Below the pieces are notes generated by a model, which saw only the letters and a program-made list of their open reading frames with translations, had not been told where the DNA came from and made no database searches. This document shows positions 1 through 64,000 of a stretch of DNA of 64,000 nt, in pieces. The position numbers and the translations under genes are program-made. The stretch's first letter is position 1; each line of letters starts with the position of its first letter. Location: contig NZ_FMHI01000002.1 in the NCBI RefSeq assembly GCF_900090145.1, positions 124,001-188,000 on the forward strand. Reading direction: 5' to 3'. This DNA comes from Streptomyces sp. WMMB 322 (lineage in GTDB: Bacteria; Actinomycetota; Actinomycetes; Streptomycetales; Streptomycetaceae).

Positions 1-1
1 G

Positions 2-760
2 GCCAGTTGGGGAGCCGAGCAGCTGCGGGCGGTCATCGACGACTCACTCGCCACGCTCGGCGCGGTCGGCGCACCGGCCACCTGGGTGCTCTCCAACCAC
101 GACGTCGCGCGCCCCCCGAGCCGTTTCGGCCGCGAGCAGGTGAAGAAGTGGGTGGCCAACGAGCGCTTCCGGCCCGAAGGCCCCCTCGACCTCGAACTCG
201 GAACGCGGCGGGCCCGCGCGGCAGCCCTGCTGATGCTCTCCCTCCCCGGCGGCGCCTACATCTACCAGGGTGAGGAACTGGGCCTGCCGGAGGTCGAGGA
301 CCTGCCCGACGACGCCCTGCAGGACCCGATGTGGGAGCGGTCCGGGCACACCGACCGGGGACGTGACGGCTGCCGCGTGCCCATCCCGTGGTCCGGGGAG
401 ACCGCGCCGTTCGGCTTCAGCCCCGAAGACGCCACCGGCGAGCCCTGGCTCCCGCAGCCCGCGTACTGGAAGGAGCACAGCGTCGGGATCCAGACCGGTG
501 ACGACGCATCGATGCTGGAGCTTTACCGCAGCGCCCTGCAGCTGCGCCGCGACCACCCTGCCCTCGGTGAGGGCAGCCTGACCTGGCGGGACGCCCCCGA
601 GGGAGTGCTCGCCTTCGACCGTGACCCGGACTTCGCGTGCGTCGTCAACTTCTCGGCCGAGCCGTACCGGCTGCCGCAGCACGAGAAGGTGCTGCTCGCG
701 AGCCGGGAGCTGGAGGACGGCTGCCTGGCTCCGGACTCCGCGGTGTGGCTCGCACTGTAA
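2..760 (+). CDS. GH13 alpha-glucosidase (oligo-1,6-glucosidase type), 5' truncated by window edge
   Basis: The reading frame is open from the first bases of the window, so the start lies upstream. About 252 C-terminal residues are visible. They include the GH13 conserved region IV (WVLSNHDV, with the transition-state-stabilising Asp), the YQGEELGLPEV segment typical of the oligo-1,6-glucosidase/trehalulose-hydrolase subgroup, and the C-terminal beta domain. The protein shares long stretches with the complete GH13 enzyme that starts 168 bp downstream, so the two are tandem paralogues. By family it is a cytoplasmic enzyme hydrolysing alpha-glucosidic oligosaccharides. The sugar ABC transporter encoded in 5.4-8.6 kb is a plausible supplier; exact linkage specificity cannot be read from the sequence. 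Confidence 0.9.
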   Translation, partial: ASWGAEQLRAVIDDSLATLGAVGAPATWVLSNHDVARPPSRFGREQVKKWVANERFRPEGPLDLELGTRRARAAALLMLSLPGGAYIYQGEELGLPEVEDLPDDALQDPMWERSGHTDRGRDGCRVPIPWSGETAPFGFSPEDATGEPWLPQPAYWKEHSVGIQTGDDASMLELYRSALQLRRDHPALGEGSLTWRDAPEGVLAFDRDPDFACVVNFSAEPYRLPQHEKVLLASRELEDGCLAPDSAVWLAL

Positions 761-928
761 GCACCGCCGTCCGTACGGCTTCCGGGTCCGGGGCTCCCCC
801 GGGCGCGGGAGGCCGTCCAGGTCGCCGGCGGCTCCTGCTCGACGACTCCGCGAGCCCCTGAGCCACCCGGCCCGCCCCATCGACACCAGACCGCTGATCC
901 GCACAGGACCGCACGAGCGAGGATTGAC

Positions 929-2614
929 GTGACCGACCGCACCGCAGCCGCACCGCACCGCCAGGACGGCCCCGACTGGTGGCGGCAGGCCGCCGTCTAC
1001 CAGATCTACCCCCGCAGCTTCGCCGACTCCGACGGCGACGGCCTGGGCGACATACCCGGCATCACCTCCCGGATGCCGTACCTGTCCGAGCTCGGCGTCG
1101 ACGCGGTCTGGCTGAGCCCCTTCTACCCGTCCGCGCTGGCGGACGGCGGCTACGACGTCGCCGACTACCGCAACGTCGACCCGCGTCTGGGCACGCTGGA
1201 GGACTTCGACGCGATGGTCGCCGAGGCTCACCGCTTCGGCATCAAGGTGATCATCGACATCGTCCCCAACCACACCTCGGAGGACCACGAGTGGTTCCAG
1301 CAGGCCCTGCGCGCCGAGCCCGGATCGCCCGAGCGGGAGCGCTACGTCTTCCGCCAGGGCAAGGGCGAGAACGGTGAACTGCCGCCCGCCGACTGGGAGT
1401 CCGCGTTCGGCGGCCCGGCCTGGACCCGGCTGCCCGACGGCTGGTGGTACCTGCACCTCTTCGCGCCGGAGCAGCCGGACCTCAACTGGGAGAACCCGGA
1501 GGTGCGCGAGGACTTCCGCAAGACCCTGCGGTTCTGGTCGGACCGCGGCGTGGACGGCTACCGCATCGACGTGGCCAACGCCCTGATGAAGGACCTCGAG
1601 GACCCGCTGCGCGACCTGGGCCCGCGGCCCTACGACGAGCAGATGGCGGAGATGGAGGACGGCAGCCACCCGTTCTGGGACCGCGACGAGGTCCACGAGA
1701 TCTACCGGGACTGGCGCGAGATCTTCAACGAGTACGACCCGCCCCGCGTCGGCATCGCCGAGGCGTGGGTGAAGAACCACCGCCTGGTGCTCTACGCACG
1801 TCCCGAGGGCCTCGGCCAGGCCTTCAACTTCAACTATCTGAAGACCGGTTGGGACGCCCGGGAGCTCCGCGAGGTCATCGACGTCTCGCTGCGCACGGCC
1901 CAGGAGGCCGGGGCTTCCGCGACGTGGGTGCTCTCCAACCACGACGTCGTCAGGCACGCTTCGCGCTTCGCGCTCCCCGACGGCGCCGACAGCAACGAAT
2001 GGCTGCTCAGCGGCGGAACCGAGCCGCAGGCCGACGCCGAGCGCGGGCTGCGGCGGGCGAGGGCCGCCACCATGCTGGAGCTGGCACTGCCCGGGTCCGC
2101 GTACATGTACCAGGGCGAGGAGCTGGGACTGCCCGAGGTCGCCTCCCTCACCGAGGCGGACCTCCAGGACCCGACGTGGGAGCGCAGTTCGCACACCCGC
2201 AAGGGCCGCGACGGCTGCCGCGTGCCGCTGCCGTGGACGCGTACGGGCGCCTCGTTCGGCTTCGGCGGCGAGAACCCGTGGCTGCCGCAGCCCGCCGGTT
2301 TCGGCGAGCTGTCCGTGGAGGCGCAGGAGGGCGAGGAAGGCTCCACGCTGGAGCTCTACCGCGAGGCGCTGCGGCTGCGGCACAAGCTCGTCGGCACCGA
2401 CGAGACGCTGACGTGGTGCGGCGAAAAGCCGACGGGGCGGGACGGGCTGCTGCACTTCGTGCGTCCCGACGGATGGCACTGCCTGACCAACTTCGGCACG
2501 GACACCAAGCCGCTGCCCGAGGGCGAAGTCCTGCTGAGCAGCGGCCCGTTGACCGGGGACGGCATCCCCGGGGAGACGACGGTGTGGCTGCGGGGCGGCA
2601 CCGCCGAGGGCTGA
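929..2614 (+). CDS. GH13 alpha-glucosidase
   Basis: A 561-aa, full-length retaining alpha-glucosidase. GTG start chosen because a GAGGA ribosome-binding site sits 7 nt upstream and translation enters the family directly at DWWRQAAVYQIYPRSF. Catalytic landmarks: region I DIVPNHT (about residue 108), region II GYRIDVANAL with the nucleophile Asp (about 213), region III GIAEAW with the acid/base Glu (about 277), region IV SNHDV (about 337). It belongs with alpha-1,4/1,6-glucosidases acting on short maltooligosaccharides, isomaltose or sucrose isomers. Gene order suggests duplication of the preceding gene. It converges with the transport/oxidoreductase operon, and a strong terminator hairpin lies between them. 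Confidence 0.95.
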   Translation: MTDRTAAAPHRQDGPDWWRQAAVYQIYPRSFADSDGDGLGDIPGITSRMPYLSELGVDAVWLSPFYPSALADGGYDVADYRNVDPRLGTLEDFDAMVAEAHRFGIKVIIDIVPNHTSEDHEWFQQALRAEPGSPERERYVFRQGKGENGELPPADWESAFGGPAWTRLPDGWWYLHLFAPEQPDLNWENPEVREDFRKTLRFWSDRGVDGYRIDVANALMKDLEDPLRDLGPRPYDEQMAEMEDGSHPFWDRDEVHEIYRDWREIFNEYDPPRVGIAEAWVKNHRLVLYARPEGLGQAFNFNYLKTGWDARELREVIDVSLRTAQEAGASATWVLSNHDVVRHASRFALPDGADSNEWLLSGGTEPQADAERGLRRARAATMLELALPGSAYMYQGEELGLPEVASLTEADLQDPTWERSSHTRKGRDGCRVPLPWTRTGASFGFGGENPWLPQPAGFGELSVEAQEGEEGSTLELYREALRLRHKLVGTDETLTWCGEKPTGRDGLLHFVRPDGWHCLTNFGTDTKPLPEGEVLLSSGPLTGDGIPGETTVWLRGGTAEG

Positions 2615-2691
2615 GGCACGCCTGAAGCAGCGCGGAGCCGGGCGTGCCGCCGGGGCCTCAGGGCTGAGCGTCCCGGCTCCGCCTCGCCCGG

Positions 2692-2726
2692 CATGAGCGG
2701 CACGAGCGGCACGAGCGGCACGAGCA
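2692..2726. repeat. 9-bp tandem repeat (CACGAGCGG)
   Basis: Nearly four copies of GAGCGGCAC in tandem, 80 bp after the GH13 stop codon and just before the terminator hairpin. Non-coding in context. Confidence 0.75.
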
Positions 2727-2742
2727 GCTTGGCGTCATGAAC

Positions 2743-2786
2743 GGCACGGCGGCATTCCCCGGCCACCCGGGGAATGCCGCCGTGCC
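2743..2786. terminator. Bidirectional terminator hairpin
   Basis: An 18-bp perfect stem (GGCACGGCGGCATTCCCC and its complement) around an 8-nt loop, placed between the convergent GH13 gene and the minus-strand oxidoreductase gene. No U tract, as usual in Streptomyces; probably terminates both transcription units. Confidence 0.85.
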
Positions 2787-3099
2787 GGTTCCGTTGCGGT
2801 GCTGCTTCCGTCCCATGCGTCCGCCGCCTCGGCTGCGCCCGGCGCCCCCTGACCGGTCTCCTTCATGGGCCGGGACGCGGACGGAGGGGACTCAGCCAGG
2901 TCAGCCTCCCGCTGATGACGGACCGCACGGCGGTCTGCGCGCGGTCCTGCGACAGGACCCTTGCGACAGGACCCGCCAGAGCCGCTCACCGGAGGTCATG
3001 GCCGTCGCGTCGGTACCGGTGGGCACGCGCCGCCCGCCCGGGTTGCCCGGTACAACCCGGGCGCCCGGCCGGGGAGTTCGCGCGCCCGGCGGGGCGCGC

Positions 3100-4122
3100 T
3101 CAGCCCTCCAGGCGCACCGGCTGCCCCGAGCGGGCCGAGGCGTAGCCCGCCAGGGCGATGCGCAGTGAGCGCAGGCCCGCCTCACCGTCGGCGACCTGGA
3201 CCGCGGACCGGGGCCCCGTCCCGTGGAGGAACGCCCGCACCATCGCACCGTCGAGGTCGCCACCCCACGGCAGCAGCACGCCCTCGCGCCGCGAATCGTC
3301 GAATCCGGAGACGACCTGCCCGAAGGCGTCCATCTCCACCGTGGCGCGCTCACCGACGAGTTGAAGCTCCAGACCGCCCCATGTGGGGTGGTGGTCGGGA
3401 TGGCTCCAGCTGCAGTCGATGGTGGCGACGGCGCCGTTGTCGTAGCGGACCGTCACGAGGCCGGCGGTCTCCACCTCAACGCCGTCGGCCGCATACATGA
3501 CGTTGTTCGTCTGGGCGTAGACCTCCTCGGCGCGGGCCCCGCCGAACAGGTCGTCCAGCAGGTCCGCGATGTGCACCGTGTGGTCCATCAGTGCGCCGCC
3601 GCCGGCCAGCAGGGGATCGGTGAACCAGGCGCGGGCGTCCGCCGGGAGCCGTCCGTTGTTCGCTCCGGCGACGGTCAGGACCCGGCCGGTTCCGCCGCTG
3701 CGCACCGCCTCCCGCAGCGCCGCGTAGGCGTGGCTGAAGCGCACGGGGTAGGCCACGCCCAGCCGTACTCCCGCCTCGCGGCAGGCCGCGACCATGGCCT
3801 CGCCGTCCTCGACCGTGGTTGCCAGCGGCTTCTCGCACAGCACGTCCACGCCGTGCTTGGCGGCGAGTTCGACGAGCGGACGGTGCCCGGAGTTCTCCGA
3901 GGCGACGATGACCGCGTCGGGACCCCAGTCGAACACCTCCTGGTAGGTGGCGGCGTACGGAACCCCGAGCTGCCCGGCCAGCGCGCTGCCGCGCACCTCG
4001 CCCGCGGGCGCCGATCCGGCGTCCGGATCGCTGGTGAGGAGTTCGACGCCGTCCATGCCGCTGAGCAGCTTCGCGTAGCCCGCCGCGTGTACGTGGGCGA
4101 ACGAGAGCACGCCGACCTTCAT
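3100..4122 (-). CDS. Gfo/Idh/MocA family NAD(P)-dependent oxidoreductase
   Basis: 340 aa. N-terminal Rossmann fold, then CEKPLATT (about residue 95), the Lys-Pro signature of the Gfo/Idh/MocA family that contacts the nicotinamide, then the C-terminal alpha/beta substrate domain including GGGALMDHTVHIADLL. The nucleotide loop (GVLSFAHVHAAGY) departs from the usual GxGxxG. ATG start supported by GGAGG 6 nt upstream. The upstream gene stops inside this start codon (ATGA), so the two are translationally coupled. Family members oxidise or reduce cyclitols and sugars (inositol, glucose, 1,5-anhydro and amino sugars); the substrate here is probably the sugar imported by the same operon. Confidence 0.9.
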   Translation of the reverse strand: MKVGVLSFAHVHAAGYAKLLSGMDGVELLTSDPDAGSAPAGEVRGSALAGQLGVPYAATYQEVFDWGPDAVIVASENSGHRPLVELAAKHGVDVLCEKPLATTVEDGEAMVAACREAGVRLGVAYPVRFSHAYAALREAVRSGGTGRVLTVAGANNGRLPADARAWFTDPLLAGGGALMDHTVHIADLLDDLFGGARAEEVYAQTNNVMYAADGVEVETAGLVTVRYDNGAVATIDCSWSHPDHHPTWGGLELQLVGERATVEMDAFGQVVSGFDDSRREGVLLPWGGDLDGAMVRAFLHGTGPRSAVQVADGEAGLRSLRIALAGYASARSGQPVRLEG

Positions 4123-5243
4123 CGGGTCACCTCCCCTGTCTCGTGGGCCTGTTGGCCCTCCTGGACGGCTCGGATTCCTGGAACCGCCTCTTGAGCCGCC
4201 TCTTGATGCTTCCGGGGTTCCCGGACTCCGGTCGCTTCGTCGTTCCCGCCGGCCATGTCGACCGCCCGCCCCGTGTGCGCCGATTCGGCCGCCGCGAGTG
4301 CGATCCGTACCGCCGCCAGACCGTCGCGTGCGCTCACGCGCGGTGCGGGGCCGCCGCGGACCGCTCGGGCGAACTCCCGCAGCTCGGTGAGGAACGGGCT
4401 CTCGGTGAGGTTCGTCGCCGGAATGCCCTCGCCCTCGGTGGCCCGGCCCTGCGAGATCACGCGGAACGCCTTGGTCTGAGCGGAGTCGTGGTGGAGCACT
4501 CCCCGGCGTCCGGCGATGCGGAAGGTCGTGCGGAACTGCGTGTCGGGCAGCCCCCATACGCCGTGCACGTGGCTGACCGCGCCCGACGCGTGGGTGAGCA
4601 CGGCGGTGCCCGCGGCGACGCAGCCGGCGAGCGCGGGCGCCTCCTGATGCCCCCGTACATGCGCGTGCACCCGGGCCACCTCGCCCGCCAGCAGCCTCGC
4701 GAAGTCGAAGTCGTGGATCATCTGGTCCACGAGCAGACCGCCGGAGAGCGACGGGTCGGCGAACCAGGGCGACCACACCGGGTAGGTTCCCGTCCGCGTG
4801 AACCGCAGCACCGCCGGCTCCCCGACCGCACCCCCGGCGACGGCATCCGCCATGGCCGCGTACTCGGGGAAGTACCGCACCACGTGCGCCGGGAAGAGCA
4901 GTACGCCCGCGCGCTCCGCCTCCGCGATCATCTCCTCGACGTCCTCCACAGTGAGCGCGAGGGGTTTCTCGCACGCGACATGGCGCCCGGCGCGCAGCGC
5001 GGTGAGGGCGACCTCCCGGTGGGTGTGCGTGGGCGTGCAGACGTCGACGGCCTCGGCCTCGTCCAGGAGTTCGCCGAGGCTGCTCGCCGCCCGAACGCCC
5101 TGCTGCGCGTACTCCGCGGCCAGCTTGCCTCCGCTGTCGTCGGGGGTGAACACGGTGACCCGCGCTCCCAGTTCGAGCCACGCGGGCAGGTGGGCGCGGG
5201 CGATGCCGCCCGCGCCGATGAGCCCCACTGCGAGTTCCGGCAT
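4119..5243 (-). CDS. Gfo/Idh/MocA family oxidoreductase
   Basis: 374 aa. Classical N-terminal nucleotide-binding loop GLIGAGGIARAHLP, then HVACEKPLALT with the catalytic-site Lys, then GGLLVDQMIHDFDFAR in the C-terminal domain with the conserved His-Asp pair. ATG at 5243 is preferred over the upstream in-frame ATG because AAGGAAGG lies about 9 nt before it and the protein then begins at the fold (MPELAVGLIG). A low-complexity charged tail of about 45 residues follows the domain. It overlaps the next oxidoreductase by 4 nt. Two paralogous oxidoreductases in one sugar operon suggest consecutive oxidation/reduction steps, as in inositol or keto-sugar catabolism. Confidence 0.9.
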   Translation of the reverse strand: MPELAVGLIGAGGIARAHLPAWLELGARVTVFTPDDSGGKLAAEYAQQGVRAASSLGELLDEAEAVDVCTPTHTHREVALTALRAGRHVACEKPLALTVEDVEEMIAEAERAGVLLFPAHVVRYFPEYAAMADAVAGGAVGEPAVLRFTRTGTYPVWSPWFADPSLSGGLLVDQMIHDFDFARLLAGEVARVHAHVRGHQEAPALAGCVAAGTAVLTHASGAVSHVHGVWGLPDTQFRTTFRIAGRRGVLHHDSAQTKAFRVISQGRATEGEGIPATNLTESPFLTELREFARAVRGGPAPRVSARDGLAAVRIALAAAESAHTGRAVDMAGGNDEATGVREPRKHQEAAQEAVPGIRAVQEGQQAHETGEVTR

Positions 5244-5384
5244 AGGGGAATGCCTTCCTTGTCGGGTGTGCGGATGGCGGGTGTGCACAGGGGAGTCGAG
5301 TGCCCTCGGCGGACCGACCGGGCTGTGCCGACCGGCGGGCCCGGCCGCTTCGGCGGGGCCCCGGCCGCTCAGCCCTGCGGGCCG

Positions 5385-6314
5385 TCAGCCCTTCGAGCCG
5401 CTGAGCGCGATTCCCTGGACGAAGTGGCGCTGGAGCAGCACATAGAGGAGCAGCATGGGGAGACTGGCGATGACCGAACCGGCCATCATGACGGGGTAGT
5501 TCGTCATGAACTGCCCCTCCAGGGAGATCAGTCCGGCGCTGACCGGCGCCTTCGCGGGATCGGTGTTGACCACCAGCGGCCACAGCAGGTCGTTCCACGA
5601 CCACATCGCCGTGATGACGGCCAGAGCCGCGAGCGCGGGCCGTACGAGCGGAAGCATGATGCTCCAGAAGATCCGGAAGGGACCGGCCCCGTCGATGCGG
5701 GCGGCTTCCTCCAGTTCCTTCGGCAGCGCGAGGAAGAACTGCCGCAGCAGGAACGTGCCGAACGCGCTGAACATGCCGGGCAGGAAGAGCGCCGGGACGC
5801 TGTTGAGCAGCCCGAGCTTCGTCATGATCTCGTGCTGCGGAAGCACGAGAAGCTGCGGCGGCACCATCAGCACCGACAGGAACAGGGCGAACAGCAGGTT
5901 CCTGCCTCGGAATTGCAGCCGCGCGAAGGCGTAGGCGGCCAGGGAGCAGAAGACCAGCTGCCCGAGTGTCCGGCCGGCGGTGTTCAGAAGGCTGTTGGCC
6001 AGCATCTCCTCGAACGGCACGGCCGTGAAGACCTGTTCGAACGCGGCCCAGGTCCACGCCTCCGGCAGGAACGTCGGAGGCACGCGCACGGCCTCCGGCA
6101 TGGTCTTGAAAGCGGTCAGCAGCTGCCACAGGAAGGGGAAGACCATCGCCAGCGCGCCCAGCGAGAGCACCGCATGGGTGGCGACGGAGCCGGGGTCGAC
6201 CCGCCGGCCGCGCGCCGGGTGCCGGGAAGCGGGAGCCGCGGGAGCCGCCGGGTGCGGCGCCGTCGTCAGGGCGGCCGCCGCGGCGGCCGGTGTCACGGGG
6301 GCCGGTTCAGGCAT
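5385..6314 (-). CDS. Carbohydrate ABC transporter permease (MalG type, CUT1)
   Basis: 309 aa. An N-terminal cytoplasmic extension rich in Ala/Pro (about 45 residues), then six predicted membrane spans. The EAA loop (EEAARIDGAGPFRIFWSIML, about 210-230) is the coupling motif that docks on the ATPase. It overlaps the preceding permease gene by 8 nt, so the two permeases are made as a pair. No ATP-binding subunit is encoded nearby, as is common for Streptomyces CUT1 systems that share the MsiK ATPase. Confidence 0.95.
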   Translation of the reverse strand: MPEPAPVTPAAAAAALTTAPHPAAPAAPASRHPARGRRVDPGSVATHAVLSLGALAMVFPFLWQLLTAFKTMPEAVRVPPTFLPEAWTWAAFEQVFTAVPFEEMLANSLLNTAGRTLGQLVFCSLAAYAFARLQFRGRNLLFALFLSVLMVPPQLLVLPQHEIMTKLGLLNSVPALFLPGMFSAFGTFLLRQFFLALPKELEEAARIDGAGPFRIFWSIMLPLVRPALAALAVITAMWSWNDLLWPLVVNTDPAKAPVSAGLISLEGQFMTNYPVMMAGSVIASLPMLLLYVLLQRHFVQGIALSGSKG

Positions 6315-7302
6315 AGTGCACCCACCTCTTCTGGAGCCGGAACTGCAGGTACGTGAGGGCCGCCGTCAGCAGCATGAGGAGGAAGGCGAGGGCCGCGGCC
6401 GCGCCCTGGGCGTTCTCGTCGAAGGCCCACTTGAAGAAGAGCGTCACGACGGACTGCGTCTCGCCGAGCGCCGGGTTCTCGGGGCTCATCATCACGAAGA
6501 TCAGGTCGAACTGCTGAAGGGAGTTGATGACGCAGATGACGGACGCGAAGAAGATGCTCGGGCTCAGCAGCGGCAGCGTGATGCGGAAGAAGCGCCGCAC
6601 GGGCCCGGCACCGTCGATCTCGGCGGCCTCGTGGCACTCCCGCGGGACGGCCTTGATGCCGGCGGTGAAAATGATCAGGTAGTAGCCGATGTGGGACCAG
6701 ATCATCACGGCGCCGATCGCGTACACGGCCGTGGAGGGGTCGGAGACCCAGTAGCGCCCGTCGACCCCGATCCACGACAGCGCCTCGTTGACCATGCCGA
6801 AGTCGCCGTTGTAGAGCCAGTTCCAGACCAGGCCGACGGCGGCCGGAAGCGTCACGAACGGCATGAAGTACAGCGCACGGTAGACGGGGACGCCGCGCAG
6901 CCCGCGCCGGTTCATCAGCTCGGCCAGCACGATGGCGACGGGCAGCGTCATCAGCCCCATCACCATGTACAGCAGCGTGTTGCCGAGTGCCTTGCCGACG
7001 GTGACGTCCCGCACCACCCGTTCGTAGTTCTCGCCGTCCACCCAGGAGTTGCCGCCGAAGGCCCCGAACGAGGTGAAGCTGAACCAGAAGGTCTCCAGCA
7101 GCGGCCAGATGTAGAAGACGACGAAGCCCAGCGCGAGGGGCGCGATGAACAGATACGCGGCCCGCTGCGAGCGGCGGCCCGGCCCCTTGGCACCGGCACC
7201 CGTCGCCGGGGAGCGCGTGCCGTCGCCGCCGCGCCCGCGCCCTCGTTCGCGGAACCGCCGTTCGGCCTTCCGGGCCCCGGCCGTGGAGGGAAAGACAGCC
7301 AT
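6307..7302 (-). CDS. Carbohydrate ABC transporter permease (MalF type, CUT1)
   Basis: 331 aa with a basic, Gly-rich N-terminus and six predicted spans. The EAA loop reads HEAAEIDGAGPVRRFFRIT (about 225-245). It lies 4 bp downstream of the binding-protein gene and overlaps the MalG-type permease by 8 nt, giving the standard binding protein-permease-permease order. With its partner it forms the membrane channel for the sugar captured by the lipoprotein. Confidence 0.95.
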   Translation of the reverse strand: MAVFPSTAGARKAERRFRERGRGRGGDGTRSPATGAGAKGPGRRSQRAAYLFIAPLALGFVVFYIWPLLETFWFSFTSFGAFGGNSWVDGENYERVVRDVTVGKALGNTLLYMVMGLMTLPVAIVLAELMNRRGLRGVPVYRALYFMPFVTLPAAVGLVWNWLYNGDFGMVNEALSWIGVDGRYWVSDPSTAVYAIGAVMIWSHIGYYLIIFTAGIKAVPRECHEAAEIDGAGPVRRFFRITLPLLSPSIFFASVICVINSLQQFDLIFVMMSPENPALGETQSVVTLFFKWAFDENAQGAAAALAFLLMLLTAALTYLQFRLQKRWVHYA

Positions 7303-7306
7303 CTCG

Positions 7307-8575
7307 TCACTTCTCCTGTTCCAGGGCGAGGTCCATCTGGCGGGCCAGGGTGCGAGAGGCGCCCTCGATGCCGCCCTTGCCGGTGAACGGGCCGCCGAGC
7401 AGCTGAGGTTGGAGGTTCTCCCACACCGCCGTGTGCTTGGAGGCGGGATAGGGGACGGCGTAGTCGAGCATGTCGGTGAAGACCTTCAGGTCGAACTCCG
7501 GCATGGACTTCACCCACGCATCCTGCGTGCCTTCGTACGAGGAGATCGTCACCCCCTCGCGTGCCTGGATCTCGGCGGCCTTCCGCGAGCCCAGGAACTT
7601 CACGAACTGCCAGGCGGCTTCGGCGTTGGGGCTCTTGCCGGATATGGCCGCGGCCAGGCCGTGGATCGTGGTGGCGCGCCTGCGCCCCTCGGGCAGCACG
7701 GCGACGCCGCCGTGGTCCTTGATGGCGGGCTCCGCGTACATCTGGGAGGCCATCGCGGAGAGGTCGTAGTTCATGGCGACCTTCTCCGACAGATAAAGCT
7801 GGCGGCCCCTCGTGTCGGTCATCGCGCTCTGCGACGGGGAGTGGCCGCGGTCGATCAGGTCGGTCCAGAAGCGCAGGCCGTCAATGGTGCGCGGGTCGCC
7901 GAAGCCGGAACGGCCGTCCCGGATGACGTAACCCCCCGCCTGGGCAATGGTGTTGTAGTAGGTGTACTGCCTGCTCATCTCCGCGGCGATGCCGTGGACG
8001 CCCGCGCGGGGGTCGGTCAGTTCGGCCGCCGCGTCCCGGACGGTGTCCCAAGTCCAGCTTTCGTCCGGGTACTTGATGCCGGCCTTGTCGAAGAGCTCCT
8101 TGTTGTACCAGAGCCCGATCGTGTCGAAGTCCTTCGGCATCCCGTAGTGCGTGCCCTCGTAGGTGTACATCCGCAGCAGCTCCTCCGGGTGAACGCCCAT
8201 GTCGAACCCGTCGCGCTCGATGAAGGGATCCAGGGGCCGCAGCACGCCCTCCGACGCGTAGAGCTGGAGGTTCACCGCGTTCATCCAGAACACGTCCGGG
8301 GCGGAGCCGCCGCGCATCGCGGTCTTGAGGGTCGTCCAGTACGAAGTGAAAGGCGTGACCTGGACGTTGACGGAGATCCTCGGATGTTCCTCCTGGAACG
8401 CCTTGATGATCTTCTCCATGCCTGCGACCTGGAGCGGGTCCCACATCCCGTACGAGATCGTGGTGCGGCCGCCGGAATTGCGCGAGGACGCGCCTCCCGC
8501 GGAACAGCCCGTGGCGGCGCCGGCGGCGACAGGCGCAGCGGCCAGCGCTCCGGCGAGCAGTGTTCTCCTTCGCAT
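7307..8575 (-). CDS. Extracellular sugar-binding lipoprotein (ABC transporter)
   Basis: 422 aa. The N-terminus carries MRRRTLLAG, a twin-arginine-like signal, followed by a hydrophobic stretch and a lipobox-like ATGC, so the mature protein is probably a lipid-anchored lipoprotein exported by Tat or Sec. The rest is a family 1 solute-binding protein (YGMWDPLQVAGMEKIIKAF, then WTWDTVRDAA and YNKELFDKAGI). It is the first transport gene of the operon and sits 186 bp downstream of the ROK regulator on the same strand. It determines which sugar enters. Confidence 0.93.
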   Translation of the reverse strand: MRRRTLLAGALAAAPVAAGAATGCSAGGASSRNSGGRTTISYGMWDPLQVAGMEKIIKAFQEEHPRISVNVQVTPFTSYWTTLKTAMRGGSAPDVFWMNAVNLQLYASEGVLRPLDPFIERDGFDMGVHPEELLRMYTYEGTHYGMPKDFDTIGLWYNKELFDKAGIKYPDESWTWDTVRDAAAELTDPRAGVHGIAAEMSRQYTYYNTIAQAGGYVIRDGRSGFGDPRTIDGLRFWTDLIDRGHSPSQSAMTDTRGRQLYLSEKVAMNYDLSAMASQMYAEPAIKDHGGVAVLPEGRRRATTIHGLAAAISGKSPNAEAAWQFVKFLGSRKAAEIQAREGVTISSYEGTQDAWVKSMPEFDLKVFTDMLDYAVPYPASKHTAVWENLQPQLLGGPFTGKGGIEGASRTLARQMDLALEQEK

Positions 8576-8608
8576 CGGCGACTCCCGGGGGACGGTGTGG
8601 GCACGGAG

Positions 8609-8641
8609 AGGGACGGGGACGGGGACGGGGACGGGGACGGG
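8609..8641. repeat. GGGGAC hexanucleotide repeat
   Basis: About five tandem GGGGAC units in the 186-bp spacer between the ROK regulator and the binding-protein gene. The G runs could form a quadruplex upstream of the transport operon; that is inference. Confidence 0.75.
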
Positions 8642-8761
8642 GTTGGGGGCGACGGCGTGGGGTGAGGGGGCCGGACGTGGTCGGGACGTGGGCCGTGGGT
8701 CTCGGACGTCGGTCCGGACGTGTCCGGTGGTGATCGGCGGTCCGCGCTCTGCGGGACCGAC

Positions 8762-10051
8762 TCAGCGGGTCGGGGACGGCGGCACGGAGGGCAGCGGACC
8801 GGTGGCGTCGGAGAGCAGGGCTTCGACGCTGTCGAGCGCCTTGCGCACGGCGCCCAGCGCCACGCCCTGCTCGCCCAGCGTGCTGACTGCGATGCGCGGC
8901 ACGTGCAGCGGCACGTCCAGCGCGACATCCCGCAGATGCCGTGTGAGCAGCGGGGTCAGCGCCTCCCCGACGGGGGTCATCCCGCCCGAGAGAACGACGA
9001 GTTCGGGATCGACGGCGAGGAGGAGCGCGCCGATGCCGGGCGCGAGGCGGGCCGCGTAGCGGTCGAGGACGTCGAGCGCTTCCGGGTTCCCCTCGCCGGC
9101 GGCGCGGGCGAGGGCGGCGATGTCGGACCCTTCCCCTGCCTCCGGCGGGGAGACCCCAACTGCCTCCGGCGGGGAGACCTCGACTGCCTCCGGTGCGGAG
9201 ACCCCAACTGCCTCCGGTGCGGAGGTCGCGGCTGCCTCCGGTGCAGAGGTCGCAAGGGGCCGTTCGCCCCGCCAGGACAGCTCCTCGTGGGCTTCGGCCA
9301 GGCCGAGCCGGCGGTGCAGCCCGAGTTCACCGGCCCAGCCGCGGTGACCGCGGTGGAGCCGGCCGCCGAGCATCACGCCGCAGGACGAACGGTGGCCGAT
9401 CAGCAGACACACGACGTCGTCGGCGAGTTGTGCGGCGCCCTGCCAGTGTTCGGCGAGGGTCGCCAGGTTGACGTCGTTCTCCGCGAGTATCCGGCAGGGG
9501 AAGGATTCGCCGAGCCGTCGCGCCAGTTCGAAGTCCGACCACTCCGGCACGATCACGGAAGTGATGCGGCCCGACTCGCCGACGACTCCCGGCACCCCGA
9601 CGCACAGGGCCCAGAGTTCCTCCTGGGGCACCTTCTGGTCGTCGAGGAAGCGCTCGATGCGGGCGCGGAGGAAGGCCAGGCGTTCCGCGCCGCCCATCTC
9701 CGGGTCCATTTCCTCGCGATGGCTCGCCGTGACGTCTCCGGCGAGGTCGGAGAGCAGCAGCACGACCTTGTGCAGACCGATGTCGACGCCGACGACCCGT
9801 CCCGCCTCGCCCCGGAACCGGAAACGCCGGGCCGGTCGGCCGGAGCGTCCCGCCGAGGGGTCGGACGCCTCGGTGAGCCAGCCCTGCGCGGTCAGCTCCT
9901 CGACGACCTGGTCGACCGTGGGTCGGGAGAGCCCTGTGGCGGCGGCGAGCTGACTGAGCGACTGCGGGCGGCCCGGCCCCTGGGAGCGCAGGAAGCGCAG
10001 CACGGCGATGGTGTTCAGCCGTCGCAGAGCGGCCAGATCGTGACCTCGCAC
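8762..10051 (-). CDS. ROK family transcriptional regulator
   Basis: 429 aa. N-terminal winged helix-turn-helix (LSQLAAATGLSRPTVDQVV, about 27-45), then a ROK sugar-kinase-like domain with the phosphate loop GVDIGLHKV. GTG at 10051 is chosen because GAGGGG stands 9 nt upstream; another GTG 9 nt earlier has no spacing. By family it represses sugar genes until its ligand binds. Two oddities: the usual ROK zinc motif CxCGxxGC is absent, and the region after it carries a five-copy 8-residue repeat (APEAVGVS-like) encoded by a 24-bp minisatellite. It probably controls the transport operon downstream and the divergent oxidoreductase. Confidence 0.9.
   Translation of the reverse strand: MRGHDLAALRRLNTIAVLRFLRSQGPGRPQSLSQLAAATGLSRPTVDQVVEELTAQGWLTEASDPSAGRSGRPARRFRFRGEAGRVVGVDIGLHKVVLLLSDLAGDVTASHREEMDPEMGGAERLAFLRARIERFLDDQKVPQEELWALCVGVPGVVGESGRITSVIVPEWSDFELARRLGESFPCRILAENDVNLATLAEHWQGAAQLADDVVCLLIGHRSSCGVMLGGRLHRGHRGWAGELGLHRRLGLAEAHEELSWRGERPLATSAPEAAATSAPEAVGVSAPEAVEVSPPEAVGVSPPEAGEGSDIAALARAAGEGNPEALDVLDRYAARLAPGIGALLLAVDPELVVLSGGMTPVGEALTPLLTRHLRDVALDVPLHVPRIAVSTLGEQGVALGAVRKALDSVEALLSDATGPLPSVPPSPTR
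9137..9256. repeat. 24-bp minisatellite inside the ROK gene (5 copies)
   Basis: Five head-to-tail 24-bp units beginning TGCCTCCGG at 9137, 9161, 9185, 9209 and 9233. The unit is a multiple of three, so copy-number change would keep the reading frame and alter only the length of a Pro/Ala/Glu-rich linker in the regulator. Confidence 0.95.
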
Positions 10052-10060
10052 CCTGTGCAC

Positions 10061-10233
10061 CCCCTCTTTCCGTTCCCGCCCCTTCCGGCGCCTGCGGCCC
10101 GTCCTGGCAACGGAGTAACCGTCCGGCCCCGGAAGATCCGTACTGCTCGTACAACTGATTGATTGAGGACTGTTGCATAAATATGAGCGGGCGTGAAGGC
10201 TTCGGAGCGAGCAATTACGAAGGAGTCCTGAAC
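10061..10233. promoter_or_regulatory. Divergent promoter region, ROK regulator / oxidoreductase
   Basis: 173 bp between divergent genes. The segment 10145-10190 is AT-rich for this genome and contains TGATTGATTGAGG and GCATAAATATG. An ACAAC...GTTG half-dyad and GTACTGCTCGTAC are visible and could be repressor contacts. No exact operator can be assigned. Confidence 0.5.
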
Positions 10234-10254
10234 ATGAGCGAGTTCGGCCCATGA
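10234..10254 (+). CDS. Possible six-residue leader peptide (MSEFGP)
   Basis: ATG at 10234 has the best Shine-Dalgarno sequence in the region (GAAGGAG, 7 nt upstream). Its frame stops after six codons at a TGA that overlaps the ATG of the oxidoreductase gene (ATGA). Ribosomes initiating here would terminate on the next start codon, which suggests translational coupling or control. The alternative is that this ATG is a decoy and the SD serves the downstream start at a long spacing. Confidence 0.4.
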   Translation: MSEFGP

Positions 10255-11465
10255 CGGGCGACGACCGGACCGGCGGCGGCCTGACGGGCGACGAACTGCG
10301 GATCGGCGTCGTCGGCGTGGGAGAGCGGGCGGCGCTGGCAGCGCACGCCCACCGCCCCGGAGCCGGGGCACGGGTCGTGGCGTGCGCCGACCCGCATCCG
10401 CGCGGGCAGCAGGCGGCACGGAGACTCTTCGGCCCCGGAGTGCCCGTGCACCGGGGGCACGAGGAGATGCTGGCGGCCGGCGGGCTCGACGCGGTCATGG
10501 TCCTCTCCCCCGACCACCTCCACGCGCGGTGCGTGCTCGACGCACTGCGCGCCGGGACCGCCGTCTTCGTCGAGAAGCCGCTCGCCGTCACCACCGAGGA
10601 CTGCGACCTGGTCCTGCACACCGCGAGAACGACCGGCACCCGTCTGTACGTCGGCCACAACCTCCGGCATGCGCCGTTCGCTCGCCGCATGCGGCAGCTC
10701 GTCCTGGACGGAGCGATCGGCCGCGTCCGCGCCGTGTGGTGCCGCCACTTCGTCGGCCACGGAGGCGACTTCTACTTCAAGGACTGGCACGCGGAACGAC
10801 GCAACACCACAAGTCTGCTGCTCCAGAAGGGCGCTCACGACCTGGACGTCATCCACTGGCTCGCCGGGGATTCCCTGCGCCGGGTGACCGCCCTCGGCGA
10901 ACTCGCCGTCTACGGAGGCATATCCGACCGGCGCGACCGAGGCGGCGAGCGCATGTCGGAGTGGAACGACCCCGACGCGAACTGGCCGCCGACCGCGCTG
11001 CGCGGACTCAACCCGGTCGTCGACGTCGAGGACATCAGCATGCTGCACGGCCGCACCGGCAACGGCGTGCTCGTCAGCTACGAGCAGTGCCACTTCACAC
11101 CCGACTACTGGCGCAACTACACGGTGATCGGCGACCACGGACGCCTGGAGAACTTCGGAGACCTCGACGGAGCCGTCATCAAGGTCTGGAACTCCCGCCG
11201 TTCCGGCTACCGCGACGACGCCGACCTCACCGTCCCCGTGCCGCGGTCGGAGGAAATGCACGGCGGAGCCGACCGCCTGCTCGTGGAGGAGTTCCTCCGC
11301 TTCGCCGCGGAAGGCGGGCCGACGCAGACGTCGCCGCTCGCCGCCCGCGAGGCGGTCGCCGCGGGGCACGCGGCCACGAAGTCACTGCGCTCCGGGAGCG
11401 TTCCCGTCGAAGTCCCGTCACTTCCGGCGGAGTTGGTCTCGTACTACACCCGCGGACAGCGGTGA
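10251..11465 (+). CDS. Gfo/Idh/MocA family oxidoreductase
   Basis: 404 aa. N-terminal nucleotide-binding segment RIGVVGVGERAALAAHAH, FVEKPLAVT with the active-site Lys (about residue 105), and QKGAHDLDVIHWLAG with the conserved His-Asp motif (about 200). Longer than the two paralogues in the neighbouring operon. Divergently transcribed from the ROK regulator, so probably part of the same regulon. It could act on the same sugar at a different oxidation level. Confidence 0.9.
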   Translation: MTGDDRTGGGLTGDELRIGVVGVGERAALAAHAHRPGAGARVVACADPHPRGQQAARRLFGPGVPVHRGHEEMLAAGGLDAVMVLSPDHLHARCVLDALRAGTAVFVEKPLAVTTEDCDLVLHTARTTGTRLYVGHNLRHAPFARRMRQLVLDGAIGRVRAVWCRHFVGHGGDFYFKDWHAERRNTTSLLLQKGAHDLDVIHWLAGDSLRRVTALGELAVYGGISDRRDRGGERMSEWNDPDANWPPTALRGLNPVVDVEDISMLHGRTGNGVLVSYEQCHFTPDYWRNYTVIGDHGRLENFGDLDGAVIKVWNSRRSGYRDDADLTVPVPRSEEMHGGADRLLVEEFLRFAAEGGPTQTSPLAAREAVAAGHAATKSLRSGSVPVEVPSLPAELVSYYTRGQR

Positions 11466-11544
11466 GAGGGGACCGGCCGAGAAAGCAACTGCCTTTGCAG
11501 GCAATCGAGTTGTGGACCGGTCCGCACCGGGGAATGATCCCCGC

Positions 11545-12135
11545 ATGAACCGACCCGCGGAGCGGCTCCGCCACGACCGAGTGGAGCTGCGCCGCTGGCG
11601 GTACCGGGACGCCGACGTGCACTACCGCGTGGTCACCGAGTCGCTGGCACACCTTGTGCCGTGGATGCCGTGGGCCCACGACGGCTACAGCCCTGACGCG
11701 TCCCTCGAATTCGTGACCCGGTGCGAGCGTGAATGGGCCGAGGGCAAGGCGTACAACTACGCGGTGTCGGTGGACGGTTCGACGGTGGGAAGCTGCAGCC
11801 TGATGCGCCGCATCGGCCACGGCGGACTGGAGATCGGTTACTGGATCCACCCGTCGTGGACGCGGCAGGGCCTGGCGACCGCCGCCGCGGCGGCCCTGTT
11901 GCGCGAGGCGTTCTCCCTGCCCGGCATCCACGTGGTCGAGATCCACAACGACGAGGCCAACGAGGCCAGCGGCGGAGTGCCGGTGCGCCTCGGCTTCACC
12001 GAGGTCGAGCGGCGGCCCGCCATCGAAGGCCCGACCGCGCCGGGCGAGTCGGGCATCGAGGTCGTCTGGCGGGCCCTGCGCGCCCGCACGCCCCTGCCGC
12101 CCCCGGCCGCCGCCGGTCAGGTGGAGGCCGGCTGA
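11545..12135 (+). CDS. GNAT family N-acetyltransferase (RimJ/RimL type)
   Basis: 196 aa. Acetyltransf_3-like layout: VELRRWRYRDAD at the N-terminus, GGLEIGYWIHPSWTRQGLATAAA (about 92-115) forming beta4 and the acetyl-CoA pyrophosphate loop (RQGLAT), then HNDEANEASGGVPVRLGF. ATG at 11545 chosen because it begins the fold; GGGGA lies upstream within a small GGGGAATGATCCCC dyad. Likely acetylates a ribosomal or small-molecule amine; substrate not readable. Confidence 0.85.
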   Translation: MNRPAERLRHDRVELRRWRYRDADVHYRVVTESLAHLVPWMPWAHDGYSPDASLEFVTRCEREWAEGKAYNYAVSVDGSTVGSCSLMRRIGHGGLEIGYWIHPSWTRQGLATAAAAALLREAFSLPGIHVVEIHNDEANEASGGVPVRLGFTEVERRPAIEGPTAPGESGIEVVWRALRARTPLPPPAAAGQVEAG

Positions 12136-12159
12136 GGGCGGAGCTGGGCGGAAGCCCGC

Positions 12160-12290
12160 GGGCGGGTTCCCGGACGGCGACGGGACGGGGTTCCCGTACG
12201 GCGACGGGAGGACGTGCGGCCGGGCAACGGTGCAGCGCGGCGTCGACCCGGCAGCGGGGCAACGGGGCGTCGACCGGGCAACGGTGCGGT
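12160..12290. repeat. Imperfect direct repeats between GNAT and HOT genes
   Basis: Two near copies of GTTCCCGTACGGCGACGGGA-like sequence (12167-12210), then repeated CGACCGGGCAACGG/CGACCCGGCAGCGG units (12241-12290). Non-coding in context, between convergent genes. Confidence 0.6.
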
Positions 12291-12307
12291 CAACGGACGC
12301 GGCGGAG

Positions 12308-13615
12308 CTACCAGTTCTGCACGGAGCGCAGCAGAATGCGCTCGATCTCCTCCTCACCGACGGGGCGGGGGCAGGTGGACAGCAGCCGCTGCTGCTTCAT
12401 CGTCCCCGGCACCAGATCCGGCACGTCGCTCTCGCCGTAACCCACGGCGCCGATGCCGTTGGGGATGCCGATGTCGCGCATCAGATCGACCAGCACGTGC
12501 GGCAGCTGCTCGACGGGATCGGGAAGCATCTCCGTCTGCGGCGCCAGCATCTCCGCGGCCCGCAGATGCCGTTCGGGAGCGGAGGGGAAGCTGAAGCGGA
12601 ACGCCTCCGGCGCCGTCAGCGAGACCGACTGTCCGTGCGGAACCATCGGTTCGTCCTGCGGGTAGCCGGCGGGACGGTATTCCTTGACCATGCCCGCGAT
12701 CGGATAGCCGTTGGCGTGCGGAATGTGCACCCCGGCGTTGCCGAAGCCCATGCCCGCGAAGGTCGCCGCCATCATCATGTCCGTACGCGCCTCGACGTCC
12801 TCGGCCCCGCTGTGCACGGCCCGGCGGAACGACTTCGCGATCAGGCCCATCGCCCTCTCGCACCACAGGTCGGAGACCGGGTTCGAACCGCAGTACGTCA
12901 CCCGCTCCTCCGGCCTGTGCCGGCCGGAGTCGGCGTACCACTTGGCCGTGTACGACTCGACGGCGTGGCAGACGATGTCCATGCCCGCCGACGCGGTCAC
13001 CTCGGGCGGAAGGGTCATCGTCAGCAGCGGGTCGACCACCGCGAGCGCGGGGCGCAGCCGCCAGTGGCTGATGCCGGTCTTGACCTTCATCGACAGGATG
13101 TCCAGCACGCACATCGCGGTGCTCTCGGCGCCCGTACCGGCGGTCGTCGGTACCGCCACCAGCGGCTTGAGCTGCTTCGAGGGCACTTCGGCCCGGCCGA
13201 TCGGCTTGTTGACGTAGTCCATCAGCTCGCCGGAGCAGGACGTGAGCAGGTTGACCGCCTTCGCGGTGTCGATGGCCGAGCCCCCGCCGACCGCCACGAA
13301 ACCGTCCCAGGGCCCCCGGGCCCGCGCGTACTCCACGGCTGTCTCGAAGGCGGCGTCGGTGGGTTCGATGTGCACGCCGTCGAAGACCTCGGCGTTGATG
13401 CCGTAGCGCTTCATGTTCTCGGCCACGCGCTGCGGAATCCCGAGAGCGGCGATCCCGGGATCGGTCAGTACGAGCACGCGTTGCGCCCCGAACTGCGCCA
13501 TGTCGAACCCGATTTCGTCGGCGGCGCCGGCTCCGAACTTCAGCGGGGGTGCGCCCCAGGTGAATATCGTCTCCTCGGCCGCGTCCACCGGGTCCACGTC
13601 GCTGCCACTGCTCAT
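12308..13615 (-). CDS. Iron-containing alcohol dehydrogenase, hydroxyacid-oxoacid transhydrogenase type
   Basis: 435 aa. Iron-ADH fold: GGGSAIDTAKAVNLL (about 113-127) binds the nucleotide, VPTTAGTGAEST follows, and HAVESYTA and HIPHANGYPIAG supply metal-binding His residues. Insertions such as YCGSNPVSDLWCERAMGLIA match the ADHFE1/HOT subgroup, which couples oxidation of gamma-hydroxybutyrate to reduction of 2-oxoglutarate. ATG at 13615 is chosen for its GGAGG 10 nt upstream; the frame stays open further upstream but without family similarity. Confidence 0.9.
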   Translation of the reverse strand: MSSGSDVDPVDAAEETIFTWGAPPLKFGAGAADEIGFDMAQFGAQRVLVLTDPGIAALGIPQRVAENMKRYGINAEVFDGVHIEPTDAAFETAVEYARARGPWDGFVAVGGGSAIDTAKAVNLLTSCSGELMDYVNKPIGRAEVPSKQLKPLVAVPTTAGTGAESTAMCVLDILSMKVKTGISHWRLRPALAVVDPLLTMTLPPEVTASAGMDIVCHAVESYTAKWYADSGRHRPEERVTYCGSNPVSDLWCERAMGLIAKSFRRAVHSGAEDVEARTDMMMAATFAGMGFGNAGVHIPHANGYPIAGMVKEYRPAGYPQDEPMVPHGQSVSLTAPEAFRFSFPSAPERHLRAAEMLAPQTEMLPDPVEQLPHVLVDLMRDIGIPNGIGAVGYGESDVPDLVPGTMKQQRLLSTCPRPVGEEEIERILLRSVQNW

Positions 13616-13934
13616 CGGATGTCCGCCTCCACGCTCGCCGTTGCGGAATGAACCAGCCATTCCGCTCTCTCGACTGCGGGTGCCCCCGTGCGACCACCGC
13701 GACACGAACCCTCCGCTCCGGCCTCGCTCCACGTCCCGTGCGACCCGGGCGGCTCGCACGTGTGCGCGCGGCCCGACTCCGCGGAGCACACGGGCAGTTC
13801 GTGGCGGAACGCCTTTCGGGCGAAGCCGCAACCGGCCGGGAACGCCCGTACCGCGGGCCCGGCCGGGAACGCGGGCTGGGCGCGGGAACGTAAGACCCGG
13901 GCGCGGCTCCTGGCAGTCGCCGTCGCTGTCGCCG
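13616..13934. other. Intergenic region
   Basis: 319 bp upstream of the HOT gene. Only scattered GGCCGGGAACG repeats (about 13845-13895) are seen. No convincing gene or RNA. Confidence 0.5.
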
Positions 13935-14549
13935 CTACTGCTCGCCCTGCGGCATGTGCCCCTTGGCGTCCTCGTACGTGGCGTCGCCGACCGTCGCGTC
14001 GGGCGCGTAGACGAGGTTCAGCACGCCCGTCCGGAACGTCTCCCACGAGATCAGCCTCAGCGGGAGCGGCGTCTCGGCCTCGTCGAACAGACGCATGCCC
14101 TTGCGGACCGCGATCGGGTGCACCAGGAGGTGCAGCTCGTCCAGCAGCCCGGCGGCCAGCAGCTGGCGGACGACCGAGACGGAACCGCTCATGGCGATGT
14201 CGCCGCCCGGCTCGTTCTTCAACGCCGCGACGGCTTCGGTGAGTTCGCCCGTCAGCTGCTCGGAGTTCCGCCAGTCGAAGCGGAGCTTCTGGTTCGATAC
14301 GACGATCTTGCGTGCGTCACCGAGTTTCTTTGCGAAGGCGGCGTCCTCACCGCCCGCCGCCTCACGCTCCGGCCATGCGCCGGCGAAGCTGTCATAGGTC
14401 CTGCGGCCCAGGAGGAGAGTGTCGGCCGAGCCGACTGTCGCGTCGACGGCGGCGCCCATCTCGTCGTTGAAGTAAGGGAAGTGCCACTGGTCGGGCGCCT
14501 CCACCACTCCGTCCAGCGCGATGAACAACCCAGCAGCGATCTTCCTCAT
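13935..14549 (-). CDS. Dihydrofolate reductase family protein (RibD C-terminal type)
   Basis: 204 aa. Begins MRKIAAGLFIALDGVVEAP, the typical start of actinobacterial RibD_C-like reductases, then LLLGRRTYDSFAGAWPE (NADPH-site region), GDIAMSGSVSVVRQLL and DELHLLVHPIAVRKGMRLF. ATG at 14549 has GGAGG 7 nt upstream. The family uses NADPH; in Streptomyces these stand-alone copies are of unknown substrate and are not the folate or riboflavin enzyme. Confidence 0.9.
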   Translation of the reverse strand: MRKIAAGLFIALDGVVEAPDQWHFPYFNDEMGAAVDATVGSADTLLLGRRTYDSFAGAWPEREAAGGEDAAFAKKLGDARKIVVSNQKLRFDWRNSEQLTGELTEAVAALKNEPGGDIAMSGSVSVVRQLLAAGLLDELHLLVHPIAVRKGMRLFDEAETPLPLRLISWETFRTGVLNLVYAPDATVGDATYEDAKGHMPQGEQ

Positions 14550-14639
14550 GATGTCCTCCGGGACGGCTTGTGGTGACCCTTCCCCCAGACCGACGGGCCG
14601 GCGCAAGAAAACTCATCGGCGGCTTGGCCTTTCGGCGGA

Positions 14640-14682
14640 CCACCGTCACGGTCTGCCACCGTCACGGTCTGCCACCGTCACG
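14640..14682. repeat. 16-bp tandem repeat upstream of the RibD-like gene
   Basis: Almost three copies of CCACCGTCACGGTCTG in tandem in the spacer between two minus-strand genes. Each unit contains CCGTCACGG, a short dyad. Confidence 0.85.
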
Positions 14683-14756
14683 GCCCTGCCGTTTCGTCAC
14701 GGGCCGGTCCGTCCGCACCGCGCTCACACCGGGACGGCGGACATCACCGGGCCCGG

Positions 14757-17189
14757 TCACATCGCCAGGGGCGGCGAATGGTCGCCCGGCGGGTTCTGTT
14801 CCGCCCAGATCGTCTTGCCCTGCGCGCCGTACCGCACGCCCCAGCGCCGGCACAGCTGGGCGACGAGGAGCAGGCCGCGTCCGCCCTCGTCCATGAGACC
14901 GGCAGGACGCAGGTGCGGGGCGGCGATGCCGGTGTCGGAGACCTCGCAGATCAGTTCCCGGTCGTGGATCAGCCGCAGCCGGATCGGCGACTGGCCGTAG
15001 CGGATCGCGTTGGTGACGAGCTCGCTGACCACCAGCTCGGTGCTGAACGCCAGTTCCTCCAGCTCCCAGCGGCTCATCTGGCAGGCGACGTCGTCACGGA
15101 TCCGCGCGACGACCGCCGGATCCGCCGGAAGGTCCCAGGTGGCCACCTGCGCCTGGCTCAGCTCGCGGGTGCGGGCGAGCAGCAGCGCGGCGTCGTCCCG
15201 GGGAGGATCGCGGAGCAGCGTCGCGACGACGTGGTTGCACGCCGCTTCGAGGGACTGGGACGTTCCGGCCAGCGTCCGGCGGAACAGTTCGAGCCCCTCG
15301 TCCATGTCACGGTCACGCGTCTCGATCAGGCCGTTGGTGTAGAAGGCCAGGACGCTGCCTTCCGGCAGCTCCCGCTCGGACACCTCGAACGGCATGCCGC
15401 CGACGCCCAGCGGGGGCCCGGTGGGAAGGCCGACGACCTCGACCTCCCCCGACGGCCCCACCACGAGAGGCAAGGGGTGGCCCGCGCATGCCGCGGTGCA
15501 CAGCCGGGAGACCGGGTCGTACACGGCGTACAGGCAGGTCGCGCCGATGTACTTCGCACCCGCAGCACCGTCCTCGTCCGACAGGCGCGTGACCATGTCG
15601 TCGAGGCGGGTGAGCAGTTCGTCCGGCGGCAAGCCCATGTCCGCCAGCGCCCGTACGGCCGTGCGAAACCGGGCCATCGCCCCCGAGGCCTGAAGGCCGT
15701 GGCCCACCACGTCGCCGACGACGAGAGCGACGCGCGCGCTGGACAGCGGAATCACATCGAACCAGTCGCCGCCCACACCCGCCTGCTCCCGGGCGGGCAG
15801 GTAGCGGGCGGCCGTCTCGACGGCGGTCAGCTCCGGCAGCCGCTGCGGCAGCAGGTCCCGTTGCAGGGTCTCGGCCCTGTTGCGCTCCGCGATGTAGCGC
15901 CGCGCGTTGTCGAGGGAGACCCCCGCACGGGCCGTGAGCTCCTCCGCGAGCAGCATGTCGTCCTCGCTGAACGGCTCCGGGCGCCGGTGCCGCATGAAGA
16001 CGGTGACTCCGAGGAGCAGCCCGCGGGCACGCATCGGCACGACCATCACGGAGTGGATCCCCTGCGAACGCAGCCGGGCGGACCGCTCGGGGTCATGAGG
16101 CGCCCACCTCGCCAGCAGGTCACGGCTCGCATCCGCAGTGGTCGTCCTTCTCCCGTCCAGCGACTGGACGAGGGCCGACAGCTGCGGATAGGTGATCACG
16201 TCCCCGGGCACGACCAGGTCCTCGGGCTTCCCGCCCGTCACGGACCGCTGGCCCGCACGGCGCAGCACGACAGGCCCCGCGCGGGCACCGGGGGGCGGCT
16301 CCTCACCGCGTTCCAGGAACGTGAGCAGGTCGACGCTGACGAAGTCCGCGAACTCCGGGACGGCGACGTCGGAGAGCTGCTGCGCGGTGCGGCTGATGTC
16401 GAGGGTGGTCCCGATGCGGGTTCCGGCCTTGTTCAGGACCAGCAGCCGCTGCTGCGCCGCGTACTGTTCCGTCTGTTCCTGCGCGCTGAAGCACACTCCC
16501 CGCAGCCGGCCGTTCTCGTCCTTCGAGGGAGCGACCCACACCGACCAGGCGTGCTCCCGGTCCTCGCCCGGCACCCACAGGAACATGCTCAGATGCCGGC
16601 GCTCGTCCTTCCGCATCGCCTCTCGCATCGCCTCCTCGACGCTGCCCGGTTCGGGCTGCGCCGAGAGCATCTCCGAGGGACGCAGCCCTTGAAGCTGTTC
16701 CTGGGTGAGGCCGACGGCGCGTTCCATGTCGGCGTTCGCCCTCACCAGCAGCAGATCCGTGTCGAAGAGCGCGAGGATGCAGGGGAACTCGCCGAATCCC
16801 CACCTCATCAGCGTCTCGTCCTGGTGCGGGATCAGCCGTGAGCCCGCGACGCGCACCACGAGCCATTCCGCTCCGGAGGGCGTCTCCCGGCGGCGCGCCA
16901 GCAGCCCCACGCGCACGTCGAAACCGTTCCGGTGCCGCAGGACGGCGTGCCCGCTCCAGCTTCGTGTGCCGGGGGCCGGGCCGTCCGGCTGGTCGGCGTG
17001 CTCTGCCAACAACTCGGCGCCGTCCCGTCCGACGATCTCCTCCCGGCGGTGGCCGAGCAGGCGGCGGGCACCCTCGCTCCACGCGGTCACCCTGCCCCGC
17101 TCGTCGAGTACGGCCGTGGCAGGGGTCGCCGCGTCGTCGCTCTCCCAGGGCTCGTCGCGTCGCGAAGCCGCCGTGTCTTGCCGCGTCAT
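14757..17189 (-). CDS. PAS-PAS-GAF-SpoIIE phosphatase with C-terminal HATPase domain
   Basis: 810 aa. Order: a PAS-like domain (about 20-115, TAVLDERGRVTAWSEGARRLLG), a second PAS (about 130-240, CILALFDTDLLLVRANADME), GAF (about 265-435), a SpoIIE/PP2C phosphatase (about 455-660, GGDWFDVIPL and VVGDVVGHGLQASGAMARFR with metal-binding Asp residues), and an RsbW-like ATPase (about 685-800, SELVTNAIRYG and GRGLLLVAQL). It should sense a signal through PAS/GAF and act on anti-anti-sigma factors by dephosphorylation, possibly also phosphorylating them. ATG at 17189 has GAAGAGGG upstream. Confidence 0.92.
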   Translation of the reverse strand: MTRQDTAASRRDEPWESDDAATPATAVLDERGRVTAWSEGARRLLGHRREEIVGRDGAELLAEHADQPDGPAPGTRSWSGHAVLRHRNGFDVRVGLLARRRETPSGAEWLVVRVAGSRLIPHQDETLMRWGFGEFPCILALFDTDLLLVRANADMERAVGLTQEQLQGLRPSEMLSAQPEPGSVEEAMREAMRKDERRHLSMFLWVPGEDREHAWSVWVAPSKDENGRLRGVCFSAQEQTEQYAAQQRLLVLNKAGTRIGTTLDISRTAQQLSDVAVPEFADFVSVDLLTFLERGEEPPPGARAGPVVLRRAGQRSVTGGKPEDLVVPGDVITYPQLSALVQSLDGRRTTTADASRDLLARWAPHDPERSARLRSQGIHSVMVVPMRARGLLLGVTVFMRHRRPEPFSEDDMLLAEELTARAGVSLDNARRYIAERNRAETLQRDLLPQRLPELTAVETAARYLPAREQAGVGGDWFDVIPLSSARVALVVGDVVGHGLQASGAMARFRTAVRALADMGLPPDELLTRLDDMVTRLSDEDGAAGAKYIGATCLYAVYDPVSRLCTAACAGHPLPLVVGPSGEVEVVGLPTGPPLGVGGMPFEVSERELPEGSVLAFYTNGLIETRDRDMDEGLELFRRTLAGTSQSLEAACNHVVATLLRDPPRDDAALLLARTRELSQAQVATWDLPADPAVVARIRDDVACQMSRWELEELAFSTELVVSELVTNAIRYGQSPIRLRLIHDRELICEVSDTGIAAPHLRPAGLMDEGGRGLLLVAQLCRRWGVRYGAQGKTIWAEQNPPGDHSPPLAM

Positions 17190-17631
17190 CACCGCCCTCT
17201 TCCCACGGCGCGGAGGGCGAGGCGGCAGGGCCCGCCTCCGGGCCGCTGCTTCCAGCCTGCACCACCTCTGCGACAACGGCAGCCCGCGCCGGGGGAAGCC
17301 CTGGCCGCGCGGGGTGGAGCCGTGCCCCGGGGGTCCGGGGCGGCGGCCGGGCCGGGCAGGGCGGCCGGTACGGAGGGTGAGCGATGCTCACCAGTGGCGA
17401 GGGCCGCCGCTGGACGACGTTCGCCCGGGGAGGACGGTCAAGCCGGGAGGACACTCGCCCCGGGTAGGACGCCCGGCCCGGGGAGGACGCCCGGCCCGGG
17501 GAGGACACTCGCACCGGGTGGGCATCTCGCTCCGGTGACCGAAGGGCCTCCGGCTCGGAAGACCCGGGTTCAGGCAGGTCCCGGTTCAGGCAGGCCGCGG
17601 CTCAGGCAGGCCCAGGCTCGGAGGCCCCGGA
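17190..17631. other. Intergenic region rich in direct repeats
   Basis: 442 bp. Contains CCCGGGGAGGAC-type repeats (about 17424-17519) and CAGGCAGG-centred 16-18 bp repeats (about 17567-17620). No gene is supported. Confidence 0.6.
17424..17620. repeat. Two adjacent imperfect minisatellites
   Basis: First block: four to five units around CCCGGGGAGGAC with variable spacing. Second block: three units of GGTTCAGGCAGGTCCC and variants, ending just before the DksA-like gene's stop codon. Confidence 0.65.
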
Positions 17632-18021
17632 TCAAGAAGGCTTGGCCGCGCAGTCGATGCAGCGCCTGGCCGTCGGCCGTGCGGCGAGCCGTGCCACCGG
17701 GATGGGACGGCCGCAGAGTTCGCAGAGCCAGTACTCACCGGTGCGCAGCCGCTCGGCGGCCGTGTCGAGCTCCGCCAGGTCCGCGCGCGCCTGCTTGAGC
17801 GCGTCCCGCAGCTGAGCACGTTCGAACGCGACCGTCGCCCCCTCGGGATCGTGCTCGTCGTCGATGTTGGCCTGCGCGGACGCTTCGACGACGCCCTCCC
17901 ACAGGCGCGTCAGCGAGGCCACCAGCCGCTCGTTCCCCGACCTGGCCTCGTCGATCCGCTCGGCCGCCTCCCGCCGCTGCTGCGGCGAGGGATCCTTGGC
18001 GTTCTCAGGACGTTTCTCCAC
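17632..18021 (-). CDS. TraR/DksA family zinc-finger protein
   Basis: 129 aa from a GTG at 18021. Coiled-coil N-terminal half (AERIDEARSGNERLVASLTR, then RAQLRDALKQARADLAELD), then the C4 zinc finger CELCGRPIPVARLAARP...CIDC at the C-terminus. The family binds RNA polymerase through its secondary channel, or serves as a general stress protein. The start is uncertain: no clear Shine-Dalgarno sequence lies before any candidate, but GTG 18021 gives the family's usual length. Confidence 0.85.
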   Translation of the reverse strand: MEKRPENAKDPSPQQRREAAERIDEARSGNERLVASLTRLWEGVVEASAQANIDDEHDPEGATVAFERAQLRDALKQARADLAELDTAAERLRTGEYWLCELCGRPIPVARLAARPTARRCIDCAAKPS

Positions 18022-18082
18022 ACGGGCAGAAGCAAATCCCTGCTGTGCGCTGTTCCTGCAGGCCACGGATTTGGCAGGTTCT

Positions 18083-18131
18083 TGGCACTTGGTGGCAGCC
18101 CGGGGGCACCTTGGTGGCAGTCCGGTGGCAC
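18083..18131. repeat. Imperfect GGCACTTGGTGGCAG repeats
   Basis: Three degenerate units of about 20 bp (GGCACTTGGTGGCAGCC, GGCACCTTGGTGGCAGTCC, GGTGGCACCC). Each can fold back through GGCAC/GTGCC-like arms. Confidence 0.6.
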
Positions 18132-18208
18132 CCTTCGTCCTGGGAGCAGCACCGTGGCTCGCTCCGGGGAGCGCCACCCCGGCCCCGGGAGCCCCGTGAC
18201 AGCCGGAA

Positions 18209-18245
18209 CGGCACTTTCGTGCCCGTCGGCACTTTCGTGCCCGCC
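18209..18245. repeat. 18-bp tandem hairpin repeat
   Basis: Two copies of GGCACTTTCGTGCCCGTC. Each unit is itself a hairpin (GGCAC-TTTC-GTGCC). Located upstream of the DksA-like gene. Confidence 0.8.
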
Positions 18246-18413
18246 GCCGGCACTTCGCAGTGAGGACAGCGGCGAGCCCCCTGAACATCCCGGGCCGGGC
18301 CCGCCCCGGCATGCCCACCGGAGAGCCCGCCCACGCACACCGAGGCCCACCGCACCTCGGGGGAAGGATGCGGTGGGCCCCGGGGGGAAGGGGACCGGTC
18401 GCCGCGCGGACTC

Positions 18414-18456
18414 GCGGTCCGCGCGGTACGCGCGGTCCGCGCGGTCCGCGCGGTAG
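18414..18456. repeat. 9-bp GCGCGGTCC tandem repeat
   Basis: Four to five units of GCGCGGTCC/GCGCGGTAC directly downstream of the sortase-substrate gene. Confidence 0.8.
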
Positions 18457-18475
18457 GGCCGGTCCCGTCTGCGTG

Positions 18476-19381
18476 TCAGCTGCTGCGGGCAGCGCTGCGG
18501 CGGCGGATCAGGTACATCCCGCCACCACCGGCGACGAGGAGCGCGCCGACGCCGGCAATGATCGGCGTGGCGGAGTTGCCTCCGGTCTCGGCGAGGCCGC
18601 CGTCGTCGTCGTCACCGGTCTGCGGGCCGGGGTCGTTGCCGCCGGCTCCGCCGCCGTCGCCCTTGGGCGTCTCGCAGGTGGCCTCGGAGAGCACGATCTC
18701 ACCGGCCGCCTTCACGATGTTGAGGTTGGCCGGGTTCACCTCGTACGACAGCTTCAGCGCCGTGGCGGCCCCCGACGCGGCCTCCGTCGTGGTCTCCTCC
18801 AGGGCGATGTCGACGGTTCCCACGCCGGGCACCTCGACCTTCTGGCTGCCGACGCCGTTGACCTCGACGGGCTTCCCGAGGACGGAGACGTTCTCCAGGT
18901 CGGCCTTGGCGGTGGGCTTCTCGCCCGCCTTGCACAGGGCGGTGGCGGTGAGAAGGTCGGCGCTCACCAGCGGCTTGGTCGGCAGGCCGGGCGCGAAGGC
19001 GCGGAGACCGGCGAGCTTGACGTTGCCCACGGACCGCTCGGTCCCGGCCTTGGCGCCGGAGTGGGCCACCTCGGCCTGGACCAGCTTCAGGGGCTGGCCC
19101 TTGTTGGCGCCGTTCACCTCGGCGGTCAGCAGCGTCTCGTCAGCGTCCTGCGGCGCACTGACGGAGTTGAGGGAGGCCCGGACCGGAACCTTGGCGGCGT
19201 TCACGACCGAGACGTTCAGGTCTGCGCGGGCCGCGACGGCGGTGGCCTTGCCGTTCTTGCCGGAGTGCCCGTCCGCGGGGGCGGCGTGAGCCGGGGCGGA
19301 GATCATCGCGCCACCGACGAGGGTTGCGGTACCCAGGAGTGCTGCCCGGCGTGCCCGCCGGCTCAAGACATGCGTGATCAA
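18476..19381 (-). CDS. LAETG-anchored surface protein (SCO1860-like)
   Basis: 301 aa. Signal peptide (basic SRRARRAALL, hydrophobic core, cleavage near PAHAAPA at about residue 34). A beta-rich extracellular body follows with Cys residues that could pair, then a Gly/Asp-rich linker (GGGAGGNDPGPQTGDDDDGG). The sorting signal is LAETGG (about 267-272), a hydrophobic span, and RRRSAARSS. This is a class E-type sortase substrate of Streptomyces, covalently attached to peptidoglycan; it matches the SCO1860 family from memory of the family. No sortase gene is nearby. Confidence 0.88.
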   Translation of the reverse strand: MITHVLSRRARRAALLGTATLVGGAMISAPAHAAPADGHSGKNGKATAVAARADLNVSVVNAAKVPVRASLNSVSAPQDADETLLTAEVNGANKGQPLKLVQAEVAHSGAKAGTERSVGNVKLAGLRAFAPGLPTKPLVSADLLTATALCKAGEKPTAKADLENVSVLGKPVEVNGVGSQKVEVPGVGTVDIALEETTTEAASGAATALKLSYEVNPANLNIVKAAGEIVLSEATCETPKGDGGGAGGNDPGPQTGDDDDGGLAETGGNSATPIIAGVGALLVAGGGGMYLIRRRSAARSS

Positions 19382-20069
19382 CTAGGGAAACCTTCCAGGG
19401 GACATGGAGCCGCCGAGGACGCTGAACTAAGGGGACAGCAGGGCCGGTCGGGGCTTGGTCCGGGGAACTATGCCGCCCCGGCGATCGCCGTGCAACTCCG
19501 GGTAACCCTATTTAGTGAAAGGCCGTCAGTAGTTTCGAAGCCCGCCCCGCCCTTCCATTTTCCCGACGCATACCGGTGCATCCCCCGCCGGTTTTCTTCT
19601 TCGTTCCTCCACCGGTCGCCCCGTGTCCCACCGGCCCCTGTTCGTCCTCGCGGGACGCGCCCCGGAGCCGCCGGCCCGGGCGTCCCCCCGTCGGCCGGCC
19701 CACCGTCATCGACGGCACGGCCGCCGACTTCTGCTCGAACACCCCCGTCCGGCGGCCGTGTTCCGTACCCGTTCGCCGATCGTTACCGTCCCGCGCTGCC
19801 ATGGCCACGATCCGCAGGCCTCCAGCTCTCGGAGCGGCGGCCGCCGCGCGCCGCCCGCGGCCTGACACCCGGAAGCATCCCGGTGGAGCCGCGGACCGGG
19901 TCGGCACGGGCGCCGGTCGCCACCCGGAGCCCCTCCGATTCCCGTTTCCTCATAGCAGCGTTGGACCCGGCGGAAACAGTTCTTGTCCGGTCGGGAGAAT
20001 GCCCGGCCGCATCCCCGCCCGCCTCGCTAATCTCAGGCGCACTGGAAGCCGTGCGTTGAGAGGTGGCCG
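19382..20069. other. Divergent intergenic region
   Basis: 688 bp between divergent genes. It probably carries both promoters. The least GC-rich stretch is 19498-19560 (GGTAACCCTATTTAGTG). No tRNA, riboswitch or repeat is recognised. Confidence 0.5.
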
Positions 20070-20708
20070 ATGAAGTCCAGCATGCTGACGGGACGGGCGA
20101 TCGGCACCGTCCTGATCGTGGTCGCACTCGTGGCGACGCTCGCCGCCCTGGTGATGCCCTCCAAATGGTTCGAGGGAAACCGTGCCACCGCGCTCGCCAG
20201 GGCCGGATGGCAGGACGACGGCAGGGGAACCTGGAAGTCGAAGTACGGGCCGCTGACGCCGATGGACCGTGACTTCATCCGCAAGGTCCGCTCCGCCGGT
20301 CTGTGGGAAGGACCTGCCGGCCGCTCCGCGCAGGAACGGGGAACCACGGAGTCGGTACGGATCGCAGGTGACCATCTCGTGGACGGGCATGAGGAGTTGG
20401 ACAAGCGCGCCATCGCGTGCAGCCGTGCGATGAACGTTTCGCTGCCGAACCAGCCGACGGGCTCGCAGCGCAAATACCTCAACGACATGGACACCTCCTC
20501 CGGCAAGGACTTCGACAAGATCTTCGTCGCCCATACCCGGAAGCAGCACGGTGTCGTCTTCGGCCTCGTGGGCCTCGTACGCGACCAGACCCGCAACTCG
20601 ATGGTGCGCTCGCTGGCCACCCGCGCCAACACCATCGTCCTCGACCACATCACGGTCCTGGAGGACACGGGCCTGGTGAAGTTCGAGGAACTGAACGACG
20701 TGAAGTGA
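20070..20708 (+). CDS. Single-span membrane protein of unknown function
   Basis: 212 aa. One N-terminal transmembrane helix (about residues 9-29), then a soluble, charged domain presumably outside the cell. I do not recognise a family. Strong start: GAGAGGTGG 6 nt before ATG. Features seen: WEGPAGRSAQERGTTESVRIAGDHLVDGHEELDKR and an amphipathic C-terminal part. Followed 51 bp later by a perfect 42-bp palindrome. Confidence 0.8.
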   Translation: MKSSMLTGRAIGTVLIVVALVATLAALVMPSKWFEGNRATALARAGWQDDGRGTWKSKYGPLTPMDRDFIRKVRSAGLWEGPAGRSAQERGTTESVRIAGDHLVDGHEELDKRAIACSRAMNVSLPNQPTGSQRKYLNDMDTSSGKDFDKIFVAHTRKQHGVVFGLVGLVRDQTRNSMVRSLATRANTIVLDHITVLEDTGLVKFEELNDVK

Positions 20709-20758
20709 CGGGCGCGTTGAAGCCGGCGTGATCGGCAGACTGCTCCGGAGGAACTGAT

Positions 20759-20800
20759 GTCCTGAGTGCGGGCCACCTGCAGGTGGCCCGCACTCAGGAC
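20759..20800. terminator. Perfect 42-bp palindrome
   Basis: Positions 20759-20779 (GTCCTGAGTGCGGGCCACCTG) are followed immediately by their exact reverse complement, with no loop and a PstI site at the centre. It begins 51 nt after the stop codon of the upstream gene, so it probably terminates transcription; as DNA it could extrude a cruciform. Confidence 0.85.
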
Positions 20801-20890
20801 TTGCCGCGGACTTGCGGCTTTCATGCCGTCGATGACCCGCCTCACTGATTCCGGGCTGACCCGCGGATCAGCGCCGCCCCCGTTGCTCAT
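20801..20890 (-). pseudogene. Truncated ORF start (unknown family)
   Basis: ATG at 20890 has an excellent SD (GGAGG, 5 nt upstream) and begins MSNGGGADPRVSPESVRR, a natural-looking N-terminus. After about 30 codons the frame runs into the 42-bp palindrome and then antisense to the upstream gene with no family similarity. Read as the surviving 5' end of a deleted gene. It might instead be a spurious start. Confidence 0.35.
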
Positions 20891-20935
20891 GTCCCCCTCC
20901 GCATCTGGCTGGTCGTCGCACGGTCACCCCGCGGA

Positions 20936-20990
20936 ACGCCGGCCCGCACTGCTCCTTCGGCCGCTTTGAAGCAGCAGTGCGGGGCCGGCG
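20936..20990. terminator. Long hairpin
   Basis: CGCCGGCCCGCACTGCT pairs with AGCAGTGCGGGGCCGGCG with one bulged base, around a loop of about 19 nt. Looks like a terminator, perhaps of the minus-strand gene 21362-21697. Confidence 0.65.
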
Positions 20991-21361
20991 CCCTCGCCGC
21001 TCGTCCGGCCCGCTCATGCATCGTCGGGCTCCCCCCACTCGGCCCGACTGTGCGACGAACGGCTCCGGCGAGGGCGACCCCCCGGTGCCGGCCACTGTGC
21101 TGGGCTTGATTGGGCGTAGCGCTGGGCGAGGCACTGGACAGCACACTGGTGCGGGCACGACTGAACCTGTTGTGCTCTCCAGGGCCTCGTGCCGGACGGG
21201 CCGCCGACGGCTCCTGCCCCGACGGGTCCCGGTCCCTGGCAGAAAGCAGAGGGCCGGGCAGAGGCAGTGTCCGCCGCTTCGGAATCCCGGGCGATCCTCG
21301 CCGAACTCGGTGTTTCCTGAGAGTTCGGGCCGGGACCGAGGACGCACGGAGGCCGGCACCG

Positions 21362-21697
21362 TCACCGCGAGCGGAAGGCGGGCCGGCTCCTGACCGCGGC
21401 GACGACGAACACCGCGAGGACGGTGAAGGCGAGCAGGTAGGCCAGCACACCGGACGCGGCGTCGAGCGCCCGGGTCAGGACGGTGTCGGAGTAGAAGTCC
21501 GGCACCTCGGTGAGGGCGGCTATGCCGAGCATGGCGCCACTGACGATCATGCAGGCCGTACACAGCACCAGCCGCAGGAGCGTTCTGCTGCTGCGGAAGA
21601 ACTCCAGCACGTACAGCAGCATCAGGAACCCCACGATGTAGAACAACCACGCGCCGACGATGAGAAGTTGACTCAACACGGGGGCCTCCGGCGTCAC
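21362..21697 (-). CDS. Small integral membrane protein
   Basis: 111 aa with three to four predicted spans: LLIVGAWLFYIVGFLMLLYVL (about 10-30), LVLCTACMIVSGAMLGIAAL (about 42-62) and VLAYLLAFTVLAVFVVAAV (about 84-103), and a basic tail RSRPAFRSR. Family not recognised. Start taken at 21697; the SD is weak. Confidence 0.7.
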   Translation of the reverse strand: MTPEAPVLSQLLIVGAWLFYIVGFLMLLYVLEFFRSSRTLLRLVLCTACMIVSGAMLGIAALTEVPDFYSDTVLTRALDAASGVLAYLLAFTVLAVFVVAAVRSRPAFRSR

Positions 21698-21973
21698 GTC
21701 TGGGGGGAGGGCCCATACGGTAGCGCTTCCGCCGCGTCAGCGACCCCGGAGGTGGCCGCTCATGTGCCCACGGGTGCGTGCCGGTGCGCACCTGCCGCTC
21801 CGCGGGCCGCACCCCCGCGGGCCCCGCCCCGCTGCGCCGGCACCAGGGCACCCGTCCAGTCCGAGGACCGGACCCTCCACCGAACCGGTGCGATGCCGTT
21901 CCCGGAACGCCCGTGCTCCGCGTCGTCCGCCCGGTCCCGGGGCAGGCCCGACGCGCGCCCGGATGCGTTGCCG

Positions 21974-22354
21974 TCAGCCGGTGCGGCGGGAGCGGGTGAG
22001 GGCGAGCCGGCCGAGGATCAGGCCGGTCAGCCCCAGCACCAGGGCCAGGGCGCCGGCGACGACTCCGTTCCCGGTGCCGGGACCGCCGTCGGCGACGGTC
22101 AGGTTCAGCGCGCCTCCGGCCAGAGCGATGGCCCCTGTCACCAGGGCCACCACGGCGCGCCTTCTCCCGCCGTCGCCGGTACGGCGGGCGGAACGGGCCA
22201 GCGCCAGCCCGCCGACGACGGCGCCGGCCAGCCCCAGCAACGCGACCGAGGTGGCCCAGAACCGCGCGGAGGTCAGGCCGTACACAGGGTCGGCGGCGGA
22301 CTGGACCGCGACGTATCCGGCTGCCCGTGCGGCGACCACGAATGAGACTGACAT
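21974..22354 (-). CDS. Small membrane protein, three spans
   Basis: 126 aa. ATG at 22354 has AGGAGG 6 nt upstream, which settles the start. Three hydrophobic segments (about 30-50, 66-87, 95-118), small-residue rich and separated by short basic loops, resembling DUF4190-type proteins of Streptomyces. Divergent from the sensor kinase gene; they may share a 257-bp promoter region. Function unknown. Confidence 0.75.
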   Translation of the reverse strand: MSVSFVVAARAAGYVAVQSAADPVYGLTSARFWATSVALLGLAGAVVGGLALARSARRTGDGGRRRAVVALVTGAIALAGGALNLTVADGGPGTGNGVVAGALALVLGLTGLILGRLALTRSRRTG

Positions 22355-22611
22355 GAGGTCCTCCTTCTCCTGCCGGCTTCTCCTGCTGCCATCTCCCGCT
22401 GCCTTCTCCTGCTGCGGCTGGACTTCGTCCGATCGTGTCCGTCCGGCCCACCGCCGGTCGTCCGGCGGACGCAGACACTTCGCGCTGCCGCCGGGGCGGT
22501 ATCCGCCTGCCGCCGGCACCGCAGGCGCCGCGCGGATACCGCGTCCGCAGTAGGCGGTTGCTCGTCCGCGAGGGGGACTCGCCCGCGGCGGCGCCCGGCT
22601 AGGGTGCGCAC

Positions 22612-23739
22612 ATGCCTGCGGGTGGGCCCGGTGTACGGGCCGGTGTCATCGACTGGGCGATCGCAGTCGGCGTGACTGTGGCGCTCCTGGTCACCGCGCT
22701 GTCCGTACGGCAGCCCGCCACGGGCGCCGATCTGCTCGGGTACGCGCTGCTGACGGTCGGCGGGCTGGCCCCGGCCGCGCGCCGGCGGGCTCCGGTCGTC
22801 GTCCTGGCCGTCACCGGGCTGTGCTCCGCGGGATACCAGGCGGCCGGTCTCGACGTGCCCGCCGTCGCATACCTGTTCGCTGTGTACGCGGCCGTACGGG
22901 CCGGACATCACGCCGCTGCGGTGGTGGCGAGCGTGGTCATGCTGGCCTTGCTCCCGCTCGCGGCCATGGTCTCGGGCCTGCACGACACGGGCGAGGCGTT
23001 CGCACAAGCCCGGGGCGCCCTTGAGCTGGCCTGGCTGATCGCGGCAGGCGCCGCGGGTGAGGCGCTGCGGCAGGCCGAGCGGCGGGCGGACGAGGCCGAG
23101 CGCACCCGCGAGGAGACCGCGCGGCGCCGCGCGGACGAGGAGCGGCTGCACATCGCCCGGGAGCTCCACGATTCGCTCACCCATCAGATCTCGGTCGTCA
23201 AGGTGCAGGCCGAAGTCGCCGTCCACGTGGCACGCAAGCGCGGTGAACAGGTGCCCGAGACCCTGCTGGCGATCCAGGAGGCCGGACGCGAGGCGAGCCG
23301 GGAGCTGCGCGCGACTCTGGAGGCGCTGCGCGACGACGGCACGGACCCGCCGCGCGGCCTCGGCGAGGTCCCGGAACTGGTGGAACGGGCAAGCAGGGCC
23401 GGCCTGGAGGCGACGCTGACGGTTGAGGGAGAGCGGCACCACGTGCCCGCCGCGGTGGGCCGGAGCGTCTACCGCATCGTTCAGGAGTCGCTGACCAACG
23501 TCGCCCGTCACGCGGACGCCGGCACGGCGTCGGTCCGTATCGAATGCCGCCCGGACGTCCTCGCGATACGCATCGACGACGACGGCAAGGCCACACCGGT
23601 GACCACGCCGACTCCCGGCGTCGGGCTGCTGGGCATGCGCGAACGCGTCACCGCCCTCGGCGGCCGGCTGCGTGCGGAACCGCGCGACGAGGGCGGCTTC
23701 ACCGTCCAGGCCGAACTCCCCCTGGACCGGACGTCGTGA
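22612..23739 (+). CDS. Two-component sensor histidine kinase (NarL/DesK type)
   Basis: 375 aa. Four to five N-terminal membrane spans (about 18-145), a short coiled coil, then the HisKA_3 dimerisation helix with IARELHDSLTHQ; His186 is the predicted phosphorylation site. C-terminal HATPase with PGVGLLGMRERV. The coil is rich in RRADE/RTREE. The stop codon overlaps the regulator's GTG (GTGA), so kinase and regulator are coupled. Signal unknown; a membrane-sensing design. Confidence 0.95.
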   Translation: MPAGGPGVRAGVIDWAIAVGVTVALLVTALSVRQPATGADLLGYALLTVGGLAPAARRRAPVVVLAVTGLCSAGYQAAGLDVPAVAYLFAVYAAVRAGHHAAAVVASVVMLALLPLAAMVSGLHDTGEAFAQARGALELAWLIAAGAAGEALRQAERRADEAERTREETARRRADEERLHIARELHDSLTHQISVVKVQAEVAVHVARKRGEQVPETLLAIQEAGREASRELRATLEALRDDGTDPPRGLGEVPELVERASRAGLEATLTVEGERHHVPAAVGRSVYRIVQESLTNVARHADAGTASVRIECRPDVLAIRIDDDGKATPVTTPTPGVGLLGMRERVTALGGRLRAEPRDEGGFTVQAELPLDRTS

Positions 23740-24398
23740 TCCGTGTCCTGCTGGTCGACGACCAGCCGCTCATCCGCAGCGGATTCCGTGCGCTTCTCGA
23801 TCTCGAGGACGACATCGAGGTGGTGGCCGAAGCCGCCGACGGCGGCGAAGGCCTGGAACTCGCCAGGGAACACGTGCCCGACGTCGCGCTCGTCGACATC
23901 CGGATGCCCGTCGTCGACGGCATCGAGGCGACCCGGCGCATCGCCGCAGACCCGGCTCTGGCCGCGGTGCACGTCGTCATCCTGACCAACTACGGCCTGG
24001 ACGAATACGTCTTCGACGCGCTGCGCTCCGGCGCTGCCGGATTCCTGGTGAAGGACATCGTGCCGAGGGACTTCCTGCACGCCGTACGCGTCGCCGCGCG
24101 CGGCGACGCCCTGCTCGCACCCTCGATCACGCGCAAGCTGATCAACCGGTACGTCAGCCGGCCGCTCCCCACCGGCACCGGGACGGGGCTGGAGGAGCTG
24201 ACCGGCCGCGAACGCGAGGCCGTCGCACTGGTCGCGCAGGGCCTGTCCAACGACGAGATCGCGGGGCGTCTGGTGATCAGCCCGCTGACCGCGAAAACCC
24301 ACATCAACCGGGCCATGACCAAGCTCCGGGCCCGCGACCGCGCCCAACTCGTCGTCCTCGCCTACGAATCCGGACTGGTGGCCCCGCGAAACCGCTGA
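23736..24398 (+). CDS. Two-component response regulator, LuxR/NarL family
   Basis: 220 aa. Receiver domain with acidic pair DD (LVDDQPLIRSGF), phospho-acceptor Asp55 (VALVDIRMPVVDG) and Lys in FLVKDIVPRD. LuxR helix-turn-helix at about 152-215 (LTGREREAVALVAQGLSNDE). Starts with GTG inside the kinase stop codon. Partner of the upstream kinase; targets unknown. Confidence 0.96.
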   Translation: MIRVLLVDDQPLIRSGFRALLDLEDDIEVVAEAADGGEGLELAREHVPDVALVDIRMPVVDGIEATRRIAADPALAAVHVVILTNYGLDEYVFDALRSGAAGFLVKDIVPRDFLHAVRVAARGDALLAPSITRKLINRYVSRPLPTGTGTGLEELTGREREAVALVAQGLSNDEIAGRLVISPLTAKTHINRAMTKLRARDRAQLVVLAYESGLVAPRNR

Positions 24399-24754
24399 CC
24401 GCGCACATCCTCTGACGGGCCCCGCAGCCGGTGTCGCAACGCCGAACCGCCGGCAGCGTGCCCGCGTCCTCATCCACAACCGTCACCCGCACGGGAGAGC
24501 GACCATGACGGACACGGACGTTGAACAGACCGGCGAACAGGCACATCCCCGAGCGACCTGGTGGGCGGCGCTCGGTGGGCGAGGAGAGTCAGGGCACGAA
24601 GCAGCCCCCTGCCCGCCCTGTGCCCCGGGCACCAGGAAGCCGCGGGGAAACCGCGGTGCCCGCCGGGCAGGCACCACGACAACGGGTCCGCCCAACTCGT
24701 GTGGGTGCTGGCCGTGTTGCCCGGGGCGTGCACTGCGCCTCCGACTCCTGGGCT
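24399..24754. other. Intergenic region with a possible broken ORF
   Basis: 356 bp. An ATG at 24505 follows GGGAGAG and opens a frame MTDTDVEQTGEQAHPRATWW that looks natural for about 25 residues. The sense then seems to move to another frame (SAQLVWVLAVLPG near 24690). This could be a decayed small membrane-protein gene; nothing firm. Confidence 0.35.
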
Positions 24755-25201
24755 TCAGAGCGCTGCTGTGCGGTCGAACTCAGTGATATTGAGCTTGATG
24801 CCCTTTGCGCTCTCAAGAGTTGTGGGGGTCTCTCCCTTGGTGGTCTGGCCGGGTTGCACATTCGTCGCCAATTCGGTGCTGTTCTCCAGCCGAGTTCCGT
24901 TGGCGTCGACTGCCTCCCAGTCCCACTCGTAGTCGGATTTCTCGCTGCTGTTGTTCTTGATCGTCCATGCGATCCAGATTTCAGGAACGCCGGCCTTCGA
25001 GCGGTCGTCGAGGCGGAAGCTGACGAGGTCCGCCCGTTCGCTCTTCTTCGGCTCCTTCTTCGACGGTGTCGGGGACGGCTCCGCGCTGGTGGTGTCTTCC
25101 GGTGCAGGGGGCCGGTCCTGGTCGTCGCCGCACGCCGTTCCCAGGGTCAGAGCCCCGATCGCCCCCAGAGTTGCGAGCCCCGATGTGATGGTCCGGTTCA
25201 T
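24755..25201 (-). CDS. Secreted lipoprotein of unknown function
   Basis: 148 aa. Signal peptide with lipobox GTAC at about residue 24, then a Pro/Thr/Ser-rich acidic linker and a beta-rich domain (FRLDDRSKAGVPEIWIAWTI, NNSSEKSDYEWDWEAVDANG) resembling the DUF4352/telokin-like beta-sandwich found on actinobacterial lipoproteins. AAGGAG lies 7 nt before ATG. Base composition is lower in GC than the neighbours. Confidence 0.85.
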   Translation of the reverse strand: MNRTITSGLATLGAIGALTLGTACGDDQDRPPAPEDTTSAEPSPTPSKKEPKKSERADLVSFRLDDRSKAGVPEIWIAWTIKNNSSEKSDYEWDWEAVDANGTRLENSTELATNVQPGQTTKGETPTTLESAKGIKLNITEFDRTAAL

Positions 25202-25369
25202 TGCCCGCTCCTTCCTCGCTCACTGATCGGAGCACACCTGCTCACAGAGTGCGACAACCGGTTACGTTCCGCGAGTCGATCAGTTACGTAACCCCTCAGC
25301 TACCACGGAAGGACGAACATCCTGAGCTCTCACGGGAGGACGGAGGTCGGCAATTCACGCGCAGTCACT

Positions 25370-25430
25370 ATCCCGGAATAATTGTCCGTTTTGTTACAAT
25401 TGCATTGCTCGGGATTTACGAATGCCGGAG
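25370..25430 (+). promoter_or_regulatory. AT-rich promoter region
   Basis: GGAATAATTGTCCGTTTTGTTACAATTGCATTG is far richer in AT than the surroundings. TTGTCC followed after 11-18 nt by TACAAT-like sequence gives a plausible promoter for the small membrane-protein gene downstream. The spacing is not canonical, so the exact elements are uncertain. Confidence 0.45.
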
Positions 25431-25436
25431 TGCAAA

Positions 25437-25793
25437 ATGGTTCGTCACCATGGACGTCATGCCGCACACTCCACGGCAACGGCCCCAGCCCCTCAGCCTC
25501 AATGGGGCCATGCGGTGCAGGTGGACAGTCGCGCCTCAGCACCTCGAACCGAAACGCCGGCCTCGCCGCCGAAGCGTAAGAAGCGCCGGGTCTTCCTCTG
25601 GACATTCCTGGTTGTCCAGCTTCTCTTTCTGATTTGGCTGATCTCCGCACTGGTCGTCGTCGGCGGAGCGCCGGATGCGGCTGCCGGAGCGGGCGCCACC
25701 ATCGGAGCTGGTCTCGTCGTTGCGTTCTGGGTGGCAGTGGACTTCATCTTGGCTGTCTCTTATTGGATCTACCGGGTGGCGAAGAGGGGCTGA
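25437..25793 (+). CDS. Small membrane protein with two spans
   Basis: 118 aa. Proline-rich cytoplasmic N-terminus ending in KRKKRRVF, then span 1 (LWTFLVVQLLFLIWLISALVV) and span 2 (GAGLVVAFWVAVDFILAVSYW), ending RVAKRG. This architecture is common in Streptomyces; function unknown. ATG at 25437 chosen for CCGGAG 7 nt upstream; an ATG 15 nt earlier is possible. Confidence 0.7.
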   Translation: MVRHHGRHAAHSTATAPAPQPQWGHAVQVDSRASAPRTETPASPPKRKKRRVFLWTFLVVQLLFLIWLISALVVVGGAPDAAAGAGATIGAGLVVAFWVAVDFILAVSYWIYRVAKRG

Positions 25794-25929
25794 CAGGACC
25801 CCGCTCGGCGTCCCTCAGCTGCAAGCCGGCCGTTCCGGTTCGCACGGCAGGTCGCTTCGGCTCCCCCGACGACACCCGGCTCCCCCCGGCGACACCCGGC
25901 GACGGCCCCGCCGCCGGGCGTCGTGCCCG

Positions 25930-26973
25930 TCAGGGGCGCAGGAGCGGTTTGACGCAGTGCCGGGCGTCCATGGCGTGGAACGCTTTCGGCGCGTCGGTCA
26001 GCGGGAAGACCGCGTCGAAGACGCGCTCGGGCCGCAGGGTGCGGTCGAGTACGTCGCCGAGCAGGCCGGGCATCGTGGCGCGCACGTTCGCGCCGCCGCC
26101 ACTGAGGGAGAGGTTCTTGCCGAACGGTTCCCACAGCGGCAGCGTCACGTCCCAGGGCAGGCCCACGTAGCCGATCCGGCCTCCCGGCCGTGCGCACCCG
26201 ATCGCCTGCCGCACCGACTGGAGGGTGCCGACCGCCTCGATGACGTGTCCGGCGCCGCCGTCGAGGAGGTCGGCGACCTCCGCCGCGCCCTCCTCGCCCC
26301 GGCCGGCGACCACGTCGGTGGCACCGTGGGCGCGGGCGAGTTCCTGCCGCCGCGGGTCGCGCGACATGACCACGATCCGCCCGGCCCCCAGCCTGCGGGA
26401 GGCCAGGACCGCGCACTGGCCCACGGCGCCGTCCCCGACGACCACGACCGTGACCCCCGGGCCCACCCCCGCGTGCACGGCGGCTTCGTGTCCCGTGGAG
26501 AGCACGTCGGTCAGGGCAAGAAGCGGCGGAACCAGGTCGTCGGGTGGCGGCTCCGAGACGGTCAGCAGGGTGGTGCCGGCCAGCGGCACGCGGACGAACT
26601 CGGCCTGACCGCCGTCGAGCGCCGAGCCGTCCGGCCCGAACTCGCCGAACAACTGGCCCCGTTCGCAGGCGACGGGCACCCCGCGGCGGCAGTGCGGGCA
26701 GCTGCCGTCGGCGGTGCTGAACGGGGCGAGGACGAACTGCCCCGGGCGCAGGCCGGCCACATCGGCGCCCACCTCCTCGACGACCCCGACGAATTCGTGA
26801 CCGCTGCGGACCGGCCGCGGCAGCGGCGAGAGGCCCCGCAGCACGGAAAGGTCCGACCCGCAGACGCCGGCCGCCACCACCCGCACCAGCGCGTCCGTCG
26901 GCTCCTCGACGCGGGGTTCGGGCACCTCCTCGACACGTACGTCGCCCGGGGCGTGAATGACCACGGCTCGCAC
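25930..26973 (-). CDS. Zinc-dependent alcohol dehydrogenase (MDR superfamily)
   Basis: 347 aa. GroES-like N-terminal domain with catalytic zinc residues in GVCGSDLSVLRG and SGHEFVG, then a Rossmann fold with VVVVGDGAVGQCAVL (about 175-190). The structural-zinc loop reads DGSCPHCRRGVPVAC: the first of the four usual Cys is Asp. It is the last gene of the minus operon, 33 bp after the LuxC-like reductase, so its likely job is reducing that enzyme's aldehyde to an alcohol (or the reverse). Assigning it to threonine-type dehydrogenases is also possible. Confidence 0.88.
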   Translation of the reverse strand: MRAVVIHAPGDVRVEEVPEPRVEEPTDALVRVVAAGVCGSDLSVLRGLSPLPRPVRSGHEFVGVVEEVGADVAGLRPGQFVLAPFSTADGSCPHCRRGVPVACERGQLFGEFGPDGSALDGGQAEFVRVPLAGTTLLTVSEPPPDDLVPPLLALTDVLSTGHEAAVHAGVGPGVTVVVVGDGAVGQCAVLASRRLGAGRIVVMSRDPRRQELARAHGATDVVAGRGEEGAAEVADLLDGGAGHVIEAVGTLQSVRQAIGCARPGGRIGYVGLPWDVTLPLWEPFGKNLSLSGGGANVRATMPGLLGDVLDRTLRPERVFDAVFPLTDAPKAFHAMDARHCVKPLLRP

Positions 26974-27006
26974 AGCGTGTCCTCCCTTCAGATAGGGGTG
27001 AGCCCT

Positions 27007-28452
27007 TCAGATTCGGGTCAGCGCGGTGCTGCGCATGAGGAACTCGGCCAGGAACCCGTCGTGCGGCATCCCCGGCGGCAGCCACCAGGTGGGACGGTCC
27101 AGGCCGTAGACGTTGCGGACGGACGGATCCTCCAGCAGCGCGTCCACCAGTCCTGCGTCCTCGGTGGCGACGCCCGCCACGAGCGAACCGCGCAGCGGTG
27201 CCGCGCCCTGCTCCGGGGACCACGGCGCGACCCAGGCACAGGGGAACGGCAGCTCCACGCCGGTCTGTTCGGCCATGGCGTCGTCCAGCAGATGCACGGC
27301 GGGGAGGAGGGCGGCGCTGCCGTCCCCGAGGTCGTGCACGCCGCCGCCGAGCACGGGTTCCGCACCGGCCGCGCGTTGCCGCACGGCGTCCCCGAGCGCG
27401 CGGGCCTCGGCGAGCGGCAGGCACGGGAGCCCGGCCTCCTCCCGCTCCGGCGGCAGTGGCCGCAGCTTCGTGAGCCGCTGCGCCAGGGCCTCGGCGAAGC
27501 CCCGGACGTCACGTTCGACCAGCACCGCGGTGGCGTTGAGGCAGGAGACCCCTCCGAGTCCGCCGACCGAGTCGGCGATGACGTCGAGATACGGCTCCCA
27601 CGGCCCCGTGACCAGGACTTTGACCCGGCCGGGGCCCTGCGGCAGCACTGGTGTCCGGGACCAGCCGCCGGCATACCGGTTCACGGTCTCGTCCCCACCG
27701 AAGACGATCGCGAGGTCGCCGCCGCGAACCAGCTCGTCGGCGGCGCCGTGGTCGCAGGGCAGCAGGAGCACGTCCTCGTCGGCGAACCCCGCCGACCGCA
27801 GGGCGAGCACCAGCCGGTGCGGCGTGAACGGGTCGCGGCGCGAGGGCCGCACCGCCACCCGGTAGCCCAGCGCCAGGGCCTCCGGCCACAGCGAGTGGAC
27901 CGCGGGGTGGTTGCCGGAGGCGTTGACGCTCAACAGCCGTCCCCGGCGGCGCCATACGACGGCGCCCTCGTCCGGCACGTCCCGCGGGCCCGGCGGCAGC
28001 GCCGCCCGGGGGCGGGCCCGCTGGGCGGCGTCGACCGCGTTCGCCAGCACCCCGGCGACGGTCGCCGTCGCATCGCGGACCACCGCCACCGGGACACCCG
28101 TCGTACGGGCCACCCGCACATGGTGCTCCTCGGGCGTCAGCCCGCCGACGGTGCCGGAGGCGAAGAGCGCGGCCGCCGCCCGGAGCCGCTCGGCGAGCCC
28201 GGACCGGGGCCGGTCCGGCGCCTCCGGTGCGTCCCCCGCGTCCGGCGCGGTCGCAGGCCGGTGCCGTAACCGGTCCAGAGTGCGGGCTACGAACAGGCCG
28301 GGGGCGAGCGTCAGTTCCGCGACGGGTGCGCCCGTCACGTCCCGGACGGTTTCCCGCCTGCCGGCGCGATACGAGCCGTCCGGAGCGAGGGCGTCGATGA
28401 AGTACGGTGCCGCAGCCCTCTGTTGAGCCGTCTCCTGCGCTGCCACAGTCAT
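27007..28452 (-). CDS. LuxC-like acyl reductase (aldehyde dehydrogenase superfamily; GriC/LuxC type)
   Basis: 481 aa. Aldehyde-dehydrogenase fold: GRLLSVNASGNHPAVHSLWPEAL (about 171-193), IVFGGDETVNRY (249-260), and the catalytic Cys304 in GGLGGVSCLNATAVLVE. It shares TGATG with the ligase gene (1-nt overlap), so the two are co-translated. LuxC/LuxE pairs reduce acids through an acyl-AMP/acyl-enzyme to aldehydes; in Streptomyces griseus GriC/GriD do this on an aromatic acid in grixazone synthesis. Here the substrate is probably the product of the MIO enzyme. Codon 62 is TTA (28267-28269), a bldA-type switch. Confidence 0.82.
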   Translation of the reverse strand: MTVAAQETAQQRAAAPYFIDALAPDGSYRAGRRETVRDVTGAPVAELTLAPGLFVARTLDRLRHRPATAPDAGDAPEAPDRPRSGLAERLRAAAALFASGTVGGLTPEEHHVRVARTTGVPVAVVRDATATVAGVLANAVDAAQRARPRAALPPGPRDVPDEGAVVWRRRGRLLSVNASGNHPAVHSLWPEALALGYRVAVRPSRRDPFTPHRLVLALRSAGFADEDVLLLPCDHGAADELVRGGDLAIVFGGDETVNRYAGGWSRTPVLPQGPGRVKVLVTGPWEPYLDVIADSVGGLGGVSCLNATAVLVERDVRGFAEALAQRLTKLRPLPPEREEAGLPCLPLAEARALGDAVRQRAAGAEPVLGGGVHDLGDGSAALLPAVHLLDDAMAEQTGVELPFPCAWVAPWSPEQGAAPLRGSLVAGVATEDAGLVDALLEDPSVRNVYGLDRPTWWLPPGMPHDGFLAEFLMRSTALTRI

Positions 28453-29552
28453 CAGTAGGCTCCCGTGATCACGGGGACGCCGGTGAACGTCTCCAGCGGG
28501 TGCACGTCGGCCACGGAGTGACCCGCGGAGCCGTCCGGCGCGCCCACCCGCCGCGCCGCGTCGCGTTCGCGGTTGTTGGGAAGCAGGGCCGACTTGCTCA
28601 GGTGGTGCATGACGACCTGGCCGGTCTCCCCCACCGCGACCGGCTTGCCGGTGTCCGGGTCCACGACCGTGTACGAGACGTGCGGCGAGGGCGAGTCGAA
28701 GACGGAGTCGCCGTCATCGGTGGCGGTCCGCTCGAAGGCGGCGCCGAGCGCCATCGTGCTGCCGTAGAGCCCGTACAGCGGGATGCCGGGGAAGACCTCG
28801 TCGCGCAGCACGTCCCGGGTGTCCCGGTCCATGCTGGCGCCGCACCAGGTGATCACCTGGACCTGGTCGCGCACCATGTCCACCAGCCGCTCGTCCCGTG
28901 CCAGCCGTTCCAGTAGGGGCGGGGGCGCCTGTATCGCCCCGATGCGCTGACTGCTCAGCACGGTGGCGGTCTGGGCGAGCACGTGGTCCAGGTACCGCTC
29001 GGACTCCTCGGCCCGTCCGTCCCGCAGACACAGGCGCACCCAGCGGGGGTCGAAGTCGACGGCGAAGCGGACGCCGCCGCGGCGGCGCGCGTGCTGGCCG
29101 GTCAGTTCGGCGTAGTCGTGCGGACCGGCGGGGCCCATGGACAGCCAGTGCACCCCGCGTGGATAGCCCCGCGCGTCCATGGCGCGCATGGCGTTCGCCA
29201 TCTCGACTTCCATCCAGTCCGCGAGGTACAGCACGCGCTTGGGGGCACCCGTGGTGCCGCCGCTCTCGAAGACGCCGATCACCTCGGCTCTCCCGCCGTA
29301 GCCCCGGGGCAGCAGATCCTCCACCGGCACGTGCCGGAAGTCGTCGACGACCTGCGGGAACAGCAGCAGATCGTCGGTGGTGCGCACATCGGTGCGCGGG
29401 TCGAAGTCCAGCCGCTCCAGCCGCTCCAGCCAGAACGGCGTGCCCGTATCCGGGGAGAAGTGCCACTGCATGGCCGCCCGGACGAGCTCGTCCGGGTCCA
29501 CGTCCGCGTCAGGCGGTGCGTCCAGCACGGCCAGGGCGTCCGCCGAATTCAT
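28452..29552 (-). CDS. LuxE/PaaK-like acyl-activating enzyme (GriD type)
   Basis: 366 aa. ATP-binding loop FESGGTTGAPKRVLY (about 99-113), then WCGASMDRDTRDVLRDE and LYGLYGSTMALG, the LuxE/PaaK-like adenylate-forming pattern without the long C-terminal domain of CoA ligases. GGGAGG lies 7 nt before ATG 29552. Predicted to activate a carboxylate as acyl-AMP and hand it to the LuxC-like reductase encoded next. Together they would form a two-subunit carboxylic acid reductase. Confidence 0.82.
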   Translation of the reverse strand: MNSADALAVLDAPPDADVDPDELVRAAMQWHFSPDTGTPFWLERLERLDFDPRTDVRTTDDLLLFPQVVDDFRHVPVEDLLPRGYGGRAEVIGVFESGGTTGAPKRVLYLADWMEVEMANAMRAMDARGYPRGVHWLSMGPAGPHDYAELTGQHARRRGGVRFAVDFDPRWVRLCLRDGRAEESERYLDHVLAQTATVLSSQRIGAIQAPPPLLERLARDERLVDMVRDQVQVITWCGASMDRDTRDVLRDEVFPGIPLYGLYGSTMALGAAFERTATDDGDSVFDSPSPHVSYTVVDPDTGKPVAVGETGQVVMHHLSKSALLPNNRERDAARRVGAPDGSAGHSVADVHPLETFTGVPVITGAY

Positions 29553-29601
29553 CCTGCCTCCCGTGCGCGGTGGGGATCCGTTGCCGAGTGCGGGTGCCTG
29601 G

Positions 29602-31209
29602 TCACCGCAGCGTGATCCCGGCCGAGTTGACGGCGCGCAGGAAGTCGCCGCGCTCGACGGCACCGGCGACGGCCTCCAGTTCGTCCGACATGTAGCGGTC
29701 GCGGTCGAGGGTCGGCGCCAGCGCGCGGACGGTGTCGTAGGTGGCCCGTCCCGCGGGGCCGAGCCGGTCGTAGCAGCGGTTCAGGTCCACGGCCTGGGCG
29801 GCCGCCAGGAACTCCACGGCGAGGATCTTGGTGTTGTTGGCGAGGACGCGGCGCGCGTTGCGCGCGGAGATCAGGCCCATGCTGACGATGTCCTGGTTGT
29901 CGCCGTTGGAGGGGACGCTCTGGGTGCTGGCCGGACCGATGGTCCGGTTCTCCGCGATCAGCGCGGTGGCCGGGTACTGGGCCCCGGCGAAGCCGCTGTT
30001 GAGACCCGGTTCGCCGGCGACGAGGAACTCCGGGAGCCCGTAGCTGAGGTGACGGTTGAAGAGGCGGTTGCTCTGCCGCTCGGAGAGCACGCCGAGCTGG
30101 GTGAGGGCGATCGTGGTGAAGTCCATCGCGAACGCGACCGGCTGGCCGTGGTAGTTGCCGCCGTGGAAGACCTCCTTGCCCGGGAAGAACAGGGGGTTGT
30201 CGGTGGCGGAGTTGAGTTCGGTGTGCAGGGTGCCGGCTGCGTGCCGCAGGGTGTCCCGGACCGCTCCGAGCACCTGCGGTATGGCCCGCAGCGTGTACGC
30301 CTTCTGGAGGTAGACGTCGGTGCGGGTCACGTCGTCACCCGCGCGCTTGCTCTCCACCTCCCCGCGCAGCTCCGCGTGCGGGACGGCCAGCCCGCTGCCG
30401 GTCAGCAGCGCGCGCAGGTTGGCGGCCGAGTCGATCTGGCCGCTGTGCGGACGGGCGAGTTCGTGGCCCTCGGCCAGGAACGGGCTGGTGGAGCAGCTGA
30501 GAGCCTCCAGCAGCAGCGCGGAGACGATCTCCGCCTGGTGGAGCTGGTCGAGGGCATGGCTGACCACGAGGGACCCCAGTCCGGTCATCCCGGACGTGCC
30601 GTTGATCAGCGCGAGACCCTCCTTGAACCGCATCTCCAGCGGCTGGATGCCCCGTTCGCGCAGCACCTCGCCGGTCGGCACCGGGGCGCCGTCGCGCAGT
30701 ACGTAGCCCTCGCCGATGACGGTGACTGCGATGTGGGAGAGGGTCGCGAGGTCGCCGCTGGCGCCGAGCGAACCGATCTCGGGAATCGCGGGGATGATCC
30801 CCTCGTTGAGGTAGAGCGCCAGGCGCTCCAGCACCTCGGGCCGCACGGCGGAGTAGCCGCGTGAGAGGGCGTTGAGCCGGGCGGCCAGGATGGCGCGGGC
30901 CTCGTGCTCGGCGAACAGCGGCCCGACACCCGCGCTGTGGCTGCGGATCAGGTTCGTCTGAAGCTCCACCTCCTTCGACGGCTCCACCTGCATGTAGATC
31001 ATCTCGCCGTATCCGGTGGTCACCCCGTACACCGAGGCGCCCTTGCGGACGATGTCCTCGAACTGCTTCCGGCTCGCCGCGGCCTTGGTCAGCACCTCGG
31101 GATTCACGGAGCAGGAGACGTGCTCCTCCGCGATGCGGCGGACGTCGTCGATGCCGAGGGTCTCTCCGTCGAAGGCAATGGCTTCCGTGGCCGTGTCGAT
31201 CGTGGTCAT
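29602..31209 (-). CDS. MIO-dependent aromatic amino acid aminomutase / ammonia-lyase (SgcC4/EncP/AdmH-like)
   Basis: 535 aa. The MIO prosthetic group forms from Ala150-Ser151-Gly152 in GSLGASGDLATLSH. Tyr61 (SVYGVTTGYGE) is the catalytic base position. His91 (RSHSAGVG) aligns with the His that contacts the tyrosine hydroxyl in SgcC4, judged by memory alignment. The length and the C-terminal PSNGDNQDIVSMG segment fit the SgcC4/AdmH clade rather than histidine ammonia-lyase. Expected reaction: Tyr or Phe to the beta-amino acid and/or the cinnamic acid. First gene of the four-gene minus operon; no TTA codon seen. Confidence 0.88.
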   Translation of the reverse strand: MTTIDTATEAIAFDGETLGIDDVRRIAEEHVSCSVNPEVLTKAAASRKQFEDIVRKGASVYGVTTGYGEMIYMQVEPSKEVELQTNLIRSHSAGVGPLFAEHEARAILAARLNALSRGYSAVRPEVLERLALYLNEGIIPAIPEIGSLGASGDLATLSHIAVTVIGEGYVLRDGAPVPTGEVLRERGIQPLEMRFKEGLALINGTSGMTGLGSLVVSHALDQLHQAEIVSALLLEALSCSTSPFLAEGHELARPHSGQIDSAANLRALLTGSGLAVPHAELRGEVESKRAGDDVTRTDVYLQKAYTLRAIPQVLGAVRDTLRHAAGTLHTELNSATDNPLFFPGKEVFHGGNYHGQPVAFAMDFTTIALTQLGVLSERQSNRLFNRHLSYGLPEFLVAGEPGLNSGFAGAQYPATALIAENRTIGPASTQSVPSNGDNQDIVSMGLISARNARRVLANNTKILAVEFLAAAQAVDLNRCYDRLGPAGRATYDTVRALAPTLDRDRYMSDELEAVAGAVERGDFLRAVNSAGITLR

Positions 31210-31754
31210 CGCGTGCTTTCTCCCTGGAATCGAAATGCGAAGGATCCGCTGAGCCGTGCGTCGACGAAATCCCGACGGGCGTGGCGTGCCACCGGTCGAG
31301 CGGAATTCTCGTGCCCATCGATCCCATCACCGCAGCCACGGTCTCCGGAACAGACGCAGGGACACTTCGAAGTGACTTTCCGGCCCCGCCACTTCGGAGG
31401 AATGAGGGCATGGATGTGACCGTCGGGGCACACCCGGGCGCCCGAAAGGACATGCCCACGGGGCACTTCGCACGACCCGCCACCGGCTCTGACCTGGGAA
31501 AGGATGCACACCCGTCCCATGTGGACTGCGTCTGCACCGGCGGGGTCCTCAATTTTCCGGTCTTTTTCCGGGGCCGGCGGCTGGCTAGCATGCGCCGGGC
31601 GCACCTCAGGCGGGCATGCCCCCTTGCAATTCGAATTCCGAAGCCGTCCGAATTCGCCCGGCGGAGTCTCTGCCGGAATCCGACGGAAATCATCCGCGTG
31701 CCTGGGGCTTCCCGCCGACGCGGTCCCGTTTCATCCACGACAGGGAGGACCACC
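31210..31754. promoter_or_regulatory. Divergent control region of BGC-A
   Basis: 545 bp between the MIO operon and the dioxygenase gene, less GC-rich than the flanks. An inverted repeat CGAATTC (31632-31638) / GAATTCG (31650-31656) with an 11-nt spacer is a candidate operator, with related GGAATTC near 31302. No gene is supported here although an open frame continues upstream of the dioxygenase start. Confidence 0.5.
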
Positions 31755-32657
31755 GTGAAACCCCAAGTCACCGACCGGTTCGACAAGGACGCCGATCTCG
31801 CCGACGTGGTGCACAGCGTCCGCGAGAACGGCTACGCCATCGTCGAGAACGTGCTGCCGCACGAGACGGTGGACGCCCTGCTCGGCGAGATGGAGTCCTG
31901 GATCGAGGCCACACCCTTCGGCCCGGACGCGTTCGCCGGTCAGCGGACGAAGCGGACCGGGAGCCTCGTCGCGCGCTCCGCCACCGGCCGGGAGCTGATC
32001 ACCCACCCGCTGTGCATGGACGTCGCGCGAGAGCTGCTGAAGTCCTCCACCGAGTTCCAGCTGTCCCAGACGCAGCTCATCAGCGCCTACCCGGGCTCCG
32101 TCGCACAGAAGATGCACAAGGACGAACTGATCTGGGACTTCTTCCCGTTCGCGGCCGACCACCACGTGATGTGTCAGTTCTTCTGGGCGCTCACCGACTT
32201 CACCGAGGAGAACGGCGCGACCCGCATGGTGCCCGGAAGCAACGCGCTCTCCCCGGACGAGGTGGGGCACGAGGACTCCGTACCCGCCGAAATGCCGAAG
32301 GGCTCGGTCCTGATCTTCAACGGGAAGGTCGTGCACGGCGGCGGCCACAACCGCACCGACGCCGTCCGGCAGGGGCTGATCCTCAGCTACTGCTCCGGCT
32401 GGGTCCGCCAGGAGGAGAACCAGTACCTCGTGGCACCGCCGGAGCTGGCACGTACGTTCCCCGAGGATCTGCTCAAGGTCATCGGCTATCAGCAGGGCTG
32501 CTTCGCCATGGGTTACGCCGGCGACATCGAGGAGCCGATGGACGTTCTCTTCGGCCGCAAGGCGGCCACCCCGATCGTCCCGTCGGAGGCCACGCGCAAC
32601 GCCGCCAACGCAACGGCACGCGAGTGGAGCCAGGACGTCGTCGATCGCACCGTCTGA
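31755..32657 (+). CDS. Phytanoyl-CoA dioxygenase (PhyH) family Fe(II)/2-oxoglutarate oxygenase
   Basis: 300 aa. GTG start chosen for GGGAGGA 6 nt upstream. Iron ligands His121 and Asp123 (MHKDELIWDF) and a distal His in VVHGGGHN (194 or 198), with Arg205 for 2-oxoglutarate. PhyH-type enzymes hydroxylate, epimerise or halogenate small molecules in many natural-product pathways; no halogenase signature here because the Asp is present. Divergent from the MIO operon and followed by an O-methyltransferase, so a tailoring step of BGC-A is likely. Confidence 0.88.
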   Translation: MKPQVTDRFDKDADLADVVHSVRENGYAIVENVLPHETVDALLGEMESWIEATPFGPDAFAGQRTKRTGSLVARSATGRELITHPLCMDVARELLKSSTEFQLSQTQLISAYPGSVAQKMHKDELIWDFFPFAADHHVMCQFFWALTDFTEENGATRMVPGSNALSPDEVGHEDSVPAEMPKGSVLIFNGKVVHGGGHNRTDAVRQGLILSYCSGWVRQEENQYLVAPPELARTFPEDLLKVIGYQQGCFAMGYAGDIEEPMDVLFGRKAATPIVPSEATRNAANATAREWSQDVVDRTV

Positions 32658-32680
32658 CACGCCGACCGACCGAACGAGCC

Positions 32681-32715
32681 CGCGGCCGGACACAGTTGTG
32701 GACGGACCGGCCGCG
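32681..32715 (+). terminator. Hairpin between dioxygenase and methyltransferase genes
   Basis: CGCGGCCGG pairs with CCGGCCGCG around a 17-nt loop. It may attenuate transcription into the methyltransferase gene or act as an mRNA end. Confidence 0.5.
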
Positions 32716-32746
32716 ACGAGACCCGCGCCGAGCCGAGAAGGTGACG

Positions 32747-33778
32747 ATGACTGCTTCGCAGGAACAACCCGTATCCGTTATGCCGATCATGAACATGGTC
32801 TACGGCCTGTGGGTGTCCCAGACCCTCGTGACCGCGCACGAACGCGACGTGTTCGGGCACTTCGCCCGACGCCCGGGCATGACCCCGGCCCGACTGGCCG
32901 ACGTCCTCGGCCTGGAGGAGCGTCCGGTCGAGCAACTGGTCACCGCCTGCGCCGCGCTCGGTCTGCTGCGGCGCGACGGTGACGGATACCGCAACACCGA
33001 GATGACCGACCGGTATCTGCTCCGCGGCGGCGAGCACTACGTCGGCGGCTGGGTGGAGATCGTCTCCCGCCACGACTACCCGGGCTGGCTGCGGCTGGAC
33101 GAGGCGCTGCGCACCAACCGTCCGACCGCCTGGGACAGCGAGCAGCGCGACTCGCTGTTCGACGACGAGAACCCCGTGGTCGTGGAGTCCTTCTGGGAGG
33201 GCATGAGCGCGATCTCCCGGCCGACGGCCAGGGCCCTGGCGGAGACCGTCGACCTGTCGGGCGGGCTGTCACTGCTGGACGTGGGCGGCGGCGGGGGCGC
33301 CTACGCGACCGAACTGAGCCGCGCCTTCCCCTCCCTGCACACGACCGTCTTCGACCTGCCCTTCGTCTGCGACCTGACGCAGAAGAAGGTCGAGCAGGCC
33401 GGCCTCGCGGACCGCATCTCCTTCGCCGCCGGCGACTTCTTCAGCGACCCCCTGCCCACGGGGCAGGACGTCGTACTGCTCTCGATGATCCTCCACGACT
33501 GGGACGTCGACCAGTGCCGGCAGATCCTGCGCAGTTGCTACGACGCACTGGCCCCCGGCGGGCGCCTGCTGATCAGCGAACTCCTGGTGGCCGACACCAA
33601 GGACGGCCCTCTCGACGCCACCCTCATGAGCCTGTCCATGCTGGTGGAGACGTTCGGCCGGAACTACACCGGCGCCGAATACCGCTCCTGGCTGCTGGAG
33701 ACGGGCTTCACGGACGTCGAGATCCGCCCGTTCGAGGCCCCGGCCGCCAACGGCGTCGTCATCGGCCGGAAGCCGTGA
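32747..33778 (+). CDS. SAM-dependent O-methyltransferase (plant/polyketide COMT-like)
   Basis: 343 aa. N-terminal winged-helix dimerisation domain (about 10-100), then a Methyltransf_2 domain: glycine-rich SAM loop LLDVGGGGGAY (about 180), acidic DLPFVCD, FFSDPLP, and the catalytic-region HDWDVDQCRQIL (HDW with the general-base His). ATG 32747 has GAAGGTG upstream. The family methylates phenolic hydroxyls; in this cluster it fits an aromatic product. Separated from PhyH by 89 bp with a hairpin between. Confidence 0.9.
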   Translation: MTASQEQPVSVMPIMNMVYGLWVSQTLVTAHERDVFGHFARRPGMTPARLADVLGLEERPVEQLVTACAALGLLRRDGDGYRNTEMTDRYLLRGGEHYVGGWVEIVSRHDYPGWLRLDEALRTNRPTAWDSEQRDSLFDDENPVVVESFWEGMSAISRPTARALAETVDLSGGLSLLDVGGGGGAYATELSRAFPSLHTTVFDLPFVCDLTQKKVEQAGLADRISFAAGDFFSDPLPTGQDVVLLSMILHDWDVDQCRQILRSCYDALAPGGRLLISELLVADTKDGPLDATLMSLSMLVETFGRNYTGAEYRSWLLETGFTDVEIRPFEAPAANGVVIGRKP

Positions 33779-33825
33779 GTACAACGGGCAGGGGGCCGTC
33801 CCGCCGGGGACGATGTTCCGCGATG

Positions 33826-33923
33826 TGCGGCTGACGACGTCGGCGTGCGGTTGACGAAGTCGGCGTGCGGCTGAGAAGTCGGCGTGCGGGCCGCCGAGTC
33901 GATGTGCGGGCCGCGGAGTCGGA
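33826..33923. repeat. 20-bp minisatellite
   Basis: Five imperfect units beginning TGCGG (33826, 33846, 33866, 33885, 33905), of the form TGCGGCTGACGACGTCGGCG; one unit is 19 bp. Confidence 0.85.
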
Positions 33924-34020
33924 GACTCTGTTCGCACGGGTCGGGGCGCCCGGGGCGGTTCTCGTGGTCGCGCCCCGACCAGACCACGGTCGACGGCCGC
34001 TCCGCATCGCGGACGCCCGG

Positions 34021-34075
34021 CGGGCGACTCCGGCGGGCACTCCGGCGGGCATTCCGGCGGGCATTCCGGCGGGCG
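34021..34075. repeat. 12-bp minisatellite
   Basis: Four to five copies of GCGGGCATTCCG/GCGGGCACTCCG. On the minus strand it would read ECPP repeats, but there is no supporting gene. Confidence 0.9.
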
Positions 34076-34411
34076 ATCGAACCTCCTTCGGCGTCCGTTG
34101 CCCGGGACCGCTGCCGGACCGAGCGAGCACGTGCGCCACTGCCCGCCTCGACGCCCCCATCGCCGGGGCCGTGTCGGCAGCGATCCTTGCCTCCTCTTCC
34201 TCGGCAACCGTCGGCATCGCCGGTGGCTCGCACCTGCGACCCGAACTCACCCCTTGCGTCGTCGTCTTCGGCCTGCGGATCCACGACGCCCGCGGGGTAC
34301 CGGTCCGGCGGTCCGACGCCGGAGGTACGGGGACGCCGCCCCGCACCAGGAGGCCGCGGCCCATCACGGCACCGGCGTACGGGAGTTCACCAGCACGTGC
34401 ACATGTGCCCG

Positions 34412-35107
34412 TCAGATGTATCCCTGCCGCAGCGCGTAAGCCACCGCGTGGGCGCGATTGCGCAGGTGGAGGCGGGTGGTGAGGCGGTGGATCACGTTCT
34501 TGACCGTGCGTTCGGAATAGGACAGGTCGGCGGCGATCTCGGCGGTGCCGAAGCCCTCGGCGATCAGGCGCAGGACGTCGACCTCACGGGCCCCGAGCAC
34601 CGGGGCGGGGATGCCGGGCCGGCCGCCGCTGGTGGCGGAGCGCGACGGAGGCGTTCCCATCTGGCGGATCAGGCGGCCGAGTAGGTCGGCGGGGAGGTGT
34701 CCGTCGCCGCGTGCGGTCGCCAGCACAGCCTGAACCAGGCTGTGCTGGGTGGCCTCGTGCCGCCAGACGACGGCGCCGACCCCGCACGCCACCACATCGC
34801 GGAACTCCTCCTCCCGCAGCCTCCGCACCACGAGAACCACTCGTGCTCCCTGCCCGCGTACGGCCCGGCGCAGGCGCGTGAGCCCGGCACGGTCGAGAAC
34901 GTCGTCCACCAGGAGAGCCACGGTGCCCGGCCCTGGCTCCTCACGCAGTTCGATGTGCGGGTGCGGCCGGAGCTGACTCAGGGCGCCCTCCCGCGAGATG
35001 GGGTCCGGGGCGTGCACGGCCACGGGAACCGGCAAGCCGAGCCGCGCAGTTGAGGAGTGCGCGGAATCTTCCGGTCCTGCGGGTTCTGTGATGCTCAGGC
35101 TGGACAA
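34412..35107 (-). CDS. LuxR-family transcriptional regulator (atypical receiver)
   Basis: 231 aa from a TTG start at 35107, chosen because GGGGAGGA lies 7 nt upstream and no ATG/GTG fits. Residues about 40-130 resemble a receiver fold (VALLVDDVLDRAGL, RVVLVVRRL) but lack a convincing phospho-Asp constellation, so control may be ligand-based. C-terminal LuxR helix-turn-helix at about 165-225 (LGAREVDVLRLIAEGFGTAE). Position next to BGC-A suggests a pathway-specific regulator. Confidence 0.8.
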   Translation of the reverse strand: MSSLSITEPAGPEDSAHSSTARLGLPVPVAVHAPDPISREGALSQLRPHPHIELREEPGPGTVALLVDDVLDRAGLTRLRRAVRGQGARVVLVVRRLREEEFRDVVACGVGAVVWRHEATQHSLVQAVLATARGDGHLPADLLGRLIRQMGTPPSRSATSGGRPGIPAPVLGAREVDVLRLIAEGFGTAEIAADLSYSERTVKNVIHRLTTRLHLRNRAHAVAYALRQGYI

Positions 35108-36373
35108 GCGGGTTCCTCCCCTCCGCGTAAAGATCCCTGGGTGCGCCACCGACGAGAGACCGGGGGCCGGACTTCCCCGGCCCCGCGGCAGCCGGGCCGC
35201 CGACGGGCGCGAGCAGGCCACGATGCTGTGGGGGATCCGGGCTCGCACCCCGCCCGGGCTCTTCTGCTTCCGGCCGTGGACGACCCGCCGCCGGCGGGGA
35301 CCGCCGACGCCACATGCCGGTCCTGATCTGCTCGTGGGCGCCTCACCGCTTTGTGCCCACGAGCAGCTCCAGCGGTACCAGTTCTCGGAACATTTCGACC
35401 TCCGACACCGACTGTTCAATGAATGGAAAGACACGGCGGACCGTGCCGAACGGGATGCCGGAAAACGGATCTGCAACAGGCCGAAAATGCCGGCAGCGGC
35501 ACTGGAAACAGCCGCGCGGGCTCACACGGCCACGGCTGGGGCACCGCGGCGCGAGAAACGGCAACCAAAGTACCTCCTGGTCTGGTCCTGCGAGGAGGCT
35601 ACCCTCGCCGGCACAGCGATCCAAGCCGTTCCAGGAAAAGCAGGACGCTCACCGAGAGCCTGGCTGAAATCATCGCCTGGAAGGCCGCACCGAATATCCG
35701 TCTTCGACATCCAGGTTTATCTGCGGACTCGGGGAAACGATTACATGACCCTGGTGGACTGGAAATGTCCAGTTCGACGAGTGGTCGGCCGGCGCGCCGT
35801 CTCGGACAGCAAACGGGCACTTGAGCAGGACGAACGGGCATGGCTGGCGCCCGAGCGGGCCCGGGGCCGACCCCTGTCGCGCCATTTTTCCGCCACTGCA
35901 GCACGCCGGAATCACGGGACCGCAGGACGGAAAACTCCCTGCATTCTTCGAGAGGGAAGAAATCAGGCACCGCTGGACCGAACCGCCCGGGAACGGAATA
36001 ATCCCGTGAACCCACGGTCGGCCAGAATTCAACAACAAGCCGCGCCTCCGGTTTCCCGATTCCCGGAGATATTCCTGCCGCCCCCGAAGGAGACACCGCC
36101 GGCCTCCTCCCCGACCGGCCCGTCTCCGCCGCCCCCGCGCGTTCCTCGGCGCGAAGCGCAGCCTCAGCTTTCCCTGAGCCCGCGCTCACGACCTCTTACG
36201 TCGAATCGTTCACCACGGACAGCTCGGAGTCACGGTGCAGACATCGGACTGCTTCAATGCATTGGTGCGAGGAAAACAGCACATCGGTGAATGCCTCCCT
36301 GCACACCCCGCGTCGCCACTGGAGGTGCACGGCGGAGGCAGCAGCGCGCACGGGTCACCGTCCAGCGCCGCGC
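35108..36373. other. Long intergenic region upstream of the LuxR-type gene
   Basis: 1.27 kb, less GC-rich than average. It contains a small ORF (35343-35393, minus) and a short perfect dyad ACTGGA-AATG-TCCAGT (35758-35773). Long open frames exist on both strands but lack ribosome-binding sites or family features. No other gene is supported. Confidence 0.5.
35343..35393 (-). CDS. Possible 16-residue peptide MFRELVPLELLVGTKR
   Basis: ATG at 35393 is preceded by GGAGGTCGAA, an unusually good ribosome-binding site in a region that otherwise looks non-coding. The frame is 16 codons ending TGA and encodes a hydrophobic peptide with a basic end. Located 236 bp upstream of the LuxR-type gene on the same strand. 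It could be a leader or signal peptide, or chance. Confidence 0.35.
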   Translation of the reverse strand: MFRELVPLELLVGTKR

Positions 36374-36787
36374 CTACAAGTAGCCCTCGCTCCCCGGCGG
36401 CTCAGGCGGTTCCGGGGGTGTCTGCGGCATCGGCGGTGTGCGGCGGCGCGTCGCGTACCAGGAGAGGCCCACAGCGACCAAGGCGCCGAGCCCGCTCGCC
36501 GCCGTTCCGACCGCGGAAATCATTTCGGCCGTTTCGCTTGCCTGGGAGCAGTCGGGTCGGGGCTTGCCCGGCGTAGGCACGCCTGGGCAATCACACCCAA
36601 CACCTGGCGCGCACCCGGCGCGCAACGCGGTGTAGGGGATGCTGGCAGTAAAGGTGACGAACAGCAGGCTCAACAACACGCCTGCCCACAGGAGTCTGCG
36701 AGGCCGTCCCGGGGTGCGCGCAGCGACGCGTACCCATGACTTCCTGCGCCTGACGGTGACCCCAACGTTCGGTGGTAACTGACTCAC
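36374..36787 (-). CDS. Two-span membrane protein of unknown function
   Basis: 137 aa. GTG at 36787 with GGGGGAG upstream. Basic N-terminus, span 1 (LLWAGVLLSLLFVTFTASIPY), an extracellular loop with Cys residues (CAPGVGCDCPGVP...DCSQ), span 2 (ISAVGTAASGLGALVAVGLSWY), then a Pro-rich tail (PPMPQTPPEPPEPPG). Codon 4 is TTA (36776-36778), so translation may depend on the bldA tRNA. No family recognised. Confidence 0.7.
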   Translation of the reverse strand: MSQLPPNVGVTVRRRKSWVRVAARTPGRPRRLLWAGVLLSLLFVTFTASIPYTALRAGCAPGVGCDCPGVPTPGKPRPDCSQASETAEMISAVGTAASGLGALVAVGLSWYATRRRTPPMPQTPPEPPEPPGSEGYL

Positions 36788-36968
36788 CTTCAACTCCCCC
36801 CGGCTGTCATGATTCGAGCGGTCCGTCACGCAAACCCCACCGCATCCTGGCACGACACGCCCTGCCCCTGCCGTGCCGGCTACTCCACGGCGACCGCCGG
36901 CGTGCACACATGGCGAACAGGGGCTCCCCGATTCAGGGCGGCGCCGGACAGTCCGGATCGCCATGGAC

Positions 36969-37019
36969 GGGACTGATGCACGGGTAGATGACAGTGTCAC
37001 CAGACCCTGCATCAGTCCC
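36969..37019. repeat. Nested inverted repeat
   Basis: GGGACTGATGCA (36969-36980) and its exact complement TGCATCAGTCCC (37008-37019) flank a 27-nt centre that itself contains TGACA-G-TGTCA. Could be a terminator, an attachment-like site or a transposon end. Confidence 0.8.
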
Positions 37020-37053
37020 CTACGCCAACGGCCCATGGGGCCGAGCGCTCTCT

Positions 37054-37268
37054 CGTCACCTCACGCTGGGCACCCCCGGCTCTGGGGGCGATCAAGGCCC
37101 GGCCGAGTGGCTGCCGCAGGCGAAGCGCGGGCTCTGTACGTACGCCGGGTCCTGGGTCAGCACGACCCTGCGCTGGAGTTGAACGTCGACCATGCCGAGC
37201 TCATGAAGGTCGAGCAGCCAGCCGCCTGCTGTCCCGGCGCGACCGTCGACGTGGAACCGGTGCCCTAG
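37054..37268 (+). pseudogene. Decayed HNH endonuclease (secreted GmrSD/DUF1524-type) C-terminus
   Basis: The translation GDQGPAEWLPQAKRGLCTYA then GSWVSTTLRW, a one-base frameshift at a premature TGA (about 37180), then LNVDHAELMKVEQ and CPGATVDVEPVP to a TAG. Intact family members read KGDQDPAEWLPP...CTYV..WVATKLRW.L.VD.AE......CPGATV. The catalytic HNH part upstream is missing. A relic of a secreted nuclease gene. Confidence 0.65.
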
Positions 37269-37304
37269 CGGGAAACGTGTCCACGTGTCGGTCGCTGCCG
37301 CGGG

Positions 37305-38000
37305 TCACTCTCCCTGCATTGCGCCATCCACCAGCGCCCTGGCGTTCTTGACGCCGGCCAGCCGTGCGAAACCAAGTGCATACTCTCGCAGGTTGGCTTG
37401 TACGACGCGGAGTTCCGCACGGCAGTCAGCGCCTTCCGGCCAGTCCGATTCGGGCCGGTTGGGATCTTCCTGCTCGAATGCGTGCAGTCGGGGATGCCAA
37501 GTGGACAGGAACGGCCTCAGCTCACGATTGAGCATGGTGATGGCGAGATACTCCACTGTCTGCTCGCCCGTGACCTGCACGGAGGGACGCGCAGACTTCA
37601 ATGCCTCCCGAGCGGTGCCGAACAGGCCGTACAGCGACGTGAGGGCTTCCCGCAGCAGGCCCCCGTCATGGGCCAGCGGCTGGGTCGACACCCGGGTGAC
37701 GGTCTCGACGAACAACCGCCAAGCCACCTGCTTGGCCTCGTTGTTCACGACGAAGGTCAACTCACTGAGCTGCGGCACAGTGACACGCACCTCGGTCAGC
37801 CTGGCAGCACGTCCGTACACCTGAAAGGCCAGCACACTGACCGCCCCCGCGAAGGCGCCGGTGACAACGAACAGATTTCTGCCTGACAGTTGGGTGACCC
37901 CGAAGACGACCAGTCCGGCCACAGCACCTATGAGGACAGAGATGCAGATTCGCGCGGCGGGAGTACGGAGCCGGCGGACCAAAGGATGCCACCGATTCAT
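37305..38000 (-). CDS. Two-span membrane protein, divergent partner of the TIR gene
   Basis: 231 aa. Two adjacent N-terminal spans (about 17-36 and 40-60), then a 170-residue cytoplasmic alpha-helical domain (VNNEAKQVAWRLFVETVTRV, LTSLYGLFGTAREAL). Family not recognised. Divergent from the TIR-WD40 gene with 178 bp between starts, so possibly co-regulated; both are membrane-attached with soluble domains inside, which would suit a sensor/effector pair. Confidence 0.75.
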   Translation of the reverse strand: MNRWHPLVRRLRTPAARICISVLIGAVAGLVVFGVTQLSGRNLFVVTGAFAGAVSVLAFQVYGRAARLTEVRVTVPQLSELTFVVNNEAKQVAWRLFVETVTRVSTQPLAHDGGLLREALTSLYGLFGTAREALKSARPSVQVTGEQTVEYLAITMLNRELRPFLSTWHPRLHAFEQEDPNRPESDWPEGADCRAELRVVQANLREYALGFARLAGVKNARALVDGAMQGE

Positions 38001-38178
38001 CGCTCCCCCAGCCCTCCCTCGTCACTGATCAGCAATCTAGCGGAAGCCGGGCGCTACGCCCGTTTCGGGCCAGCTGTCGCCGACGGGCTCTTACGGCTTC
38101 AACGGGCATGATACGTATGGCAGTTGGTTCAGCGCGTCGAGGACGGCTTGAACACGCAGTAGGAGCACGGGGGGCGCC

Positions 38179-41055
38179 ATGAGTGATGCCGTGGAACAGG
38201 CTGAAGCGCGAGCCGCGTTACCGGGCGGGGTGAAGCAGCGCGACGCCTTCATCTCGTACAGCCAGAGCAAGAACGCGCCACTCGCGAAAGCGCTTCAGCG
38301 AGGCTTGGAACGGCTGGCCGTCTCGCGCTTCCGGCCCATGCGGATGAGCGTGTTCCGCGACGTCATCAGCCTGTCGGCAAGCCATGACCTGTGGCAGTCG
38401 ATCCAGCGCGAACTGGCACGCTCCCGCTACCTCATCCTGCTCGCCTCTCCAGAGGCCGCCGCCTCGCCCTGGGTAGCCAAGGAAGTCGACTACTGGTTGC
38501 GCGAGCGTGACACAGAGCACCTGCTGATCGCCGTCGCAAGCGGTCAGGTCGAGTGGGACGACAAGACCGGCGACTTCGACTGGCAGAAGACCACGTCCCT
38601 GCCATCCAATCTGGCAGGCCACTTCACGTCCGCGCCGCTGTGGGTGGACCTGCGGGAGATCGAGGAACGAGGCCATCACTCCCTGCGTTACCCGCCGTTC
38701 CGTGCCGCCGTCGCCACCCTCGCCTCGCCGCTGCACGGCCGTCCCAAGGAAGAGCTGGAGCATGACGACTTCCGGCAGGTCCGGTTCGTCAAACGGCTGA
38801 GCTGGTCGGGCGTCGCCCTGCTCGTGACGCTGCTCCTCCTTGCGGTCTACGGATTCTTCGACGCCAGCAGACAGCGCGACGAGGCCGTGGCGCAAGCCCG
38901 CATCTCCGCCTCGCAGGCCCTCGCCGCCCGCTCCGGGCAACTGCTCAAGACCAGTCCCAACCAGGCAGCGCAGTACGCCCTTTATGCCCAGGAGACCCGG
39001 TCCACCCCAGAGTCCCGACGCGCCCTGGCCCAGGCTGTGGCCGCCTCCCCGTACGCCAGACGACGGCTGCAGGCGGACGCCGACTCCGTAACGGGCCAGG
39101 AGGGTGCGACCCGACCAGCCTTTACGGACGTCATCCTCAGCGGGGACGGCAGGACCGCCGCATACCTCTCTGTGTTCGACAAGACCCCGCGCGTGCGCCT
39201 CTATAACGTGCGCTCCGCCCGGCAGTCGCGCGTGGTGCGCACCGGGGGCACGCCCTTGGCCCTGAGCCGCGACGGCCGGGTCCTGGCCACGGAGGTCTAC
39301 CTCAACCGAGTCCAGCTGTGGGACACCCGGACCGGCAAACTCTTGCGCACGATGTCCACGGGACACACAAAGGACCTTCCCAATGCCCTGGCAGGGCTTC
39401 ATGCCTTCAGCCTCTCGCCTGACGGACGTTGGGTGGCGGCCTCGCACCACACGCCCAAGGGCAAGGCGTTCGTGGTCGTGTGGAGCGTGTCCGACGGGCG
39501 CGAAATCACCCGGCTTCCCGTCAGCGCGGCCCGGGTGGGGCTCGGCTTCTCCACTGACGGCTCCCGGATGACCCTGGTTGACAGGGACCGTGAGGAGGTC
39601 CGGCAGTTCCTGACGGATTCGGCGCGGTGGGAAGCGGCCCGGTCCTTGCCTGGAATACCAGCGAGCACCCAAGAAGCCTTGAAGCACAGCGAGGTCCTGC
39701 TGTTCGACGGGGCCCGCAAAGCCCTGACCCGGACGTCGAAGCGTGCAGAGGTGTGGGACCTGGACGGACGCCGCCGCATCGCCGCCCGCTCCTTGGGGCC
39801 ATACGAGGACATGACGGTCGCCGACGACAAGGGGACCTTCGCGGTGGGCGGACAGGACGGCACGGTCCGGCTCTACGACTCCGCGCTGCGGCCGGACAAG
39901 ACACTGGGCCGACTGGTCCGGCCGGCCAGCACCATTGCCATGTCGGATGACGGCACACAGGTGGCCGTCGCCTCGTACGGAGGCGAGTTCAACCTCTTCG
40001 CCACCGGAGTCCGACGCGGGCAGCAAGTTCCCCTGGATAACAAGGACTTCACCTTCGGGGACCTGACGGCCGACGGACGGATGGCAGTGCGCCGGACCAA
40101 AGGGCGCACCGAGTTCTGGGATCCCGGCAGCGGCCGCCGGCTCGGCGAGATCCCGTACGCCAACCTGTCGGTGAACCTGGAGGAAACGGCATACACGCTC
40201 AGTGGGGACAAGCGATACGTCGGCATGCTGAGTCAGGACATGTTCGAGGACAAAGGGTGGTTCGACATCTGGAACCTGCGCACAGGCAAGCGCACTGACT
40301 GCCGCGTGGCCGTTGACGAAGTCTCCGACGAACTCCTCCGCCCCGGCGTGTTCTTCCTCCCGGGCGACCGATACGTGGTCGGAGACTGGAACGGCGCCGT
40401 CCACCTACTCGATACCCGGTCCTGCACCCGCCGCACAATCACGAAGGACTCTGGCAACCTGGCCCTGAGCGGGGACCGCAGGACCCTTGTTCTACAGACC
40501 GACAGTGGTGTCGACACCTGGCACTGGGACGGCGACCACACCTTCAAGCACGCGGCCCATACCACCCTGCCGCCCGAAGCCGAGCCCAGGGGCGTGGCCG
40601 TCGACCACGAGGGAAAACAGGCGGCCTTCTCCGACTGGGAGAGCCATGTATACGTCGTACAGCTCGACTCCGGCCAGCGCGTGCGCGCCACCGGATCCCT
40701 ACCGCACGACACCAGTGACGTGGCATTCAGCCGGGACGGCAGTCTGCTGTTTCAGGGCTTCATGAACGAGAACACCCAGGGTGTGCGCGTCCTGGACGCG
40801 GACAGCGGCGATCAGCTCGACGTCTGGACCACGGACCCCCCGGCCGGCGCCGTACAGAACACAGATGGCATGCAGGTCGTCCCCGGCCCCGCCAACGACA
40901 TCCTCACCCTCGGCCCCGACCACAAAATCGTCCGCCGCACGGTCGGTGTGGAAGCGTGGCACGACCTGCTGTGCGGCCTGGTTAGTCAGCCCCTGCCCGC
41001 CCGGGAGCAGGACCGTTACCTGAACGGCCTGGACGTGCAGGCACCCTGCCGCTGA
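38179..41055 (+). CDS. TIR domain-TM-WD40 repeat protein
   Basis: 958 aa. N-terminal TIR domain (about 18-165): RDAFISYSQSKN, LILLASPEAAASPWVAKEVDYW with Glu102 at the position of the NADase catalytic Glu. One transmembrane helix (about 212-232), a coiled helical linker (RQRDEAVAQARISASQALAARSGQ), then about 650 residues of beta-propeller repeats of WD40 type (LSRDGRVLATEV, LSPDGRWVAASH, FSRDGSLLFQG). TIR enzymes cleave NAD+ in immunity; the propeller would be the sensor. Codon 14 is TTA (38218-38220), implying bldA-dependent expression. Lies among mobile-element relics. Confidence 0.88.
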   Translation: MSDAVEQAEARAALPGGVKQRDAFISYSQSKNAPLAKALQRGLERLAVSRFRPMRMSVFRDVISLSASHDLWQSIQRELARSRYLILLASPEAAASPWVAKEVDYWLRERDTEHLLIAVASGQVEWDDKTGDFDWQKTTSLPSNLAGHFTSAPLWVDLREIEERGHHSLRYPPFRAAVATLASPLHGRPKEELEHDDFRQVRFVKRLSWSGVALLVTLLLLAVYGFFDASRQRDEAVAQARISASQALAARSGQLLKTSPNQAAQYALYAQETRSTPESRRALAQAVAASPYARRRLQADADSVTGQEGATRPAFTDVILSGDGRTAAYLSVFDKTPRVRLYNVRSARQSRVVRTGGTPLALSRDGRVLATEVYLNRVQLWDTRTGKLLRTMSTGHTKDLPNALAGLHAFSLSPDGRWVAASHHTPKGKAFVVVWSVSDGREITRLPVSAARVGLGFSTDGSRMTLVDRDREEVRQFLTDSARWEAARSLPGIPASTQEALKHSEVLLFDGARKALTRTSKRAEVWDLDGRRRIAARSLGPYEDMTVADDKGTFAVGGQDGTVRLYDSALRPDKTLGRLVRPASTIAMSDDGTQVAVASYGGEFNLFATGVRRGQQVPLDNKDFTFGDLTADGRMAVRRTKGRTEFWDPGSGRRLGEIPYANLSVNLEETAYTLSGDKRYVGMLSQDMFEDKGWFDIWNLRTGKRTDCRVAVDEVSDELLRPGVFFLPGDRYVVGDWNGAVHLLDTRSCTRRTITKDSGNLALSGDRRTLVLQTDSGVDTWHWDGDHTFKHAAHTTLPPEAEPRGVAVDHEGKQAAFSDWESHVYVVQLDSGQRVRATGSLPHDTSDVAFSRDGSLLFQGFMNENTQGVRVLDADSGDQLDVWTTDPPAGAVQNTDGMQVVPGPANDILTLGPDHKIVRRTVGVEAWHDLLCGLVSQPLPAREQDRYLNGLDVQAPCR

Positions 41056-41972
41056 GGGACTCGAGAACCTCGTACCACCTCATCTTCGGAAGGCCGGCGG
41101 GGAGGCGGAAACGGATTCCGAACGACCTGGAAGCCGAACGCCCGCTGTTTACGGGCTCCCTCGGCCCGACTCGCTCCACGGGCGACCAGGGCCCGGCCAT
41201 GTGGCAACGCCAGCGAATCGCCTGCTCCGCAGGTACGCCGTCGGCTGGGTGAGCAGCTCGAGCCACCCTGGCAGCTGACGGTCGATCAGGCTGAGCCACG
41301 AAGCTCGAGCAGGCCCGGTCGATGTTCGACGGTGTCGAAAGCCAGGTTGATCATCACTGCAGTCGCCGTAGAGGGCAGGCCCCAAAGCCATCCCAGGGCC
41401 TCAGCGCGCAGACACCCACGACCGCGTCTGCCACGACCGCATCGACTAACGGAACCGTCACCCTCCACGTGGCAGGCCGCCTACGCCACATCGGCATCGG
41501 ACGAACCCACGCCCCATCCTGCTCATCCAGGACCTTCACGTCCGCGTCATCAACGCCGCCACCGGCGAACTCCTCCGCGAACTGACCATCGACCCCACCC
41601 GCGACCACCAGCCCACCCGCCGACCACCCCACAGCAACGGCACATAACGAAACCCCCGAACCCCCAACCGTGAGTCCGGGAATTTCCGATGTCCTGAGAC
41701 ATCACACGGGGCAGGTGGACCGGAGGAGGATGAAGACAGCAAACCGGAGTTTCCGGGCGTCAGGCTGTCAAAACCCTGCTCGGTTGCCAAGGCGCCCCCT
41801 GAAGATGAAGGTCGCGTGCCAGCCGGGCAACCCGCTCAGGAGAGATCCGGGGCGGGTTTTCGGCGTTGTCGGGCGTTGCCGTCAGCGGTTGGCCGGTGAT
41901 CCGCAGCTGTGGGCGGCCACACTGTTCGACGAAATGTCGGGGTGCTCGGCTGCCAGGGCGCGTACGCAACAT
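41056..41972. other. Region of mobile-element relics
   Basis: About 0.9 kb with no intact gene. Relics of an IS481-type transposase (41380-41647) and an IS21-type transposase (41895-42032) are recognisable; 41056-41379 and 41648-41894 show nothing I can name. Confidence 0.6.
41380..41647 (+). pseudogene. IS481-family transposase C-terminal relic
   Basis: Pieces DRVCHDRID, GTVTLHVAGRLRHIGIGRTH and ILLIQDLHVRVINAATGELL, LRELTIDPTRDHQPT appear in order but in different frames, ending at TAA 41645. This is the usual C-terminal tail of actinobacterial IS481 integrase-core transposases. At least two frameshifts and loss of the N-terminal two-thirds mark it as dead. Confidence 0.75.
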
Positions 41973-42032
41973 TCACCCCGGGCACTTCGTCGCCATCAGA
42001 TCCGGCCGCAATGCGGGCTCTGCATGGCGCGG
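41895..42032 (+). pseudogene. IS21-type (IstA-like) transposase fragment
   Basis: GDPQLWAATLFDEM continues in the next frame as GVLGCQGAYATF and returns to the first frame as RALRRHQIRPQCGLCMAR. Together they resemble the LWATTLFDEV..LGY.G.Y.TFTRALRRH.LRPHCE.C segment of IS21 family transposases. Two frameshifts within 140 bp. Identification rests on this short block only. Confidence 0.5.
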
Positions 42033-42191
42033 GGGCTCCAGCCGATCAGCCACTGAGCGCAGCGAACGCGCCAGCCATCGCCGTGAGCGTCGTGGTCTGC
42101 GGGGTGCTTCGTCAGCTACGGGTGCGTTCGGCAGGGCAGAATTCGCCTCGCGCATCGCATTCACGATCATGGGGCCTTCGATGGGGATCAT
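41973..42191 (-). CDS. Small basic protein, 3' end possibly replaced by IS DNA
   Basis: 72 aa. ATG at 42191 has GGAGGAGAGGG just upstream. Sequence MIPIEGPMIVNAMREANSAL then a basic RRPRRSRRWLARSLRSVADRLEP, a pattern common among short Streptomyces proteins of unknown role. The last dozen codons run antisense to the IS21-like relic, so the natural C-terminus may have been lost. It lies 81 bp downstream of the MerR gene on the same strand. Confidence 0.55.
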   Translation of the reverse strand: MIPIEGPMIVNAMREANSALPNAPVADEAPRRPRRSRRWLARSLRSVADRLEPPRHAEPALRPDLMATKCPG

Positions 42192-42272
42192 GCCCTCTCC
42201 TCCAAGCCGATGAAATGGGGTGGCGGCCCGGTCTGTGCCCGAACCATGAGTTCACAGCAGCCGTCGTCCTGT

Positions 42273-42683
42273 TCATGGCAAGTCCTTCCTCGGAGGCGGG
42301 TCCTCCCCGTTCTCGGCCGCCGTGTAGGCAGCCACCTTCCACTCGATGAGTTCGAGGTCGGTCTGGAGCTGACGCAGGTCCGCCCGTACGCGTTCGCCGT
42401 GGGAACGCAGCAGCGCCAGCCGAGCGGCCCTCGTGGCGTCGTTTCCGCTGCGTGCGTGCCTGCTGAACTCGCGCACGGACTCGATCGGCATCCCGGTGCG
42501 GCGCAGCGCGACCAGCACGTCCAGGAGTCCGAGGGCGTCGGCGTCGAAACGGCGCCGCCCACCCGTGTCGCGGGGGAGTTCTCCGAGGAGACCCTCGCGG
42601 TCGTAGTAGCGCAGCGTGTCCACGGTCAGCCCCGACTGCCGCGCTGCCTCACCGATGCTCACGTATCTCTCGGACGTCGTCAT
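42273..42683 (-). CDS. MerR family transcriptional regulator
   Basis: 136 aa. MerR helix-turn-helix at the N-terminus (YVSIGEAARQSGLTVDTLRY, then YDREGLL), then a long dimerisation coil (RVRADLRQLQTDLELIEWKVAAY) as in the family that responds to reactive compounds or drugs; no metal-binding Cys. ATG at 42683 with AAGGTG upstream. Its own promoter region shows the MerR hallmark of a 19-bp spacer (next entry), suggesting autoregulation. Confidence 0.9.
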   Translation of the reverse strand: MTTSERYVSIGEAARQSGLTVDTLRYYDREGLLGELPRDTGGRRRFDADALGLLDVLVALRRTGMPIESVREFSRHARSGNDATRAARLALLRSHGERVRADLRQLQTDLELIEWKVAAYTAAENGEDPPPRKDLP

Positions 42684-42690
42684 GGCGGAC

Positions 42691-42721
42691 ACCTTGCAAC
42701 CTGGAGTGCACACCAGGTCAA
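42691..42721 (-). promoter_or_regulatory. MerR-type promoter/operator
   Basis: Read on the minus strand: TTGACC (42721-42716), a 19-bp spacer holding the dyad ACCTGG-TGTGCAC-TCCAGGT, then CAAGGT (42696-42691), 8 nt before the MerR start codon. The overlong spacer with a central dyad is the signature of MerR-controlled promoters; the transcript would be close to leaderless. Confidence 0.75.
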
Positions 42722-42976
42722 GGGCCGGGTTCGGCCAACGGCCCGCAGTGAACGGCCCGTCCGATGAATGGGCTCCTTGGCGCACTCAGGACGGTGTGCC
42801 CTCTCCCGGGACGCCCGCACAAACGGCTGATTCGCTCTCTCCTGAACAGCCGCGCCCAAGTTGGGGCAGGAGGGAAGACTCCGTCGACGTATCCCGCGCG
42901 ATCATTCCTGGGTGCACCCTGCCGGACGACGCCACTGCAGCAGGCGCGGCCCTGGCAACTCAGGGACGGTGACAAC

Positions 42977-43390
42977 TCAGGGACGGTCGGGGTCGAGCTG
43001 CTCTACGGGCAGGCCGGCCACTACCCGGTCCAAGGCTGCCGTCAGATCGGGGCAGTCGCGAGCCGGATGCTCGGAGGGGCAGGCCAGGGCATGGTCCAGA
43101 AACCGCTTCGCCGCCTCCGCCCGCGCAATGAGCTGATCCAGCTCCACGGCCTGCTCCCACAGGACCCGGTGCCAGCGCCGGCCCGGCTCGTCCAGCACGG
43201 CCGCAGCAGCGTCCAGGCGGATGCCCAAGGACTGCGCAATCTTCAGGAAAGCCAGCCTGCGCAACTCCTCCGGCCCGTACATGCGCCGCCCGCCGCGACG
43301 CAGCGCCGGCCGGACCAAACCGCGCTCGTCGTAGTAGCGCAGCGCCGAGGTCCTCATACCGAGCCGCTCCGCAGCCTCACCGATGCCCAT
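42977..43390 (-). CDS. MerR family transcriptional regulator (second copy)
   Basis: 137 aa. Helix-turn-helix MGIGEAAERLGMRTSALRYY, then DERGLVRPALRRGGRRMY and a C-terminal coil with Cys at CPSEHPARDCPDL (ACP..RDC), resembling SoxR-like or zinc-binding MerR proteins. ATG at 43390 preferred (GGAGG 10 nt upstream); a GTG at 43399 is possible. Divergent from the membrane-protein gene, with a MerR-type operator between them. Confidence 0.88.
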   Translation of the reverse strand: MGIGEAAERLGMRTSALRYYDERGLVRPALRRGGRRMYGPEELRRLAFLKIAQSLGIRLDAAAAVLDEPGRRWHRVLWEQAVELDQLIARAEAAKRFLDHALACPSEHPARDCPDLTAALDRVVAGLPVEQLDPDRP

Positions 43391-43407
43391 CAGCTCCACA
43401 CCTCCAG

Positions 43408-43438
43408 TTGACTTCAAGGCCGCTTGAACCCGCAACGT
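43408..43438 (+). promoter_or_regulatory. MerR-type promoter/operator for the divergent membrane gene
   Basis: TTGACT (43408-43413), 19-bp spacer containing the dyad TTCAAG-GCCG-CTTGAA, then CAACGT (43433-43438). The dyad inside a 19-bp spacer predicts activation of the + strand gene by the adjacent MerR protein. Confidence 0.75.
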
Positions 43439-43464
43439 GAGCAGCGGAGGGAAGGAGTGAACCG

Positions 43465-43965
43465 ATGACCGACACCCTCGGCGTGCTCGCGGCCCTGCTG
43501 GCCACCGTCGTGATGGCCCCGGCCGAGGCGCACGCCCTCGAGCTGCCGGGCAAGCTGCGCCTGAGCCGCGCCGAGTACACCGTGGTACAGCGCATCTACT
43601 ATCCGGGCTTCACCAGAGCAGGCATCGCCGAGATTCCGGGAGTGCTGGTGGCGGCTGCCGCGCTTGCCGTGACGGATGCCGGGACGGCCGACTTCGTACT
43701 GCGGTCGGTCGCGCTCGCGGCCCTCTCCGGCGTGCAGGCGGTCTACTGGCTGCGGGTGCACCCGGTGAACCGGATCTGGCTCGAGGAGCAGGACCTGGAC
43801 CGCCTCAGCACCGGGTTCTTCGCGCTCGGAAGCCGACACCCACCCGGCGGCGATGCCTCCTACGAAGCATGGGCGACGCTGCGCAACCGCTGGGAGTCCG
43901 GCCACGTCCTGCGCGCGGCTCTGGCCACGATCGCTGTGACCAGCCTCGTCGTCGCGCTCGCCTGA
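43465..43965 (+). CDS. Four-span integral membrane protein (DUF1772-like)
   Basis: 166 aa. Predicted spans at about 4-24, 52-72, 78-98 and 143-163, with ELPGKLRLSRAEYTVVQRIYYPGF between the first two, reminiscent of the DUF1772/anthrone-oxygenase-like family. ATG has GAAGGAG upstream. Expressed from a MerR-type promoter, so it may help detoxify or export the MerR ligand. Function not established. Confidence 0.75.
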   Translation: MTDTLGVLAALLATVVMAPAEAHALELPGKLRLSRAEYTVVQRIYYPGFTRAGIAEIPGVLVAAAALAVTDAGTADFVLRSVALAALSGVQAVYWLRVHPVNRIWLEEQDLDRLSTGFFALGSRHPPGGDASYEAWATLRNRWESGHVLRAALATIAVTSLVVALA

Positions 43966-44081
43966 TCCTGCGGCCTGACCACGAGACACGTACACGTCAT
44001 GCCCGTCAGCCGGATGTCCTCTGCTAGCTGGGCCTCCGTCACGAGGCAGAGCACAGTCCGACGCCGGACGGTTTTCGCAGG

Positions 44082-44522
44082 TCAGGAGACTGGATTCGGC
44101 TTCTGGACCTCGGCTGAGCCTCCTTCGTGCCCCTCGCGTGCCCTTTCGGCGCGGTCGTGCCCTTCGGACCAGGCACTGAATGCGGCAGCCACCTCGGCAT
44201 CGCGGCCGGCCACTGGGCGGGCGTAGTGCCGAGTGGTCACGCTTGCATTCGAGTGGCCCAGCCGGTGAGCGGCGGTCATGACGCCGTACCGATCAGCCAC
44301 CCACGTGCCGTGCGACGCCCGGAGGTCATGAGGCGTAACGTCCGTCAGCCCAGCAGCGGACACGACGGGGTTGAAGTGCGCCTTGCGCCACTGGTTGTAG
44401 CGCAGGGGGCTCCCTTCCCCGTTGGTGAATAGCAGCCTGTCCGCACCCTCCGGCAAACCCTCCAAGTACGCCCCGAGGCGTGTGGCCAGGGCAGCAATCC
44501 TCAGCGCCGGCCAACGCCGCAT
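44082..44522 (-). pseudogene. Tyrosine-type site-specific integrase, N-terminally truncated
   Basis: 146 residues of the catalytic half remain: TPHDLRASHGTWVADRYG (HxLR box with an active-site Arg), AHRLGHSNASVTTRHYA with the LGH box and the nucleophilic Tyr. The N-terminal arm and core-binding domains and the first catalytic Arg are missing. Its 5' break lies within 25 bp of BGC-B's last gene. A relic of an integrative element. Confidence 0.8.
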
Positions 44523-44546
44523 GGACGGTCATGCTCGCCGGCGCGG

Positions 44547-45263
44547 CTAGACGATCCGTGCGACCAGCATGCCGTCGTGGCCTCGCTTGCCCACGGTCTG
44601 GAAGACGACGCCGTCGACGTCGTCCCGGCTTCCGACCAACTCCATCACCTGTTGCGTCGCCCGCACGGCGGGGTTCGCGGCTTCAGGGTCACGCACCTCA
44701 CCGGACCTCACAACGTTGTCGAAGACGATGAGGCTTCCCGAGTGCCCGAGCCGGAGGCAACTCTCGAAGTAGGCCACGTTGTTGTGCTGGTCGGCATCGA
44801 TGAAGAAGAAGTCGAACGGCTCGGCCCCTTCCTCGATCATCTCCTCCAGCTGCTCCGCGGCGTTCCCCATGCGGACCTCGACGCGGTCGTGCAGCCCCGC
44901 CTCCTTGATGTTGCCCGCGGCCACCAGGGCGTGCACGGGGTTGTTGTCGATGGTCACCATCCGTCCGTCGGCGGGCAGCGTCTTCGCAAGCCACAGAGCG
45001 CTGTACCCGCCCAGGCTGCCCACCTCGAGGATGCGACGGGCCCCGATGAGGCGTGCCAGGAGGCTGATCTGCTTGCCCTGGAGCTCGGTGACGTTGATCG
45101 GGGCCAGGTTCTCCTGCGCGGACACCTGCAGCACCCGTTCCAGATCAGGGTCCGGAGGGCACATCAAACGGGTCAGAAATGCTTCAGTCTCCGCCCACAC
45201 AGCTGAATCCACACTTCCACCAATCTGTAAACGTAGGTATTCCGTCCGGCTCGCATCAGGCAT
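44547..45263 (-). CDS. Class I O-methyltransferase (caffeoyl-CoA/catechol OMT-like)
   Basis: 238 aa. SAM-binding motif ILEVGSLGGYSALWLA (about 78-93), divalent-metal-site FFIDADQHNN (about 150) and VFDNVVRSG. Typical small cation-dependent O-methyltransferase. It starts inside the preceding gene (8-nt overlap), so it is translated together with the hydroxylase. In BGC-B it could methylate a carboxylate, phenol or newly formed hydroxyl of the peptide product. Last gene of the minus-strand series. Confidence 0.88.
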   Translation of the reverse strand: MPDASRTEYLRLQIGGSVDSAVWAETEAFLTRLMCPPDPDLERVLQVSAQENLAPINVTELQGKQISLLARLIGARRILEVGSLGGYSALWLAKTLPADGRMVTIDNNPVHALVAAGNIKEAGLHDRVEVRMGNAAEQLEEMIEEGAEPFDFFFIDADQHNNVAYFESCLRLGHSGSLIVFDNVVRSGEVRDPEAANPAVRATQQVMELVGSRDDVDGVVFQTVGKRGHDGMLVARIV

Positions 45264-46029
45264 TCATCTGCCGTGTCCAGAACTGCCTCGAAAACATCCG
45301 ACGCCACACGCCCATCATGTGCTGAAGCGCCTCGATCTCCGGAGCGGAGAGATCCGGGTGCCAGAAGTCGAACAGCAAGACAGTCCTGCGCTCACTTCCC
45401 TCGTTCCACACTTCGTGCTCGAACGAGTCGTCGAAGACGAAAGCCTTTCCTTCCTGCCACACACGTTCCTCGTCCGCCACGCGGATGCGTGACCCCTCGG
45501 TTGTGATCAGCGAAAGGTGGCACCTCAAGTGCGCGTTCGAGAACCCCGAGTGCGGGGCGATATGGGTGCCGCCGAGCACGGTCGAGAAGTAGGTCATGCC
45601 GCTGTCAGTGGCACCCGGAATCGGCGCCAGGGCCTTCAACGTCCTCGGGAATTCCGGAAGATTCCTCGTATACGGTCTGCCGATGCAGCACAGGTACTGC
45701 GCCCGCCAGTGCCCGGCTTCGGCGAGTTCCGGACTCGGTACGGAGCTGCTCGTGTCGCGGCCCCCCGCCCGCAGCTCGTCCGTGATGGTCTCCGCGGCCC
45801 CTTCGAGGTCTTCCAGCCACGGAAAATCGTGTCGGCCCCACCACGGCCGGGATGTGAGCCCTGGAAAGAAGATCGTCGGGTCCTGGGAGCCGGAGAACTC
45901 CCGGATACGACCCTGAGCCGTGATGTCCAGGCCTTCACGAATCCTCTCGACGTCCTTCGGGTCGACCTTTCCCAAGGAGAGCCACTTCTCGAACTCGCGC
46001 GGCCCTTCGGTGATCCACAGCTTCTCCAT
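45256..46029 (-). CDS. Aspartyl/asparaginyl beta-hydroxylase-like Fe(II)/2OG enzyme
   Basis: 257 aa. AspH fold: GGTHIAPHSGFSNAHLRCHL with iron ligand His160 and Arg169, and FDDSFEHEVWNEGSERRTVLL with His205 and Arg214/215; ends DFWHPDLSAPEIEAL, typical for the family. These enzymes hydroxylate Asp/Asn side chains; CinX does so in a lanthipeptide. The precursor's C-terminal region contains Asp residues (DLVDSDF), but the substrate might be a free metabolite. Confidence 0.85.
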   Translation of the reverse strand: MEKLWITEGPREFEKWLSLGKVDPKDVERIREGLDITAQGRIREFSGSQDPTIFFPGLTSRPWWGRHDFPWLEDLEGAAETITDELRAGGRDTSSSVPSPELAEAGHWRAQYLCCIGRPYTRNLPEFPRTLKALAPIPGATDSGMTYFSTVLGGTHIAPHSGFSNAHLRCHLSLITTEGSRIRVADEERVWQEGKAFVFDDSFEHEVWNEGSERRTVLLFDFWHPDLSAPEIEALQHMMGVWRRMFSRQFWTRQMNA

Positions 46030-46085
46030 GCGTCACGACTCCATCCGGTCTGCGTAGGGCGGCCACGAGCACTCGATGCCGCGGG

Positions 46086-46817
46086 TCACTCCGAGCCGAG
46101 CAGAGAGACGAGCCGGTCGATCTTCCGGCTCTCGCTTCCCGTCTCACCCGGGGACTTGGATGCGACGAAGCCCGTCATGGTCCGTCGCACCGCACGGCCG
46201 GCGGTCCGGTCGACCCGCTGGATGCAGTGGATGGTGCCTTCCTCGACCAGTACCAGTCTGTTGGGCTTGGGCACGATGGCCGTCAGACAGGGCGGCGCCA
46301 CGCTGACCTTTGCCTCCACGATCTCCAAGGGCGACATTCCGGATTCATCAATCTCGATGGCACCCGGATCGGTGTCCAGGAGGAGGAGCTCCCCCGCCCA
46401 CGAGGCCTTCCATTCGTCGTGCAGGAAGAAGACGAACTCGCCCCGCCGGCCCGCCGCAACGTCGTTGTGCCATCCCAGCCGGCTTCCGGCGGAGTACTTC
46501 CAGAAGCTGAACCCGACGATCGACCAGTCCTCGCCGGGCACGCCGAACATGTCGGAATGGGAGTGGAGTTCGCGCACGACCCGCCCGTAGGCGCGCGGAA
46601 GTTCGACCGTGCCCCCCTGCGCCGACTCCGATTCCATGTCGTGGCGCAGCACGGCTCCTCGTGACCTGAAGGCGGACCCGTCGGATTCTGGATAGACGAC
46701 GCTGGGCGTCTCCTGGAAGTCCTGATCAGCCATGAGATTCCGGATCTGAGCCAGATCCGGGGCTTCCAGGAAATCGTCGATTACGCGGAACCGTTCACCA
46801 CGGGCCACAGTCTTCAT
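46086..46817 (-). CDS. 2OG-Fe(II) oxygenase (prolyl-4-hydroxylase-like)
   Basis: 243 aa. Double-stranded beta-helix with iron ligands His117 and Asp119 (RLGWHNDV) and His197 (EGTIHCIQRV), and Arg211/212 for 2-oxoglutarate. AGGAG lies 7 nt before ATG. Resembles prolyl-hydroxylase-type oxygenases acting on peptides. A Pro is present in the core-like tail (STPSCG), so peptide hydroxylation is a natural guess. Confidence 0.85.
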   Translation of the reverse strand: MKTVARGERFRVIDDFLEAPDLAQIRNLMADQDFQETPSVVYPESDGSAFRSRGAVLRHDMESESAQGGTVELPRAYGRVVRELHSHSDMFGVPGEDWSIVGFSFWKYSAGSRLGWHNDVAAGRRGEFVFFLHDEWKASWAGELLLLDTDPGAIEIDESGMSPLEIVEAKVSVAPPCLTAIVPKPNRLVLVEEGTIHCIQRVDRTAGRAVRRTMTGFVASKSPGETGSESRKIDRLVSLLGSE

Positions 46818-46936
46818 GGTTCACTCCTGCCGGGATCGTCAAGACGTCCGTATCGTCATTTCGAGTCTCTGGATTTGTTCTTCCGCACCGAATTCCTGAT
46901 CGTCCGGCCGGTTTCCTGCTCTGAATTCGTTGCCGC

Positions 46937-48214
46937 TCACGCGTTCTGCAGTCCGGCCAACGTGCTCTGCTCTTCCGTGCGGATCAGACGACCCATGCCA
47001 AGAATGGGGAGGACAGTCAGCATTCCTCCCGCCACGCCGATCCACATGCACGCCATGATTCCGATGCGAGAGCCCATCCATCCCGCGAGAAGCGCGGCCA
47101 GAGGCATGCTTCCCCACACCACGAACCGGATGGAGGCGTTCATCCGCGCGAGCAGGTCCTTGGGACACACGCGCTGCCGCACGCTGACCTGGGTGATGTT
47201 GAAGACGACGGCCCCGAAGGTCATTCCGAACTGGCCCAGAACGACCAGACCGGTGGGCACGACGGATCCCCCGGTCTGGAACGCGCCTGCAGCCGGAAAT
47301 GCCGCGATCGACACCGCCGCGAGCAGCAGGCCCGCCGCCATGACCACACCGGCAGCCAGGGAACGGCGGATCCGGGGCAGGAGGAGAGAACCGGCGAGTC
47401 CGCCGAGTGCACCGATACCGAGCACGACACCCATGACCGTCGCCCCCAGGTCCAGCTCGTTGAGAATGAGCAGAGGCGTCAGCGTCATCACCACCGTCGC
47501 GAAGAAGTTCGAGACGCCGACAGAGACGCACAGCCGCCGAAGCACCGGGTTGCGGACGACGAATCGGATCCCGCCCAGGATCTCCTTGCCGAGGCCGGAG
47601 CGCTCCGTGTCCCCTCCGCGCTTTCGCGGCTCGCCGTCTTCGACCGTGGCCAGGACGCCGGCGCAGAGCACGTACGCGAGCGCGTCGACAGCGAGTACCA
47701 GTGGCGCACTCACCACCTTGAGAATCACGCCGGCCAGTGCCGGTCCGCCGGCGGAGGACACCTGTGCCGACGCCTCCAGCCGCGCGTTGGCGGGCTCAAT
47801 CGCCTCGCCGGAGACGATGAAGGGCACGTACGACTGGTATGCGACATCGAAGAACACCGACGCGACTCCGACGACGGCGCAGGCTGCGTACATCCACTCC
47901 AGTTCGAGCTGCCCGCCCGCCCACAGCAACGGGACCGCCCCGAGCGCCACGGCACGGACGACCGCGGACGTCATCATCGTCGACTTCTTCGACCATCGGT
48001 CGACCCACGCACCCGCCGGCAGTCCGACCAGCAGGTAGCAGACCGTGAGTGACGCGGTGAGGTATCCAACCTCGTCACTTCCGGCGTCCAGGGTCTCGAT
48101 CGCCACCACGGGCACCGCCAGAAGCCCGAACCGCTGCCCCATCTGTGAAAGGGACTGAGCGATCCAGAATCTGAGGAAGCGCCCGGAGTTCACGCTGTCC
48201 GCCGCAGAGCTCAC
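46937..48214 (-). CDS. MFS transporter (probable exporter)
   Basis: 425 aa, 12 predicted spans. VDRWSKKSTMM in the first cytoplasmic loop is the drug-exporter MFS pattern (DRxxRR-like). GTG start overlaps the radical SAM gene's stop (GTGA), with GGAGG 9 nt upstream. Likely exports the BGC-B product and gives self-protection. Resembles the macrolide-efflux/enterobactin-exporter group (MFS_3). Confidence 0.9.
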   Translation of the reverse strand: MSSAADSVNSGRFLRFWIAQSLSQMGQRFGLLAVPVVAIETLDAGSDEVGYLTASLTVCYLLVGLPAGAWVDRWSKKSTMMTSAVVRAVALGAVPLLWAGGQLELEWMYAACAVVGVASVFFDVAYQSYVPFIVSGEAIEPANARLEASAQVSSAGGPALAGVILKVVSAPLVLAVDALAYVLCAGVLATVEDGEPRKRGGDTERSGLGKEILGGIRFVVRNPVLRRLCVSVGVSNFFATVVMTLTPLLILNELDLGATVMGVVLGIGALGGLAGSLLLPRIRRSLAAGVVMAAGLLLAAVSIAAFPAAGAFQTGGSVVPTGLVVLGQFGMTFGAVVFNITQVSVRQRVCPKDLLARMNASIRFVVWGSMPLAALLAGWMGSRIGIMACMWIGVAGGMLTVLPILGMGRLIRTEEQSTLAGLQNA

Positions 48215-49218
48215 CTGACGTGTCCTCCGGTGGTCACGTTCTCCTCCAGGAACACGGATCCACGCAGTTCGAGCCCCGACTTTCCGGCGATGCCGCGTAC
48301 GTGGTCCAAGGTCACGACGAAGCGGTCCTTTCCGTAGATCAGGTACCGCTTCTGATCCACAGCGCGTGAGAAGTTCACCGTCATCACATTCGCGCCCGCT
48401 TCGAGGCCCCGCGACTGCCCCCCGTCCCCCGCTCGTTCCAGAGCGCTGACCGACGGGATCAGGAGGTGGGGATACGACACCCGCAGGCAGGCGATCACGT
48501 TCAGGGCGAGTTCGTTGTCGCCGATCGGCGACAGGCTCATCGGCGTGTTCGGAGCGGGGATGAACGGACTCACGCTGCACATGCTCACACCGAGTTCCCC
48601 GGCGAGCTGGATGTCGTCGATGACGCTGTCCAGACTCTGGCCGGGCAGGCTGGAGATCAGCCCCGTACCGACCTTGAAGCCCAGCTCCAGAAGGTCGTTC
48701 ATGCATCTCAGTCTTGTCTCGAGCGACTCGTGACGGATGGAGAAGTGGAGTTCGGGATCGCTCGTCTCGTGCTTCAGGATGTAGCTCGTGGCGCCCAGTT
48801 CGCGGAGCCTCGCGTACTGGGCCCGCTTGAGATTTCCCAGGTTGAGCAGGATCTCGACGTGCCCGCCGAACAGTTGCCGGATCCTCGGTATCGCGTCCTC
48901 GAGCGCGGGCACCACGGAGGGGGTCTCCCCGCCCTGCAGAAGGATGACGTCGATCCCGCTGTCCCTTATCAGCTCCGCGATGTCGACGATCTGATCACCG
49001 GTCAGGAAGTACGTGTCGTTCTCGCGGACGTTGTCACGGCGCATGGGGCAGTAGTCGCAGTTGACCCTGCACACATTCGTCAGTTCGATCACGCCTCGCG
49101 TGACGACCTTCCTTCCCCAGTGAGCGTCCCGGGCCGTGCGGCTTGCCGCGAACAGCTCTTCCTGCTCGGTGCCCCGGGCCACCAGGAGTCTGCGCATCTC
49201 TGCACGAGTCAGCATCAT
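48211..49218 (-). CDS. Radical SAM enzyme, HydE/PylB/BioB-like
   Basis: 335 aa. [4Fe-4S] cluster motif Cys50-x3-Cys54-x2-Cys57 (CRVNCDYC), GGETPSV for SAM, and a C-terminal BATS-like region (ANVMTVNFSRA). This is the biotin-synthase/HydE/PylB/MqnC group, which performs sulphur insertion, carbon migrations or cyclisations on small molecules, rather than the SPASM group that usually modifies RiPPs. TGATG overlap with the hydrolase gene. It may build an unusual building block for the carrier-protein branch. Confidence 0.87.
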   Translation of the reverse strand: MMLTRAEMRRLLVARGTEQEELFAASRTARDAHWGRKVVTRGVIELTNVCRVNCDYCPMRRDNVRENDTYFLTGDQIVDIAELIRDSGIDVILLQGGETPSVVPALEDAIPRIRQLFGGHVEILLNLGNLKRAQYARLRELGATSYILKHETSDPELHFSIRHESLETRLRCMNDLLELGFKVGTGLISSLPGQSLDSVIDDIQLAGELGVSMCSVSPFIPAPNTPMSLSPIGDNELALNVIACLRVSYPHLLIPSVSALERAGDGGQSRGLEAGANVMTVNFSRAVDQKRYLIYGKDRFVVTLDHVRGIAGKSGLELRGSVFLEENVTTGGHVR

Positions 49219-50444
49219 CAACCCTCACGCTCACGGATCTCGGAAACTTCGATGTCGATGGTCATCTGCGCCGTGCGGCCGGGATCTGCCCCGGACTCGG
49301 CATAGGTGGAAATCACGTCGGTCAACGAGGGCCTGAACTCGTATTCGCGCGGTTCGCCGTTCACCCGGACGAACACCCTTCCCGGCCGCACCAGTTGCTC
49401 GCCCAGAAGAACGCGGACCCGGGAGGCACCGGTCACTTGTATGTCGATGCCGGAGCGTCCAGTGGCGCGAGCCTCCACATGTGCCGCGCGTCCAGGAGTG
49501 ATGTGGCTGATCTCCACCCAGTGGGCCCGGCCGGCCCCGGACTCTCGTGCGCGATGCACGATCCGGCGGGGCCACGGTTCGCGCCGCGACGACCTGAAGC
49601 ACCGCACGACGCTGTCGAACTGCGGGGTGCCCGGCACGAACCGCATGGTGCTCAACTGGTGCTCTCCCTCGGCCACTTCCACGAACGAGATCCGCCGGTG
49701 GCCCAAAGACCTCAGATGCTCGACGGCGTCCCGGTCCAAGGCGCTGGGGATCTGCTTGTCGCGGCCACCGTGGATCACCGCGAGCGGCAGGTTGAGAAGG
49801 TTGGGAAGCAGCTCGCGCATCGTGCGGTCCGGGCCGAAGAGCTCCCAGACCGAGGGAGCCCCGTTGACAGACCCCGTCATGCTCGTCCGGTCCCAGCACC
49901 TCGCCGTCGTATTCCAGGCCGCGATGCCCCCCATCGACGCCCCCACCAGAGCACAGCGGTCGGGGTCCACGGAGAGGTTCTCCCGGGCCCACGAGAGGGC
50001 ACGCATCGGGAAGTCGCCCGGGTCGGGCGTCCACCGCGCTTCGGAGAACCGCCGGCCGAAGAGGCCCACCAGGTCGAAGTTGCTCTCCTCGTCAACCGGC
50101 TGCTGCGCGGTGGGACAGAGCAGAACGGCGCCGCAGGCGTCCGCCAACTCACGGAATTTCGGCTCGAGTTCCTCGCCCGAGCCGCCGACGCCGTGGAGAC
50201 CGACGATGACGCCCCTGCGTGCGGGGCCCCTGGTCTCCGGAACGTACAGCGATGTACGGGTGGTGCGCCCCCACGCGTCCGACAGCTCGATGGTCTCCGA
50301 GCGGTGTCTCTCCGGTTCGCCCCTCGCCGAGGAAAGGAGAGCCTGGACCTCGGGCAGTTCGACACCCCGCCTCTCGAACGCCGCTGCCGCCGCCTGTGGG
50401 GTGTCCGTCAGGCATATCCGTCGCGCCTCACGTGCCGTCCTCAT
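49218..50444 (-). CDS. Alpha/beta hydrolase (esterase/peptidase-like)
   Basis: 408 aa. Hydrolase fold with oxyanion motif GLHGVGGSG (about 82-90), nucleophile Ser170 (GASMGG), Asp229 (HGGRDKQ) and His262 (EGEHQ). The architecture recalls PHB-depolymerase/feruloyl-esterase-type or prolyl-oligopeptidase-type catalytic domains, followed by a beta-rich C-terminal region of about 110 residues. It starts directly after the acetyltransferase stop codon (TAGATG). It could release the core peptide or hydrolyse an ester intermediate. Confidence 0.85.
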   Translation of the reverse strand: MRTAREARRICLTDTPQAAAAAFERRGVELPEVQALLSSARGEPERHRSETIELSDAWGRTTRTSLYVPETRGPARRGVIVGLHGVGGSGEELEPKFRELADACGAVLLCPTAQQPVDEESNFDLVGLFGRRFSEARWTPDPGDFPMRALSWARENLSVDPDRCALVGASMGGIAAWNTTARCWDRTSMTGSVNGAPSVWELFGPDRTMRELLPNLLNLPLAVIHGGRDKQIPSALDRDAVEHLRSLGHRRISFVEVAEGEHQLSTMRFVPGTPQFDSVVRCFRSSRREPWPRRIVHRARESGAGRAHWVEISHITPGRAAHVEARATGRSGIDIQVTGASRVRVLLGEQLVRPGRVFVRVNGEPREYEFRPSLTDVISTYAESGADPGRTAQMTIDIEVSEIREREG

Positions 50445-51293
50445 CTACGCCCGCCCTTCGGCGGCCGACGCCGCGTTGCGCGCAGGCGCGACCGCCGCCG
50501 GTCGCTCTCCGCCGCAGGGCGCGAATCCGAGACTGACCGGAGTACGGCTGAGTCTCTTGGCCGCGTTACCCGCGAGCCACAGCGCGGAATGGAGGTCTGC
50601 CGCTTCGAAGGGCACCTCCAACGACGTCGCCCCGGTCGCCGGAGCCAGGCTCTTCGCCGCCTCCACAAGTGTGTCGAGGTCGGTGACGGAATCACAGGGA
50701 TTGCCGCTCAGGACGAGACGCGAGCGGTCCAGAACCCATGCGAGGCGGATCGCGCCGGGGGTGCACTGCTCCACCCCGAGCAGCTCCTCCACTGCCGGTG
50801 AGCTGCCGTCCGGGACGGGGACCGTGAGGGTGCCGGTGGCGGTTCGCACGGGACCGGAGCCGGACGGCAGCCCTTCTTGCGCGTGCGGCAACGGGATGAG
50901 GTAGCGGTGCAGGCGGGGTCCGCCGCAACGCATGCGCAGCCGCCGGGCCAGGTGCGCTTCGGGCTTGCTGGGCTCCACCCAGGCGAGCACGCCCCGGAAG
51001 CCGTTGCGACTCGCCCAGTCCCGGACGGCGAGCACCGTCCGGAGACCGGCACCGGACGCCTGGAACCTCTCGTCGACGAACAAGCCCTTCAGCAGCAGCC
51101 GCTCGTGCCACCGCATGCCGCGGTGCACGCTCGCCAGCGTTCCGTCCGCCGTGAACAGCCCCATCCAGCAGTAGTCCCGCTCCGCTGCGAGTTCGCGGCG
51201 GACCACGTTGCCGTCGATGCCGTCGATGTCACACAGCCGCAATGCCGAGTCGACGTCGTCTGCCGCGAGAGGACGCGCGGTGAAATCCTTCAC
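50445..51293 (-). CDS. GNAT family acyltransferase
   Basis: 282 aa. GNAT core with FTARPLAADDVDSALRLCD, LLLKGLFVDERFQASGAGLRTVLA (acyl-CoA loop region about 79-102) and a longer C-terminal half than simple acetyltransferases. GTG at 51293 begins 1 nt after the upstream TAG; a GTG at 51329 would overlap the upstream gene. In BGC-B it may transfer acetyl or the acyl group held on the carrier protein to the peptide. Confidence 0.75.
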   Translation of the reverse strand: MKDFTARPLAADDVDSALRLCDIDGIDGNVVRRELAAERDYCWMGLFTADGTLASVHRGMRWHERLLLKGLFVDERFQASGAGLRTVLAVRDWASRNGFRGVLAWVEPSKPEAHLARRLRMRCGGPRLHRYLIPLPHAQEGLPSGSGPVRTATGTLTVPVPDGSSPAVEELLGVEQCTPGAIRLAWVLDRSRLVLSGNPCDSVTDLDTLVEAAKSLAPATGATSLEVPFEAADLHSALWLAGNAAKRLSRTPVSLGFAPCGGERPAAVAPARNAASAAEGRA

Positions 51294-51294
51294 G

Positions 51295-52680
51295 CTAGCC
51301 GCAGCCACCTCTGCTCGCTTCGGACGCACTGGTCAGCGCGATGAAGGTGGTTCCTGGCGGCGGCGCGGTGTCGGCCGTGCCCTCCACCTCGAGCATGCGC
51401 CGCGCGGCGGTCCGGCCGGCCAGCAGGTTCATCATCAGCTGGGGGGTCACGAAGCGGGAGTCCAGATCCTGGATCACCCAGTGGAAGACTCCGAGGTCGA
51501 ACGGGTAGTAAGTGGGGTAGAGCAGACTGGACTCCGCCATCCGCACCTGACGCGAGAGTCCGGTACCGGGAAGGATGCGGTATCCAACGTGCATCACGAG
51601 CTCGTCGTCCTCGAGATTGTCGTTGATGAACCGGGCGCTGTTACGTGCCGTCTCCCTCGTCTCGCCCGGGCCGCCGAAGACGACGTTCACCCTCACAGGC
51701 AGCGAGTGCCTCCGGCTTCTGTCCAGGAAGCGTGAGACGTGCCTGGTGCGGAAGGACTTTCCGAGGTTGGCCATCACCTCGTCGTCGAGGCTGTCGGGCG
51801 AGACGACGACGTTCTCCACCCCGCTGTCGGTCAGCAGCCCGGCGAACTCGTCGTCGAAGGGCTTCGGCGTGAAGTAGGCCGACCACGTCAGCCCTTCCAG
51901 CCGGAGCTCGTGAACCAGCCGGACGACTTCCTTCGCGTAGCGCAGTTCGCTGTTGAAGATCCCGTCGGTGAAGAACACCCGCCGGTACCCGGCACGGTGG
52001 ATGCCGCGGATCTCGTCGGCCAGCACGTCCATCGGCTTGAGATCCCCGCTGTTGTCGCCGTCGATGTAGGCGTAGGGGCAGTAGGCGCAACCCTGGTAGC
52101 AGGTCTTCCTGCGGGTCTCGACACCGATCATCGCCTTGTGCGAATCCGAGTAGGCGCCCATGAGGAGTGGGGGATGGTGAAGGACATCCGTCAGGAATTC
52201 CGCGTGCCGTCTGCCCTGCAGGACCAGGCTCCGCCCCCGGAACGAGCCGGGGTGCCGGGCTATGTCGAGCATGACCTGCTCGCCCGGCCCGATGACGCCG
52301 GCGTCGAGTCCCAGTCTTTCGACCAGTGTGCCGGCAAAGAGACTGAAACCCGGCCCACCACCGATGAGTACAGGGTCTTGAGCACGTCGGGAGAGTTCTT
52401 CCCTCACCCGCTGCACGAATGAGACGTAGTTGTCCACGTGGGTGTCGCAGGCGATTTCGATCGGGTCGATGTTTCGTATGGTGAACCCGATCACGTCCCA
52501 GTCGCGGTCGAGCCACTCGAAACTGGTCAGCTGGTCCGGCGTCTGGACGAAATCCACCAGCAGCGTCTCGTGTCCGGCACGGTCCAATGCGTCCTGTACG
52601 CACCGGACACCGATGGGAAAGATCGGCTCGTTGCCGGCCATGGGGAGACTCGCAAGGTTGACCAACACCACGCGCGACAT
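51295..52680 (-). CDS. B12-binding-type radical SAM protein
   Basis: 461 aa. N-terminal Rossmann-like region typical of B12-binding domains (GVRCVQDALDRAGHETLLVDF, LIGGGPGFSLFAGTLVERLG), without the classical DxHxxG motif. Radical SAM cluster motif Cys194-x3-Cys198-x2-Cys201 (CYQGCAYC), then FFTDGIFNSEL and GGPGETRE. ATG at 52680 preferred because AAAGG lies 6 nt upstream; an ATG 24 nt earlier has none. Such proteins methylate unreactive carbons, rearrange or cyclise. Encoded 144 bp after the precursor, so the prime candidate for modifying it. Confidence 0.9.
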   Translation of the reverse strand: MSRVVLVNLASLPMAGNEPIFPIGVRCVQDALDRAGHETLLVDFVQTPDQLTSFEWLDRDWDVIGFTIRNIDPIEIACDTHVDNYVSFVQRVREELSRRAQDPVLIGGGPGFSLFAGTLVERLGLDAGVIGPGEQVMLDIARHPGSFRGRSLVLQGRRHAEFLTDVLHHPPLLMGAYSDSHKAMIGVETRRKTCYQGCAYCPYAYIDGDNSGDLKPMDVLADEIRGIHRAGYRRVFFTDGIFNSELRYAKEVVRLVHELRLEGLTWSAYFTPKPFDDEFAGLLTDSGVENVVVSPDSLDDEVMANLGKSFRTRHVSRFLDRSRRHSLPVRVNVVFGGPGETRETARNSARFINDNLEDDELVMHVGYRILPGTGLSRQVRMAESSLLYPTYYPFDLGVFHWVIQDLDSRFVTPQLMMNLLAGRTAARRMLEVEGTADTAPPPGTTFIALTSASEASRGGCG

Positions 52681-52788
52681 GTTGAACCTTTCGCCTGCGG
52701 ACATGACTGGGACACAAGGGCCGCCGAATAGCAGCGAACACCCTGTGCCCCAGCTGAGCGGTTGAACTCGAATCTGCGGAATGCTTCA

Positions 52789-52819
52789 GCCGCTTTGCGC
52801 AGATCCGCGGTCAAGCGGC
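52789..52819 (-). terminator. Attenuator-like hairpin after the precursor gene
   Basis: GCCGCTT (52789-52795) and AAGCGGC (52813-52819) form a 7-bp stem with a 17-nt loop in the 144-bp gap between precursor and radical SAM genes. Weak hairpins at this place commonly lower enzyme expression relative to a RiPP precursor. Confidence 0.45.
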
Positions 52820-52824
52820 CTCGG

Positions 52825-53118
52825 TCAGCCGCAGGACGGGGTGCTCATGGTGATGAGGAAGTCGGAGTCGACCAAGTCGAACAGCGACTCACAGGCCTTG
52901 TCGAAACGCTCGGAGTCGACGAGCATCAGCGCCTCCATCGACTCTTTGACGAGGACGAGACCGGCGTCGCTGAGAGCCTGACGCGGGTTCTCCTGCAGCG
53001 CTTCTGCGAAGGCCTTGTCAGAACCGAGGCGAGACACCAGTGCCTCGAGTGCCAGGGCCGCCTTCTCGGCCTCCGCTACCTGCTCGGAGGTGAACTGAGT
53101 TGTGGCCGTAACAGCCAT
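52825..53118 (-). CDS. Putative RiPP precursor with Nif11/NHLP-like leader
   Basis: 97 aa. Residues 10-55 form a leader-like helix pair (TSEQVAEAEKAALALEALVS, then DKAFAEALQENPRQALSDAG), like Nif11/NHLP leaders where NPRxAL is typical. The C-terminus DFLITMSTPSCG is short, hydrophobic then Ser/Thr/Pro/Cys/Gly, as a core peptide. Cys at 76 and 96. GAAGGAG stands 7 nt before ATG. It has its own promoter and a long untranslated upstream region, and sits amid two radical SAM enzymes, oxygenases, methyltransferases and an exporter. No GG cleavage site is evident. It could alternatively be a scaffold or chaperone rather than a substrate. Confidence 0.8.
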   Translation of the reverse strand: MAVTATTQFTSEQVAEAEKAALALEALVSRLGSDKAFAEALQENPRQALSDAGLVLVKESMEALMLVDSERFDKACESLFDLVDSDFLITMSTPSCG

Positions 53119-53696
53119 TTTCGTATCTCCTTCGTAGGGCTGAAGATGCTCTCCCTTGAAATGTCAAAGTACTTAGTGCTCCACATGGCGTCAACCGTGT
53201 AATTATGGCCGGATATCCACTTCCCTGGCAGCTGTTGGAGCCGCCTCCAGGGGGCCGTGCGGTGTTGCAGGAATCGCGATTTCCGCCGCGCCCGATGGGG
53301 AAATCGAGCGTCCCTCCGGTGCCGGCCCGACCGGCCGGTATCGCGATGAAATCGCTGCTCATGAGCGCGTGGTCAGCTGCTGGTGTCACTTTGCGATTCC
53401 CCCCCCCTCACCCGGAGACCACAGAAGGCAAGCAACCGCGGTGGGAGCGGAATCCAATAATCCGCGGTGCGTCGGCTCGAATACCTCCGGAGTCGACGGC
53501 TGTATTCGGCCACCAGACGGGCACGTAATAAGTGAGGAAAACGGAGCCGAGCATATCCGGGAAGGGAGAGTGATTCGACATCGGAACGGAGGTTCTCATT
53601 CCATCTGCGCAACTCCGGCGGGTAACGGAGTCGGCTATTCCAGTTGTCGGCGCGAATCAAGATTTTCCAGCGAGAACCGAGTCGTCGCGGGGTGCC
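53119..53696. other. Upstream region of the precursor gene
   Basis: 578 bp, clearly AT-richer than the genome average. Contains a sigma-70-like promoter for the precursor (53166-53194) and an 8-C run (about 53399-53406). A 95-codon minus-strand frame (53373-53660) lacks a ribosome-binding site and is not called. Confidence 0.6.
53166..53194 (-). promoter_or_regulatory. Promoter of the precursor gene
   Basis: Minus-strand TTGACG (53194-53189), 17-bp spacer, TACTTT (53171-53166), about 48 nt before the ATG. Good match to HrdB-type -35/-10 boxes with ideal spacing, placing the precursor under its own promoter apart from the carrier/ligase genes. Confidence 0.7.
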
Positions 53697-54692
53697 TTAC
53701 GGAAGCACCGCTTCCAGCAGGAAGGTCCCCAAGGCCAGCGGACGCACCGACGTGCACCGCATGCCGGCTCCCTCGAGCAGGGAGACATACTCGGAACGGG
53801 ATCGCTCGCGGCCACCAGTGACGACAAGCATCTGCATGTCCCACCAGGAGGCGAGGGACAGGGAGTCGTCTTCCGGGAGAAGCCTTTCGATGATCAGGAG
53901 TTTGTCGCCAGGTGACATGGCAGCCCGGCAGACATCGAGCAGTCGCTCACATCGGATGTCGTCCCAATCGTGGAGAACACGCGACAGAAGATACAGGTCG
54001 CCGTCCTCCGGGAGTCTTTCGAAGAAATCCCCGGGAACTGCTCCGAGCCGGGACTTCAGCGAGTGATCGGCGAACTCACGGTTCAGTCCCTCGGCAACGT
54101 GGTCCCGGTCGACAACGCATCCGGTCGTTCGTGGTGCGGCCTCGAGAACGGACTTCAGGAGCTCCCCGTTGCCGCCTCCGATGTCCACGACATGCGAAAC
54201 CCCCGAGAAGTCATAGGAATTGCACAGTTCGCGCGCGACGATCTGTGCGCAGGCGGCCATGGCGCGGTCGAAGCGCCGCGCCCGGAGAGCATCGGCGCCG
54301 AAATACTCGAACTGCTCCTGTCCGAATTCCTGCAGCCACCCCGTTCCTCCTGTCCGGACCGAGTTGGCCACATGGGCCCATGCCGAATAGCAGTCTTCAC
54401 CGTAGAAGACCACCAAGTCCCGGAAGTTGCCGCCCGGTTGGAGCAGACGGGTCAGGCTGGTGGCCGTGTAGGCGTCCTCCGCGTTCCGCTCCGCGAGGCC
54501 CAGCCCTGACAGATGCCGGAGCAGCCGCGATACGGCTTGCTCGTCGCACACTGCCGTCTTTGCTATTTCCGCGGCGCTGCGGGGAGTTTCACCGAGAACG
54601 TCGAGGACGCCGGTCCGCACTCCGGCGTACACCGACTGCGAGATCCACGTACCGGTCATCAGCGACAGAAGTCGCTCGGCCGCTTGGGCCAC
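53697..54692 (-). CDS. SAM-dependent O-methyltransferase (Methyltransf_2)
   Basis: 331 aa from GTG 54692 (GGGAAGCC just upstream; the fold then starts at once with LLSLMTGTWISQSVYAGVRTG). A GTG at 54755, 2 bp after the carrier-protein stop, would add 21 residues. Winged-helix dimerisation domain, then VVDIGGGNGELLKSV (SAM loop), DRDHVAEG and LHDWDDIRCERLL (general-base His). Similar in type, not closely, to the BGC-A enzyme. Being next to a carrier protein, it may methylate a carrier-bound aromatic acid. Confidence 0.85.
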   Translation of the reverse strand: MAQAAERLLSLMTGTWISQSVYAGVRTGVLDVLGETPRSAAEIAKTAVCDEQAVSRLLRHLSGLGLAERNAEDAYTATSLTRLLQPGGNFRDLVVFYGEDCYSAWAHVANSVRTGGTGWLQEFGQEQFEYFGADALRARRFDRAMAACAQIVARELCNSYDFSGVSHVVDIGGGNGELLKSVLEAAPRTTGCVVDRDHVAEGLNREFADHSLKSRLGAVPGDFFERLPEDGDLYLLSRVLHDWDDIRCERLLDVCRAAMSPGDKLLIIERLLPEDDSLSLASWWDMQMLVVTGGRERSRSEYVSLLEGAGMRCTSVRPLALGTFLLEAVLP

Positions 54693-54757
54693 TGGCTTCC
54701 CTTTCCCAGGCGTCGACGGATTGCGGGTGCCGCGGGTTGCGCCGGGCTGCACCACTC

Positions 54758-55087
54758 CTAGCCAGGCATTTCAGTGATCTCAGCACCGGCGGAGCAGAGG
54801 CAGCCGGCCCAGCCGGCCACGGTGCGCTTCCCCGGGTCGAGAAGCACCTCGTCGGCCAGCTCGGTCCCGCTCAGTTCTTCCACCTCGGTCGCGAGTGCCA
54901 TCCAGTCGAGCGAACTGAGGCCGAGAAGAGAAAGGTCCGTGTTCCGCTGTTCGTCGATCTGCGCCAGGAAGGACTCGGCCTCCTCGGCTCCGATTCCGGG
55001 GGTTCCGGACAGACGCCGGGCCACGAGGCGTGCCACCAGACGTTCCAGTTCGAGCAGACGGATCCCGTCCGAAGATGCGATGTGCAT
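54758..55087 (-). CDS. Stand-alone acyl/peptidyl carrier protein
   Basis: 109 aa. Helix II start LGLSSLDWMALATEVEE, with Ser59 as the probable phosphopantetheine site, and LADEVLLDPGKRTVAGWAGCL in the helix III-IV part. An N-terminal extension of about 45 residues and a Cys-containing end (CLCSAG) are unusual. Four bp downstream of the ligase gene, so the pair is a loading module: the ligase adenylates an acid and loads it on this carrier. Confidence 0.8.
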   Translation of the reverse strand: MHIASSDGIRLLELERLVARLVARRLSGTPGIGAEEAESFLAQIDEQRNTDLSLLGLSSLDWMALATEVEELSGTELADEVLLDPGKRTVAGWAGCLCSAGAEITEMPG

Positions 55088-55091
55088 GAAG

Positions 55092-56399
55092 CTAATCCCC
55101 CCGGGTCACAAGTCTTTTCAGTTCTTCGCGGTCCGGTTTGCCGACGATGTCCACAGGCAGCTTCTCGCAGAGCACCACACGTGGCGCCGCCAAGCCGTCG
55201 ACGAGCCGGCGCAGAACCCGCTCGGCTTCCGCCCGGTCGGCATCCGGTCCCGCGACCACCGCGCAGAAGTCCTCCTGCTCAGGGGTCTCCTTGCGGGGAA
55301 GCGCGAAGAGATAGACGTCCTCGACACCCGGAAGGGCCCTCAGCGCCTCGTCCGCCTCCTTGACGTCGACGAACCGACCGTTGAGCCGCAGCGCCGGACG
55401 TGCGCGTTCGACGAAGTGGACCTCCCCGCCGCTGTGGTGATCCACGATGTCCCCGGTGTTCCACTCGTGGGCGGAGTCCGGCTCCTCGCCCAGGTAGCCC
55501 TGGACGGGTGCGTCCATCCGCAGACGCAGCTCACCGCGCGCACCGGGTGCCGGGTGGGTGATCTCAACGCCCGGGATGGGGTTGCCGATGCCTTGCTTCC
55601 CGATGAAGATCGCGCCGGTTTCGCTCGAGCCGTATCCCCGGGACAGAGGAACACCGAAACGCTTCCGGAACTGGACGGCCAACCCCTCACTGACGGGCCC
55701 CGCGCCGACCATCGCGGTACGAAGGCGCCCCGCGGTCCCAGTTGGACGGGTGTCCGTGAGAAGCCGGGCGACAGGTGGGGTCAAGCCGAGCACCTCGCCC
55801 CAGCCTCCATCGATCTTTCCGGCCAGCCGGGACATGCGCACCACCGGTTCGGCGTCCACATCTGCGCCGTTCAGCAGCGCACTCACCGCGAATCCCCAAC
55901 CGAAGGAGTGCATCAGAGGAATCGGTACGAGGACCTGGGAGGCGGGCCCCATCCCGAGCTTGACGCGGTATCCATGGGCCTCGCCCAACACACTCGCTGT
56001 TCCGCGGCGGACTGCCTTGGGCCGGCCGGTGCTGCCCGAACTCAGGTGCAGGGCAAGGGTGGAGTCCATTTCCTCCACGGGCGCGTCCACGGCCGGTGCC
56101 CGGACGGTGCCCGCCTGATCCATGACATAGGCGCTCCGCGTCACATCCATCTGCGGTGGCTTGGAGCACGGAAGCGGCACGGCATCCACCGCCCAGGTCG
56201 CCAATGTGGCGATCAAGAGCTCACGGCCCTGTAAGCCGGCCTGGATGACCAGGCTTCCCGAGCCTGCACCGGCCTGACGAAGATTGTTGCTGAGGCGACC
56301 GGTCAAGTCACCGAGTAAGGAGACCTCTTGACCGTCGATCCGGGCTCCGCCGGCCAGGATCCGCGACAGCACTTCTCTGCGTGGGCCATTGGTCGTCAT
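55092..56399 (-). CDS. AMP-dependent synthetase/ligase (stand-alone adenylation enzyme)
   Basis: 435 aa. Adenylation motifs: A3 LHLSSGSTGRPKAVRRG, A5 GYGSSETGAIF, A7-like EWNTGDIVDHH, LRLNGRFVDVKEADEAL, and the C-terminal A10 Lys in DIVGKPDREEL. N-terminal part shorter than in NRPS adenylation domains. Start: ATG 56399 (GTG 56408 also possible; both SDs weak). First gene of BGC-B. Codon 28 is TTA (56316-56318), so the cluster's first enzyme is under bldA control. Substrate unknown; aryl or small acids are plausible. Confidence 0.85.
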   Translation of the reverse strand: MTTNGPRREVLSRILAGGARIDGQEVSLLGDLTGRLSNNLRQAGAGSGSLVIQAGLQGRELLIATLATWAVDAVPLPCSKPPQMDVTRSAYVMDQAGTVRAPAVDAPVEEMDSTLALHLSSGSTGRPKAVRRGTASVLGEAHGYRVKLGMGPASQVLVPIPLMHSFGWGFAVSALLNGADVDAEPVVRMSRLAGKIDGGWGEVLGLTPPVARLLTDTRPTGTAGRLRTAMVGAGPVSEGLAVQFRKRFGVPLSRGYGSSETGAIFIGKQGIGNPIPGVEITHPAPGARGELRLRMDAPVQGYLGEEPDSAHEWNTGDIVDHHSGGEVHFVERARPALRLNGRFVDVKEADEALRALPGVEDVYLFALPRKETPEQEDFCAVVAGPDADRAEAERVLRRLVDGLAAPRVVLCEKLPVDIVGKPDREELKRLVTRGD

Positions 56400-56852
56400 C
56401 CCAGTCACCGGCGGGCTCGCACACGAGCGTTGGCCGGGAGAGTCAGCCGTCTGAGACTTGGCACGGACAGCACAGGTAGCAAGGTCCCCCCAAACCTCTG
56501 CAAACAGCCGGTTTCATCACCGAACTGTTCGTTCCTGATCGGGCCAGCGCCGCGATCACCCCCCACCATAGCGGTGTACGCAGCAACTCACCTGAACTCA
56601 ACAGAAGTTGTGCGTGACCTGCTGAGCTGCTCTGGGTAGCCCTCGACGCGGCGAAGGAACTGGATGAAGATCCTCCGCGGCGAGCAGACACGTGCAAATC
56701 AACTCATCGAGGAGCGGCTCAATGGCGATGCTTGAGGCGATCCCCCGGGCCCCAAGGTGAACAAATGAAGGGCTACCCGTCCCGGATGGGTAGCCCTTCC
56801 GGCCTCCCCCGCCGACACACGCCTAGATCTTCACCTCCGCGGCGCCCTTGCA
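56400..56852. other. Region between BGC-B and the CRISPR array
   Basis: 453 bp. It probably holds the promoter of the ligase gene. A small frame on + (56664-56735, MKILRGEQTRANQLIEERLN) reads naturally and is preceded in another frame by VALDAAKELDE, suggesting the frameshifted tail of a lost gene. A terminator hairpin follows at 56767-56799. Confidence 0.45.
56767..56799. terminator. Terminator hairpin
   Basis: GAAGGGCTACCC and its exact complement form a 12-bp stem with a 9-nt loop. Placed so that it could end transcription of the CRISPR array (minus strand) or of the lost + strand gene. Confidence 0.85.
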
Positions 56853-57004
56853 GGGACCATCCACGCGGGCGCGGGGAGCACTACAAGTCCTCCGGGTCGG
56901 CTTGTCCGGGCCCGGGACCATCCCCGCGGACGCGGGGAGCACGAGACCCAGGCGTCTGCGGCGTGGGTGATCTGGGGGACCATCCCCGCGGGCGCGGGGA
57001 GCAC
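56853..57004 (-). CRISPR. Three-repeat type I-E CRISPR array, no cas genes
   Basis: Three 29-bp repeats at 56853-56881, 56914-56942 and 56976-57004, separated by unrelated spacers of 32 and 33 nt. On the minus strand each begins GTGCTCCCCGCG and ends GGGATGGTCCC (the last repeat has GTGGATGG), the I-E repeat type with its inner CCCCGCG/CGCGGGG stem. Differences of one base in the first and middle repeats show mild decay; the most changed is at the leader-distal end, as usual. No cas gene lies in the window. Confidence 0.9.
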
Positions 57005-57308
57005 ACTCACTGACCAGGCTCTTTACATGGCGCAGAGCCCGCAACTACTGACTTTCTCTGAGTCCGACATAAACCCCAAACCTGCACATCCTCTGCCCCG
57101 ACCAACCGCAAATGGCCACACCAACACCAAGTCACTGAACACAGACGGAATATGACCATGCACAGCCATGTCAACGCTTGGTGCCGAAAGCAGCTGGCGC
57201 AGGGGACCGATGACGGTGCGTAAGGCGGCGATCCTGGCCCACAGATGGCCCACACAGGCTGGCCAAGGCCGAGAAACACGGGGAACTGGGTGAGACAGAC
57301 CGCAACGC
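57005..57308. promoter_or_regulatory. Possible CRISPR leader
   Basis: The 180 bp next to the last repeat are AT-rich for this genome (TACTGACTTTCTCTGAG, ACATAAACCCC, AACACAGACGGAATATG), on the leader side if the array is transcribed on the minus strand. The rest up to the tRNA terminator shows nothing recognisable. Confidence 0.5.
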
Positions 57309-57343
57309 AGAGGGCGCGTCTCCAACCCGGAGACGCGCCCTCT
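57309..57343 (-). terminator. tRNA-Ser terminator
   Basis: AGAGGGCGCGTCTCC and its exact complement form a 15-bp stem with a 5-nt loop (AACCC), 25 bp downstream of the tRNA 3' end. Confidence 0.88.
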
Positions 57344-57368
57344 GACCTGCTAGTTCTCTGACCTCTGC

Positions 57369-57455
57369 GGAGGCGGTGGGATTCGAACCCACGGTGAGGG
57401 GTTACCTCACGACGGTTTTCAAGACCGTTCCCTTCGGCCGCTCGGGCACACCTCC
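57369..57455 (-). tRNA. tRNA-Ser (anticodon UGA)
   Basis: 87 nt. The acceptor stem pairs GGAGGTG with CACCTCC-type ends (GGAGG...CCTCC), T loop GGTTCGAATCC, a long variable arm (TGAGGTAACCCCTCA) typical of class II serine tRNA, and anticodon loop CTTGAAA giving UGA. CCA is not encoded. A usual integration target for mobile elements; the island to its left ends here. Confidence 0.95.
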
Positions 57456-57510
57456 CCGCGTCGCCCGTCATGGTCGACGCGGGGGTCAGCCTAGCGAATG
57501 GGCGGAGCCG

Positions 57511-59073
57511 TCACTGATCGCCCTTGCGGGAGCCGAGAGTCACCTCGGTGGTGGACTCCTTTCCGTCCCGCTTGTACGTGATCTCGACCTTCTCGCCCGG
57601 GGTGTGCGTCCAGATCGTGCCGATCAGGGTGGGCCCGCTGTCGATCGTCGTGTCGTCGAGCTTGGTGATGACGTCGCCGGGCTTCAGGCCGGCCTTGTCG
57701 GCGGGGCCGCCCTTGGTGACCGCGCTCCGGCCGTTCTCGCCGCGGTCGGAGATGACCGCGCCGCCGCCCTTCTGGTCCATGGTGACCGTGGCGCCGATGA
57801 CCGGGTAGACGGGCGTGCCGGTCTTGATCAGCTGCTGGGCGACCCGCTTGGCCTGGTTGACCGGGATGGCGAAGCCCAGGCCGATGCTGCCGGACTGGCC
57901 CTGGCCGAGCCCGCCGTCGCCGCCGCCGGCCGACTGGATGGCGGAGTTGACGCCGATGACCGCGCCCTGAGCGTTCAGCAGGGGGCCGCCGGAGTTGCCG
58001 GGGTTGATGGATGCGTCGGTCTGCAGCGCGTTCATGTAGGAGGCGTTGGTGCCCTGGCCGTCGCTGGATGCCACCGGACGGTTCTTGGCGCTGACGATGC
58101 CCGTGGTCACGGTGCCGGAGAGGCCGAAGGGCGCACCGATGGCGATGGTGGCGTCGCCGACCTTCACCTCGTTGGACTTGCCGAGCGGCAGCGGCGAGAG
58201 CTTGCGGTCGTCGGCGTTCTTCAGCTTGATGACCGCGACGTCGTACCCCTGTGCCTTGCCGACGACCTCGGCCTCGTACTTCTTGCCGTCGGAGAACGTC
58301 GCCGAGAGGCCGCCTCCGTCGGCGCCGGAGGCCACGACGTGGTTGTTGGTGAGGATGTGGCCCTGCTTGTCGAAGACGAAGCCGGTGCCGGTGCCTTCCT
58401 CGCCGCCGCCCTGGGTCTCGATCGTCACGACGCTGGGGAGGGTCTTGCCGGCTATACCTGCGACGGACTTGGGGGAGCGGTTGAGTGCACTGGAGTCGGA
58501 GCCGGAGCTGATCGTGGTGGACGAGCCGTCCTGCTCGTTCGCGACCCACTGGCCGATGCCGCCTCCGATGCCTCCTGCGACGAGCGCACCCACGAGGATC
58601 GCCGTGACGAGCCCGGTCGAGACGCGCTTGCCGCCCGGAGGCGGACCCGGCGGCGCCGGCGGGGCGCCCCACGGGTACTGCGGTCCCCCGGCGCCCGGTC
58701 CGCCCGGGCCGGAGTCGCCCGCCCCGGTACCGCCGTACGGGGACTGGCCGGAAACGCCGCTGCCCCAGGGGCCGCCGGGGGGCTGGGCGCCCTGGCCGTG
58801 GCCGCCGCCCGGTGTGCCCGCGTCGCCGAAGCCGGCCAGTGGCTGTGTCGGCTGCCCGGAGGGCGCGGGGGGCGGCGTCGGGGGCCCGGCGGGGGCGGGC
58901 GGTGCAGGCGGAGTGGACTCGGGTTTGCTCATGCTCTGCCCCTGACGGTCGGCGGCTTCGGGCTCGGTGGCGCCGGCAGCAGCTCGGTGCGCGTCTCTGT
59001 CCTGCACCGTGGGGGGCGTGGGTTCAGGCCCCGCCGCCGGCGTGGCGGCAGCGCCCTCGTTCTCGGTGCTCAC
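57511..59073 (-). CDS. HtrA/DegP-like membrane-anchored serine protease with PDZ domain
   Basis: 520 aa from GTG 59073 (GAGGAGAT upstream). Long Pro/Gly-rich cytoplasmic N-terminus (about 150 residues), one membrane span (GLVTAILVGALVAGGIGGGIG), then a trypsin-like domain with His in TNNHVV, Asp in YDVAVIKL and Ser in INPGNSGGPLL, and a C-terminal PDZ (KAGLKPGDVITKLD). Degrades or refolds misfolded exported proteins outside the membrane. Ordinary Streptomyces HtrA family member. Confidence 0.95.
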   Translation of the reverse strand: MSTENEGAAATPAAGPEPTPPTVQDRDAHRAAAGATEPEAADRQGQSMSKPESTPPAPPAPAGPPTPPPAPSGQPTQPLAGFGDAGTPGGGHGQGAQPPGGPWGSGVSGQSPYGGTGAGDSGPGGPGAGGPQYPWGAPPAPPGPPPGGKRVSTGLVTAILVGALVAGGIGGGIGQWVANEQDGSSTTISSGSDSSALNRSPKSVAGIAGKTLPSVVTIETQGGGEEGTGTGFVFDKQGHILTNNHVVASGADGGGLSATFSDGKKYEAEVVGKAQGYDVAVIKLKNADDRKLSPLPLGKSNEVKVGDATIAIGAPFGLSGTVTTGIVSAKNRPVASSDGQGTNASYMNALQTDASINPGNSGGPLLNAQGAVIGVNSAIQSAGGGDGGLGQGQSGSIGLGFAIPVNQAKRVAQQLIKTGTPVYPVIGATVTMDQKGGGAVISDRGENGRSAVTKGGPADKAGLKPGDVITKLDDTTIDSGPTLIGTIWTHTPGEKVEITYKRDGKESTTEVTLGSRKGDQ

Positions 59074-59278
59074 AGGTATCTCCTCATCAGCTACACGCCG
59101 TCGCAAGCCGGGCCGATCCGCATCCCGGCTTCCGTGTCCACAGCCTTTCCCATGGTGCGTCAGACGGGCGTAAGACGCCGCCCGGACCGGGGAAGCCGTC
59201 CCTTACATGCGGACATTACGGGCACTCCCTCAGCCAGAGCCCCCGCGGCCGCCTCTGCCCGGGTGGCACGATAACCCG

Positions 59279-60097
59279 GTGAGCACTGACAGCAGCCCCG
59301 GGTCTCGGCTCTCCCCTTCTCGCCCGGTCGCCGTCATCGCGCACCGTGGTGCGTCCGAGGCGGCTCCCGAGCACACGCTTGCCGCCTACCGCAAGGCGAT
59401 CGAGGCCGGCGCGGACGCCCTGGAGTGCGATGTGCGGCTCACGGCCGACGGTCATCTCGTGTGCGTCCACGACCGCAGGATCAACCGCACCTCCAACGGG
59501 AAGGGCGCGGTCTCCGCTCTCGAGCTCGCCGATCTGGCCGCCCTCGACTTCGGCTCGTGGAAGAAGGAAGGTCCGGACGAGGACCCGTACGAGTCCCCCG
59601 ACCAGGAGACCAGTGACCGTACCTCGGTACTGACTCTCGAGCGTCTGCTCCAGCTCGTGGCGGAGGCGCCGCAGCCCGTCGGTCTCGCGGTCGAGACCAA
59701 ACATCCCTCGCGTTGGGCCGGACAGGTGGAGGCCCGCCTGCTGGAGCTGCTGGAGAAGTACCGGGACGTCGTCCCCTCCGTGCGCGTCATGAGCTTCTCG
59801 GCGCGCTCACTGCACCGCATAAGGGCCGCCGCACCGCACATCCCGACCGTCTATCTCATGCAGTTGCTGCTGCCGCGGCACCGTGACGGACGGCTGCCGC
59901 CCGGCGTGGGGATCGCCGGGCCGAGCCTGCGCATCCTGCGGGCGCGCCCCGAGTACGTGGAGCGTGCCCACCGGCAGGGCAACGAGGTGCACGTGTGGAC
60001 GGTGAACGAGCCCGAGGACGTCGAGCTGTGCGTGCGCCTCGGGGTGGACGCGGTGATCACGAACCGGCCACAGGAGGTGCTCTCCCAGCTGCGCTGA
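59279..60097 (+). CDS. Glycerophosphodiester phosphodiesterase
   Basis: 272 aa from GTG 59279. GDPD TIM barrel: VIAHRGASEAAPEHTLAAY (metal and catalytic His-Arg, Glu), ALECDVRLTADGHLVCVHD (Glu-Asp, second catalytic His), LAVETKHP and HVWTVNEPEDVELCVRLGVD near the end. Hydrolyses glycerophosphodiesters to glycerol-3-phosphate and an alcohol. No signal peptide, so cytoplasmic. The frame extends upstream but the fold begins a few residues after this start. Confidence 0.92.
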   Translation: MSTDSSPGSRLSPSRPVAVIAHRGASEAAPEHTLAAYRKAIEAGADALECDVRLTADGHLVCVHDRRINRTSNGKGAVSALELADLAALDFGSWKKEGPDEDPYESPDQETSDRTSVLTLERLLQLVAEAPQPVGLAVETKHPSRWAGQVEARLLELLEKYRDVVPSVRVMSFSARSLHRIRAAAPHIPTVYLMQLLLPRHRDGRLPPGVGIAGPSLRILRARPEYVERAHRQGNEVHVWTVNEPEDVELCVRLGVDAVITNRPQEVLSQLR

Positions 60098-60325
60098 GGC
60101 ACCGAATTGTCGTCTTCGTGTTATGTGCGACACACGCCGCGCTCTGCGGCGGGTGCCGGGCGGACTCAATTCGCCCTCGTTCCATGCCTCTTACCTGCGG
60201 CGCACGGGTGCATTCGCCCTGTATTCGATCCGGCGAAATGCGTCAAGCAGCCTTGCGTGGCCGGTTTCCGCCAGACGTTCGGTGGGCATTCATCGAATTG
60301 GCGTGGGGCAAAGGAGGTCTCGGGG

Positions 60326-60862
60326 GTGGCGTTCGTTATGGCACAGAACGTGCCTGCTTCGTCGACGATGACCGTGCCTCACGGTCCCGCCGGAGTGGGG
60401 GCCGCTCGGCGCAGGATGCGCGCCGACCTGCTTGCGAGCGGGGCGGCGGAATCGGTCGTCGACGATGCGGTCCTGGTCCTCTCCGAACTGCTCAGCAACT
60501 CGTGCCGGCACGCGCGGCCGTTGAGTCACGACGATTCCGTACGGGCGAGCTGGAACCACGGCGGCGACGGCGAGTTGACGATTTCCGTCACCGACGGCGG
60601 TGGTCCCACCCGGCCTCTTCCCGCCACTCCTTCGGTCAGTGCCCGGGGCGGCCGCGGGCTCGCCATCATCGGTGCTCTCGCACGTGATTGGGGTGTGCGG
60701 GAGGAGCGGCACGAATTCCCGGGCGGAGTAAGGCAGTCGGAGACCGAGCCGTCGAGCGGTGTCACCGTCTGGGTGGTGCTGTCGGCGGGTTCCGGCGTCG
60801 GCCGGGGCCTGCTGGAGGAGAGCCTGGCGTTCGACATGGCGGCCGCCGACGAGGTGCGCTGA
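60326..60862 (+). CDS. RsbW-like anti-sigma/serine kinase ATPase domain protein
   Basis: 178 aa. GTG at 60326 has AAAGGAGGT 7 nt upstream, one of the best SDs of the window. HATPase_c_2 domain with N box [25 protein letters not shown] and [16 protein letters not shown]. Stand-alone ATPases of this type phosphorylate anti-anti-sigma factors or modulate other regulators; many copies exist in Streptomyces. Confidence 0.9.
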
Positions 60863-60890
60863 ACCGCGACGAGGCGCACGGGCGCGCGAC

Positions 60891-60939
60891 GTGCGACGTG
60901 CGACGTGCGACGTGCGACGTGCGACGTGCGACGTGCGAC
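60891..60939. repeat. GTGCGAC heptamer array (7 perfect copies)
   Basis: Seven exact tandem GTGCGAC units, with partial copies on both sides, 29 nt after the stop codon of the ATPase gene. GACGT(G) in each unit gives alternating short dyads. Confidence 0.97.
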
Positions 60940-61305
60940 GTGCGGAACCTGCGCAGCGATCCGGGCCGTCCGGTCGGATGGTCCGGTCGGTCCCGGCCGT
61001 ACGGTCGGTCCACATAACCGTCGATCCCGGCCGTCCGTCGGTCCCGTCGGTCCCGGCGCGGCCGCGTGCCGGACGACGGCGCACAAGGCGCACACGGCAC
61101 CGACACGCGGAACGCCTTACGCACCGGAGCCCACCGGCTAGGCTCGCGGCGACAGTTGGCGCACGTCTCCCGCGCGGGCGGGCACCGGTCGCCCGCCACG
61201 GAGCCGCGGCCCCGGACACCGACCGGGGGCGGCCCCGGCGCGAGCCGCAGCGAGCGGCCGCGCGGAGCGAGAGCGCCGAGAGCACGGACCGAGCAGACGA
61301 ACCGA

Positions 61306-61345
61306 CCCGCAGAACGACCCGCAGAACGACCCGCAGACCGAGCAG
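61306..61345. repeat. 12-bp ACGACCCGCAGA repeat
   Basis: Three tandem units about 80 bp upstream of the DUF5926 gene start. Confidence 0.85.
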
Positions 61346-61424
61346 CAAGGACACCGGCGCCGAACGTCCCCAACGGGCCCGAGGCCGCCCTCCCGACCAC
61401 CGCAGACCTGGAGAACCGCACGCC

Positions 61425-62396
61425 ATGGCCAAGAAGCGCCGCCCCCAGTCCAAGGCGACAGCACCGCAACCAGTCGACGGGGAGGTGCCCGTCGTCGGTG
61501 CGCGCGAGCCCTGCCCCTGCGGTTCAGGGCGCCGCTACAAGGCGTGCCACGGGCGCGCCGCCTCGCACGCCGCCACGGAGCTGGTGCAGCGCCCCTTCGA
61601 AGGGCTGGCCGGAGAGGCCGACTGGGTCGCGCTGCGCGAGCTCGTGCCCGCGGCCACGGCACAGCTCACGCTCAAGGGCGGCCTGCCGGAGGGGGTTCCG
61701 GCGGTGACGCTGGCGACGGTGCTGCCGATGGCGTGGCCCGCGCTCCGCCGGGACAACGGCGAGGTGCTGCTGGGTCTGCAGAACGACACCTCTTCCGGCG
61801 ACATCAGCCGCGACCTGGCGGACACTCTCACCCGGGCCTTCGACGCCGAGCCGGGCTCCCCCGTGGACGCGGGACGTGCCGCCCCGGACGGGCCGCGGCT
61901 TCAGGATCTGCTCGATCCCGAGGCCCCCTTCGCACCGGAGGTGCACAGCGGCTTCGAGTTCTGGCTGGGGGACGGTTCGGACAGCGCGACGGGCGAGGTC
62001 GCCGCTTCCCTGGAGCGTGCCAATTCGGCCGCGATCCCGACGGCCAGGCTGTCGGTGGGGCAGGGCGCGTACTGGTGCGAGACGCCGGAGAAGAATCACC
62101 TGCGCTGGGTGATGACGCACCCGGAGGAGAAGCTGCTCGACGCGCTGGCGCGTCTGCACGCGGCGGGTGCCTCCTCGCTGGGTGAGGACACGCGTCTCGT
62201 CGGCTCCTTCCGCGCGCACGGACTGATGGTGCCTGTGTGGGACCTGCCGCGCAGCATGACCTCGGAGGACTGCGAGAAGCCGGCGGCCGGGTTCAACGAG
62301 CGGCTGGCGGAGGCGCTCTCCTCGGACGCGGCGCTGACCGCGGACGAGCGGCGCGCCCGCAGTGGTCTCATGAACCGGCAGATCACTCTGAGTTGA
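61425..62396 (+). CDS. DUF5926 family SEC-C motif protein
   Basis: 323 aa. Begins [16 protein letters not shown], then the zinc-binding SEC-C motif [16 protein letters not shown] (about 28-43), followed by the DUF5926 body ([21 protein letters not shown] and [20 protein letters not shown]). The SD before ATG is weak (GGAG at about 14 nt), but the conserved N-terminus fixes the start. Conserved single-copy Streptomyces protein, function unknown; SEC-C suggests contact with ribosomes or proteins. Confidence 0.88.
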
Positions 62397-62439
62397 CGGA
62401 GGCGACCGTTCCGCAATGAGGTCAGGGAGAAAGTGTGAC

Positions 62440-62453
62440 GTGACACGCGTCAC
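62440..62453. promoter_or_regulatory. Short dyad GTGAC-ACGC-GTCAC
   Basis: GTGACACGCGTCAC, a perfect-armed dyad 44 nt after the DUF5926 stop. Could be a protein-binding site for the promoter that follows. Confidence 0.4.
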
Positions 62454-62514
62454 AACTGACTTATGAATGCGCATACCGGCAGGTAAATCGACGTCCGGAT
62501 CTGCGCGATCGAAT

Positions 62515-62588
62515 TTGCTAACGCCGGATCTCTTGTTACCTTTCTAGGAGCCCGGTCGCTGGTGCATCCCCCGTCGCCAGCGACCGGG
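62515..62588 (+). ncRNA. Possible short transcription unit with hairpin
   Basis: TTGCTA (62515-62520), 16-nt spacer, TACCTT (62537-62542) form a promoter-like pair. Eight nt later a hairpin starts: CCCGGTCGCTGG (62551-62562) and its exact complement (62577-62588), followed by TTCTTGC. A transcript would be almost only the hairpin, so this may be a small RNA or merely the terminator of the DUF5926 gene next to an unrelated match. Confidence 0.35.
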
Positions 62589-62638
62589 TTCTTGCATGTG
62601 CGCTTCCGGTGCCGGTGCTTGCGGCCTCCCCAACTCGC

Positions 62639-63247
62639 TCAGCCTGCAACGGGGTTGCTCGCCGAACGCAGCAGCAGCCGGTCCCCGTCGGCGGTTCCCG
62701 CCTCTGCCGTCGCGGCGTACGGACGGCCGCCCGCGCGGCTGAGTTCCCGGGGCGTCTCGCACACTCCGGGCCTCCCTCCGGACGGCACGGCACAGCGGGC
62801 ACTCAGCGCGCTCCCGTCGGGGCGCGTGAGCGTGAGCGCGGCACTCAGCGGTGAGCCGGTGGAGTTGCGGTAGTACGTCCGCGCCCACGTGCGGCCGCCC
62901 TCCGACAGGACGCAGGTCTGCGCCGACAGCCTTTCCGGAGTGGTGAGTTCGGGACCGCACGACGCCGGCGCCCGGCTCATGGACTTCCCGGCCGCGGCCT
63001 CGGCGCGACCTGGTCCGACAGTGCGGACGTGGTGCCCCGTACGGCCCCCGAGCACAGGCCCGTCCGGCGGGGACGCCGCCGGAGCGTGCGCTGCTGCAGC
63101 CGGTCCCGACGCTTCGTCCGGACCGGCGGCGGGCCCGGCGGTTGCCACCGCGATGGGCAGTACGCCGGCGAGCACGACCGTGCAGGCGAGTGCGGTCAGG
63201 GAGAGATGCGACGCGGACGTACGGGGCCGCGGCTGCTGCTGAAGCAT
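62639..63247 (-). CDS. Secreted protein of unknown function
   Basis: 202 aa. Signal peptide (HLSLTALACTVVLAGVLPIAVA, cleavage near ATAGPAA), an Ala/Pro-rich linker, then a compact domain with four Cys (SCGPELTTPERLSAQTC, ARCAVPSGGRPGVC) likely forming two disulfides, and RTYYRNSTGSPLSAALTLTRPDG. No family recognised. ATG at 63247 lacks a usual SD. Confidence 0.75.
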   Translation of the reverse strand: MLQQQPRPRTSASHLSLTALACTVVLAGVLPIAVATAGPAAGPDEASGPAAAAHAPAASPPDGPVLGGRTGHHVRTVGPGRAEAAAGKSMSRAPASCGPELTTPERLSAQTCVLSEGGRTWARTYYRNSTGSPLSAALTLTRPDGSALSARCAVPSGGRPGVCETPRELSRAGGRPYAATAEAGTADGDRLLLRSASNPVAG

Positions 63248-63463
63248 GGAGGAAGGCTCACTGGCGGGGGAGGAGGTGCCGGTGCCGGCCCGGGGTGGGC
63301 GGGGCGCACCGGAGGCGGTGAGGCGAACATATCGGGCGGTAGCGACCCGCTCCCCCGCGTGACCGTCCATTCCCCGTACGGCGTCTGCCAGTTCGTACCC
63401 GTACGAGTGAAGCGGACCAGCCGGCCGCGCTGCGCTCCGGGGAGCGGGCGGCCGGCACCGGCC

Positions 63464-64000
63464 TCAATACGTGAGGCTCGTCCCGGAATCGGGTGCCGTG
63501 GCGCTCGCCTCGACGAGGACGTCGAGCACACTCTCCATGCGGGGCAGAAACGGAACGGCGGTGGTGAGGCCGCCGCGCCGCGCGGCCCGCGAGCCGCGGA
63601 AGGTGCCCCGCCGGGCTGCCTTGCGGACTGCGCCGTCCCGGCCGTCCGGGCCGTCCTTGCCGTCCGCCGCCGCGGGCTCCCGCTCCCACCGCACGCGGCC
63701 CGCGCCCGTGTGGGACGGCGGCAGCGCGATGTAGCCGCCCTCGCCGTGGAACCGGAGCGAACTCGGCACCCAGTCATGGGCGTAGAGCCGCTCGCCCAGC
63801 TCCTCCAGGCCGTACGGCGCGACGAGAAGCGTGAAGCGCGTGGGCGTCGCCACGACCGGTCCGAGCCGCTGCCCGCGCCGGTCGAGTTCGGCGAGCGCCC
63901 GGGCGCCCGCGATCGCCGGCAGGCTCAGCGCGGAGGGCGCGCGGCCGCCGGTGGCCAGAATCAGCGGTGCGGCGGGCCTGTTGGTCCACCACCAGTGGAT
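63464..64000 (-). CDS. Bifunctional DNA primase/polymerase N-terminal-like protein, 5' truncated by window edge
   Basis: The frame is open to the window edge; 178 C-terminal codons are visible. Segments IHWWWTNRPAAPLILATGGR, RLGPVVATPTRFTLLVAPYG and LRFHGEGGYIALPPS match the Streptomyces Prim-Pol-like (AEP fold) proteins annotated bifunctional DNA primase/polymerase. The catalytic Asp motif lies near or beyond the edge, so activity cannot be judged. A low-complexity insertion (ADGKDGPDGRDG) sits near residue 120 of the visible part. Confidence 0.8.
   Translation of the reverse strand: MHWWWTNRPAAPLILATGGRAPSALSLPAIAGARALAELDRRGQRLGPVVATPTRFTLLVAPYGLEELGERLYAHDWVPSSLRFHGEGGYIALPPSHTGAGRVRWEREPAAADGKDGPDGRDGAVRKAARRGTFRGSRAARRGGLTTAVPFLPRMESVLDVLVEASATAPDSGTSLTY

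What the first reader, a model, noticed from the sequence alone, without database searches (positions are those of the whole stretch)
44547..56399. Undescribed RiPP-like cluster mixing two radical SAM enzymes, Fe/2OG enzymes and a carrier-protein loading module
Twelve consecutive minus-strand genes, mostly overlapping or abutting, surround a 97-aa leader-plus-core peptide. The set (B12-type radical SAM, HydE/PylB-like radical SAM, AspH-like and 2OG oxygenases, two O-methyltransferases, GNAT, hydrolase, MFS, stand-alone adenylating ligase and carrier protein) does not match any named RiPP class I know. The presence of a carrier/ligase pair suggests a hybrid in which an externally activated acid is joined to a ribosomal peptide.
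Basis: partly seen in the sequence, partly recalled or inferred. Interest (0 to 1): 0.95.

Follow-up and report, generated by a model that had tools for sequence, protein, structure and literature searches.

The report
Acid-capped ribosomal peptide gene cluster
A bacterium, probably a Streptomyces, carries a twelve-gene set whose core recurs in 15 related clusters of other bacteria, built around a small ribosomal peptide in which a Ser-Cys pair near the end never varies; two radical enzymes are predicted to remodel that end and a separately activated acid, whose loading genes were apparently exchanged between relatives, is likely attached to it, which would be a new way to make capped sulfur-containing peptides.

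Summary
In detail: twelve minus-strand genes (44547-56408) include a 97-aa peptide gene whose leader belongs to the Os1348/NHLP RiPP family (over its cut-off). Fifteen related loci (several actinobacterial genera and Burkholderia), found through the B12 radical SAM protein, all carry the peptide upstream of it, plus a HydE-like radical SAM protein and a tandem-GNAT protein; the 14 whose contig reaches far enough also carry the ligase and a carrier protein. The ligase has Ser where five NRPS domains have Asp235, so it probably activates a non-alpha-amino acid. Ligase, carrier protein and O-methyltransferase are closest to those of Kitasatospora humi, whereas both radical enzymes group with Streptomyces nymphaeiformis: the acid-loading module was apparently exchanged. 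Model: radical enzymes act on Ser-Cys; ligase and carrier protein activate an acid; the tandem GNAT joins them. The joining step is inferred, and a coevolution test for it was negative. Eight searches of an open-licence paper library found no described cluster with this gene set. New variant of a known kind (RiPP), product unknown.

The parts
52825..53118 (-). 97-aa precursor peptide: Os1348/NHLP leader (about residues 11-92), tail TPSCG
   Evidence: NF038399 48.1 bits, cut-off 40; model with six helices and low-confidence tail; Ser95-Cys96 invariant
51295..52680 (-). B12-binding radical SAM protein (461 aa from the ATG at 52680; ORF open to 52704)
   Evidence: PF04055, PF02310; TIGR04072 202.4 bits, below cut-off 360; CxxxCxxC in 16 of 16 rows
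50445..51329 (-). tandem GNAT-fold protein, predicted acyltransferase
   Evidence: AF2 pLDDT 87.3; Foldseek best 2wpx, E 5.3e-9; loop motif Q-x-x-G-x-G at residue 90
49218..50444 (-). alpha/beta hydrolase with C-terminal extension
   Evidence: weak esterase matches; Ser170-Asp229-His262 in 15 of 15 rows
48211..49221 (-). HydE-like radical SAM protein
   Evidence: TIGR03956 203.8 bits, cut-off 254.6; nearest solved relatives HydE; CxxxCxxC in 16 of 16 rows
46937..48193 (-). MFS transporter, predicted exporter
   Evidence: PF07690; GTG start at 48193
46086..46817 (-). 2OG-Fe(II) oxygenase
   Evidence: PF13640, PF13661; His-Asp-His-Arg in 15 of 15 rows
45256..46029 (-). AspH-like Fe/2OG hydroxylase
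   Evidence: PF05118, E 1.6e-39; His160-His205-Arg215 in 12 of 12 rows
44547..45263 (-). O-methyltransferase OMT3 (caffeoyl-CoA type)
   Evidence: PF01596, E 5.9e-40
53697..54755 (-). O-methyltransferase OMT2, part of the acid-loading module
   Evidence: PF00891; nearest solved relatives include MmcR, CalO6 and a phenazine enzyme; 63% to L020
54758..55087 (-). stand-alone carrier protein
   Evidence: PF00550 25.2 bits, cut-off 20.8; SL motif in 12 of 12 aligned rows
55092..56408 (-). stand-alone AMP-forming ligase
   Evidence: PF00501; Lys424 and Ser168 in 15 of 15 rows; Ser168 aligns with Asp of five NRPS domains
53119..53696 (-). 578-bp intergenic stretch before the peptide gene, presumed promoter region
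   Evidence: position; Shine-Dalgarno at its end; the one promoter-like site in 44000-57400 lies here (53231-53202), but the scan expects 0.9 by chance

Best explanation
The cluster encodes an Os1348/NHLP-type ribosomal peptide whose invariant Ser-Cys near the C-terminus is predicted to be remodelled by a B12 radical SAM enzyme and a HydE-like radical SAM enzyme, and whose trimmed product is likely capped, by a tandem GNAT, with an acid that a stand-alone ligase would load onto a stand-alone carrier protein. Shown by sequence comparison: the leader family, the fixed Ser-Cys, the constant partnership of peptide, two radical enzymes, tandem GNAT, ligase and carrier protein, intact catalytic motifs in most of the enzymes, and discordant ancestry of the loading module. 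Inferred: that both radical enzymes act on the peptide (C-methylation or cross-linking by the B12 enzyme, C-S chemistry at the Cys by the HydE-like one); that the core is only a few residues; that the two Fe/2OG enzymes hydroxylate it; that the hydrolase helps release; that the acid lacks an alpha-amino group and is possibly an O-methylated aromatic acid here; that the GNAT makes the amide; and that the MFS protein exports the product.
For: Leader over the NF038399 cut-off and a model of six helices with a loose tail, as in the Os1348 crystal (PMC7726476). Peptide, B12 enzyme, GNAT and HydE-like gene in 15 of 15 relatives; ligase in 14 of 14 and carrier protein in 14 of 14 whose contig reaches them. 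Ser-Cys 17 of 17. Ligase Ser168 opposite Asp in five of five NRPS domains. Trees: B12 enzyme and HydE-like enzyme with L011 (98/99, 99/94), ligase with L020 (100/100). Tandem GNAT fold; tandem GNAT NpuN acylates a RiPP and its relatives occur with NHLP or Nif11 precursors (PMC13060382).
Against: No product or modification is known. GNAT distances show no extra correlation with loading-module distances (partial r 0.06; 735 of 2000 permutations as high). The GNAT loop motif is at the expected place in 9 of 14 sequences only. No leader peptidase is recognisable. The GNAT of the related pfl cluster showed no activity on the full-length peptide (PMC12636437). Most of the neighbourhoods of the 84 further clusters of B12 enzyme relatives listed at 47-74% identity (P0002-P0085) were not seen.
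Confidence: 0.48

Rival explanations
1. Carrier-peptide (pearlin-like) pathway: the peptide is a scaffold, its encoded Cys is modified while attached, and a single Cys-derived amino acid is released, then acylated.
For: A pearlin pathway turns a C-terminal Cys into 3-thiahomoleucine on a carrier peptide with a cobalamin radical SAM enzyme (PMC9303977, passages). Ser-Cys is fixed while the residues after it vary.
Against: None of the twelve proteins matched a PEARL/LanB-type family; the Cys is genetically encoded; in 12 of 17 precursors residues other than one terminal residue are not an issue, but in 10 of 17 the tail is longer than one residue, so the Cys is not the last residue.
Confidence: 0.2
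2. The peptide is a helper, not the substrate: a small carrier-protein-bound acid is the real substrate of the radical and Fe/2OG enzymes, and the peptide's Cys serves as a sulfur donor or docking partner.
For: Stand-alone ligase, carrier protein, hydrolase and methyltransferases resemble small carrier-bound pathways; the HydE-like protein is related to biotin synthase (69.9 bits to TIGR00433), which inserts sulfur (recalled); Ser-Cys is the only Cys site that never varies.
Against: The leader family's pos/pfl members are modified near their C-terminus (PMC12636437); the two radical enzymes group alike and differently from the ligase, which fits action on the peptide rather than on the exchanged acid.
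Confidence: 0.14
3. Ordinary uncapped RiPP: ligase, carrier protein and GNAT make a separate modification such as acetylation or self-protection, and no acid is joined to the peptide.
For: Some GNATs of natural-product clusters serve self-resistance (PMC13060382, passages); the coevolution test was negative.
Against: Ligase and carrier protein are present in every relative whose contig reaches them; exchange of a loading module with retention of the rest is easiest to read as a change of building block.
Confidence: 0.18

Closest known systems
Os1348 cluster of Pseudomonas sp. Os17 and the pos/pfl clusters (PMC7726476, PMC12636437)
   Same: Precursor leader family, six helices and loose C-terminus, a GNAT gene, modifications near the C-terminus, transporter genes.
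   Different: They use an HEXXH Fe/2OG enzyme, an MNIO-nitroreductase and a Gln-rich ARMD end; here two radical SAM enzymes, ligase, carrier protein, AspH/2OG enzymes and a Ser-Cys end.
Selidamides and N-acylated lanthipeptides (lipolanthines, goadvionins; PMC13060382, PMC9505594, passages)
   Same: GNAT (in NpuN a tandem GNAT) acylates a ribosomal peptide; NHLP or Nif11 leaders occur.
   Different: Lanthionine synthetase and fatty-acid or polyketide donors there; here no lanthionine enzyme among the twelve and a dedicated ligase/carrier pair.
Pearlins, e.g. 3-thiahomoleucine (PMC9303977, passages)
   Same: C-terminal Cys chemistry on a carrier peptide with a B12 radical SAM enzyme.
   Different: No PEARL match here; the Cys is encoded.
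Biphenomycins (PMC12707348, passages)
   Same: A ribosomal peptide turned into a very small product with a B12 radical SAM enzyme and Fe/2OG enzymes.
   Different: Biaryl chemistry, MNIO and TldD-type protease there; none matched here.
HydE of [FeFe]-hydrogenase maturation
   Same: Nearest solved relatives of the protein at 48211-49221 (best E 6e-52).
   Different: Below the HydE cut-off in 6 of 6 family members scored; HydE's PATTA reads PSVSA here (against 33); no HydG over its cut-off in the genome.

Membership tests
RiPP with Os1348/NHLP-clan leader | leader over the family cut-off (NF038399, 40 bits) | tested here: met
   48.1 bits
RiPP with Os1348/NHLP-clan leader | short peptide gene conserved beside modifying enzymes | tested here: met
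   15 of 15 close relatives
RiPP with Os1348/NHLP-clan leader | product derived from the peptide | not testable with these tools
   needs expression and mass spectrometry
pos/pfl-type cluster | HEXXH Fe/2OG enzyme and MNIO-nitroreductase; Gln-ARMD end | tested here: not met
   no such family among the matches of the twelve proteins; precursor ends in Ser-Cys plus tail
Acylated RiPP (selidamide or lipolanthine type) | GNAT acyltransferase | tested here: inconclusive
   tandem GNAT fold, activity unknown; coevolution test negative
Acylated RiPP (selidamide or lipolanthine type) | lanthionine synthetase, as in the published members named in the passages read | tested here: not met
   no match among the twelve proteins
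Pearlin | PEARL (LanB-like aminoacyl-tRNA ligase) | tested here: not met
   no match among the twelve proteins
HydE equivalog (TIGR03956) | score over 254.6 bits | tested here: not met
   203.8 bits; five relatives 197.6-225.7
HydE equivalog (TIGR03956) | partner HydG in the genome | tested here: not met
   best 32.9 bits, on the HydE-like gene itself, cut-off 312.15; HydF was not searched
NRPS amino-acid adenylation domain (TIGR01733) | score over 317.4 bits and Asp235 | tested here: not met
   65.1 bits; Ser in place of Asp (number 235 recalled)

The most novel reading that the evidence does not exclude
A new RiPP class with a plug-in acid cap: two unrelated radical SAM enzymes, one of them a HydE relative turned into a peptide-cysteine enzyme, convert an encoded Ser-Cys into a tiny sulfur-containing core, and an exchangeable ligase/carrier-protein/methyltransferase cassette supplies different acids that a tandem GNAT joins to it, so that evolution varies the cap while the ribosomal core stays fixed.
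Probability: 0.33. Interest if true: 0.87.

Novelty: new variant of a known kind. Interest (0 to 1): 0.7.

Why it matters
If true, it would give the HydE branch of radical SAM enzymes a peptide substrate and show ribosomal peptides being capped through a stand-alone acid ligase and carrier protein. RiPP families usually vary the core; here the core end is frozen and the acid module is what was exchanged. The fixed Ser-Cys and the small constant enzyme set make the chemistry directly testable by co-expression.

Tried and rejected
Variable core: rejected; Ser-Cys is invariant, only the residues after it vary.

Hydrogenase maturation: rejected for the HydE-like gene. HydF was not searched.

Coevolution of GNAT and loading module, 12 loci: no signal (partial r 0.06; 735 of 2000 permutations as high). 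The highest value was for the HydE-like enzyme (0.34; 82 of 2000), then the hydrolase (0.17; 299 of 2000); I do not interpret them.

Genomic island: a Phage_integrase fragment, lower GC and a nearby tRNA-Ser suggest one, but no exact copy of 14 bases or more of the tRNA-Ser region occurs elsewhere in the window, so it is not shown.

Promoter and terminator scans of 44000-57400: no more than chance (1 against 0.9; 6 against 6.6).

Plasmid copies of the B12 enzyme: no match at E 1e-60.

HydE-like gene in 396 genomes of the phylum: own genome plus three at 33-36%; two of those three were read and carry HydE's PATTA segment.

Foldseek of the precursor model: nothing significant (best E 1.8); RiPP precursors SonA and Os1348 are among the top rows but I do not count that as evidence. 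Sequence search of solved structures with the precursor: best E 0.53, not a relative.

Os1348-family search in 296 genomes of the class: 3 over the cut-off (own and two others); the two others were not compared further except for reading L040.

A PF01261 label on P0086 was not apparent to me in its sequence (by eye).

Eight literature searches listed no cluster with this gene set; the library holds open-licence PMC papers only, and lists were capped.
Full report

The peptide is a real gene of RiPP type. It scores 48.1 bits with NF038399 (Os1348 family NHLP clan), cut-off 40, has a strong Shine-Dalgarno and evolves under purifying selection (window/L011 dS 0.83, dN 0.18). Ten homologues besides itself were found, all ending PSCG. 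The model has six helices over residues 11-92 and a low-confidence tail. The Os1348 crystal likewise has six helices and six unseen C-terminal residues (PMC7726476; abstract, parts 2-4 and Discussion seen).

Relatives. A scan of genome contigs with a 24-row B12-enzyme alignment gave 17 loci: 15 (L011-L025) at 51-75% identity and two (L026, L027) at 23-26%. Of the 15, tblastn at 1e-4 finds the peptide in 15, B12 enzyme 15, GNAT 15, HydE-like 15, ligase 14, hydrolase 14, 2OG 13, carrier protein 11, AspH 11, the window's MFS type 5, OMT2 1 (L020) and OMT3 1 (L011). L014 ends inside the HydE-like gene. Frames with a DSL motif beside the ligase supply the carrier protein in L021, L024 and L025 (by eye). 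L025 gave no hydrolase. L013 and L014 are near-identical in the peptide gene (dS 0.03) and not independent. L024 has two peptide genes. L026 and L027 lack the peptide and the other core genes. Only two of 391 genomes of the order, one of them the window's own, carry the B12 enzyme at 1e-30, so the cluster is rare. The protein search lists 84 further clusters of B12-enzyme relatives at 47-74% identity (P0002-P0085), including named Chromobacterium, Roseibium and Paucibacter entries; their neighbourhoods were mostly not seen.

The core. Ser95 and Cys96 are invariant in 17 of 17 precursors, Pro94 in 16 and Cys76 in 12; an overlapping set of 25 agrees. After the Cys come 1 to 20 residues.

The enzymes. 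Both radical SAM proteins keep CxxxCxxC (16 of 16 each), 2OG keeps His-Asp-His-Arg (15 of 15), AspH His-His-Arg (12 of 12), the hydrolase Ser-Asp-His (15 of 15). The HydE-like protein scores 203.8 bits with TIGR03956, cut-off 254.6; five relatives score 197.6-225.7. Its nearest solved relatives are HydE (best E 6e-52), but HydE's PATTA segment, also in two distant hits, is PSVSA here, with Pro, Val, Ser and Ala invariant in the family. HydE works on a cysteine-bound iron synthon by adenosylation (PMC12752695, passages): a Cys-directed role here is plausible, not shown. No HydG passes its cut-off in the genome. The B12 enzyme is nearest to TIGR04072 (202.4 bits, cut-off 360) and, among solved structures, to a tryptophan C2-methyltransferase (E 3e-22).

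The acid-loading module. The ligase has the AMP-ligase motifs and Lys424. In an alignment with five NRPS domains of the same genome, the Asp235 position (number recalled from PheA) is Asp in 5 of 5 and Ser in all the ligases (15 of 15). OMT2's nearest solved relatives include MmcR, CalO6 and a phenazine-specific enzyme, so an O-methylated aromatic acid is my guess for the cap in this strain.

Discordant ancestry. Trees put the window with L011 for the B12 enzyme (98/99) and the HydE-like enzyme (99/94) but with L020 for the ligase (100/100). Window/L011 identities are 73 (peptide), 74 (B12), 78 (HydE-like), 71 (AspH), 76 (OMT3), 61 (hydrolase) and 54 (GNAT), but 40 (ligase) and 23 (carrier protein); window/L020 are 61, 51 and 63 for ligase, carrier protein and OMT2, but 56 and 65 for the radical enzymes. 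In L011 and L020 the ligase follows MFS; in the window it lies upstream of the peptide, and its three genes have lower GC3 (0.75-0.79 against 0.81-0.85). The simplest reading is replacement of the loading cassette. Only the ligase of the cassette was put in a tree.

How it likely works. Inferred: the ligase loads an acid on the carrier protein; the radical enzymes modify Ser-Cys on the leader-bound peptide; Fe/2OG enzymes hydroxylate; the leader is removed by an unknown peptidase, perhaps with the hydrolase; the tandem GNAT joins acid and amine; OMT3 methylates; MFS exports. Precedent: the tandem GNAT NpuN acylates a RiPP, and its relatives occur with NHLP or Nif11 precursors (PMC13060382, passages); for the Os1348-type pfl cluster the authors suggest N-terminal acylation after leader removal, though the GNAT showed no activity on the full-length peptide (PMC12636437, parts 1-2 and passages). 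Against: no GNAT/module coevolution, and the GNAT loop motif at the expected place in 9 of 14.

Comparison. The leader family and a GNAT link it to pos/pfl; the end of the peptide, the radical enzymes and the loading pair do not. No PEARL, lanthionine synthetase, HEXXH or MNIO family was among the matches of the twelve proteins. In the library searched no listed paper described this set.

Verdict. The cluster, its conservation and the discordant module are solid; the acid-peptide union is the best of several readings, at about even odds.

Noticed in passing
56853-57004: Three 29-nt direct repeats, spacing 61 and 62, like a minimal type I-E CRISPR array (type recalled), between the ligase and tRNA-Ser.
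   Followed up: no
44082-44522: 146-aa frame matching only the C-terminal part of Phage_integrase, next to OMT3; with tRNA-Ser at 57367-57455 it brackets the cluster.
   Followed up: partly
27007-31209: Aromatic amino acid lyase (PF00221) next to a second AMP-binding gene, 13 kb from the cluster: possibly another pathway, or a source of an aromatic acid.
   Followed up: no
38179-41055: 958-aa TIR domain plus WD40-type beta-propeller protein.
   Followed up: no
L040, 174-2885: An Os1348-family peptide (NF038399, 64 bits) lies between a DUF692-like and an ATP-grasp-like frame (by eye); its end reads TCSC-rich.
   Followed up: no
L020, 5818-7293: A third radical SAM protein sits between GNAT and hydrolase in Kitasatospora humi, in the cluster whose precursor ends NSCD and which lacks 2OG and AspH matches.
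   Followed up: no
44547-45263 and 55092-56408: TTA codons occur only in OMT3 (one) and the ligase (two), which may mean bldA-dependent translation (role recalled).
   Followed up: no
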